A stretch of 39,263 bases of DNA from assembly GCA_016840315.1 (NCBI GenBank), contig JAEOSO010000003.1, forward strand, positions 1-39,263. Direction: 5' to 3'. The translations under genes were made by a program, and so were the position numbers. This document shows positions 1 through 39,263 of the stretch, piece by piece. Source of the stretch: Candidatus Borrarchaeota archaeon. GTDB taxonomy: Archaea > Asgardarchaeota > Sifarchaeia > Borrarchaeales > Borrarchaeaceae. The number at the start of each line of letters is the position of its first letter. The stretch's first letter is position 1. The notes beneath the pieces were generated by a model. It saw only the letters and a list, made by a program, of their open reading frames with translations, had not been told where the DNA came from and did not search any database.

Positions 1-1284
1 GATCGCCTTAAAATCTTCTTTTTTGCCCTTATTATCTACTTATTTTCACTTTCTGTTATTCGGGCCTTTCATTCAGAAGATGAATTTAGTTACTTCTACT
101 TAGTATATTCTATTGTGGAACATAATAGTTACATAATCGATCAAACGGTTGCAGGACATCATTTGACCAACACAGAAAATTTCGTATATTATAATGGAAA
201 TTGGTACTCTAAATACCCTCCCGGGTTACCTCTGCTTTCAATCCCATTTTATCTTATCGGAAGATTTCTGTGGCTGTCATTGGGGTTCGATGGATTCCCA
301 CTTATAGTTATGTGCTCCATTAGTGCGTTTTCTTCAGCATTTTCACTTGTTATAGTTTATGAGTTCTGCACATTTTTCAACTTCAGTGATATTGCCAAAA
401 GATTAACTACTATCACTTATGGATTTGGAACAATTGCGTGGGTGTATGCAAAAACCTTTTTCTCGCACTCTACAGCTACTCTTTTTGTATTATTGAGCCT
501 ATACTTTTTCATATCAATGACGCAGGATGAAAATACGAATTCAATATATATTAAGTCAACACTGTCTGGAATAGCGATAGGGCTTGCTACTCTCATTCGC
601 TATACGAATTTTCTTTTTATATTCCCTTTAGCCTTCTATTTCTTCCTAAAAAAAATACCTTTGAAAAAGACGCGTGCGGCATTTTTTGCTCTCCCACTCC
701 TCTTGTTTATTCTATTTGCTGGCTGGTACAATTTTATATGCTTTGATAGTCCTTTTATTACGGGCTATCATTTGAACCAACTGTATGGGAACGAAACAGA
801 ACGCTTTACAACCCCCATTTACATCGGATTATGGGGTCTTCTTATTTCTCCAAAAAGAGGTCTATTTATCTATTCACCTGTTCTTTTATTTAGCTTTGTC
901 GGTATCAAAAAACTCTACACTGAAGTGAAAGAAGAGACCATTCTCTTTGTAAGTTCTTTTGTGCTTCTTTTGCTATTCTATTCTGCATGGTGGTATTGGC
1001 CTGGTGGTCTTTGTTATGGACCTCGTTTGCTACATGAAGCCATTCCAATGTTTACAATTCCATTAGGAAAATCCATAGACTCTTATAAACATAAGCGGGT
1101 ATTTTGGATCGCCTTTATTCTACTCCTATGTTTCAGCATGTATGCAGAGTTTGCTGCCGTGGCTACTGATTTCATTACTACAGATTATCCAAAGTCTTTT
1201 GATGAAATTGGACTGATTAGTGTATCACGGACTTTATTTAGTGGAGAATTCGATACTGTCCTTAGCCATCTTTTCGGAATCTAA
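1..1284 (+). CDS. GT-C-like multi-pass membrane protein, 5'-truncated by the window edge
   Basis: Frame stays open from base 1 (DRLKIFFFALIIYLFSLSVIRAFHSEDEFSYFYL...) into the listed ORF. Many TM segments. Paralogous to the ORF at 23633-25000 (shared YPPGL/LPPGL, FGTI(A/S)WVYAKTF, SP(K/G)RGLF(I/V)YSPVL). Confidence 0.8.
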   Translation, partial: DRLKIFFFALIIYLFSLSVIRAFHSEDEFSYFYLVYSIVEHNSYIIDQTVAGHHLTNTENFVYYNGNWYSKYPPGLPLLSIPFYLIGRFLWLSLGFDGFPLIVMCSISAFSSAFSLVIVYEFCTFFNFSDIAKRLTTITYGFGTIAWVYAKTFFSHSTATLFVLLSLYFFISMTQDENTNSIYIKSTLSGIAIGLATLIRYTNFLFIFPLAFYFFLKKIPLKKTRAAFFALPLLLFILFAGWYNFICFDSPFITGYHLNQLYGNETERFTTPIYIGLWGLLISPKRGLFIYSPVLLFSFVGIKKLYTEVKEETILFVSSFVLLLLFYSAWWYWPGGLCYGPRLLHEAIPMFTIPLGKSIDSYKHKRVFWIAFILLLCFSMYAEFAAVATDFITTDYPKSFDEIGLISVSRTLFSGEFDTVLSHLFGI

Positions 1285-1288
1285 CTAT

Positions 1289-1978
1289 TTACAAATAGAC
1301 TTTTGCGGTCTCATAAGATTTCTTTATATGGAGTTGACCATTATTTACCACGTCCATATGGCCAGGTGCCAAGATATCAACGTTCATCGAAGATAAGCGT
1401 TTAAGAGAATTTATGAGATCTTGGCTATTACCTCCTGGAGGCAGATCAGTTCTACCAAAACTTCCATTGGCAAAAACAGTATCACCTGAAAATAAGATGC
1501 GTTTTACTTTTTCGTAGAGACAAATACTTCCACAAGTATGTCCAGGCGTGTGAAGTACTTCAAAAACAAATTCATCCCATTCAATAATATCGCCTTCTTT
1601 TAACTTGGAAGTGATTGGCGTTCCTTGCAGTTGAACAGAAAAAACTGCTGCTGCTGTTGCCCTCTTATCTCCTTCTTCGACATAACTTGACTCGTTTTCG
1701 TGAATACAAATATCTGCAGACGTATATTCCACTAATTTATTCAATCCACCGATATGGTCGATATGTGAGTGTGTTAAAACAATCTTTTCAAGGTCTTCTA
1801 CTGGGATGTTGGATTTTTGCATTGCATCAGTTAGATAATTTGCATTTAACCCAGTATCGACAATTAAATGTTTGTCTTGTCCTATCAAATAGACGTTAGA
1901 AGTAAAGCTTTCTGAAACACGGAGCATCTTTATTTTTGGCGTGATTTCGATAAGATCTGTCAATTTAAACACATCCAA
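1289..1978 (-). CDS. Metallo-beta-lactamase fold hydrolase (glyoxalase II-like)
   Basis: THSHIDHIGG motif, HTPGHTCGSICLY, FSGDTVF, APGH metal-ligand motifs. Confidence 0.92.
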   Translation of the reverse strand: MDVFKLTDLIEITPKIKMLRVSESFTSNVYLIGQDKHLIVDTGLNANYLTDAMQKSNIPVEDLEKIVLTHSHIDHIGGLNKLVEYTSADICIHENESSYVEEGDKRATAAAVFSVQLQGTPITSKLKEGDIIEWDEFVFEVLHTPGHTCGSICLYEKVKRILFSGDTVFANGSFGRTDLPPGGNSQDLINSLKRLSSMNVDILAPGHMDVVNNGQLHIKKSYETAKVYL

Positions 1979-2038
1979 GTTTAAATTGTAGGTATTTGGA
2001 ATCTAATTCCTTTAAAAAAGTAATGAGAAAAGAGTCTC

Positions 2039-4081
2039 TTATCTTCTAAATATTTCAATACATGTAAGACTCATTTTTTCGTACTCTTTGCTATTGACCA
2101 GTTTTTGTTCGAACAGCTGCTTTAATCCATCATAGATCATTGTCTCGATCTCTTTAACCTTTAAAAAATTGTTTTCATTACAAACTGTGTCGAAAATTCT
2201 TCTGAGTTCTTTACGTTCCTTCAATGCTGTTTCTAGACGCTGTTTAACATTATCGAAAAAGAGCGGATCAATACTGACTGATACTTTTTTGCTCAGAGAT
2301 TTATATTTCGAATGGAGGTAACAGGGTGGAATCACAAAAAATCTCGTTCCTTCCTCATCTTCTTTGTTGACGAATTTTGTGACATAACACGGCAAATAAG
2401 AAATAACAGCGTGCTTTGTAAGAGCGGCAGGAATAGACCCTGAAGGAACGATGAGTTTATTGAGATCTTCCAGTTCTTCATTTATTCCTTTTTTCAAGAT
2501 CCTAATCATTTCTAAGAGATTATCTCGCTTGGATTCTAACATTCCACTTGAAACGGATATTGAAGCAAGTTTTTCTTCAAATTCTTTTTTTAGAAGAATA
2601 ATACGTTCATTTTGCTCTGATACTAAGTTGTTGTATTTCGCGAGAACTTCTTTAATTTCTTTATGAAGAGAATATTGAAGATCATCAAATTTCATCTCAA
2701 TCTTGTTAAGTGTATCTTCCGTATCATGGAATGCTGCTTCAATACTATTTAGTAAAAGTCTCTTTTTTCGTATATTTTCTCTAAACTCTGCTTCAAATTC
2801 TTCGTGTGCCTTTGAAGGCGTAAACTGCAAGATTTGTCCAGAGAATTTTATAAGTGATTTTGTGATTTCGTCTAATATCCTTGCTTCTTTTTGAAAATTG
2901 TTATTAAATTCTTCAATTTTGCGGTGTGTATCATTTTTTTTGCTCTCAATTTCCTTTTCTCGCTGCTTTACAAATTTTTCAATTGTCTTTTGCACTTCTT
3001 CTTTTAGAATTCCATGTTTATTCGAAAAATCCTCTTCAATTTCTTTTACTTTACTCTCAAGTTCTCTCTTCCAATCATTCGTATTAGTTATGATAATATT
3101 TGCAAGTTGTTCTAGGCTCTGTGTGGCTAATTGGTTTAATTGAAAATGTTCTTCAAGTTTGGATCCATGTATAACTGCTTTATCCTTCGACAAAACAGAA
3201 CGAAGAGGTTCACTGTATATTTTGGAAGGTTCATAATACTGTACAGTTGGCAATATATTTAACATTGCTTCTAAAAAGTCAGGTTCAATTAGTGCATCAA
3301 TTTTAAATTCTTTTTTAGACATTTGATCGAGCAAAACTTCACATTTGTCGAGAGCATAAAGAGAATTAGATGCAGATGTTTTTAAAATATCTTCGAAAGA
3401 TATGAGATTGATCGGAGTTGTAATGGCCTTTTTTTGTGAGGGTATTGCAAATCCATCAACTATTACAGATCCTTGATTAGTTTTTATTATCCAAAAAGGC
3501 CATAAAACTTTAGCTAAATATTCGAATGATTCAATAGGTTTCTTACGTAATCTTCCTCCTCCCTTTTCTCTCACGTCCTCAAATATAGCGAACATAAGGG
3601 CAATTTCTTTTTGAAAATTGGCAATTTCTTCGCCATTCTTATCTACAAGGAAAGGAATAGCTATTATATGTTCCATAATTTGTTCTTGAATCGCTTGAAC
3701 GATATTATCAACCTCAGTTTCGAACTCCTTAAAGACACTTACCTCTCCATTCCAATTTTTTAGAAAAGAAGCCCCATATTTCTCCACAAAACTCGTTTTA
3801 ATCTCTTCTAAAACTGTTTTGAACGTACCAAGCTGTTTTTCATCATCTCGATCTATGCTCATCGAAAAAATAAGATCATACATTGGCTCATAAGAATAAA
3901 GAAACTTAAGATTTTCCATGTCCATAATCTCTACAGATTTTTCACCTAACTCTGAAACAAAGGTGAAAATAGCTGATGTAAAGCTACTTAATAGATCATC
4001 GTCTAAGTTAAAAGATCGTTGAGTCCAACTGAAGATGTTTTGACCAGAGCTTTTTAAGATAAGAACATTATGAATTGGCAT
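2039..4081 (-). CDS. Longin-like N-terminal domain plus long coiled-coil protein of unknown function
   Basis: N-terminal beta/alpha pattern MPIHNVLILKSSGQNIFSWTQRSF..DDDLLSSFTSAIFTFVSEL..EIMDMENLKFLYSYE..YDLIFSMSID...FKTVLEEIKTSFVEKYG, followed by heptad-rich Lys/Glu helices. Confidence 0.75.
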   Translation of the reverse strand: MPIHNVLILKSSGQNIFSWTQRSFNLDDDLLSSFTSAIFTFVSELGEKSVEIMDMENLKFLYSYEPMYDLIFSMSIDRDDEKQLGTFKTVLEEIKTSFVEKYGASFLKNWNGEVSVFKEFETEVDNIVQAIQEQIMEHIIAIPFLVDKNGEEIANFQKEIALMFAIFEDVREKGGGRLRKKPIESFEYLAKVLWPFWIIKTNQGSVIVDGFAIPSQKKAITTPINLISFEDILKTSASNSLYALDKCEVLLDQMSKKEFKIDALIEPDFLEAMLNILPTVQYYEPSKIYSEPLRSVLSKDKAVIHGSKLEEHFQLNQLATQSLEQLANIIITNTNDWKRELESKVKEIEEDFSNKHGILKEEVQKTIEKFVKQREKEIESKKNDTHRKIEEFNNNFQKEARILDEITKSLIKFSGQILQFTPSKAHEEFEAEFRENIRKKRLLLNSIEAAFHDTEDTLNKIEMKFDDLQYSLHKEIKEVLAKYNNLVSEQNERIILLKKEFEEKLASISVSSGMLESKRDNLLEMIRILKKGINEELEDLNKLIVPSGSIPAALTKHAVISYLPCYVTKFVNKEDEEGTRFFVIPPCYLHSKYKSLSKKVSVSIDPLFFDNVKQRLETALKERKELRRIFDTVCNENNFLKVKEIETMIYDGLKQLFEQKLVNSKEYEKMSLTCIEIFRR

Positions 4082-4282
4082 CGCGATGAAATCCTCAGAG
4101 CGCAGTTATTATAACGCGGATGGTTTATGGTGCTAAAGAATTGCGATAGGCATTCTTTTGATTGTTGACAAATAGATGTGATAAATAATTGCAATATTCC
4201 ATCATAATAGTCTTTTAAAAACCTTCTAGTAAGTATCTACGCATAATGCTGGGTACCTTTGTCTTCCGTAGTGGAAGGGAAA

Positions 4283-4404
4283 TGGTAGCCCGGCCCAGAT
4301 TCGAACTGGGGTCCAAGGATCCAGAGTCCTTGATCTCCAAGATTCAGTGAAGCATCCTCTAAAGTACTCCCACCAAATCCGCTTGGCCACTACACTACCG
4401 GGCT
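4283..4404 (-). tRNA. tRNA-Gln (anticodon CTG) with a 46-nt intron (4335-4380) in the D-arm; 3' CCA encoded
   Basis: Spliced cloverleaf: AGCCCGG-TA-GTGT-AGTGGCCAA-GCAT-C-AAGGA-CTCTGGA-TCCTT-GGAC-CCCAG-TTCGAAT-CTGGG-CCGGGCT-A-CCA. BHB: outer TGG/TCA, central CCAA/TTGG, 3-nt bulges GCG and AGA, inner GATT/AATC. Confidence 0.9.
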
Positions 4405-4461
4405 ATGTTATGAAACTCGTTCTTACTTAATGAAACGGCCAATTTAACATTAACGGTGTTA

Positions 4462-4899
4462 TTAGGAAATGGTGTCTTTTATCGCTCTTTGCAATAAATA
4501 ACGACTATGAGTGAAGGCGCCGGTTAATGCCGATAATATGGCTGCAGCAGATATTAACATAAAAGCGATGAAATCCACTGTACCATTCACTAAAACCACA
4601 TTGAAGTTAATTGCAAGGGAAAAAATTGCTAAAAAAATTCCGGTAACCAACCCTCCATGAAGCGGCAAGATTCGCGGGATTTCTTGGATGAACATCCCAG
4701 AAAAGAACCCGGCAAAGAAGATTCCTACGAATAATAGAATATATGAAATAAGTGTACTCGGATCTGAAACATAAGTTCTAAAGCTCATAAAAAATATGAA
4801 AATTATACTCGATGTAGCAGAAGAAATAACGCCGCCTGCAATGAGTTTTTCAATAGAAGGTGTCTCTCTAGTCTGTTGAATCAATTTGCTTCCTCTCAA
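4462..4899 (-). CDS. Small four-TM membrane protein of unknown function
   Basis: 145 aa with hydrophobic segments (VISSATSSIIFIFFMSF, LISYILLFVGIFFAGFFSGMF, GLVTGIFLAIFSLAINF, FIAFMLISAAAILSALTGAF). Confidence 0.7.
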   Translation of the reverse strand: MRGSKLIQQTRETPSIEKLIAGGVISSATSSIIFIFFMSFRTYVSDPSTLISYILLFVGIFFAGFFSGMFIQEIPRILPLHGGLVTGIFLAIFSLAINFNVVLVNGTVDFIAFMLISAAAILSALTGAFTHSRYLLQRAIKDTIS

Positions 4900-4920
4900 T
4901 AAATTTATAGAAGTTCACAG

Positions 4921-4964
4921 CCCCCGCCTCTGGAAGTCCCTATCCTTTTGAGTGGGGTAGTTGA
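4921..4964 (+). mobile_element. Candidate orphan IS200/IS605-family right-end / omega-RNA-like stem-loop remnant
   Basis: GGAAGTCCCTATCCTTTTGAGTGGGGTAGTTGAC: imperfect hairpin followed by GGGGTAGTTGAC. Shares GGAA(A)GTCC and GGGGTAGTT with 23600-23630. No tnpA/tnpB nearby. Confidence 0.35.
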
Positions 4965-4967
4965 CAG

Positions 4968-5996
4968 TCACTGAAATATTTCAGGTATTGTTGCTACGAT
5001 AGTGTCGATATCTTCTTTAGAAATACCGAAGTAAGTGACCATTCTTAGTAAATACTTTCCCATTGAAGCCATCTTTATTCCTTTATCTTCAAATCGATCT
5101 TGGATCTCTTGGGCAGTCCATGGTGTTTCAGAAAGGTCAATAACAATAAGGTTAGTTTCTACAGGTTTTATTTTGATATTAGGTACTTTTGCTTTAAGTT
5201 CATCTGTAATTAACTTTGCATGCAAGTGATCCTCCGCTAATCGATCAATCATGTTATTGAGAGCGTATATCCCTGGTGCTGCGATAATACCTGCTTGCCT
5301 CATACTTCCTCCTACTATCTTACGGTTTTTACGTGCTCGATGAATGAATTCTTCTGTCCCTACAATTACTGAACCTACGGGGCATCCTAATCCTTTACTC
5401 AAGCACATTTGCACACTATCAGCATTCTCGACTAAACTAGAAGCAGGAGTTCCTGAGGCTATCGCGGCATTAAAAATTCTCGCACCGTCAATATGAACTG
5501 CTACATTGTTTTCATGTGCAATTTTAGCAAGAGTGTCTATATTTTCCTTAGGGATTACGGCTCCTCCTCCTGTGTTATGCGTGTTCTCTATACACAATAA
5601 TTTAGGTTGTACACAATGCTCATTATAAGGCCGGGTAAGAATTTCTTCTACATCTTTTGGATCCATTACGCCGTTGTTACCTTTAACAAGAAAAGGATAT
5701 GCACCAACAACAGAAGTAAATCCACCCGCCTCAAATAAGTAGGTATGGCATTCTGCTTCAAGGACGATACCGTCACCACGATTAAGGTGCGTCATAATTG
5801 AAACCAAATTGCCTTGAGTTCCACTTGTAACTAATAATCCTGCCTCTTTTCCGAGTTTCTTCGCTGCTAGCGCTTCTAATTCAATAACTGTTGGATCCTC
5901 GCGCCAAACATCATCTCCTAATTTAGCTGTTAGAATTACTTCTAGCATTTCGGGCGATGGCAAAGTAAAGGTATCAGAACGTAAATCTATTACCAT
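4968..5996 (-). CDS. Threonine aldolase family, PLP-dependent
   Basis: MVIDLRSDTFTLPSPEML start, GTQGNLVS, HIDGARIFNAA, CLSKGLGCPVGSVIVG, RKIVGGSMRQAGIIAA: L-threonine aldolase/GLY1 family hallmarks. Confidence 0.95.
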   Translation of the reverse strand: MVIDLRSDTFTLPSPEMLEVILTAKLGDDVWREDPTVIELEALAAKKLGKEAGLLVTSGTQGNLVSIMTHLNRGDGIVLEAECHTYLFEAGGFTSVVGAYPFLVKGNNGVMDPKDVEEILTRPYNEHCVQPKLLCIENTHNTGGGAVIPKENIDTLAKIAHENNVAVHIDGARIFNAAIASGTPASSLVENADSVQMCLSKGLGCPVGSVIVGTEEFIHRARKNRKIVGGSMRQAGIIAAPGIYALNNMIDRLAEDHLHAKLITDELKAKVPNIKIKPVETNLIVIDLSETPWTAQEIQDRFEDKGIKMASMGKYLLRMVTYFGISKEDIDTIVATIPEIFQ

Positions 5997-6036
5997 TTTT
6001 GTTTCATCTCAGTGTCTTTTCTTAATATCATTAATC

Positions 6037-6627
6037 CTATCTAAGTGCTTCGAATATCTTATTAGTTGGAATAGGTCCTTCCCTGCAAACCTCAGGTGGA
6101 TCAAGAGTCAAATCAAGGATCGTAGAAGGAAGTCTTTTTGGAAGAATTCCTATATCTAGATATAAATCTACCTTATTTCCTAATTGATCAAGAGCATCTT
6201 TTACCGAATATGTGTCTGGCCTACCGGATACATTTGCACTAGTTGCAGTGATTGGAACACCTGCACGTTCTACTAAAGCAAGCGCAATAAGATTGTCCGG
6301 CATTCGTATACCAATTGTTTCTTTTCCTCCACTCAATAGATCTGAGACTGTATCTTTTTTTCTTAAAATAAGAGTCAAAGGGCCGGGTAGAAAATGATTT
6401 GCTAAATTTAAGGCAGATTCTGACACGTAAGCATAGTTTTCAGCCATTTGTAAACTTGACACGACAATATGGATTGGTTTATGAAGTGGTCTCTGTTTAA
6501 GTTGGAAGATTCTCGTGACAGCACGAACGTCAGTTACATCCGCTCCTAAGCCGTATGAAGTATCGGTAGGGAATACTACCAGTTTTCCTCGTCGTATGAA
6601 ATCCGTTGCAATTTGAAGTTTACTCAA
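6037..6627 (-). CDS. Sua5/YciO/YrdC family, threonylcarbamoyl-AMP synthase
   Basis: GKLVVFPTDTSYGLGADV, KQRPLHKPIHIVV, LPGPLTLIL, TIGIRMPDN, PITATSANVSG motifs. Confidence 0.95.
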   Translation of the reverse strand: MSKLQIATDFIRRGKLVVFPTDTSYGLGADVTDVRAVTRIFQLKQRPLHKPIHIVVSSLQMAENYAYVSESALNLANHFLPGPLTLILRKKDTVSDLLSGGKETIGIRMPDNLIALALVERAGVPITATSANVSGRPDTYSVKDALDQLGNKVDLYLDIGILPKRLPSTILDLTLDPPEVCREGPIPTNKIFEALR

Positions 6628-6817
6628 TTCAATTGCAGTTTCACTTAGTTTTAGTATTATTGGGGATTGTGCAGAGATAGACCTCCCTCCTAAAATGCAG
6701 GGCTCAGTATGATTTATCCGACACTAGCATTTTTTCTAATTTATAACCATCTATAGAAAAACTGCCATATTATCGAAATTTTTAAGTGATGCCTGAAATG
6801 AGTACATTTGATAAAAG

Positions 6818-7633
6818 ATGCCTCCTAAAACTTTATGTGCGCATTTTTCCGCTTCACAGGAAAATGTCTTTTTTTGTCTCTTAAAACATGCAGTTATTCC
6901 AAGTGAATATGCAGAACGGGTGTGCAAAGGGGGCGAACCCCTTACAGAGGCATGCATCAAAGCATACGAAATTGATAAAGTAAAAAAGGCTATCGATGAG
7001 AGAGTTACTATCGATAAACTGATTACTGTAGAAAACATGAACACAGAAGTCCAAAAAATTGAAGATATTTCTTCAGCTTCAGATGACAAAGAGTTGGACT
7101 TTCTTGAAGAATTATTACTAAAGGTTCCAGATGCAAAAGCGAATCTTAAAAAGATGACGAAACCATCTCCACCACTGTCACCAACATCACCGCCACCAAG
7201 ACCAAAATTATCTCCGCCGCCGCCACCGGAAACAACGATAATAAAAACCAAGAATTATTCTGAAAAAGCTGAAGACTATGAGTCAATGGCCCAAAAAATG
7301 CGTGATTCGGAACTCTATTCAGAGGCTGCAATCGATATTTGCTGTGCAAGTTTGGCGTGGATGCTTGCGAATGACATTCCCCAAGCTATTCGTTCACTAA
7401 AAGTTTTTGTAGACACACTTGACATTTCTATTAAAGAACAAGTTACTGAGCATCCCGCGTTTCTCTTAGCCAGAGCATTGATATCTGCAACTTATCATAA
7501 AGACCATGGAAAGTTCTATGAAGCTGAAGTATACACGCGCGATCTCTACTCAAAACTGCAATACGGTGAGGATAGAATATTCATTGCTGAAGCAATGAAA
7601 AAAATTGAAGAGATGTTAAAAAATCAATGGTAA
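6818..7633 (+). CDS. Unknown protein: Cys-containing N-terminus, proline-rich linker, alpha-helical repeat-like C-terminus
   Basis: CAHFSASQENVFFC...C...C N-terminus; PSPPLSPTSPPPRPKLSPPPPP linker; SEKAEDYESMAQKMRDSELYSEAAIDICCASLAWML helical region. Confidence 0.75.
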   Translation: MPPKTLCAHFSASQENVFFCLLKHAVIPSEYAERVCKGGEPLTEACIKAYEIDKVKKAIDERVTIDKLITVENMNTEVQKIEDISSASDDKELDFLEELLLKVPDAKANLKKMTKPSPPLSPTSPPPRPKLSPPPPPETTIIKTKNYSEKAEDYESMAQKMRDSELYSEAAIDICCASLAWMLANDIPQAIRSLKVFVDTLDISIKEQVTEHPAFLLARALISATYHKDHGKFYEAEVYTRDLYSKLQYGEDRIFIAEAMKKIEEMLKNQW

Positions 7634-7672
7634 GTAGAAACTGATTTGCTTTCAATCTTAAGTCTCTATATT

Positions 7673-8233
7673 CTAGATTTTGGTAGTTATTTCAAGCCCA
7701 TCGTTACTTACCGGCACAAATTTACTTTCATATTTTTTAGAAGAACGAACATAATCCAAATATTCTTTCATCGATTCTGCAAAGCGACCTGCATTGTCAG
7801 CAACTACTACGCTTCCTTTGTGAAGTTTATCCTCGATTAGTTTAAAGTATTTCATGTATTCTCTTTTGGCAGCATCTATAAAAATTAAATCGAATTCACC
7901 CTCAAGTTTTGGAAGAACCTTGAGTGCATCTCCGATTATTACCTCTATTTTTGGATTTATCCTAGCCGTTTCAATATTATTCTTCGCTATTTTTGCCTTG
8001 CCTTCGTCCTTTTCAATTGTGATTAAGTGAGCATCGTTATCAAGTTCTTTACCCATCAGGATGGTCGAATAGCCGATGAGCGCTCCAATTTCCAATACTC
8101 GCTTAGGTTTGACCTCTCGGAGGATATCCACCAAAATCCTACCTCTTTCGGAGCCAATAATTGGAAGCGCCTTTTTTTCAGACAGTTCTTCAATTAATTT
8201 CAAGATTTTGTCAACTTGACTCAAATCAATCAC
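7673..8233 (-). CDS. O-methyltransferase family (COMT-like, SAM-dependent)
   Basis: RVLEIGALIGYSTILM, HLITIEKDEGKAKIAKNNIE, FDLIFIDAAKREY, GSVVVADNA. Confidence 0.88.
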   Translation of the reverse strand: MIDLSQVDKILKLIEELSEKKALPIIGSERGRILVDILREVKPKRVLEIGALIGYSTILMGKELDNDAHLITIEKDEGKAKIAKNNIETARINPKIEVIIGDALKVLPKLEGEFDLIFIDAAKREYMKYFKLIEDKLHKGSVVVADNAGRFAESMKEYLDYVRSSKKYESKFVPVSNDGLEITTKI

Positions 8234-8307
8234 TAATCCAATACTATCAAAAAAGATGAAGTTTTGCTTTGACCTAGCAAAAAAAAGTCTTTATCAAAAG
8301 CAGAAAA

Positions 8308-8382
8308 GGGGGATGTTACCCGCTTTGGACACCTTCACTCATTGCGGACTTGTGAAAGCAACGTAGCGGGTTCTACTCCCCC
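8308..8382. other. Nested stem-loop element, candidate structured RNA; strand unresolved
   Basis: Three nested inverted repeats: GGGGGA(8308-8313)/TCCCCC(8377-8382), CCCGCT(8319-8324)/AGCGGG(8365-8370), TTCAC(8334-8338)/GTGAA(8352-8356), in an intergenic gap. Confidence 0.45.
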
Positions 8383-8426
8383 AATGCAAATATAATCAGC
8401 GCTGTTTATAAAAATTTGGATCGATT

Positions 8427-9863
8427 TTATTCGTTTAAGTCGTTGTAACTTTCCCAACATATATCTGAATAGATTTTTGCATCATCAAATTTCTTAGTAC
8501 CGGCTCCACGAATCAAATACAGTCCGTCGTAATACGCTTTGACTCCATCTACTTCGCCAAGTTGGATTTGCGTCCACGTTTCAGTATCCGCTTCAAAGAC
8601 TACATCCGCATTTTTTTCGTAAGTACCCTCGACGACATTTACCTTGTCTTGTTCAAAAACACAGTAAAAGGGGTCGGGCTCTCCGTCTAAAATGAATTGA
8701 ACGATTTTAGGTTTCTTTTTAGCCCATTTTTTCATTTTTTCTTTAGCCTTTTCACTTCGGTTTATCTTTTCCATTCTTGTAAGTATTTCCGCCTTTCCAG
8801 ATCTTTTGACTCCGCCTGATGGTTTTGAAACGGCTTTAGGAGCGGATGGTTTACTTTTAGATTGCCAACTCTCAAATGCGTCTTGCCATTCGTCAAATAT
8901 TGCCCCTTGTATTAAATCAGACCCTTCTTCAAATGATATCGCCTTAGCCGCTAACTGCTCTCGTAATTCCTTCACTTGTTCGCGATATCCATTCACGACG
9001 CTTTCTGGCGCTTTTTCAAATGATTTCGGTTTTACATCATCAATTGAATTGCCTTTGATTTCAATTTTAATCAAACTAAGTGGGCCAAGATTCTTTTGCG
9101 CTGCAAGTTGAAAATGTGTAACGCTAGCTGGATCGTATCCTGCGATGGTGGCTCCTACTGTATCTACTGCCAGGAGATTGTCACCCGCAAGAATAAAGCC
9201 TAATTCTATTGGATCTCCTTTTAGTGGACCCCATCCTTCCATTCCGACGATTCCATCAACAACAATCAAGTCAGAAGGAAACGCGGTGTTTATATCTACA
9301 ATGATCTCATTGAGTCCTCTGAAATGAAGTCTTCCTTTCTTACGTTCTGGTAGAAGTCCAAACATATTTTTTAGACTAAGTGTGATATCGCAGAAAACAT
9401 GAGATTTAAATACTGGGACGTTAATTATTTTATCGGCTTCTGTCAAAACTTTCGAAACCGATAACTTTTTTGTGATATAAGCATCGGGAAGATCAATAGT
9501 CACCATTTCTCCTTCACTTAAGTTGACGACCTGTACATCAATCCCCGCGGTTGACTTTAATTCTTCTATAGCTTCTTTTGAACCGGAGGATAAGTACATG
9601 AGGTCAAAGTGTTGGCTTGTAGCTTCTGATTCACCTACAATAATCTTAGAAGGATTACACGAATCAATTAATTTGATTAATGTAGTGAGCACTTTGGGAT
9701 CCGTATATGATCCTTGTTTGTTTGGAACTCCTCCGCACCAATTGGGATGAATGAAAACAGTTTCTCCGTTGTTTACGAAACGGCTAATTCCGCCTAGCAA
9801 ATTAATGGCCTTTTCAACAGCAATTTCAGGGTCTTTTTCTTTAATAATGGATGCAATTGGCAT
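8427..9863 (-). CDS. DUF362 protein with C-terminal SCP2 sterol-carrier-like domain
   Basis: N-terminus: FIHPNWCGGVPNKQGSYTDPKVL, INVPVFKSHVFCDITLSLKNMFG, LIVVDGIVGMEGWGPLKGDP (DUF362). C-terminus: FILDGEPDPFYCVFEQDKVNVVEG..ADVVFEADTETW.QIQLGEVDGVKAYYDGLYLIRG (SCP2-like). Confidence 0.85.
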   Translation of the reverse strand: MPIASIIKEKDPEIAVEKAINLLGGISRFVNNGETVFIHPNWCGGVPNKQGSYTDPKVLTTLIKLIDSCNPSKIIVGESEATSQHFDLMYLSSGSKEAIEELKSTAGIDVQVVNLSEGEMVTIDLPDAYITKKLSVSKVLTEADKIINVPVFKSHVFCDITLSLKNMFGLLPERKKGRLHFRGLNEIIVDINTAFPSDLIVVDGIVGMEGWGPLKGDPIELGFILAGDNLLAVDTVGATIAGYDPASVTHFQLAAQKNLGPLSLIKIEIKGNSIDDVKPKSFEKAPESVVNGYREQVKELREQLAAKAISFEEGSDLIQGAIFDEWQDAFESWQSKSKPSAPKAVSKPSGGVKRSGKAEILTRMEKINRSEKAKEKMKKWAKKKPKIVQFILDGEPDPFYCVFEQDKVNVVEGTYEKNADVVFEADTETWTQIQLGEVDGVKAYYDGLYLIRGAGTKKFDDAKIYSDICWESYNDLNE

Positions 9864-9983
9864 GCAATTCTACCTCCTACGTTAGTGAGTTGAAAGAATC
9901 ATAAAAATCGAGTGTGTACTTTTCCCTACCTTTAGATCTTATAAGGATATGTATATACTGTGGTCTGAGCATCTTGACACTAT

Positions 9984-11078
9984 CTAGAATGACCAATAAG
10001 CAGAATGTGTGTCCTTAACTTCTTCTAAAACTTTTTTTGTCTGTGCCAGAATTGCTTTGTCATTGATACACGATGGTGGCTGAATTGGTTCCTCTAGAGG
10101 GAAATTAATGTCTGCCAATCCTAAGATGATTGATGTCCATCCATAAGGAAGTACAATTGGATTATATCCGCTACCGATCAAACTAATTCCATGGGATCCT
10201 GAACTTTGTATAATCTCTCTATGAATCGCCCCCATCCGTCTTAATCCATTCAAAGACACTCCCAGATCTGTTAATTTATCCGAAAAGTGAGGATCCGAGC
10301 CACCATTTCTGATGATTATTTCAGGTTTGAATTCCTCGACTAAGGGTACAACAATTTCCGAATAAACCAGGTCATAAGAAGGATCGTTTCCATACACGGG
10401 CATTGGAATATTTACATTGTAGCCCTCACCTTCCCCCCTACCGACTTCTCGTATATAGCCTGTCCCCGGGTAAAGTGTGGCCGGATTTTGATGAATGGAA
10501 ATGAATAATACTTCTGGCGTTTCATAGAATATCTTGGCGGTTCCATCTCCATAATGAGCGTCTGTATCTAAAATCAAGATCCGCTTTGAGCCTTGTTTTT
10601 TTCTAAGATATTCTGCACAAATAGCAACATCGTTCACGATACAAAACCCTCCTCCTGAATTTGGGAAGGCATGATGCATTCCTCCTCCCATACCCACCGC
10701 AAATGGTGCATTCCCTTCGATTACGTATCTTAGTGCATTTAAAGACGCTCCTACAACGTTCATTGCAGCTTCAAGCATGCCAGGTCGAAGTGGAGTATCT
10801 AATGAGAGGGATTCGTATCGTTTTTCTCCTTGTTTTATTATTTCTAGGTATTCTTCGTTGTGAACGAGCAATAAATCTTCAAAAGAACAAGGTCTCGATT
10901 GGATAATTTTAAGTTGTGGGAGTTCATCTAGACCTAATTGTTGAAACGTGATCAGAAAATCACTAAATCGTTTCCCTCGGAAGGGATGACCTTCTCCAAA
11001 ATCATATGTTATGAGATCTTCTGAGTACATTATCCCAACAACGTTCACCCAATACCCTCCTATCAACGTTACTTTCAA
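9984..11078 (-). CDS. Histone deacetylase / AcuC family protein
   Basis: GMGGGMHHAFPNSGGGFCIVNDVA, ILDTDAHYGDGTAKIFY, VLFISIHQNPATLYPGTG, IRNGGSDPHFSDKLTDLGVS. Confidence 0.93.
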   Translation of the reverse strand: MKVTLIGGYWVNVVGIMYSEDLITYDFGEGHPFRGKRFSDFLITFQQLGLDELPQLKIIQSRPCSFEDLLLVHNEEYLEIIKQGEKRYESLSLDTPLRPGMLEAAMNVVGASLNALRYVIEGNAPFAVGMGGGMHHAFPNSGGGFCIVNDVAICAEYLRKKQGSKRILILDTDAHYGDGTAKIFYETPEVLFISIHQNPATLYPGTGYIREVGRGEGEGYNVNIPMPVYGNDPSYDLVYSEIVVPLVEEFKPEIIIRNGGSDPHFSDKLTDLGVSLNGLRRMGAIHREIIQSSGSHGISLIGSGYNPIVLPYGWTSIILGLADINFPLEEPIQPPSCINDKAILAQTKKVLEEVKDTHSAYWSF

Positions 11079-11106
11079 ATATGATTAACTCCTTGTATAT
11101 AAAATC

Positions 11107-12336
11107 GTGGGTGATACAGTGAAATACGACGTTGTAGTTGTAGGTGCAGGTCCTGCTGGTTCAACAGCTGCAAAAGAAGTGGCTAGTAAAGGGCTTAAGG
11201 TAATTGTTCTTGAGAAACATCGTCTTGACAGGGAAAAACCGTGCGCAGGTGGTGTAACCGAGCGTGCAATACAGCGATTTCAAATTCCTGAGAACATATT
11301 TGACCGATCTTGTTATAAACTATTTTTATGTTCCCCAAAATGTAAAACAGTTACACTTGATTATCCTGAACGCATTGTCGCTACAACTATGCGAGCAAAG
11401 CTTGATAAAACACTCGCCGAACTAGCTATCGATCAAGGAGCTGAATTCAAGGAAAATACGCGTGCTCTAGATGTAATTATCGAAAATGGTTTTGTTAAAG
11501 GGATAAAAGCGAAATCGCCAAGTGAATCGCACGACATTTATGGAGACATAATAATTATTGCAAGCGGGACGCCAAGTATACTAACAAAACAACTTGGCTT
11601 ACTGACAAATAATGAACGCTCTAAAGCACTTTGTTATCAATATCAGATGGCAATAGATGAAAAACAAATTGACGATCGAATTGGCGATCAGCTTGAGTTC
11701 TATTATGGAGTAGTTCCTGGAGGCTATGCTTGGATTTTTCCCAAAATAAACATTGTTTCGGTAGGCTTGGGTACTTGGCTGGAGCGTGCTAAAAGGACAG
11801 ATCTTCGCTTAAGGGAAAGATTAGATAACTTTGTCAGAAATCATCCGGTAGCAAGCGAAAAGCTATTACATGCAAAATTACTTTACCCTCAAGCAGCAAT
11901 GATTTCTTTTCTGGGGGTAATACAAAGAAATTACGGAAACGGATTTTTGGTTGCAGGAGAAGCTGCTGGACATGTTGATTCTTCCAACGCCGACGGTATT
12001 TATTACTCTATGATGTCTGGTGAAATTGCATCAAATGTTGCCATAGATGCATACAATGCTGATGATAATTCTTCTGCTTTTTTAAGAAAATATAAAACTG
12101 CTATAGACAAAGAGATAGGTAAAGATCTTAAGGAGGCCTTCAATATCAGAAAAAATATGTTAACCACCAATCATCAGCAAGAATTGATGGTCGACACATT
12201 TCTTAAAGACAGAGAATTCGGAGAACAACTTTGTAAGTATATGCGAGGTGACGCTTCGCCTCGCGATTTAAAACGATATACATTAAAGCATCCTCTATTC
12301 ACGTTGAAAGCCTTTTTTTCACGATTTCGCTCGTAG
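11107..12336 (+). CDS. Geranylgeranyl reductase family FAD-dependent oxidoreductase
   Basis: YDVVVVGAGPAGSTAAKEVASKGLKVIVLEKHR, EKPCAGGVTERAI, YYGVVPGGYAWIFPK, GFLVAGEAAGHVDSSNADGIYYSMMSGEIA. Confidence 0.93.
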   Translation: MGDTVKYDVVVVGAGPAGSTAAKEVASKGLKVIVLEKHRLDREKPCAGGVTERAIQRFQIPENIFDRSCYKLFLCSPKCKTVTLDYPERIVATTMRAKLDKTLAELAIDQGAEFKENTRALDVIIENGFVKGIKAKSPSESHDIYGDIIIIASGTPSILTKQLGLLTNNERSKALCYQYQMAIDEKQIDDRIGDQLEFYYGVVPGGYAWIFPKINIVSVGLGTWLERAKRTDLRLRERLDNFVRNHPVASEKLLHAKLLYPQAAMISFLGVIQRNYGNGFLVAGEAAGHVDSSNADGIYYSMMSGEIASNVAIDAYNADDNSSAFLRKYKTAIDKEIGKDLKEAFNIRKNMLTTNHQQELMVDTFLKDREFGEQLCKYMRGDASPRDLKRYTLKHPLFTLKAFFSRFRS

Positions 12337-12366
12337 TTAATCACAAGTTGTCAATTAAGATCATAA

Positions 12367-13614
12367 TTATGGTGCAGGAATAAGCTGTCTGTAGATATCG
12401 CTCGCAATAGTTGTAGCTTTTATTATTGTCATTTCTCTTTCTGTTCCAGTAATGAAAACTGTGCAAACCGGATTTGAAGGTTCAAGAATAATCCCTTCAA
12501 CCGGCACATCCACAATATGAGGCAATTGTGACAGATTCGGAACAAATGTTCTATGTTTTGCGTATAGTATCATTTTTACAGCATAGCCTTTTGCTTCAAG
12601 AGGTCTTTCAGGTAAATAACCCTTACACGCCTCGATGTGTAAGTGTACCAAGTTTGATGAAGTTACCGCTTCTATACATTCGAGAGAGCCTTGAAATCGT
12701 GGATTAAGCTCGATTAAAAAGGGTTGATCATCTTTTATAACAAAATCGAATCCATTAGAGCCCTTTAGCCCTAATTTCGAGCCTAATTCTTCGGAAACGC
12801 TTTTCATGGTCTCTATAACTGTTACTGAATTTTTTAGGGGAACAATATTTCCACAATAGCCAAAAGGTATGGAAACTCCAAGTTCATATTTTCCAATCAA
12901 TTGTTCTGTTACCGCAATGGCTTGGCAATCCTTACCTGTTCCAAGCACTGAACAACTTGCATCAATGCCTTGAATGAATTCCTGTATCAGAATTCTTTTC
13001 CCTGAACCTTTTACCTCTTGATAAGCTTTATGCAGTTCATCTTTGTTTGTAATCAATTTAACAAAGAGTCCTCCTGCGCTCCTAGGCGTTGTAAGTACAA
13101 CTGGATAACCCATATTTTTCGCAATTTCATGCGCCTCCTCCTCCTCTTTTGCTTCCATAGTCTGTGGGCATTCAATTCCTAATTTCGAAGCTATTTTGTA
13201 AATATGTAAACGATCTGAACGATTTATTATCTCTGGAGTGTTTCCAAGGATAGGTGCAATTTTGTTTAGTTGTTCCCAAATTTTTGGTTTGTCATCAAAC
13301 CCACTACCGATGAGCAAGAATTCTATCTTTCCAAGATATTCATCAACTATCGTTTCAGCTAGAAGGTACATGTATTCAGAAATAGGTCGATAAAATTTTC
13401 TGCGTATAGAATAACCTTTTCTTTGCCATAAAACCGAAAAAACATGTTCAGCCGTTGATCTGAGATCTAAGTCCCCAAAAAAGTCAACAGCAAGTACATT
13501 ATAATTTGCCCTTTTAGCAGAATTTGCGATTGGTCTTGCATTGAACGCAATAACCAAGCAGAAGTTATGATCGTTCTTTTTCGAGTATGAAATATCGGTA
13601 TCCATCGTCTTCAC
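12367..13614 (-). CDS. ATP-grasp family carboxylate-amine ligase of unknown substrate
   Basis: GYPVVLTTPRSAGGLFVKLI, ILIQEFIQGIDASCSVL, GLKGSNGFDFVIKDDQPFLIELNPRFQGS motifs. Confidence 0.85.
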   Translation of the reverse strand: MKTMDTDISYSKKNDHNFCLVIAFNARPIANSAKRANYNVLAVDFFGDLDLRSTAEHVFSVLWQRKGYSIRRKFYRPISEYMYLLAETIVDEYLGKIEFLLIGSGFDDKPKIWEQLNKIAPILGNTPEIINRSDRLHIYKIASKLGIECPQTMEAKEEEEAHEIAKNMGYPVVLTTPRSAGGLFVKLITNKDELHKAYQEVKGSGKRILIQEFIQGIDASCSVLGTGKDCQAIAVTEQLIGKYELGVSIPFGYCGNIVPLKNSVTVIETMKSVSEELGSKLGLKGSNGFDFVIKDDQPFLIELNPRFQGSLECIEAVTSSNLVHLHIEACKGYLPERPLEAKGYAVKMILYAKHRTFVPNLSQLPHIVDVPVEGIILEPSNPVCTVFITGTEREMTIIKATTIASDIYRQLIPAP

Positions 13615-13656
13615 ACTGAGAATTATACTCCAACGAAATCTTCATAACAAAGAAAA

Positions 13657-13681
13657 TTGATGTTCAATATATTGGCATCAA
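13657..13681. promoter_or_regulatory. Dyad element in the divergent ATP-grasp / E2 intergenic region
   Basis: TTGATG-TT-CAATATATTG-G-CATCAA: central 10-bp palindrome flanked by inverted TTGATG/CATCAA. TA-rich GATATAATTA lies just downstream. Confidence 0.5.
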
Positions 13682-13751
13682 TTGAGGATATAATTAAGGG
13701 TCATCGGTCTCAAAAAGTAATGATTTCAATCTAAAAATTTAGAGGGATTAG

Positions 13752-14213
13752 TTGAGCTTAAGTGATGAAGATTATTGGGCCAGGCTGGCTTATGAGACAA
13801 AACATGTCAAAAGTGAAGAACCTAGTTTTAAACCAGAAAAAGGAGATATTCGCAAATGGCGAGGGTTCATTCTTGGTACTGAGTGCTACGACGGCGGTGT
13901 CTTTGAGATTGAAATTGAAATCCCCAGACGATTTCCTTTCGCACCTCCCCTTGTGCAATGGCATACAGAAATCTGGCATCCAAATATTTACAAAGGGAAG
14001 GTCTGTGTAGGGATATTGGGCAAAGATTGGGCACCGTCAAACAGTATAGTGGATGTAATAGAGACACTGCGTATTTTGTTAGCAGCACCAAATCCTTTGG
14101 ATCCGCTTAATACTTCAGCTGGAAATCAAATGGAAAATGATTTAGAACGCTTCAAAAAGACAGTCAAGGACTATATCGGGCGATATGCTACGTGGGAAAA
14201 ATTGCAACGATAA
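13752..14213 (+). CDS. Ubiquitin-conjugating enzyme E2-like protein
   Basis: TTG start with AGAGGGA upstream. UBC fold signature: FEIEIEIPRRFPFAPPLVQWHTEIWHPNIYKGKVCVGILGKDWAPSNSIVDVIETLRILLAAPNPLDPLNTSAGNQM; HPN at 76-78, predicted catalytic Cys85. Confidence 0.96.
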   Translation: MSLSDEDYWARLAYETKHVKSEEPSFKPEKGDIRKWRGFILGTECYDGGVFEIEIEIPRRFPFAPPLVQWHTEIWHPNIYKGKVCVGILGKDWAPSNSIVDVIETLRILLAAPNPLDPLNTSAGNQMENDLERFKKTVKDYIGRYATWEKLQR

Positions 14214-14297
14214 TGTAACCTTAAAAACCAAAATAATGAAACATTATTTCTCATCATATTCTATAATTCTCTATAATTAATAATCTGATGATCTAGA

Positions 14298-15311
14298 ATG
14301 AGTTCAAATAATGATAGATATCATAGGCAAACCATTATGCCGAACTGGGATCAAAGTAAAATTTCTAAAGCCACAGTATTCCTCGCAGGTATTGGGGCTC
14401 TTGGTTGCGTCGTAACAGAAATCTTGGTTTCGATGGGCATCGGTAAACTAGTTATTGTTGATTTTGATACAGTAGAACTTTCAAATTTGAATCGTCAATG
14501 GCTGTTTCGTGATGAAGATGTTTCGCGGCCAAAAGCCTTAGCTGCAAAAGAACGTCTGAAAGTTCTTAATCCATCTGTTGATGTTATTGTATTTAATCAA
14601 AAGATAGAGGACATTCCCGAAAGTGTTTATTCATCCTGCGATCTAGTGGTTTCTTCGCTCGACACATTTGAAGCGCGTCGCTGGCTGAATTCTATGTGTG
14701 TTCATGAAGGAATACCACTTATCGATGGAGGACTTTATCAATTCTTTGGACACGTCCAAGTAATTATTCCGGGTTCAGATTTAGCTTGCCTTGAGTGCCA
14801 GCCATTGATCCCCGAAAGCCGATTGCAACAGGTATGCACTCTTCCCGGAGAACCGAGGAGGAAGGAAAGAGAGGAAACGCAGAAAGAGGTTTTTCCATCT
14901 GTTGGAACCATTTCTGCTGTAATCGGAGGGATCATGAGTCAAGAAACAGTGAAATTACTAATAGGCTTGGGCACTCCCATTGGATATCTCTTTTACGATG
15001 GTCTTTCCCAAGAATTTACAAAAATTGATCTAAAAAGAAGATTAGATTGTTTTGTTTGTGGTGAAAGGTGGAAACTTGATGAATTGAGATATTTTGCAGA
15101 AGGCGATGAAAAAATAAGCGAATTAAAAAAAAGGCTTAGCCTAATCTACGGCCTCTCCGACCCAACATTGATTGTGGGAACAAAAATAGTTGATGACAAA
15201 ATGACTATTACTGAAGCGGAAATATCGGAGCATGCACCGATCTTCGTTATAGATGCGACTGTGGCGAAACCGATACGAATAAGAGTTGTCTTAACTCCTG
15301 ATTCTGTTTGA
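14298..15311 (+). CDS. Ubiquitin-activating enzyme E1-like / ThiF-MoeB-UBA family with C-terminal extension
   Basis: RYHRQTIMP, GIGALGC nucleotide-binding loop, VDFDTVELSNLNRQWLFRDEDVSRPKA, zinc ligands CLEC and CFVC, VCTLPGEP (predicted catalytic Cys180), and about 80 aa after CFVCG resembling an E1 ubiquitin-fold domain. Confidence 0.96.
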   Translation: MSSNNDRYHRQTIMPNWDQSKISKATVFLAGIGALGCVVTEILVSMGIGKLVIVDFDTVELSNLNRQWLFRDEDVSRPKALAAKERLKVLNPSVDVIVFNQKIEDIPESVYSSCDLVVSSLDTFEARRWLNSMCVHEGIPLIDGGLYQFFGHVQVIIPGSDLACLECQPLIPESRLQQVCTLPGEPRRKEREETQKEVFPSVGTISAVIGGIMSQETVKLLIGLGTPIGYLFYDGLSQEFTKIDLKRRLDCFVCGERWKLDELRYFAEGDEKISELKKRLSLIYGLSDPTLIVGTKIVDDKMTITEAEISEHAPIFVIDATVAKPIRIRVVLTPDSV

Positions 15312-15357
15312 TACCATTATCTTATTCCAAAATCAAGATTAATTGGAAGGAAATCTC

Positions 15358-16149
15358 ATGTCATTTAAATTAGCTATCGTTGGCAAAGGTGGCGTGGGTA
15401 AGACTTTTTTAGCAGGAACTTTGGCTAGGTTATTTGCAAACGATGGAAAACACGTTCTTGCCGTCGATGCAGATCCAAATATGAATTTACATGCTACAAT
15501 GGGGATATCCAAAACAGAACTTCCGATTCCTATTGGTGGAATGAAAGAACTCATTGAAGAAAGAACAGGAGTCACTGCAGGGACATCAGGAATGTTTGTT
15601 TTGAACCCGCGAGTTGATGATATACCCGACAAGTATCATGTTTCAAGAGACGGCGCAAAACTTATCATCCTCGGCACAATCGAAACTGCCGGTGGTGGTT
15701 GTATTTGTCCAGAAAGTGCTCTATTACGTGCCTTGTTAAGTCACATTATACTGAAGCTTGATGAAATTGTGATAATAGATTTTTATGCTGGTCTTGAGCA
15801 TTTAGGGCGAGGTACAAGTAAAGGCGTGGATGCAATGATAACTGTCGTGGAGCCTGGAACCAGATCACTAGATCTGGCGAGAAGAATTAATTCTCTCGGA
15901 GTTAGCCTTGGCGTTCCTCGCAGTTATGTCGTGGGGAATAGAATTTCTAACGAGCAGGAAGAAAAATTCATAATAAATGCAGTAAACGAGTTTAATTTAG
16001 AATTATTAAGTATCATTCCAAGAGACCCCGCAATTATTCAATCTGACATCCAGGGAATAGCACCGATTGATTTTGCGCCTGAATGTCCAGCGCTCGTTGC
16101 AGTTCAAAAAATCAAAGATATTCTTGAATATAAACTTGCTCCACAATGA
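15358..16149 (+). CDS. CooC/MinD-like P-loop ATPase (CO dehydrogenase maturation-type)
   Basis: KLAIVGKGGVGKTFLAGTLARLFANDGKHVLAVDADPN deviant Walker A; GGGCICPESALLRALL CxC motif as in CooC. ATG at 15358 preferred over TTG at 15343, which sits in the GGAAGG ribosome-binding-like site. Confidence 0.9.
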   Translation: MSFKLAIVGKGGVGKTFLAGTLARLFANDGKHVLAVDADPNMNLHATMGISKTELPIPIGGMKELIEERTGVTAGTSGMFVLNPRVDDIPDKYHVSRDGAKLIILGTIETAGGGCICPESALLRALLSHIILKLDEIVIIDFYAGLEHLGRGTSKGVDAMITVVEPGTRSLDLARRINSLGVSLGVPRSYVVGNRISNEQEEKFIINAVNEFNLELLSIIPRDPAIIQSDIQGIAPIDFAPECPALVAVQKIKDILEYKLAPQ

Positions 16150-16276
16150 AATTAGATTCACGCGATATAACTGACGCATTTAATTCGGATATCTTAGGAT
16201 GTTTCAATTTCTGTGTATATCTTGGTGTATTGTCTGAGATAATACGAATATTAAAGACGTCATTTCTAGTTTATAC

Positions 16277-16990
16277 ATGTATATTCACTTTTTTATGGCG
16301 ACAAAAATGACACAATCTGAAATTGAAGTCGATGGGAGCATTATTATTAATGGAAAGACTTATCCGGCTATAAAACTTCTTGAAGTACTTAATAAACTCG
16401 GTGCTCTTTCCTTTGATGATGAAAGCGCACAACTTATACTCAATGGCATGCCTGTTAAACCACTTTATAGATCCACGAGAAAAAATGCGTTTTCACTTTT
16501 ATGTTATCATAGTCTAGCGAATTGTTGCCCTCGGACTCAAGAATGTGATAAACGCGATAGTACGCTTAAAACGCTTAACATCTCGTTAGAAGAATATTCT
16601 CGCATTAAAGAAGAGCATCATTTACAATTCCTTGAACTTGTACCTTCGTATTCACATTCTACATATAGTGAGGACTCTCCGTCTCGTACTACTGATGATG
16701 TAGATCTATCATCTTTTTTTGGCATACCCAATAATGAGTCAAATTCAGAAAAAGAAAATACTGACGATTTCCTCAAGGGATTTCTTTCGGGAAATAATTT
16801 TGAAAGCAATAATTTATGGAACAACTCTTTAAATCTAAAAGAAGTACGTTATGGTAGAAAAAACGTTCTTCCTTCAACAGAAGCAGGCTTACGTCATTTA
16901 AATTACTCTAGAAAATGTCCACGTTGTAAAAAACGCAATACTACTGAGGATAAATATTGTTCTCGTTGTGGAGCAGAATTTAGAGATTAA
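16277..16990 (+). CDS. Unknown protein with C-terminal zinc ribbon and central Cys cluster
   Basis: CPRCKKRNTTEDKYCSRCGAEF zinc ribbon at C-terminus; CYHSLANCCPRTQEC cluster in the middle. Start may be at the later ATG (MATKMTQSE). Confidence 0.7.
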   Translation: MYIHFFMATKMTQSEIEVDGSIIINGKTYPAIKLLEVLNKLGALSFDDESAQLILNGMPVKPLYRSTRKNAFSLLCYHSLANCCPRTQECDKRDSTLKTLNISLEEYSRIKEEHHLQFLELVPSYSHSTYSEDSPSRTTDDVDLSSFFGIPNNESNSEKENTDDFLKGFLSGNNFESNNLWNNSLNLKEVRYGRKNVLPSTEAGLRHLNYSRKCPRCKKRNTTEDKYCSRCGAEFRD

Positions 16991-17039
16991 AGTGTTTTCA
17001 TGCAATCAAAAGCTTTGGATAGCCCTTAACTGACTAAAT

Positions 17040-17090
17040 CTGCACCCGACAGTGCAGATCGGTGAATTGTCGTCTTTTCATAATTCACCG
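17040..17090. terminator. Two tandem hairpins between convergent genes
   Basis: CTGCAC(17040-17045)/GTGCAG(17052-17057) and CGGTGAATT(17060-17068)/AATTCACCG(17082-17090), lying between gene ends at 16990 (+) and 17104 (-). Confidence 0.5.
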
Positions 17091-17103
17091 CCGCTAAATT
17101 TCG

Positions 17104-18114
17104 CTAAATTAGTCCAAGGTGGATTTCTCGTCTCTCCTTGTAAGTTTCTGGGTATCCCTCTAATAGAAATAGATACTTAGCCTTAATTTCTGCTTTGATT
17201 TTTTCTAGAGTTTCGATTTCCGCATCTGTAACACCCCAATTAAAAATGCTGTACTCTCGTCCAATTCTATTTAAATCCTTGGTAAAAGCTAGTTCTGAGA
17301 GAAATCGTTGATAATCTGGGGTCTCAGGTTGTGGGAGCACAGGTGTTAGGGGAAGAATGTTAAATAATAATTGGTCTGCAACATCCGATAATTTCATCAC
17401 GTCTTGTCCGAAGTGCTTTTTAGCACCTTCTAAATAATCTGTTTCAGGATCTATATCGACGGCTATAAGGACCTCGATATCTGGATTTGATTCTTTAATT
17501 GAATTTGTGATATTAGAAAGAAATGAAGAAATTTTTTCAACACGCCATTCATACCATTGAGAAAGAACATCGGGATCGCTTAGTAATGTATCAAAAACGA
17601 ATTCTCTCTCTAAGTTTGTAAGCTCTGAAAATTCTTTTCTACATGTTTCACAAAAACAATACTCCTGTCTGGCAAATTGATTGTCCATTAGTATAAGACC
17701 ATTTATTGGAAAGTTCATGATTTCCTTAACCACTGCAATCAGATATTTCCAATAACTTTCCTGAACAGGGCATACGAAAGTACCTACGGGAGCTCTGGTA
17801 ATTCCCGATCTATAAGCACCATATTTTGGATCATGTGCAAAATACTGATCTACAAAGGTTGAAACGATGGCGTACACATCAATATCGATTTCAGATGCAA
17901 TCTGAGTGAAGCTTGGGAAAAATTCAGAATACTTATCGTCGGTTGGCGCGCTCATGCTTCTAAAAAGCGTATATCCTGTATCTCTCTTTGCCATTAAGGC
18001 AATTTTTTCAAGGAACGAGCCATAGCGCGCAAAAAATTCGTCGGAAGTCTCATTAAGCGTATAAGGATCAAGTACGGGAATATGCCCTCTTGTTAATATT
18101 TCACGGAGTTCCAT
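17104..18114 (-). CDS. Putative TIM-barrel glycoside-hydrolase-like protein
   Basis: GLILMDNQFARQEYCFCETCRKEFSEL pattern resembling uncharacterised barrel glycosidase-like proteins; no clear catalytic assignment. Confidence 0.5.
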   Translation of the reverse strand: MELREILTRGHIPVLDPYTLNETSDEFFARYGSFLEKIALMAKRDTGYTLFRSMSAPTDDKYSEFFPSFTQIASEIDIDVYAIVSTFVDQYFAHDPKYGAYRSGITRAPVGTFVCPVQESYWKYLIAVVKEIMNFPINGLILMDNQFARQEYCFCETCRKEFSELTNLEREFVFDTLLSDPDVLSQWYEWRVEKISSFLSNITNSIKESNPDIEVLIAVDIDPETDYLEGAKKHFGQDVMKLSDVADQLLFNILPLTPVLPQPETPDYQRFLSELAFTKDLNRIGREYSIFNWGVTDAEIETLEKIKAEIKAKYLFLLEGYPETYKERREIHLGLI

Positions 18115-18187
18115 AAGATCACCATTAAACTAAAAACAAACTATATGTGAACTATACCTTTCTTAGATTTAACATTTTCCATCTCGA

Positions 18188-20815
18188 TTACATGAAAAGG
18201 TCTAGACGTCGTATACCGATAATAGATCCAAAATCTATATTTAACGCATCAAGCACTTGCACAAAGGTAGATTCTACAGCATTTTTGTATTTCTCTGTAT
18301 CTATCTCATCAATCGAAGCTATTTCTATAGGTTTTACACCGGGTTCTCCCTTTATTTTTACAAACGAAATAATGCTACCGGGCTCGACATCTCTTTCTAA
18401 TAATCTCGCAGCTTTTACATGTTGAGGCGTCGTCTTTTGATAGCTTTTCAAATGGCGAGTCATCTGGACGCGAAATGCCAACTCTTCTAAAGAATATTCT
18501 AAATTCTTCAATTTATCTAAGCATGTCTTTACTATCGTCCGTATCCGATTCCTAGCTGTTTCGAAATCATCTTGAACTTTCACTTCAGAAAGCACATCCA
18601 TCATTTCAAAAAAGGCGTCCTGTAGGAATAAGGGAGTATGACGTTTTTTACCTGTTAGCCCCTTAATATCAACAGAGCCGCTTCCGTACACGCCTAAATA
18701 ATTCTTTTTCCTCTCGGAAAGAGCAACATATCTATAGACCTTGTCAATATCCAAATCAATTTCAAGTGTTTCTTGGCACCATCGCTTTAGATCTTCGATT
18801 TGTGACTCTGAGGGATTTTCTAAGAAAACGCTGTCCGTATCTCCATAGATAACAGAGATGCCCATATTCTTAGCCTTTTCGATAGTTTGTGTGATGATAT
18901 GTCTCCCAAGAGCTGTTGTGCTTTCAGCTACAGGCAGGCAGTATAAGGGGAAGTGTTCTGCGCCGAAGACGCCATAGAATGCATTAATAATGAGTTTTAA
19001 AGCTTGTTGAACCACATAGAAGAGTTCTTGTGTTTCCTTGCCTAATATTCTGTTTTTTGACTGTGGCTTAAACCATTTCAACCTTATGTCTCTTAGAAAC
19101 CCGATAATAAGACCTGCCAGGCCTCTTTGCTTTTTACAAACCCAATGGTCTGTGTCTGGTATGATGTTTTGTTTGCATTCCTCATGTGGACATCTTACGG
19201 TCTCATAACTTAAATTATGGACTTTTATGATGGAAGGATAGAGTGAGGCGAAATCTAGGACTACTACATCAAAATGGACGCCCGGCACAGGATCAATGAC
19301 AATGGCACCCTTGTATTTTTTTCCTTTGATAATGGCCTGCGTTGAGGCCTCTTCCCCTTTTGCCTCCTTAATGTCTTCTGGTCGTGGAATCAAAAATCCC
19401 TTCTTTCTATGTTCATAATAAAATAGATTTTGAATCCATGAGGAAACACCTTGACGTGTGACATCTTCAAGTGGCAAATGGGAAATTCTCATCAACAACA
19501 TTATCAATTTCCAGACAAGGTTCTGACTGTAACGAGTCAGATCTAAGGTAATTTCCCCATCTCTATAACAGTAACTTGCTAAATCTAAAAGAGGTAATTT
19601 CGAAAGAGGCTGCTCTACTTTTATTTTTTCTATGCCCAGCAGCGCTTTGGTTACAGCATTGAGATCTGTAGTTTTATATTTTGCAGAAAACGCATATATT
19701 TGCACAGCCCGGTTATTAAAAAACCTATATAGATCCACATGGAAATTTCTCACTAGAGCTACAAAATCTTTTCTAATAATTATTGGGATTTCATCGCGTC
19801 GAAATCCTAGGTGGTTGAGTGCACGATTATATAAATAGAGTAAATCGAACTTATCGCCATTGTAAGTTAAGATAACAGGAAATTCATCGAAAACCTGAAA
19901 GATTTCCCGGATAAGTTCCTTTTCTTCATTAAAATATTCAATGCTTACACCCTCAAGATTTTCTTGAATTTCTCCACGTTCAAAATCTTTGTTATCTAGA
20001 AGAAGTATTCGTTTTGTTCCATCTGAAGCTACAATGGAAATACATCCAACAGGGAAATTGGCTTGTTCAGGTCGAGGAATGGCATCTACAAAAGGTGAAA
20101 TAACCTCAATATCGATAGCCGCACGCTTTATATCGGGGATAGGTGACAAAAAGAGAGGTAAACCTTCTACTAAAAGTTCTTTCACTTCATTTGGCTCTTC
20201 TTCAAATAATCGGCTTATTTCATCTTTTATTTTTTCTGGTACAGTTGTTACATTCTTAAGTCTCTCATCAGTGACTTCATATAGTAAGCCTGGTGTTAAC
20301 TCTAAATCCGCTATGTAACATTTATGATAAGGTATATTTGCTTCCCATGCTGCTGGTAACAACTCTCGAATAGCCCCGGTTGTCCCGCCTATAGAAAGTG
20401 GATCTTTGGCTATTATCTTTGTCATTTGTGTAGTTCTATCCTGTAAAAGATCTTGCTTTTCAGCAGTTTGTATATCAAGAAATCCTCGATGCCCAGTTAT
20501 TTTCGTATTTTTCTTCAATTCCTCGATAGGAATATTTGAAAAACAATAGGGGTGATGTTCTGAGTTATCGTACCAAAAATGAATTAAATGATCTCTTGGA
20601 TTGTAAAATCGTGCTGCTGCACAGCCCTTTTTTCCATTATATTCAACTGAAAGCAAATAAGCAGCATTCTCAGCCGTAAGAGGTGCTTTAACTTCTACAT
20701 CATTGATTTTTTCCGTTTTTATGATCTCTTCTTCTTTTTTTATGGGCTTTTCTTTCTTTTTACGCGGTTCATGGGTTTCAAAAAACTGATCAAGTGGTAA
20801 TTGTGAAGCCCCCAT
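18188..20815 (-). CDS. Family B DNA polymerase, PolB1/Dpo1 type
   Basis: Exo motifs AIDIEVISP, TYNGDKFDLLYLY, YCYRDGEITLDL; motif A LDFASLYPSI, motif B LKLIINAFYGVFGAE, motif C YGDTDSVF; KKNYLGVY; TPQHVKAARL. Overall similarity to crenarchaeal Dpo1 recognised from memory. Confidence 0.97.
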   Translation of the reverse strand: MGASQLPLDQFFETHEPRKKKEKPIKKEEEIIKTEKINDVEVKAPLTAENAAYLLSVEYNGKKGCAAARFYNPRDHLIHFWYDNSEHHPYCFSNIPIEELKKNTKITGHRGFLDIQTAEKQDLLQDRTTQMTKIIAKDPLSIGGTTGAIRELLPAAWEANIPYHKCYIADLELTPGLLYEVTDERLKNVTTVPEKIKDEISRLFEEEPNEVKELLVEGLPLFLSPIPDIKRAAIDIEVISPFVDAIPRPEQANFPVGCISIVASDGTKRILLLDNKDFERGEIQENLEGVSIEYFNEEKELIREIFQVFDEFPVILTYNGDKFDLLYLYNRALNHLGFRRDEIPIIIRKDFVALVRNFHVDLYRFFNNRAVQIYAFSAKYKTTDLNAVTKALLGIEKIKVEQPLSKLPLLDLASYCYRDGEITLDLTRYSQNLVWKLIMLLMRISHLPLEDVTRQGVSSWIQNLFYYEHRKKGFLIPRPEDIKEAKGEEASTQAIIKGKKYKGAIVIDPVPGVHFDVVVLDFASLYPSIIKVHNLSYETVRCPHEECKQNIIPDTDHWVCKKQRGLAGLIIGFLRDIRLKWFKPQSKNRILGKETQELFYVVQQALKLIINAFYGVFGAEHFPLYCLPVAESTTALGRHIITQTIEKAKNMGISVIYGDTDSVFLENPSESQIEDLKRWCQETLEIDLDIDKVYRYVALSERKKNYLGVYGSGSVDIKGLTGKKRHTPLFLQDAFFEMMDVLSEVKVQDDFETARNRIRTIVKTCLDKLKNLEYSLEELAFRVQMTRHLKSYQKTTPQHVKAARLLERDVEPGSIISFVKIKGEPGVKPIEIASIDEIDTEKYKNAVESTFVQVLDALNIDFGSIIGIRRLDLFM

Positions 20816-20847
20816 GCATTTCTCCTCGGATTATTTCTCCATCTACA

Positions 20848-22005
20848 TTATCCATTTTCATTTGAAACGTCATTTAGTATCCTATCAATTCTATCAATTA
20901 CGCTCTGCCAACTATATCTCTCTGCGTTTTCTAAACTCTTTTTCACTAATTCATTATAAGTTAGTGAATCATCAATAAGTCGTAACATTTCGTTCTTTAG
21001 GGAAATCTCGTTATTTGGTTCAGCAACAACTCCTCCCAATCCGATTGTTTCAGTAATTGCAGTACAATCTGATCCAATAACTGGCGACCCACAGGCTTGA
21101 GCTTCTAAAATTGGCAACCCAAACCCTTCGTAGAGGCTTGGTATGACAAAAATATCACTTGCTGCATAATAACTAGGTAGTTCTTCCTCTGAGACGCGCC
21201 CTGCAAATATCACTATATCCGCTATGTTCAATCTTTTTGCAAGCATCTCAAGGTTTTTTCTTTCTCTTCCACTCCCTACTATAATTATCTTAATTTTTAC
21301 ATCTTTGCGTTCATTTTTTATTAGTTTTATTGTCTTTAAAAGCCATTGCAATCCTTTATGCGCCTCTAAGCGTCCTACGTAAAGAAGGGTCTTAGCATCT
21401 CCGATGTTTAAGCTATTTCTAACATTTTTTCCAGATATAGTAGGATTAAATCGATTCAAGTCGACGCCATGAGGCACCACTTCACTATTCACACCATATC
21501 GTTGTTTTACTTCGCCTCTGATGTATGAACTATGTGTTATAATCCTATCAAATTCTATAAATGAAAGCCAAAATCTGAATAGAGCATCGTACTTTAATAG
21601 CGATAGTTTATCTAAGCCTCTCTTATAAATAGAAAACGTAAGACCATGATGATCAAAAACACAAGGTTTATTATAAAGACGTTTAATGAGAAAGATCAAC
21701 AAAAAATCGATAAACGAGTGTGTTTCTACACAGAATACATCATATTGCTTTAGAAAACTCAATGCGCTTTTAAGATAAGGGATCAAAGAAATTTCATGAA
21801 TTAGGGGCACCCTTGAAAAAACTCTTGAAAATGAGAATATCTTGTAGTTAGGTAGCTTTCTGATTGCCTGAAAATCGATCCATGGGCCTGTAACGAATAC
21901 AGTCACGTTATGACCTTTTTCATCCAAGCCCCATGCAATTTTCTTGATGTAATCTCCCCTGCTATCCGGTGACTTAAAATAATGGGTTAAGAAGGCTATA
22001 TTCAT
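20848..22005 (-). CDS. GT4-family glycosyltransferase
   Basis: VVPHGVDLNRFNP, LLYVGRLEAHKGLQWLLK, IFVIPSLYEGFGLPILEAQACGSPVIGSD. Confidence 0.95.
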   Translation of the reverse strand: MNIAFLTHYFKSPDSRGDYIKKIAWGLDEKGHNVTVFVTGPWIDFQAIRKLPNYKIFSFSRVFSRVPLIHEISLIPYLKSALSFLKQYDVFCVETHSFIDFLLIFLIKRLYNKPCVFDHHGLTFSIYKRGLDKLSLLKYDALFRFWLSFIEFDRIITHSSYIRGEVKQRYGVNSEVVPHGVDLNRFNPTISGKNVRNSLNIGDAKTLLYVGRLEAHKGLQWLLKTIKLIKNERKDVKIKIIIVGSGRERKNLEMLAKRLNIADIVIFAGRVSEEELPSYYAASDIFVIPSLYEGFGLPILEAQACGSPVIGSDCTAITETIGLGGVVAEPNNEISLKNEMLRLIDDSLTYNELVKKSLENAERYSWQSVIDRIDRILNDVSNENG

Positions 22006-22148
22006 GTATTACACCATTATTTTGTAATTAAAGATACTCCCTTCTTTTTTCTATTCTTTATGTAAGTTCAAAGATAGATTTTACAGGTTTACTAAGATAT
22101 CTTCCATCGCTAAAAAATCTTTAAAAACACTTTAGATATCCAGATGGA

Positions 22149-23486
22149 GTGGTGTACTTAGTGAACAAAGTCCTCCAAACCGTGATTGAATTATTTCAGA
22201 AATATAGGAAAGTCATCATTATTGCTTTTCTGGTTTGCTTTTCTATTTTATGTGTCATTTTTTTACAAGAGTCTCTTTTTTTTATCAATAGATTAGTCAT
22301 AATTCCTGCGGAGTATTATAAAATACACGGACCAATTTACTTGATATCCATTTCAATTCTAGTAATTTCACCTATAATCTATGCAATATTGTATAAATAT
22401 GAATTCAAAATTACTTCAATTCAATTTCCTGAACAAATACGATTAGAATATCTTCTAATTCTACATGCGTTCGTCTCCTTTTTTGCTTTGTGGAGAGGAG
22501 GAGATAAATGGGTTGGTCCAGATCTCCCTACTTATTTCTCAACTGTTAATTTTATCGCGCAAGATTTTAATATCATTATATGGAGTTTTTTTAATAATCC
22601 TGAAGGTCTTGATAAATATTTGATTGGAGAACCTTTGGGATATTTTCTGTTAGCAAGTATAGTCGTCATTGGTTTACCGATTCATTTCATTTCAATTATT
22701 TCCATCATTTTTAGTTTAGTAAACCTGAGCATAACTCATAAATTGTTACTTCAACGCTTTGATGAGGCTATCGCATCAACGGGGGCCTTAGTATATGTTT
22801 TTTCATCTGTAATCCTCAAAATAGAAGCTGATCTTCTAAGAACTCTATTTGCTATTACATTTGGCTTGTTGGCGCTATATTTTTGGGAGCGAAAACGAAT
22901 TCTAACTGCAGTTTTCTTTGCTTTATCCTTGGCAACTCACATCGTGACCGCAAGCCTCTTTTTCATCTCATTGCTTTATCTTGCAAAAGAAGAAAAATGT
23001 CTAAAGAAATTTTCTTTAATTGTAGCGGTTGGATTATTACTTTCATTATTGCCTATTTGGCTAATACGTGATCCATATCTTGTTTATTTTATTTCTATCG
23101 GAAGAATTCAAAGATATCTTGCAGCGGGTACTTTTCTTGGTTCTTCTGATCGTCATCCCGCGTTATATCCACTTTGGACGGATGCTATAATTATACCTAC
23201 TGTTAGAATAATTACTTCAATTGGTCTTTTCCTGATCTATTATGCCTTTAATCACTCCAATGTATCTAAAACACACTGGAGTGTTTGGGTTATAGCAACA
23301 ACTCTCCTTGTTATTATAGGTTATATTTTCCCATATTTTCGCCCGATTCGTTGGGCACTCTATTTAGGGTTCGCGTTAATGTTTCTAATCACACCCTCTC
23401 TAAAACAAGAAGACAAGACTCTATTCTTAGTTTTTCTGATAATTTGCTTTGCTGCATTCGCTGCACATCTTCAAGTAGCGTATTAA
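22149..23486 (+). CDS. Multi-pass membrane protein, possible GT-C-like
   Basis: About ten hydrophobic segments; GPDLPTYFSTVNFIAQDF, LATHIVTASLFFISLLYL. Confidence 0.7.
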   Translation: MVYLVNKVLQTVIELFQKYRKVIIIAFLVCFSILCVIFLQESLFFINRLVIIPAEYYKIHGPIYLISISILVISPIIYAILYKYEFKITSIQFPEQIRLEYLLILHAFVSFFALWRGGDKWVGPDLPTYFSTVNFIAQDFNIIIWSFFNNPEGLDKYLIGEPLGYFLLASIVVIGLPIHFISIISIIFSLVNLSITHKLLLQRFDEAIASTGALVYVFSSVILKIEADLLRTLFAITFGLLALYFWERKRILTAVFFALSLATHIVTASLFFISLLYLAKEEKCLKKFSLIVAVGLLLSLLPIWLIRDPYLVYFISIGRIQRYLAAGTFLGSSDRHPALYPLWTDAIIIPTVRIITSIGLFLIYYAFNHSNVSKTHWSVWVIATTLLVIIGYIFPYFRPIRWALYLGFALMFLITPSLKQEDKTLFLVFLIICFAAFAAHLQVAY

Positions 23487-23596
23487 CAGCGGGATAATTA
23501 GCGAAACGTTCAATTGTCTATCTTACAGATTGTATTATAAGAAGGATTATACGGAATTTATAACTTATAATAAGTTTTCCCTTCATTGACGATTGC

Positions 23597-23630
23597 GACG
23601 GAAAGTCCGCTTCCGAAAGATGGGGTAGTT
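23597..23630 (+). mobile_element. Second candidate orphan IS200/IS605-like right-end stem-loop remnant
   Basis: GACGGAAAGTCCGCTTCCGAAAGATGGGGTAGTT; shares GGAA(A)GTCC..TCC..GGGGTAGTT with 4931-4962. No transposase nearby. Confidence 0.3.
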
Positions 23631-23632
23631 CG

Positions 23633-25000
23633 CTAGTTTTTAATCAGATTATAGATGAGTATATCCGGTCCATTTCGCGTTAGTTCATCTATTTTTCTAG
23701 GGAGCGCATATTCCTGAATATCGGCTAAAGGTGATGTAAGTGCTCCAATAGTCTGTGTAAATATGCTAAATCCAAGAAGTAGGTAAAAGAGTATCCAGAA
23801 ATATTTGTTAGATGAAAATTTTTCTAGAGTTTTTCCTAATGGCAATACAAATGATGGAAGAATATCCGTTAAAAATCGTGGACCAAAAGACAATCCACCA
23901 TGCCACCAAGTATATGTTGAATAGAACGACAAAATTACAAGAAATGAAGCAATAAACAAGATGGCTTCTTCTTTATCTGATTTTAAAAAATAGTAAAACC
24001 CAGGAATTGATAAAACTAAAACGGGGGAATATACGAATAGCCCCCTTCCAGGACTAAAAAGAAGGCCATAAATACCGAACAAGGGATTTGTAGAGAAAGT
24101 GGATGATATGGATGTATAATCATAAATTAGATCATAGTAATATCCAGTAATGAATGGATTATCAAAACATATGTAATTATAGAGGAGGAGTAAAAAGACG
24201 GCAGGTAATGTTCCAAAAATGAAAAAAATGAACGCATTTATCCTTTGAGATTTTAATGCTAGATATATTAAAACAGGTATAACTAAGAAAATATTTGAGA
24301 CTCTTACAGTAGTAGCTATACCTATTACGATTCCTGCCAAAAAAAATCTGTTTGTTTTTTCATATTTTGTGGCTAAAATCACTAGATATAAGCCGAAGAA
24401 GTTTAATAACATTGACAAGGATTGAGCGTAGAAAGTTTTTGCATATACCCATGAGATTGTGCCAAACGCAAGAGTTATTGATGTCAAAAGGGCTGAATTA
24501 TCGCTGAATTCTAGTTCATTTAAGAGCTTGTGAAACAAGGTAATAGTAAAAGCTGCAGAAATTGAACTTAGCATAGCCATTGGGATATATGTAATTGTAA
24601 TGTACGACATGCTTATTCCGAAAAAAATTAGGACGTTCCACATGCCTTTTCCAATTAAGAAGAAGGGTATCGCTATAAACGATAAACCTGGTGGCAATGT
24701 GGAGTAATAATGCCCATCGTAATAACCAACGCCCATTTTAGAATCTAGTTTCCAAGGTGTGTACGTTATCATAGCTTGATCTATGTACAGGCTGTGATAA
24801 TCAGTAATTGATACGGTCAATAACCAATAACTAGATTCATCAGGGGCATAATAATGTGCAATTGAAACAGAATAAACTATGAGTGCTAGAAGAAATAATT
24901 TAAATCTTGTTTTGTTATACCAGACTAAATTTAAAACAAAATCTACAATATCATTCAATTTACTGCGAATTGAGAAGGTTCTCACTCTGGATAACACCAT
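23633..25000 (-). CDS. GT-C-like multi-pass membrane glycosyltransferase-type protein
   Basis: DESSYWLLTVSI early acidic motif, many TM segments; paralogous to the truncated ORF at 1-1284. Confidence 0.8.
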   Translation of the reverse strand: MVLSRVRTFSIRSKLNDIVDFVLNLVWYNKTRFKLFLLALIVYSVSIAHYYAPDESSYWLLTVSITDYHSLYIDQAMITYTPWKLDSKMGVGYYDGHYYSTLPPGLSFIAIPFFLIGKGMWNVLIFFGISMSYITITYIPMAMLSSISAAFTITLFHKLLNELEFSDNSALLTSITLAFGTISWVYAKTFYAQSLSMLLNFFGLYLVILATKYEKTNRFFLAGIVIGIATTVRVSNIFLVIPVLIYLALKSQRINAFIFFIFGTLPAVFLLLLYNYICFDNPFITGYYYDLIYDYTSISSTFSTNPLFGIYGLLFSPGRGLFVYSPVLVLSIPGFYYFLKSDKEEAILFIASFLVILSFYSTYTWWHGGLSFGPRFLTDILPSFVLPLGKTLEKFSSNKYFWILFYLLLGFSIFTQTIGALTSPLADIQEYALPRKIDELTRNGPDILIYNLIKN

Positions 25001-25049
25001 AAATTTCTTATGACTTTGTTCTTTCTATTTTGGTAATAGAGGTAGTTTC

Positions 25050-26816
25050 ATGGTTAAACTCTGGCAATCTACCACATTCAGATTATTGTCACTGTTTTGC
25101 ATTTCTGTTTTTATTAGGGTTATTCCCACTCGAAAATGGGTTTATGGAATGGATGAAGCTATGCACTTAATTGAAATCTCTTCTGTATTGACAAAGGATC
25201 TCATGGGTGCAAAACCTGGTTATATCCTCTTATTAACATTCACCATTTCATTACTTGGTAATCAGAATCCTGTATTCATTCGCCTACTAACGATACTTTT
25301 TGCAAGTTTTCTTGTATTTGTCGGTTATTCCTTCGGTAAGAAACTTGGTGGAAATACCGTTGGAATGCTTACTGCAGTTTTTTTGACTTTTCATCATAAA
25401 ATATTTGACCTTTCCTATTGGATTATGACCGATATACCATTTACATTTCTTTCATTTCTTGCCCTTTATCTTATTTTTAGAAATTTTGAAATGTTAATCA
25501 CTTTAAAAAATAATGTAAAATTATCAGTCCTTGCAGGCATTCTTTGTGGACTTTCTTATCTGGTTCGGCAAGTGGGTATCTATCTTATTCTCTTAGCGAT
25601 TATTTCATATTTCATAATTCGGGGTCCATCTTTTTTAAAGAGATTCAAGAATGGAATGATGTTTTCTTCCGGTCTGGCAGTTATGTTAGCGCCATGGTTT
25701 CTTTGGAATTTTATTCATTATGGCGTCCTTGATACTACCGTGAACTTTGTAGACGTCTCCTTTATTTCGAACCTATGGCCTTTGGTGTTTCTAGGTGTTG
25801 GTTTGTGCGGGGTATTCTTGTTAATTTATAGAAAAATTAATTTCCGATCCATCCATCTTAATTTATCCATAATCTTTGCCACTATTATTTATGCACTAAT
25901 ATTATTCCTTTACTTGAATTTTACAGTGAACAATGCTTTCCTTTCGCGATTAATTTTTTATCTTGTTCAAATCCCTGGAATCGCCTTAGGCTTCCATTTA
26001 ATTAATCCTTATGGAGTGAGTTACCTTGCAATTATTATCTCAATAATCACATTTCCAATATTACTCATTGGACTCGTAAAGGCATATGAAATGAACAAAA
26101 CACTTACAATTATCTCTATAATTTCATCCGGGCTTCTAATTCTATTACTAGGTGGAATTATTTTTCAATCTGAGCGATATATGTTCCCTATAGCACCATT
26201 ATTATCCACTTTTTTGATTGTTGGAGTCCTCAAACTTAAAGATATTTTCCTTTCTCTTATCGTCGGGCCTCTCTTATCTCGGCAAGTGTTTCTTATGAAA
26301 TATTTTTCCGCAGTTCCCTTTTCATCCATGCAAATAGTGACAGTATCCTTTCTCATTATTATTCTAATGCCAAACATTGTAGCAGACGGGTTAGCAAATG
26401 AATATTATTTGTCATTCGATGAGATGGTTGTTACATCACCTCTATGGCGGGAATATATCACAGCTGCCCTTTGGTTCAAGGAAAATAGTAATCAACAAGC
26501 AAGAGTTATGACCTTTAAAAACTTTGATTTTGAGTATTATTCTCATAGAACATGTATCGCACCACATCCGCAAATTTACGATGAGTATTATAAGAACTTT
26601 GGAGAACAAGCATATATCACAGAGTTAATGAAAGAAATGCAGAGCCGCAATATTACACATATCGTTTTTGGTCCTTTTGGATACTCAGATCGTCATCTCT
26701 TCTGGATTTCTGATCCTAATGAAGCATCCTCTTATTTAGATGTGATATATCTTGTGGAGTCGCCCAAAGTAATCATTTACGAAATAAAATGGTCCGAATA
26801 CTCTGTTAATGCATAA
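25050..26816 (+). CDS. PMT/ArnT-like GT-C membrane glycosyltransferase
   Basis: YGMDEAMHLIEISSVL luminal acidic motif, YWIMTDIPFTFLSFLALYL, GLSYLVRQVG, multiple TM helices and soluble C-terminus. Confidence 0.82.
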   Translation: MVKLWQSTTFRLLSLFCISVFIRVIPTRKWVYGMDEAMHLIEISSVLTKDLMGAKPGYILLLTFTISLLGNQNPVFIRLLTILFASFLVFVGYSFGKKLGGNTVGMLTAVFLTFHHKIFDLSYWIMTDIPFTFLSFLALYLIFRNFEMLITLKNNVKLSVLAGILCGLSYLVRQVGIYLILLAIISYFIIRGPSFLKRFKNGMMFSSGLAVMLAPWFLWNFIHYGVLDTTVNFVDVSFISNLWPLVFLGVGLCGVFLLIYRKINFRSIHLNLSIIFATIIYALILFLYLNFTVNNAFLSRLIFYLVQIPGIALGFHLINPYGVSYLAIIISIITFPILLIGLVKAYEMNKTLTIISIISSGLLILLLGGIIFQSERYMFPIAPLLSTFLIVGVLKLKDIFLSLIVGPLLSRQVFLMKYFSAVPFSSMQIVTVSFLIIILMPNIVADGLANEYYLSFDEMVVTSPLWREYITAALWFKENSNQQARVMTFKNFDFEYYSHRTCIAPHPQIYDEYYKNFGEQAYITELMKEMQSRNITHIVFGPFGYSDRHLFWISDPNEASSYLDVIYLVESPKVIIYEIKWSEYSVNA

Positions 26817-26851
26817 CTCGGCTAATTTGGAAAACTCTGGAGGAAAAATGA

Positions 26852-27667
26852 GTGCTCCATGAAATAGCAAAAAGAGCTAAAGGATTTTATGAAGAGCAAC
26901 TCAGTTATTTGACAAAAAAATCAATTCAAGAGTATGAAAAAGAAACACTTGATGGTTTGTGGAATTATTTAAGAATTTTTGATCATACTGAGCGGTTTTT
27001 GTGTATCAAATCACTCCTAACTGACCAGTATAACAAAAATACATCTTTTGTGGACGTAGGATGCGGAAGAGGACCTGTAATTTGGCATCATTTGGGATTA
27101 TTTTCAAATTACTTAACTGTAGTAGGACTTGACATTAATCTTGTTATTCTAAAGTGTAATAAGGAATTATTTAGAAAAAAGTATTCTTCGGTTCCAATTG
27201 ATTTCTGTTTATGTGACGCATGCCACCTGCCTTTGAAGGACAACTCAATTGATGTCTCAGTCTGTACTGAAGTGCTTGAACATCTTCCCGAATATATTTC
27301 TGCAATTAAGGAACTTTCTCGAATATCTAAGAAGCAAATCATACCGTCTATTCCGGATGCTGGTATTTCTGGGATTGATTACGAGTTTACCAAATCGGGC
27401 CATCTGCATGTTATAGAGACTTCACAATTAGTTTCTTTTTTAAGAAGAGAGGGATGGATGAAGCAAAAGCATTATCGAATTGGTGTAATATGGCGATTCA
27501 TTGAGAGAAAATTAATAAGACGAATCGAGAAGAACTGGCATAGTTTGGCAGTACAATTAGCAAAAATTATTATAACATTGGAATTGAAATTTGGCCGAAT
27601 CCTTGTAAATCTTCGACTACCACGACAATTTAGCGGTTTTCACATCTTTAAGTTCATAAAGAATTAA
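26852..27667 (+). CDS. SAM-dependent methyltransferase (class I)
   Basis: FVDVGCGRGPVIW, VVGLDIN, CDACHLPLKDNSIDVSVCTEVLEHLPE. GTG start preceded by GGAGG. Confidence 0.9.
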   Translation: MLHEIAKRAKGFYEEQLSYLTKKSIQEYEKETLDGLWNYLRIFDHTERFLCIKSLLTDQYNKNTSFVDVGCGRGPVIWHHLGLFSNYLTVVGLDINLVILKCNKELFRKKYSSVPIDFCLCDACHLPLKDNSIDVSVCTEVLEHLPEYISAIKELSRISKKQIIPSIPDAGISGIDYEFTKSGHLHVIETSQLVSFLRREGWMKQKHYRIGVIWRFIERKLIRRIEKNWHSLAVQLAKIIITLELKFGRILVNLRLPRQFSGFHIFKFIKN

Positions 27668-27684
27668 GACTGGAGTTCAAACTG

Positions 27685-30015
27685 ATGCGAAGTTCTCTTT
27701 TAGGAATAGGTATCTTAAGTTTTTCACATTTTCTATTGTTTCTTTGGAGATATGAACTTCTGCCTTTTTCTATAGTATGGTGTATTGTTTTAATTTGCTT
27801 AGGTTCTATTATCTTAATAATCGCTGAAATTTTGTGGCAAGACGTTACGAATTTTTTTGGATTGATAACTGCCTCTCATAGATATGCACTAAGCTTCATT
27901 ATTCTCATCGCAATATTAGCTTATCTCACGTTTGTAGGCCCGGGATATATTCATGCAGACGGTATTTCTCATAGTTTTAAAGTATGGTACTTGAGAGAGT
28001 CTTGGCTTAAAGGGAATTTTTATCCTCTTTGGTGTCCCTATTGGTATTCAGGATATCCTTTTTTGGAATTTTATGGACCTCTTTTCTATGTATTTGCCGC
28101 TGTACTTTCCTTGAGTTCAAATTGGATGATTGGTTCAAAATTGGCAATATATCTTGCATGTATAATGTCTTCTTTGGCCATGTATGGCTTAATTTACGTT
28201 GTAACACAAGATAAGTCTGGAAGCATAGTAGGAGGGATAGCATATACCCTTACTTACTATAGATTTCCTTTATTGACTAAATACGGACATCTTGCTAGCA
28301 GTTTAGTGCTACTTTTTATTCCACTCCTATTTTTATTTCTCGAACTGGCCATCAAAAAAGAAAAGCAAGTGTTTGCAATGTTTGCAGGACTTTGCTGGGC
28401 TGGAGTTTTCCTTTCTCATCAAGGAGCTGGATATATGGCTTCTTTGTTAGTATTTTTTTATCTTATTATGTCATGTGCTATAAAATTCAATCTTAAGAAC
28501 ATTACATTGATAGGAACTGTAGGTTTAATCTCTATGGGCGTAGCGTTAGGCATATCTTCCTTCTTTATTATTCCTTACTTTATCAACGGCACAGATGCAA
28601 ATACAGGAATACTTGATCCACATTGGTTAGGATATCCTTTATCCTTACCTTTAATTCTAACAAGAGATTTTATTCATGTTAATCAGCCATTTCCAGTGTA
28701 TGTTGGGAATTCTATATTGATACTCGCTTTCATAGCGGTGATTCTTCGTAGAAATCGTGCTTCCATCATTTATACAGCCTCTCTAGTTTTTTCGTTCTTT
28801 TTGGTTCTTGGTTCAGAACTGTCATTTTATACTAGAATTCCCCTTATTACCAGCCTTGAGTTTCCCTATCGTTTCCTATTATTAGTTTGCTTTGTGGCAT
28901 CAGTATTATCAGGTATTACAGTTGCGTCTCTTAAAGACATTCAAAAACCGATTTCTGGCTATTTAAGAGAATTTATGTCAAATCCTATCCTCAAGAAACG
29001 CATAATAGTTCTATTAATAGTCATTATGATAATTGATTTGTGGCCAGGAACGTTAATTTCTAAAAATAGACCTCAAGAGTGGTTAATTGATGACGACTGG
29101 ATGAAAACATACGAATGGCTTAATCAACAGCCTGGTCCCTATAAAACCCTCAGATTTGGCAACCCCGGTCCAAGTTACGTAGTTTTTGCTTCTGTAGTAG
29201 GAGATGCCCCCGTTTTATATGGTTATTTTAGGCAATCAGCGAATAAAGATTATTTAGAGTTTCTCACTCTATTTACAGAGGAAATTAAATCGTTAGAAAA
29301 TACGCCTCAAAGGGGCCTTCTCAATCCGCTTAAACTTTTAGGAGTCAAATATGTGCCCTTGGATAATACTCTTAGTTATGCTCAATACTTGCATGAATCA
29401 TCACAATTAGAAGTAGTACAGACTTTTGGCAATGTGTCTGTCCTAGAATTTAGTGAATATACCTCTCCAATCATTGTTTCTCAGAATGCTGAAATTCTGT
29501 CGGGGGACAATGAAATCGAGTCTTTTTACAAACATGTTACCGATCCAAACTATGATCCTTCCAAAATGATTTTTCTTAAAGAAAACCAACTTAATAACGC
29601 TAAAGAACTCCCCCTTCAATCGCCTGTAGATTCTATAGGCAGTCCAGACGATTTTAACTATAAAATTTTAAATTTAGATGTCAAAGAAAGCGCCATTTTT
29701 GCAAGAATATATACTTCTGCTCCATCTTTTGTATTTTTCAGTTTCAGTTTCTTTCCTGGCTGGAAAGCCTTTGTTGATGGAAATAAAAGTGAAATTTTAA
29801 TCGCAGAACCCTTTTTCATGTGTTTATACATTGACAAGGGCGGTACGCATACTATATCGCTTAAATATCAACTTAGTACACCTAAAATAATTGGATCAAT
29901 AATTACTTCATTTACTCTTCTGATAGTTTTCTTTGTGATTTTTTGGTCCTATCGACAGGCAATTAGAGAGATAATAGACCAGAGTGCATTCAGAAAATAC
30001 AGAGGACGGAAATGA
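27685..30015 (+). CDS. Large multi-pass membrane protein with C-terminal extracytoplasmic domain (YfhO-like)
   Basis: 776 aa, numerous TM segments; C-terminal SFSFFPGWKAFVDGNKSEILIAEPFFMCLYIDKGGTHTISLKY. Confidence 0.8.
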   Translation: MRSSLLGIGILSFSHFLLFLWRYELLPFSIVWCIVLICLGSIILIIAEILWQDVTNFFGLITASHRYALSFIILIAILAYLTFVGPGYIHADGISHSFKVWYLRESWLKGNFYPLWCPYWYSGYPFLEFYGPLFYVFAAVLSLSSNWMIGSKLAIYLACIMSSLAMYGLIYVVTQDKSGSIVGGIAYTLTYYRFPLLTKYGHLASSLVLLFIPLLFLFLELAIKKEKQVFAMFAGLCWAGVFLSHQGAGYMASLLVFFYLIMSCAIKFNLKNITLIGTVGLISMGVALGISSFFIIPYFINGTDANTGILDPHWLGYPLSLPLILTRDFIHVNQPFPVYVGNSILILAFIAVILRRNRASIIYTASLVFSFFLVLGSELSFYTRIPLITSLEFPYRFLLLVCFVASVLSGITVASLKDIQKPISGYLREFMSNPILKKRIIVLLIVIMIIDLWPGTLISKNRPQEWLIDDDWMKTYEWLNQQPGPYKTLRFGNPGPSYVVFASVVGDAPVLYGYFRQSANKDYLEFLTLFTEEIKSLENTPQRGLLNPLKLLGVKYVPLDNTLSYAQYLHESSQLEVVQTFGNVSVLEFSEYTSPIIVSQNAEILSGDNEIESFYKHVTDPNYDPSKMIFLKENQLNNAKELPLQSPVDSIGSPDDFNYKILNLDVKESAIFARIYTSAPSFVFFSFSFFPGWKAFVDGNKSEILIAEPFFMCLYIDKGGTHTISLKYQLSTPKIIGSIITSFTLLIVFFVIFWSYRQAIREIIDQSAFRKYRGRK

Positions 30016-30016
30016 A

Positions 30017-31108
30017 TTGACTGAGGTTCAAAACAAAGGAAAACTAACTCTCATTACACCAGGTTTCATCTCGCCTTTCAAAGGGATTCATTTAGTCTTC
30101 AGTGCAATTGATGGACTTAATGATGTCCAATATATTGTTGCAGGGTCGGTAAGAAGTGAGCTAAGTGCCCATAAAGCGTACTTGGCTAATATAAAAAAGA
30201 TTGCCCCTTCAAATGTGGAAATAATCGAAAAATTTTTTTCGATTGAAGAATTTCGCGAAATAATTGCATCCAGCGATGTTGTTGTCTTACCCTACTTGGA
30301 TGTATCCCAAAGTGGCTCTGGTATCCTTCATCTATCATTAGGCATTGGAAAACCGATTATTGCTTCAAAAATCGGTGAATTTGTAGAACTTCTAAAAGGA
30401 AACGCGCTATTGGTTGATCCTTTTGACAAGAATGAGTTAAGAATAGCAATCTTAAAAATGAAAGATCAAAAATTGAAACAGTTCTATGAATCTCGTGCAA
30501 GAGAATTAGCTTCTAAAACATCATGGACTAATATCTCTAATGAACATCTCAAAATATATCAGGGTATACTAAAGAAAACGTACAGTCCTATGCGTATTGC
30601 AATTGTTAGTACATTTGGGGAGCGCTGTGGTATAGGTGAATATGCCTCATTTTTAGCAAATGCGGTAGGTCAGCATGATCTTGAAGTTTTGCGAATTAAA
30701 ATACTCAAAGACTGGAAATTTGGCATTACTGTCTTAAAAACTGCAGAAATATTTCGTCCGCATATCGTGCATATACAGTTTGAATACGGTCTGTTCAAAT
30801 GTTTCCCTTTTTTTCAGGTAGGCTCATCTATTTTACTTTTCTATTTATTATCAAAGTTATTCGATACGAAAATAGTAACAACTTTACACACCGTATATAA
30901 CCCACATTATCTATGGCGAAAAAAGTGGAAAAATCTTATTTCAAGAATTACTGGAACGTTTCTGCGAGTATTTTTTATGAAGATAATAACCTCAATATCA
31001 AATCGATTAATAGTTCATACAAAAGAAGCCAAGAAATCACTTGCATACAACAAGAAAGTTTTTGTAGTGCGCCATGGCACTTTGATTGAGAACCCTCAAA
31101 TGGGTTAG
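30017..31108 (+). CDS. GT-B glycosyltransferase with swapped half order (apparent circular permutation or fusion)
   Basis: N-terminal half is a GT4 C-terminal donor domain (TLITPGFISPFKGIHLV...SDVVVLPYLDVSQSGSGILHLSLGIGKPIIAS). C-terminal half is a GT4 N-terminal domain (MRIAIVSTFGERCGIGEYASFLANAV..HIVHIQFEYGLF..LHTVYNP..LIVHTKEAKKSL..VFVVRHGT). TTG at 30017 with upstream GGACGGA preferred over GTG at 29984. Confidence 0.85.
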   Translation: MTEVQNKGKLTLITPGFISPFKGIHLVFSAIDGLNDVQYIVAGSVRSELSAHKAYLANIKKIAPSNVEIIEKFFSIEEFREIIASSDVVVLPYLDVSQSGSGILHLSLGIGKPIIASKIGEFVELLKGNALLVDPFDKNELRIAILKMKDQKLKQFYESRARELASKTSWTNISNEHLKIYQGILKKTYSPMRIAIVSTFGERCGIGEYASFLANAVGQHDLEVLRIKILKDWKFGITVLKTAEIFRPHIVHIQFEYGLFKCFPFFQVGSSILLFYLLSKLFDTKIVTTLHTVYNPHYLWRKKWKNLISRITGTFLRVFFMKIITSISNRLIVHTKEAKKSLAYNKKVFVVRHGTLIENPQMG

Positions 31109-31165
31109 ATCAAAAAGAAATCAAGAATCCTTACTGAAGATAAGGGATTTTGTTAGGTAGTCTTT

Positions 31166-32017
31166 ATGAAAGCCTCAATAATTATTTCAACATACGATAG
31201 GCCAAAAGATGTTATAGACTGTGTCAATAGCATTTTAGATTTTATAGATAACAATTTTGAAATTATCGTTATTGAGGCTTCTCCAGGAACACATACATTT
31301 CACCAGTTGAAAAAACAGTATAAAGGGAATTCACTCGTCAAAATAATTCATTCTAGAAATCCTATTGGACTTTCCAGATCCAGAAATCTCGGAATTCTCC
31401 TCGCTAAGAGAGAAATTGTTGTTTTTATTGATGATGATTGCATTGCATGCCCTGATTGGCTTCAAAATCTTTTAGGTGCATTTAAAGAAAATAACACAGG
31501 TGTCGTAGGTGGAAGAGCTGTGTCCCTATTTATGGGACATAGTGTTCCTAAATGGTTAAACAATCGATTGACTCCAGCATTAGGCATCTCTCATTACTCA
31601 AAAGAAAGACAAGCAGTTTCCTATGTACTTGGATGCAATTTCGCAGTTCGGAGAAATTTATTTGGTAAACTTGGTATGTTTAGAGAAGACTTAGGACGCA
31701 GAGGAAAACTACTCTTATCGAATGAAGAGGTTGAAATTTGTAAACGTTTTAAAGAGGCTGGATATCTTGTCATATATACCCCAAAAGCAATAGTAAAGCA
31801 CAAAATATATCCTTCGAGGTTGAAAAGGTGGTACTTCTTCAACCGATTCTTTTATGGAGGCTTAAGCGAGGGCATTATGTACAATTTTGGAATTAAAAAT
31901 CTGTTTTTTACAGTAAAAGAATTCTTAAAGACTCTTGTATTTTTCTTTAGAAACCCAAATATGTTCTCTTTGTGCTCAATACTTGAAAAAGTAGGTTTAA
32001 TCGTAAGTATCATCTAA
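31166..32017 (+). CDS. GT2-family (GT-A) glycosyltransferase
   Basis: KASIIISTYDRPKDVIDCVNSI, GLSRSRNLGILLAKREIVVFIDDDCIACPDWL, VVGGRAV. Confidence 0.95.
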   Translation: MKASIIISTYDRPKDVIDCVNSILDFIDNNFEIIVIEASPGTHTFHQLKKQYKGNSLVKIIHSRNPIGLSRSRNLGILLAKREIVVFIDDDCIACPDWLQNLLGAFKENNTGVVGGRAVSLFMGHSVPKWLNNRLTPALGISHYSKERQAVSYVLGCNFAVRRNLFGKLGMFREDLGRRGKLLLSNEEVEICKRFKEAGYLVIYTPKAIVKHKIYPSRLKRWYFFNRFFYGGLSEGIMYNFGIKNLFFTVKEFLKTLVFFFRNPNMFSLCSILEKVGLIVSII

Positions 32018-32033
32018 CAAGTTTTCCCTTATC

Positions 32034-33281
32034 TCATTTTAATAGATTTTCGTAAATTTCTAGAATCTTTTGAGCAATTAAACTCCAGCTGTATTCTTTT
32101 ATCACTTTTCGTTTTCCATTTTTACACATTTGAGCATACATTTCCTCATCACGTGCAAGACTCAATATGCGATCTTTTAGAGCCGAAATATCTCCAAATT
32201 TTACTAAAAACCCGTCACTGCCATCATTTATTATTTCTCGCATAGCAGGTATATCGGCACCAATTACAGGCTTACCTGCAGCCCATGCCTCAAGATAAAC
32301 AATACCTAGTGACTCTTCTATAGAAGGCATTGCCATTAAGTCTGAGCCATTAAGAGCATCGATTTTATCTTTTTCAGAGAGTACTCCCAAGTAGCACGCA
32401 ACTGAAGTATTCTTACTCAAAGACGATAGAAATGCAGTAACTTGATTTGTTCCATAGCTTGTACTTCGCGGCCCAGCAAAAAATAACCTAATGTTGTCAT
32501 TGGTTTTTATTGCTTCTTGTACGGCTTTATAGAGATGGATTATTCCTTTTCTTGGATCTAAGCGACCCAGAAACAATATCACGAACGCATCTTCATCGAG
32601 ACCATATTTTTCTCTAAATTCTTTTCTGTTTCCCCTTTCATATTTTTTTACATCGACCCCAAATCCTACTTGAGTGATCTGGTCTGCTGGAACACCTATT
32701 TTTCTATAAAATCGTGCTTCTATTGTAGTGTGTGCAAGGATCTCCGAATGTTTAAGGACACTATGAAATCGGAGGTGTGTATATGCAGGATTATGAAGGT
32801 GAAAGCCTGGTGTTATAACCAAGGGAATTCTGTGTGCTTTTGATGCGATATATGCGTAAAATGTATGGCTACCCAAGATGTTTACTACGTGAATTATTTC
32901 AAAATTCGCCCCGTAGGTCAGCAATTTCTTAAATAATTTCGGAGAAAATGGGTTTTGGATACATCCGCCAATTACATTGCAAATTGGTTTTCTCTGGAAA
33001 TTATCTTTGTTCAAAAGATGCCGAAATGGATACAAAACTTTGTCGATTCCATTAAAGTAAAAAAGTGGATAATAAAACACAGGTACGCCGTTTCTGTATT
33101 TAATCTCTTCATGGATTATATTATTTTTCTTCAGATGCATTGTAGGAAGATCTAAAGCATTGGATGTGAATACTACAGTCTTATTACCTCGTTTTTTCAT
33201 TTCTTTTGCTACTACCTCTGTATAAACCTCACTTCCACCTATATGTGGATAAAATAGGGGCGTAACGTATATTATGTTCAT
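32034..33281 (-). CDS. GT4-family glycosyltransferase
   Basis: YPHIGGSEVYTEVVAKEM, FVILFLGRLDPRKGIIHLYKAV, LMAMPSIEESLGIVYLEAWAAGKPVIGADI. Confidence 0.95.
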   Translation of the reverse strand: MNIIYVTPLFYPHIGGSEVYTEVVAKEMKKRGNKTVVFTSNALDLPTMHLKKNNIIHEEIKYRNGVPVFYYPLFYFNGIDKVLYPFRHLLNKDNFQRKPICNVIGGCIQNPFSPKLFKKLLTYGANFEIIHVVNILGSHTFYAYIASKAHRIPLVITPGFHLHNPAYTHLRFHSVLKHSEILAHTTIEARFYRKIGVPADQITQVGFGVDVKKYERGNRKEFREKYGLDEDAFVILFLGRLDPRKGIIHLYKAVQEAIKTNDNIRLFFAGPRSTSYGTNQVTAFLSSLSKNTSVACYLGVLSEKDKIDALNGSDLMAMPSIEESLGIVYLEAWAAGKPVIGADIPAMREIINDGSDGFLVKFGDISALKDRILSLARDEEMYAQMCKNGKRKVIKEYSWSLIAQKILEIYENLLK

Positions 33282-33377
33282 ACTGAATCAATTTTTGTTA
33301 AGTAGTTTTTATTTAAAAGATTTCCATAAGAAAAATAAGGCGATTAAATCCAAATACTAAGTTGTCTCAACTTATGG

Positions 33378-34604
33378 ATGGCTAAAAAAGTGAAGATCTG
33401 CTATTTAGCGTTCTCAGAAAAATTTCTTGCACCTGATGGAGGTTTTCGTCATATTTATAGCGTTTGTTCTCAATTAACAAAACAAGGTGATGAAATTCAT
33501 TTATTTACTAAAGGTTTAGGAAAAAATATTCAAAATAAAAGAGTATTGTCGATTAGTGATGGCAGATTTTATGTATATCAAGTAGATTTTCCAATTTCTC
33601 CCTTTTTTATTGGTATTCTCTCTTTTCTTAAAGGATTTCCTAGACTTGTTATCACTTTAATTAAAACAATAAAGCAAGAAAAAATAGAAATTATCCACCA
33701 ACGATTTTGGATTCCAATTGGAGCAGGAATATTTGTTGCAAAGCTGTTAGGCATCCCATATATTCTAGATGTAAACGCACCTTTTGTTGAAGAGGTTTTC
33801 TACAAAAAAAGAGTTAGCTGGCTATATAAACTTTGGAGAAAAGCCGTATTCAAGGCGGCAGATGCTATTATCACTACCACTACTGTTTTGCGTAATATAG
33901 TCGCAAGAGACACAAAAAAGGAAAAAATCTTGGTTGTTAGACAAGGTGTAGATCTAAATACTTTCAAATCAAATCCGTCTCTCGAAAAAAAATTAAAAGA
34001 GAAATACAAACTTGACTCTAAGTTAATAATTCTCTTTGTAGGAGCCTTTCGACCTTGGCAAGGAGTTGCAGATCTGATTAAAACAAGTCCTTATGTTTTA
34101 GAACAATTTCCAAATGCCCGATTTCTTTTTGTTGGTGGAACTAAAAAAGGCATTGCCTTCGCTAAGCAACTTGGTACATCCCTGAAAATTGATTCCTCAC
34201 TGGTTTTTACTGGACCTGTGAATTTTTCCGAGATTCCATCATACATAGCACTCTCTGATGTTACAGTTGCTCCATTTAATTTAGAGGATTATCCTCCGTT
34301 AAAAGAACTGGGTTTTTGGTGGGGACCTATAAAAATTTTCGAATATGCGTATCTTGGAAAACCTATTGTTACAATAGGCGCTGGCGAACTTCCTTTTTAT
34401 GTGCCTAATAATGTTGCTGGGCTGCTTTATAGATCAGGAAATGTTCAAGAACTTGCTGAAAAAATTAAAATGCTTTTAAGGGATGTAAATTTAAGAAACG
34501 TCTTAGGAACTACGGGAAAACAGCGTGTTGAAAGAAACTTTACATGGCAACGCGCCGCACAACTAACTCGAACCCTCTACCACACTTTACTTCACAAAAA
34601 GTAG
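33378..34604 (+). CDS. GT4-family glycosyltransferase
   Basis: VRQGVDLNTFKSN, LIILFVGAFRPWQGVADLIK, VTVAPFNLEDYPPLKELGFWWGPIKIFEYAYLGKPIVT. Confidence 0.94.
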   Translation: MAKKVKICYLAFSEKFLAPDGGFRHIYSVCSQLTKQGDEIHLFTKGLGKNIQNKRVLSISDGRFYVYQVDFPISPFFIGILSFLKGFPRLVITLIKTIKQEKIEIIHQRFWIPIGAGIFVAKLLGIPYILDVNAPFVEEVFYKKRVSWLYKLWRKAVFKAADAIITTTTVLRNIVARDTKKEKILVVRQGVDLNTFKSNPSLEKKLKEKYKLDSKLIILFVGAFRPWQGVADLIKTSPYVLEQFPNARFLFVGGTKKGIAFAKQLGTSLKIDSSLVFTGPVNFSEIPSYIALSDVTVAPFNLEDYPPLKELGFWWGPIKIFEYAYLGKPIVTIGAGELPFYVPNNVAGLLYRSGNVQELAEKIKMLLRDVNLRNVLGTTGKQRVERNFTWQRAAQLTRTLYHTLLHKK

Positions 34605-34634
34605 TTATCCGAAAACTCAATTGTTGAGATGTCT

Positions 34635-36173
34635 CTATTCGTTGGTCGCTTTGTATCCTAATATCCTTAAAATTAGATTTGTATAAGGGATATTGCTTTC
34701 AATTAGCATCTTATAATCTATCTCTTCCAAGGCGTTAAGATATCTGATACCAACAAAGAACACGCCTCCTGCAATTGCAAAGAAGAGCAGTAACAGGGGA
34801 ATGGTAGTGATTGCTACCACGTATTTCAAAGAATAAACAGCCAACCCCGTTATAGATCCTGCTAGAAGATATTTTCCAAGAACACCGGCGGGAAAATCCA
34901 AGTGTATATGTTTTCGAAGCATCGAATACTCAAAAACAAGTACAATGTACCATGAAACTTGTGTTGCAATGATTGCACCAATAATCCCATATGGTGGTAT
35001 CAAAAGCAAATATAATAGTATCTTAACCACTGAAATAATCTTACCGTAAATCAAAATCTCAGTTTTTTCCATAGTAACTGCTACCATTCCAATAGCGCCC
35101 TGCCATTTGTTCGAAGCAATTAGGAAAAAACTTAATTGAAATGCGAGTAGAGCTGGCAGATATTTCGGATCATAAATGACTGATATAATGTCTTGTGCAA
35201 CGATTATGCCAACAATTCCCGTCGGGATTGCAGCGATCATTGTAAACTTCACATTTTGTCTAAATACTTGATTTAAGGCTTTAGTGCCGCCTGATGTGTA
35301 TGCTTCAGCCGCCGCCGCTACGATTAGACCTACAATCATTGCAGGAACAAAATGAATGAAAGTATATGCAACGCCATAGGCGAATCTAAAGTAGCCTACT
35401 TCCTCAATACTCCTAAAGATTGTCAAAAAGTAGATCGCCGAAACATAAGAAAGTATAAAATCTCCTAAGGCTATGACAAACATTGATAGACTGTATCTCC
35501 AAAAACGATATCCAAGAATTCTCTCTGTGAAAGTAGTTAATCGTTCTTGGACATATTCTCTACGGATTAATGCATAACTTCCTTTAACGAGACATGCGGC
35601 ATAGGTCATGACTACTCCTAAAATGACGATTTCTGCGAGTCCTAACCTTAAAATCAAAATAACACTGAGTCCCGAAAGTGTTAGAGCCGAAACAAAAATA
35701 TTTGCACTGTTCAGAAATTTCTGCTTGAAATTGGCTATTAATACGGTATCCAAAGCACCGACTATTGTTGCTGGAACTAGGGATAATGAATAAACTCGAA
35801 TTAAACCTATAGCAGTAGGGATGTTAAGGAATATCGCAATATTCTCTGCAAAAAGAAGGAGTATCACAGTTACAACTCCCGCAAGTCCTACCTGAATAAG
35901 TGCTACTTGACGAAACATTCGCCTCTCTTTTTCTCTTTCTTTCTTTACACGTAGTTCTGGTAAGAATCTATTTAGGGCAGAACTCATGCCCAGCGAAATA
36001 AAAGGAGATGCAAGCCCAGCTATGGCAAATAAAATTGCGTAGATTCCGTATTCCAAAGGTGTTAGAAGTCTAATAATAAGGACGCTTGTAACAATAGCAA
36101 TCATTGAGCTGCCTATTTGTCCTAAAAAATTGAATATAATGCCTTTTATCGATCTTTCTACCAGTCCTGCCAT
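34635..36173 (-). CDS. Wzx/MATE-like polysaccharide flippase
   Basis: FNFLGQIGSSMIAIVTSVLIIRLLTPLEYGIYAILFAIAGLASPFISLGMSSALNRFLPE, many TM helices, YDPKYLPALLAFQLSFFLIASN. Confidence 0.93.
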   Translation of the reverse strand: MAGLVERSIKGIIFNFLGQIGSSMIAIVTSVLIIRLLTPLEYGIYAILFAIAGLASPFISLGMSSALNRFLPELRVKKEREKERRMFRQVALIQVGLAGVVTVILLLFAENIAIFLNIPTAIGLIRVYSLSLVPATIVGALDTVLIANFKQKFLNSANIFVSALTLSGLSVILILRLGLAEIVILGVVMTYAACLVKGSYALIRREYVQERLTTFTERILGYRFWRYSLSMFVIALGDFILSYVSAIYFLTIFRSIEEVGYFRFAYGVAYTFIHFVPAMIVGLIVAAAAEAYTSGGTKALNQVFRQNVKFTMIAAIPTGIVGIIVAQDIISVIYDPKYLPALLAFQLSFFLIASNKWQGAIGMVAVTMEKTEILIYGKIISVVKILLYLLLIPPYGIIGAIIATQVSWYIVLVFEYSMLRKHIHLDFPAGVLGKYLLAGSITGLAVYSLKYVVAITTIPLLLLFFAIAGGVFFVGIRYLNALEEIDYKMLIESNIPYTNLILRILGYKATNE

Positions 36174-36357
36174 TTAGAGCGCGTCCTTTGATCGTACTAA
36201 CTTCTTTTTTTTTGTAAAAGACATGATGACTGTTATGTTTAACTTGTGTTTTCATAAACTCATAATTACGAAATGCGTTATCACCGTTTTTCAGGACTAA
36301 ATTTAACAAAAAAATAAAAAAGTTGTGCCTTCTTCAGCATAATCACTAGGCAATTAG

Positions 36358-37584
36358 GTGTATTGTGTGAGAATTGCATTAGTAGCGGACTCCTATTATC
36401 CGTATATTGGAGGAATTCAACGTTATATAGATGAGTTAGCTAATATATTTTCTGAGCGGCATGAAGTTCACATTATTACCCAATATGTTCCAGGCTATTC
36501 TGAGACCGAACTTCGCAACAACATCACCATTCATCGCATAAAACCTCTAGTTAATGCAGAAACTGCACCACTTAGTGTTTTAAGAAACTATCCTCAACTT
36601 TCAGAATACTTTCGAGAACTTAACTTAGATATTATTCACACAAATAATCATTGTTCTTTAAGCGTGATAAAAGCCGCAAAGGCCTCTAAGATTCCAGTTA
36701 TTTACTGTGTGCATGGATATGGACTTTTATGTCCTAAACATTCCTTTATAAGAAATAATGGCACACTTTGTGACGGTTTTAGTAGTTTTGCTTGTTTTCG
36801 TTTTTGCAATTATAGAACTATCCATGATTTACTCATTGTTAACGATTATAGAAAGCGAAACAAATTGATCAAGTCTTCAGACTACATAATTGCCCCTTCT
36901 AAACAAGTTTCTCAATTGTTTGAAGCTGAGAAAAACAATTTATCAGTAATCTACCATGGAGTAAATACAAAACGGTTTTTTCCTGTTCGAAGTGAGCCTT
37001 TTAAACAGAAATATGATTTAGATGAATATATCTTGGTTGTTGCTCGACTGATTCCAGAAAAAGGCGTTGAATATGCAATTCGAGCTATTAAAGAAATGAA
37101 TTCAAAGTTGGTAATCATTGGTGACTATGATCTCTTTCAAAGAACACAAAGGAATCCCTATGGAAACAAATTATTTCGTTTAGTAAAATCTTTAGGAATA
37201 CAACACAAAGTCTTATTTTTACAATTTCAGGATCATTGTGAGTTAATTAAAGCCCTTTCTGGTGCCTCGGCTACTTTGATTCCATCAGTGTGGCGTGAGC
37301 CATTTGGTTTAATTGCGTTAGAATCTCTTGCTTGTGAGACACCTGCAATCATTACACAAGTCTGTGGGGTTGCAGAAACCTTTGATGATACTGTTGGACG
37401 AATTATCAAGGAAGGCGCCATAGAAAGCATCGTTGATGCATTCCATAAAGTCTTTCCAAATTCCAAAGAAATGGGCAAAAGGGGGAGAATTAAAGTAGAA
37501 AACGAATTAACATGGAATCACGCCGCAGTTAAAACCCTTTCACTCTATGAAAGAGCGTCAAATCAAAATTCCTATAAGGCATAA
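36358..37584 (+). CDS. GT4-family glycosyltransferase
   Basis: ADSYYPYIGGIQRYIDELANIF, YHGVNTKRFFPV, ILVVARLIPEKGVEYAIRAI, ATLIPSVWREPFGLIALESLACETPAIIT. Start GTG or nearby. Confidence 0.95.
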   Translation: MYCVRIALVADSYYPYIGGIQRYIDELANIFSERHEVHIITQYVPGYSETELRNNITIHRIKPLVNAETAPLSVLRNYPQLSEYFRELNLDIIHTNNHCSLSVIKAAKASKIPVIYCVHGYGLLCPKHSFIRNNGTLCDGFSSFACFRFCNYRTIHDLLIVNDYRKRNKLIKSSDYIIAPSKQVSQLFEAEKNNLSVIYHGVNTKRFFPVRSEPFKQKYDLDEYILVVARLIPEKGVEYAIRAIKEMNSKLVIIGDYDLFQRTQRNPYGNKLFRLVKSLGIQHKVLFLQFQDHCELIKALSGASATLIPSVWREPFGLIALESLACETPAIITQVCGVAETFDDTVGRIIKEGAIESIVDAFHKVFPNSKEMGKRGRIKVENELTWNHAAVKTLSLYERASNQNSYKA

Positions 37585-39263
37585 TCACCTTTCAAACGAT
37601 CTAACCCATTGCCTTAATCTTATCGATACTCTAAAAATAGCATATACAAGGGCATTCAACATGAGGAATAATGCCGCAAGTGCCACTCCAAAAAGGAGAC
37701 CAGGAATTGCGCTATTTATGAGCGTATATGGATTCATTTCACCAAGGCGCATTAATCCTCTAGCCAGTATCGGGATCATAACTAAAAATACAGGCGTGCG
37801 AACTCTTTTTGAGAGTTTTCGGGTTATCGTTAAAGGAATAACAGACGCGAAGAAGAGCATAATTCCACGTGAATATTTTCCCAGGTCTAAGAATTCTGCA
37901 AACGTGAAGAGAAAGAGCGAAATATCTGCAGCTACGAAACGAGCAGCCCCTGCAACTGGACCAATGCCCGATGCAACAAAAACAACTGCCAATCCTACAA
38001 TAAATGGACCGAAATAAGGAGAGGCAGCCAGTACAAGTAATCCGCCTAATAAACATACAAAAAGTATGATATCAATTTTTAGAATGCTTTTAATGTGGTT
38101 GATAAATATAACTGTAATCATTCCTATGGCGCCGAATACTGCGCGCAAAATATTGCCTCCTCCAAAGGATGGAAACGGCGGCGGAAGGTTTGGAAGGTAT
38201 CCAATGGCTGTAAGTGCATAACCATCAAGTACACCCGATGCTCCGTGAACTCCAACAATAACTGTTATCAATCTGCTTACAGAAAAGAAACTGATCATGG
38301 TAAAAGAAAATACCGCAAAAGTTGCTATAATTGCCTGCAAAAAAACTTCGGTTATTGATTTTGTAGCTGGAGGCGTTGCCGATGCTGTAATTACCATTCC
38401 TGCAGCATAAATATGAAGCAGAGATAAGAACGCAATAATAGCACACGAAACCATAAATAAATTTGAAGATGGAGTATATAAGCGGTGTTGTCTACTTCTT
38501 TCTCCATAGATGCTGCTGACGTCTCCCCTTGCGCCATCTAACGATTTTATTTTCACATATTTTCCTTGGGTATCCTGTCTATATTCTTTATATATCGCTG
38601 CCGCCAGCGGTGTGTCTATATATTGTTCTAGTAAAACAACCTTAGCGTTATCTGAAGATACTATAACGTCATTTACAATGAAATCAGCAGGGTTTGGATA
38701 ATAACCAATAATAAACAAATCTAATTGTCTTGCATCACGTAATTGATTTAATCGAGTTCTTACCGACCAATATTGAAAAGTCTTTGCATTTGGAAATTTC
38801 TCGTGAATATAACCTGCAATCTCATCAAAATTATCCGCTACGATAACGATTGTTGCGTCAGGATTCGGTCCCACCGAAATAGCTAACGAAAACATTAACA
38901 TAGTGGTAAGTATATAGAGTGCCACTGCAAAACGCATAGGATGGACCTGACGCAATATATGGAGAAGTTTTCTATAAACTGATGATCGTGATATTTTTCT
39001 TATTCTTCGTTCAAAGATTTTTTGTGTTCTAGATACAAACATAAACGGTAAGAGAAATAGAGCTGGTAACGAGAGGAGAGTTGAATAAATCTTCAGTCTT
39101 CTTGATTGATACGCTATATACAAATACATTTCTGAATCTGCTTTTATAGTAAACTCGCTCTCAGTTAGCTTAATAATTTTTCCTTTTGCCGAAGGAAAAC
39201 CATACAAAAATTCTGCATCATCTGGCAGAATAAAAGAAATATAATATTCATAAACAGGTGAAA
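37585..39263 (-). CDS. Multi-pass membrane protein of unknown function, 5'-truncated by window edge
   Basis: Minus frame is open past the listed TTG 'start' at 39207 to the window end (SPVYEYYISFILPDDAEFLYGFP...). N-terminal and middle non-membrane segments plus many TM helices. Confidence 0.75.
   Translation of the reverse strand, partial: SPVYEYYISFILPDDAEFLYGFPSAKGKIIKLTESEFTIKADSEMYLYIAYQSRRLKIYSTLLSLPALFLLPFMFVSRTQKIFERRIRKISRSSVYRKLLHILRQVHPMRFAVALYILTTMLMFSLAISVGPNPDATIVIVADNFDEIAGYIHEKFPNAKTFQYWSVRTRLNQLRDARQLDLFIIGYYPNPADFIVNDVIVSSDNAKVVLLEQYIDTPLAAAIYKEYRQDTQGKYVKIKSLDGARGDVSSIYGERSRQHRLYTPSSNLFMVSCAIIAFLSLLHIYAAGMVITASATPPATKSITEVFLQAIIATFAVFSFTMISFFSVSRLITVIVGVHGASGVLDGYALTAIGYLPNLPPPFPSFGGGNILRAVFGAIGMITVIFINHIKSILKIDIILFVCLLGGLLVLAASPYFGPFIVGLAVVFVASGIGPVAGAARFVAADISLFLFTFAEFLDLGKYSRGIMLFFASVIPLTITRKLSKRVRTPVFLVMIPILARGLMRLGEMNPYTLINSAIPGLLFGVALAALFLMLNALVYAIFRVSIRLRQWVRSFER

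Follow-up and report, generated by a model that had tools for sequence, protein, structure and literature searches.

Among archaeal ubiquitin systems, those of Caldiarchaeum and the Asgard archaea are the closest to the genes considered here. In Caldiarchaeum subterraneum, the ubiquitin operon specifies a single-chain E1 that bears a ubiquitin-like domain at its C-terminus, an E2 with an HPN motif and a catalytic cysteine, a small RING protein, a pro-ubiquitin with residues past its GG and a JAMM/Rpn11 protease (James et al. 2017, PMC5654768; Fuchs et al. 2018, PMC6043591). This cascade, i.e., JAMM trimming, E1, E2 and small RING, has been reconstituted in vitro (PMC5654768, PMC6043591), and the presence of a C-terminal ubiquitin-like domain on archaeal E1-like proteins was described by James et al. 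(2017, PMC5654768). Odinarchaeum, Heimdall- and Helarchaea were the first Asgard archaea for which a ubiquitin-ESCRT cluster was described (Hatano et al. 2022, PMC9192718). Asgard ubiquitin binds the UEV of ESCRT-I, and in Lokiarchaeota the ubiquitin and ESCRT genes are found in two separate regions (PMC9192718).

Here we analysed a stretch of 39,263 nucleotides from a Candidatus Borrarchaeota archaeon (contig JAEOSO010000003.1), referred to as the window, which belongs to a metagenome assembly of 1.7 Mb in 181 contigs that is 77% complete. It carries adjacent E2 and E1 genes, both on the + strand and separated by a gap of 84 bp. An initial annotation, made from the sequence of the window, had described this pair as lacking a modifier, a RING protein and a JAMM protease nearby, and had proposed that the modifier is either encoded elsewhere or that the pair uses a non-standard modifier or target. 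We conclude that the pair very probably represents the E1 and E2 of an ordinary ESCRT-linked Asgard ubiquitin system, the cluster of which has been split into two loci in this genus.

The E2 gene (13752..14213, + strand) starts with TTG and encodes 153 aa. The motifs read in the initial annotation, i.e., HPN, Cys85 and PNPLDPLN, were verified, and the Pfam UQ_con profile matches the protein at E=2e-32, with a score of 112 bits where the cut-off is 27. Residues H76, P77 and N78 of the HPN motif (13977..13985, + strand) and the catalytic cysteine Cys85 (14004..14006, + strand) are invariant in an alignment of 12 E2 orthologs, and the profile of these orthologs has UBE2D/Ubc4-type E2s as its top match in the PDB. 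The protein therefore has the UBC fold, HPN motif and catalytic cysteine of the E2 in the Asgard/Caldiarchaeum ubiquitin conjugation system. Three relatives of the same genus encode an E2 of equal length, also with a TTG start, at 86-88% identity. Within the 77%-complete assembly it is the sole UQ_con protein with a catalytic Cys, the other UBC-fold protein being a Cys-less UEV, encoded on contig C122, that has Ser at the position matching Cys85. A lone extra A-type E2 copy with HPN and Cys intact occurs in two of the relatives (L091 8199-8663 in G001 and L092 8258-8722 in G003); it is the sister of the window E2 in the tree, and none was found in the window assembly.

The E1 gene (14298..15311, + strand) encodes a ubiquitin-activating enzyme of 337 aa with a single adenylation domain (Pfam ThiF, E=6e-61), and the ATP loop, CxxC/CxxC zinc ligands and VCTLPGEP motif given for this E1-like protein in the initial annotation were likewise confirmed. 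All + strand, these are the GxGxxG nucleotide loop at residues 31-36 (14388..14405), in which G31, G33 and G36 are invariant, the first and second zinc CxxC, C164/C167 (14787..14798) and C251/C254 (15048..15059), and the catalytic-type cysteine C180 in VCTLPGEP (14835..14837). Across the alignment of 19 E1 orthologs, C164, C167, C180, C251, C254 and D122 occur without exception, and a catalytic role for C180 is suggested by analogy with the CTxxxxP-type motif of E1 enzymes. The tail, at about residues 263-319 (15084..15254, + strand), is a C-terminal ubiquitin-like domain according to hhalign: in a comparison using the ortholog alignment it matched an alignment of Asgard ubiquitins with a probability of 95% (P=1.7e-8), and the N-terminal region of the E1, used as a control, gave 1.4%. 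At the sequence level, the protein thus has every feature of the E1 in the Asgard/Caldiarchaeum system, from the adenylation domain and the CxxC zinc pair to the catalytic cysteine and the ubiquitin-like tail. Orthologs are found at 84-85% identity in Ca. Borrarchaeum yapensis, Ca. B. weybense and Ca. Sifarchaeum marinoarchaea, which belong to the same genus-level group as the window archaeon, and at 40-49% across the Asgard phylum. An AlphaFold2 model of the E1 (four qualifying sequences) gave a pLDDT of 33, and the E1 fold was judged from sequence profiles only.

Searched against the PDB, the profile of the 19 E1 orthologs had the ubiquitin E1 (UBA1) as its top match and the NEDD8 E1 (UBA3) as its second. 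Eukaryotic UBA1/UBA3 E1s and UBE2D-type E2s are therefore the best profile matches of the pair among solved structures, and the E1s share the CTxxxxP-type catalytic cysteine motif; however, eukaryotic E1s are two-domain or heterodimeric, whereas the window E1 has a lone adenylation domain and its catalytic-cysteine segment is short. With MoeB, ThiF and UbaA adenylyltransferases it shares the ThiF superfamily, but those proteins do not have a ubiquitin-like domain at their C-terminus. In favour of seeing the two proteins as relics, or as sulfur-carrier (MoeB/ThiF-like) enzymes with no role in conjugation, one could cite that ThiF-family E1 proteins are common and that MoeB and ThiF are the nearest NCBIfam models, though both matches fall far under their cut-offs (for MoeB, 148 bits against 266, which places the protein outside the MoeB/ThiF adenylyltransferases). 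We regard this as exceedingly unlikely, given that the active-site residues of both enzymes are invariant, that the E1 has the ubiquitin-like domain absent in MoeB, that both genes are conserved across the genus at 85-88% identity, and that the genome encodes a separate, short MoeB-like protein on contig C128. In the 77%-complete assembly this short protein is the only ThiF-family member besides the window E1.

The observation that no modifier, RING or JAMM gene lies near the pair was borne out, as a search of all frames across the 39 kb of the window with family models gave no significant ubiquitin, JAMM or RING match, and none of its frames of at least 25 aa is ubiquitin-, JAMM- or RING-like. 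Short frames ending in GG were considered as a hidden modifier; these are few, and all are fragments within other genes. The same family models applied to contig C122 of the same genome found ubiquitin, JAMM and RING at E=3e-39, 2e-68 and 1e-25, respectively, in a span of 5 kb that encodes RING-H2, ubiquitin, JAMM, UEV, Vps28 and EAP30-family (Vps22-like) proteins. The ubiquitin (L009 8582-8821; 79 aa, PF00240 46.6 bits) ends in RTEGG followed by HD, with R73-T74-x-G76-G77 invariant in the alignment. In the same span, the small RING-type E3 (L009 8900-9283; 127 aa) shows the RING-H2 pattern CxxC...CxxC...HxxxH...CxxC; it matches PF13639 (5e-5) and PF14446 (1e-5), each under the curated cut-off, and an Asgard RING model at 83 bits. 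The JAMM/Rpn11-type protease (PF01398, 51 bits) has an intact metal site, with E27, the HxH at 84/86 (H84-S-H86), S94 and D97 invariant in the alignment, and the UEV protein has a Vps23-core match. A second, short JAMM protein of 148 aa (L008 1477-1923, contig C129) is remote from the ubiquitin genes and adjoins a deacetylase-family gene.

The window supplies the E2 and E1, and contig C122 adds the modifier, the ligase, the protease and the readers, so that between them the two places encode every component of one ubiquitin system. A genome-wide search for a GG-ending modifier and a JAMM protease, as the initial annotation had proposed, located both together with the RING gene, so that the first of its two alternatives, a modifier encoded elsewhere, is the one that holds; a ubiquitin/RING/Rpn11 cluster elsewhere in the genome accounts for the pair and removes the puzzle of the missing parts. 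All parts lie in one genome with their active-site residues intact, they are orthologous to those of other Asgard archaea, and the E1 co-occurs with ubiquitin. Compared with the Asgard ubiquitin-ESCRT cluster, the genome is alike in ubiquitin, E1, E2, RING, JAMM, UEV/Vps23, Vps28 and the Vps22-like protein, and its E1 and E2 are orthologous; the difference is that, in the best assembly of the window genus, ~91 kb separate E2-E1 from the ubiquitin-RING-JAMM-ESCRT locus. The features of the Caldiarchaeum operon listed above are shared too, but the genes of the window genome are in more than one locus and ESCRT-linked. The window genome thus brings one more genus into the group of Asgard archaea in which ESCRT genes are accompanied by a full set of eukaryote-like ubiquitin components.

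By analogy with Caldiarchaeum biochemistry (PMC5654768, PMC6043591) and with Asgard UEV-ubiquitin binding (PMC9192718), the C122 JAMM would trim the pro-ubiquitin (...RTEGG-HD) after GG, and the window E1 would adenylate the exposed glycine and then load ubiquitin onto Cys180. From there ubiquitin would move to Cys85 of the window E2, and the C122 RING protein would promote its attachment to lysines of substrates. The mark may then be read by the Cys-less UEV/Vps23-like protein, which would pass cargo to ESCRT-I/II.

The pairing of the window enzymes with the C122 ubiquitin rests on orthology and co-occurrence, the two loci providing no operon evidence within the window genome. In a survey of 59 genomes, this E1 was present in 35 and this ubiquitin in 34; both were found in 33, only one of them in 3 and neither in 23 (Fisher P=5e-13, which is no true probability since the genomes are related and hence non-independent). 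The E1 and ubiquitin genes lie within 1.5 kb of each other in 26 of the 31 genomes that have both at resolvable positions, the exceptions being four genomes of the window genus and G014; two further genomes, with the E1 at a contig edge, are outside these 31. Of 15 E1 regions from outside the genus, ubiquitin adjoins E1 in 13, another is truncated where its contig stops, and in G014 the E1 is alone. A frequent gene order elsewhere in Asgard archaea is RING-Ub-E2-E1, and several of these regions have adjoining UEV, Vps28 and Vps22-like genes. In the tree, the window E1 and E2 group with ubiquitin-adjacent genes, far from a second family (B), although support is weak for many of the deep branches. 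A genome of the same class that is 80% complete (G004; L095, L094) has an RTEGG ubiquitin and a B cassette with no A-type E1 or E2 detected, which may reflect incompleteness or real loss.

This second family bears on whether the pair could serve another modifier, e.g., a ubiquitin-like domain ending in -STAG, rather than the C122 ubiquitin. Such a B-type cassette is present in three relatives of the same genus, and the edge of contig C80 in the window genome encodes a HerA-like ATPase whose ubiquitin-like tail ends ...IPASTAG. Nevertheless, we consider this very unlikely: in every B locus found the modifier adjoins its own E1 of ~410 aa, usually with its own E2 and JAMM as well where the locus is long enough, whereas it is the RTxGG ubiquitin with which the window E1 co-occurs, and a window-type E1 without a B-type E1 is found in 27 genomes. 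There is similarly little likelihood that the window pair would also charge further ubiquitin-like domains, e.g., the -STAG one fused to the HerA-like ATPase. The non-standard modifier is the B-type -STAG one, not that of the window pair, for which a non-standard modifier or target is a needless assumption without support. More generally, when a contig shows E1 and E2 genes with no modifier beside them, this says little in favour of a system that is exotic or works without a modifier.

Having all genes in one cluster is usual for these systems, though not defining, and the window genus departs from it, with E2-E1 apart from Ub-RING-JAMM in all four genomes of the Ca. Borrarchaeum / Sifarchaeum genus. 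The window genome is fragmented, at 77% completeness and 181 contigs, and the separation of the two halves could thus be thought an artefact of assembly or binning, the true chromosome having one cluster. The chance of this is close to nil in our judgement and it is refuted for G001, a same-genus relative of 8 contigs rated 100% complete in which the halves lie 91,201 bp apart on a single 1.3-Mb contig. Moreover, the window contig extends many kilobases beyond E2-E1 on each side, over genes for which relatives show synteny, and G002 and G003 repeat the same two neighbourhoods. The split is a real, genus-wide rearrangement, because G001 carries both loci on one contig with neighbours as in the window genome. 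It differs from the two regions of Lokiarchaeota in that the break falls inside the ubiquitin part itself.

The split state is probably derived. In two distant lineages (G010 and G011), genes for PolB, a deacetylase and a P-loop ATPase form a group next to the E1-E2 end of the cluster, the lone E1 of G014 adjoins PolB, and in the window genus a P-loop ATPase gene follows E2-E1 with PolB near. From these shared neighbours it therefore seems that the E1-E2 side kept its old neighbourhood and that ubiquitin-RING stayed with JAMM and ESCRT, a reading based on gene order. As the two-locus arrangement occurs genus-wide and once in a distant lineage, the cluster need not stay together.

The divergent B cassette (E1B-E2B-JAMM) was found in G001, G002, G003 and other Asgard genomes, in 15 of 59 at E<=1e-50 (L043 5380-12814 in G001; also L061, L071, L094 and L099-L112). 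Its E1 has ~410 aa, and in loci of sufficient length it is usually accompanied by an E2 of ~175 aa and a JAMM of larger size. B loci of the class Sifarchaeia have an extra membrane-anchored (transmembrane) RING protein. The C-terminus of the B modifier is (A/V/F)STAG rather than GG in 14 of the 15 genomes, followed by 0-3 residues, and in G039, the most distant, it ends in GG. By the B cassette there are also, in the window genus, HerA/VirB4-like ATPases with a C-terminal ubiquitin-like domain ending in ASTAG or SSRAG (L043 11072-12814, L061 1910-3718), and this HerA-like member is all that was seen of the B system in the window genome (G000; L010 238-2016). No description of the -STAG modifier was found in the open-access literature, a scope outside which subscription papers fall, and the -STAG cassette is possibly the most novel item met in this analysis.

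Two further window genes were considered as functional partners of the pair, the P-loop ATPase (15343-16149) and a zinc-ribbon protein (16277-16990); both resemble no part of a ubiquitin system and were treated as neighbours. The genes for PolB, the deacetylase-family protein and the MinD/NifH-like P-loop ATPase (window 15343-20815) recur by E1 in distant Asgard archaea (L047, L058; also L042). The zinc-ribbon protein has 237 aa with the ribbon at its C-terminus and a weak 'methanogenesis marker 9' match (28 bits against a cut-off of 96), and its relatives are found near PolB in L047 and L055. At 2039-4081 (- strand) the window encodes a coiled-coil protein of 680 aa, the N-terminus of which weakly matches the FUZ/MON1/HPS1 first longin domain (E=0.011, under the cut-off). 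Finally, a run of genes for glycosyltransferases, a flippase-like protein and large membrane proteins (20848-37584) is apparently a surface-glycan region.

Follow-up and report, generated by a model that had tools for sequence, protein, structure and literature searches.

The window analysed here is a 39,263-nucleotide stretch of DNA (contig JAEOSO010000003.1) from the Asgard archaeal genus Candidatus Borrarchaeum, which belongs to the class Borrarchaeia. At positions 30017 to 31108 of its plus strand lies a single ORF for a GT4-type glycosyltransferase of 363 amino acids, and the same ORF is found in the sequences L006, L007 and L008. GT4 is among the largest glycosyltransferase families. Translation could also begin at GTG 29984, but TTG 30017 is the likelier start because it is aligned with the ATG of two more distant homologues. 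Immediately upstream is a gene (27685 to 30015, plus strand) for a large YfhO/PTPS_related-like membrane protein, here called M; downstream is a gene (31166 to 32017, plus strand) for an AglG-like GT2 glycosyltransferase, whose match is below the model cut-off. Both genes adjoin the GT4 gene in all four Borrarchaeum genomes examined. In G001 and G003, M runs a few bases into the start of the GT4 gene, and in G001 the gap to the following gene is only about 14 bases. M itself is tandemly duplicated in G001 (L052, 6739-9096 and 9200-11566), but the window, G003 and G002 have one copy at this position.

The C-domain of a GT4 precedes the N-domain in one ORF

The original prediction read this ORF as a GT4 C-terminal half followed by an N-terminal half, and proposed the order of HMM domains as a check. 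Both the order of Pfam domains and the alignments with relatives bear this out. In the longer ORF counted from GTG 29984, PF13692 (2.3e-9) and PF00534 (3.8e-6), both above the cut-off, matched residues 17-165, and PF13439 matched residues 241-355 with a value of 0.005, below the cut-off. The PF13439 match was stronger in the homologues (5.6e-5 in L008 of G001 and 3.4e-4 in L006) and was again below the cut-off. Despite the weak Pfam score, the identity of the second half as a GT4 N-domain is backed by clear direct alignment to the N-halves of relatives. The two halves of the unrotated protein matched the same canonical Asgard GT4s with their order swapped; on L058, for example, the C-half aligned to residues 194-379 and the N-half to residues 1-113. 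In all four Borrarchaeum genomes the GT4 C-domain comes first and the N-domain second, the reverse of the usual N-C order.

It had also been proposed that no N-half precedes the ORF and no C-half follows it, and neither was found. The gene upstream encodes the membrane protein M and ends at 30015; in none of the plus frames do the 57 bases before the next gene encode a C-half. A missing half masked by stop-codon recoding was ruled out, in that readthrough of the TAG meets another TAG after only 15 codons; recoding is also contradicted by the homologues in G001 and G003, which stop at TAA. Likewise, we ruled out two genes read as one: because the methionine of MRIAIV, at the start of the second half, is serine in G001 and G003 and the frame is open across the junction, the ORF encodes one protein rather than two.

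Rotation restores full-length alignment with canonical GT4s

When the protein was rotated to the N-C order, it aligned end to end with single canonical Asgard GT4s over about 350-400 columns, with scores of 111 bits for L058 (E 2e-31), 110 for L059, 109 for L060 and 106 for L055. For L058, the 111 bits of the rotated protein compare with 90 and 34 bits for the separate halves. Local alignment scores rose from 187-223 for the unrotated to 272-311 for the rotated protein. The best cut fell at residues 189-192 with five of the six references; with the sixth, cuts scoring no more than 2 units below the best spanned 186-225.

After rotation, the identity to the canonical proteins of four other Asgard genomes (L058 of G036, L059 of G057, L055 of G032 and L056 of G025) was about 25-28% over the same length. 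These proteins have the N-domain first, whereas the permuted protein has the C-domain first. In two of the genomes, G032 and G025, which belong to another Asgard family, such a GT4 carries, fused to its C-terminal end, a PTPS_related-like membrane domain with homology to M (L055, 8512-11673; L056, 7514-10687); in contrast, the permuted gene is unfused, its partner M being a separate gene and the two standing in the opposite order.

The canonical relatives share most of their invariant residues with the permuted protein, which retains 30 of the 36 that are invariant in six of them. The N-half has 13 of its 14 and the C-half 17 of its 22; G205, H252, Q254, H291, K22, S101-G102 and E124 are among those retained. 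The EX7E motif is absent from the C-domain, where the corresponding residues are Q98-x7-L106. Its absence might suggest that the protein is not an active transferase but a permuted GT-B scaffold retained for a role in binding or in partnership with M. However, L058, L059, L055 and L056 in canonical order also lack EX7E, so its loss is not a sign of decay, and the retention of most invariant residues likewise argues against this reading; we consider an inactive scaffold quite improbable.

The two halves could also come from different parents of the same group, the C-half of one GT4 being fused to the N-half of another; such a chimera would still work as a GT-B enzyme. Trees of the separate halves do not settle whether parentage is shared, since the AU test rejected none of the placements tried, and the top relatives by BLAST bits differ (L009 and L027 for the C-half, L012 and L011 for the N-half). 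By path length in the trees, however, both halves are nearest to the f13 fusions of GT4 with M (L112 for the C-half, L114 for the N-half), and rotated scores to single proteins exceed those of either half alone. A chimeric origin is therefore unlikely, though it deserves some weight, and permutation of a single parent is the reading that we prefer.

The cut lies in the interdomain hinge

Based on the Pfam matches, the rotated alignment and the strands and helices of the predicted structure, the C-half (30044 to 30571, plus strand) corresponds to the parental donor-binding C-domain together with the final helix. As indicated by the alignment and the model, it is followed by a new linker of about 6 codons ending in SP (30572 to 30589, plus strand), which connects what were the C- and N-termini of the parent. 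The N-half (30590 to 31081, plus strand), defined by the weak PF13439 match and by alignment to the N-halves of relatives, is the parental N-domain from MRIAIVST to VVRHGT. The last stretch, LIENPQMG (31082 to 31105, plus strand), is by alignment a new C-terminal tail and a remnant of the parental interdomain hinge. The new termini thus lie within this hinge: the chain starts just before KLTLITPGF, which is the start of the parental C-domain, and ends eight residues past VVRHGT, the end of the parental N-domain.

An AlphaFold model of the permuted protein had a mean pLDDT of 86.5 and a pTM of 0.85, close to the values for the canonical control L074 (87.3 and 0.86). In the input alignment, canonical relatives were entered only as separate N- and C-fragments; AlphaFold may nevertheless have imposed a remembered GT-B packing on the model. 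The halves are thus predicted to fold together, in one confident model with the shape of a GT-B enzyme; the refuting outcome named in the original prediction, that they cannot pack, was not obtained. In Foldseek searches against the PDB, the permuted model matched GT-B enzymes (glycogen synthase, GlgM, VldE, sucrose-phosphate synthase), for the most part over about 160-190 columns with TMq of 0.33-0.42, whereas the matches of L074 to MshA, BshA, GlgM and HepE extended in most cases over 395-430 columns with TMq of about 0.7-0.77. Because Foldseek aligns in sequence order, half-length matches are expected for a permuted GT-B. Against viral models, the search gave only matches to one half, or low-TM matches to larger proteins.

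In the model, the parental C-terminal helix comprises residues 170-185 and leads through a loop of about 7 residues to the parental first strand, 193-198. In the canonical GT-B enzyme B736L, the last helix crosses back and spans both domains (PMC9614988). Because this helix reaches the N-domain, the parental termini should be close to each other and the permutation sterically reasonable. The permuted enzyme would have one covalent connection between its domains, versus two in a normal GT-B.

That the only remaining connection is a new one raises the question of whether the short loop can reach within one chain; if it cannot, the C-half might pair with the N-half of another chain in a domain-swapped dimer. 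The confident monomer model argues against such a dimer, as does the expectation that the parental last helix already ends at the N-domain (PMC9614988), and we regard a swapped dimer as rather doubtful compared with a monomeric permuted enzyme.

The permuted gene is conserved under purifying selection

The original prediction had allowed for a misassembly, or for two decaying remnants of tandem GT4 genes, and the contig of the window does come from a fragmented MAG. However, the C-N ORF is intact in all four Borrarchaeum genomes, with the junction identical in position. Protein identity to the copy in the window is 88% in G002 and 72% in both G003 and G001, so that the four genomes represent two lineages about 72% identical to each other, and the copy in G001 is embedded in a 1.3-Mb contig. 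An identical junction in four genomes at 72-88% protein identity contradicts misassembly, which we consider ruled out.

Using the Nei-Gojobori method, we obtained whole-gene dN/dS values of about 0.14-0.17 when the two main lineages were compared, and 0.22 for the window against G002. Calculated separately, the values for the halves were alike (0.12-0.23). The low dN/dS in each half shows that both are maintained by purifying selection; together with the intact ORFs, it makes artefact or decay extremely improbable.

Occurrence and possible origin

A search for the same architecture in other genomes, as had been proposed, was positive in the three other Borrarchaeum genomes and negative elsewhere among 228 Asgard genomes. 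Full-length profile matches were confined to the four Borrarchaeum genomes, with no further permuted copy among the 228; in the other matching Asgard genomes the matches were to the C-half, and the ORFs retrieved from those were of normal order. In the window's own genome, the N-domain precedes the C-domain in 16 of the 16 other ORFs with both Pfam halves, as it does in the canonical relatives examined; only the permuted ORF is C-N. Employing two short peptide patterns, we scanned 85,000 species genomes; among the matches listed, only Candidatus Borrarchaeum yapensis (JAEOSF010000012.1) was found. The permuted profile had no relative in viral contigs, no relative of the protein was found in phages, and a plasmid search gave a single weak match to one half.

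In the literature searched, chiefly journals open without subscription, we found no permuted GT4 and no permuted GT-B enzyme beyond the inverted Alg13-Alg14 fusions. These fusions, in Entamoeba histolytica and Dictyostelium discoideum, are GT-B enzymes of C-N order that arose through splitting and re-fusion (PMC8993221). Like the permuted GT4, they have the C-half preceding the N-half in a single chain (PMC8993221), and they are the nearest precedent, although in a different glycosyltransferase family: they are eukaryotic, of the MurG/Alg13-14 type and derived from split genes, whereas the permuted protein is an archaeal GT4 with no split ancestor seen. It had no Pfam match to the Glyco_tran_28 C-domain or the Alg14 domain at E up to 1 and matched GT4 domains instead. 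Natural circular permutation is also found in the GH70 glucansucrases and MalS (PMC11046441, PMC10223318); those carbohydrate-active enzymes are (beta/alpha)8-barrels (GH70, GH13), whereas the permuted protein is a GT-B.

The permuted gene could possibly have originated by tandem duplication followed by loss of the outer halves. By analogy with the published route of Alg13-Alg14, splitting and inverted re-fusion would be an equal rival. Duplication has been observed at this locus, namely of M in G001.

Gene neighborhood and possible role

The permuted gene lies within a surface-glycan cluster (20848-37584) that encodes five GT4s including the permuted one, a GT2, several GT-C-like proteins, an EpsG-like protein, a methyltransferase and a Wzx-type flippase. 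It is flanked by the genes for a YfhO-like GT-C protein and an AglG-like GT2; together with the flippase and the EpsG-like protein of the cluster, this setting points to a polyprenol-linked surface glycan as the probable acceptor. Our best guess is that the protein carries out a cytosolic GT4 step toward a lipid-linked surface glycan, with M as its partner.

In G002, an extra ORF of 441 amino acids (L054, 5720-7042, minus strand) with no match in the window lies between two GT4 genes. The GT4 adjoining it is 51% identical to that of the window, and its neighbors are 86-91% identical, which suggests a local replacement at that GT4. Elsewhere in the window, 14298-15311 and 9984-11078 encode a ThiF/E1-like protein and a histone-deacetylase-like protein.

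Discussion

Alignment after rotation, conservation in four genomes and the predicted structure all agree with the original prediction, and this ORF is best read as encoding a circularly permuted GT-B. It is probably a functional, naturally permuted glycosyltransferase of the GT4 kind, with predicted activity. Its parent would be a GT4 of the 'CGIxxY ... HxQHE ... SASGxLHL' group, and the permutation would predate the divergence of the four Borrarchaeum genomes. The chain starts at what in normal relatives is the interdomain hinge, runs through the donor-binding C-domain, the final helix and the short loop to reach the first N-domain strand, and stops where the hinge would begin. The two Rossmann domains would pack as in a normal GT-B enzyme, with the usual cleft between them; there the first half would bind the NDP-sugar and the sugar would be transferred to an acceptor, probably the polyprenol-linked glycan, on the second half. 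The old C-terminal crossing helix would be the sole covalent link between the domains. With somewhat more reserve, we favor the view that this is the first natural active GT-B permutant of the GT4 kind, in which the hinge is cut and both the coupling and the movement of the domains depend solely on the crossing helix.

Annotation based on domain order may label such genes as partial. Efforts to engineer permuted glycosyltransferases can start from this permutant. Its conservation in nature suggests that the interdomain hinge is dispensable, and it would provide a direct handle on which connection makes the GT-B cleft open and close.
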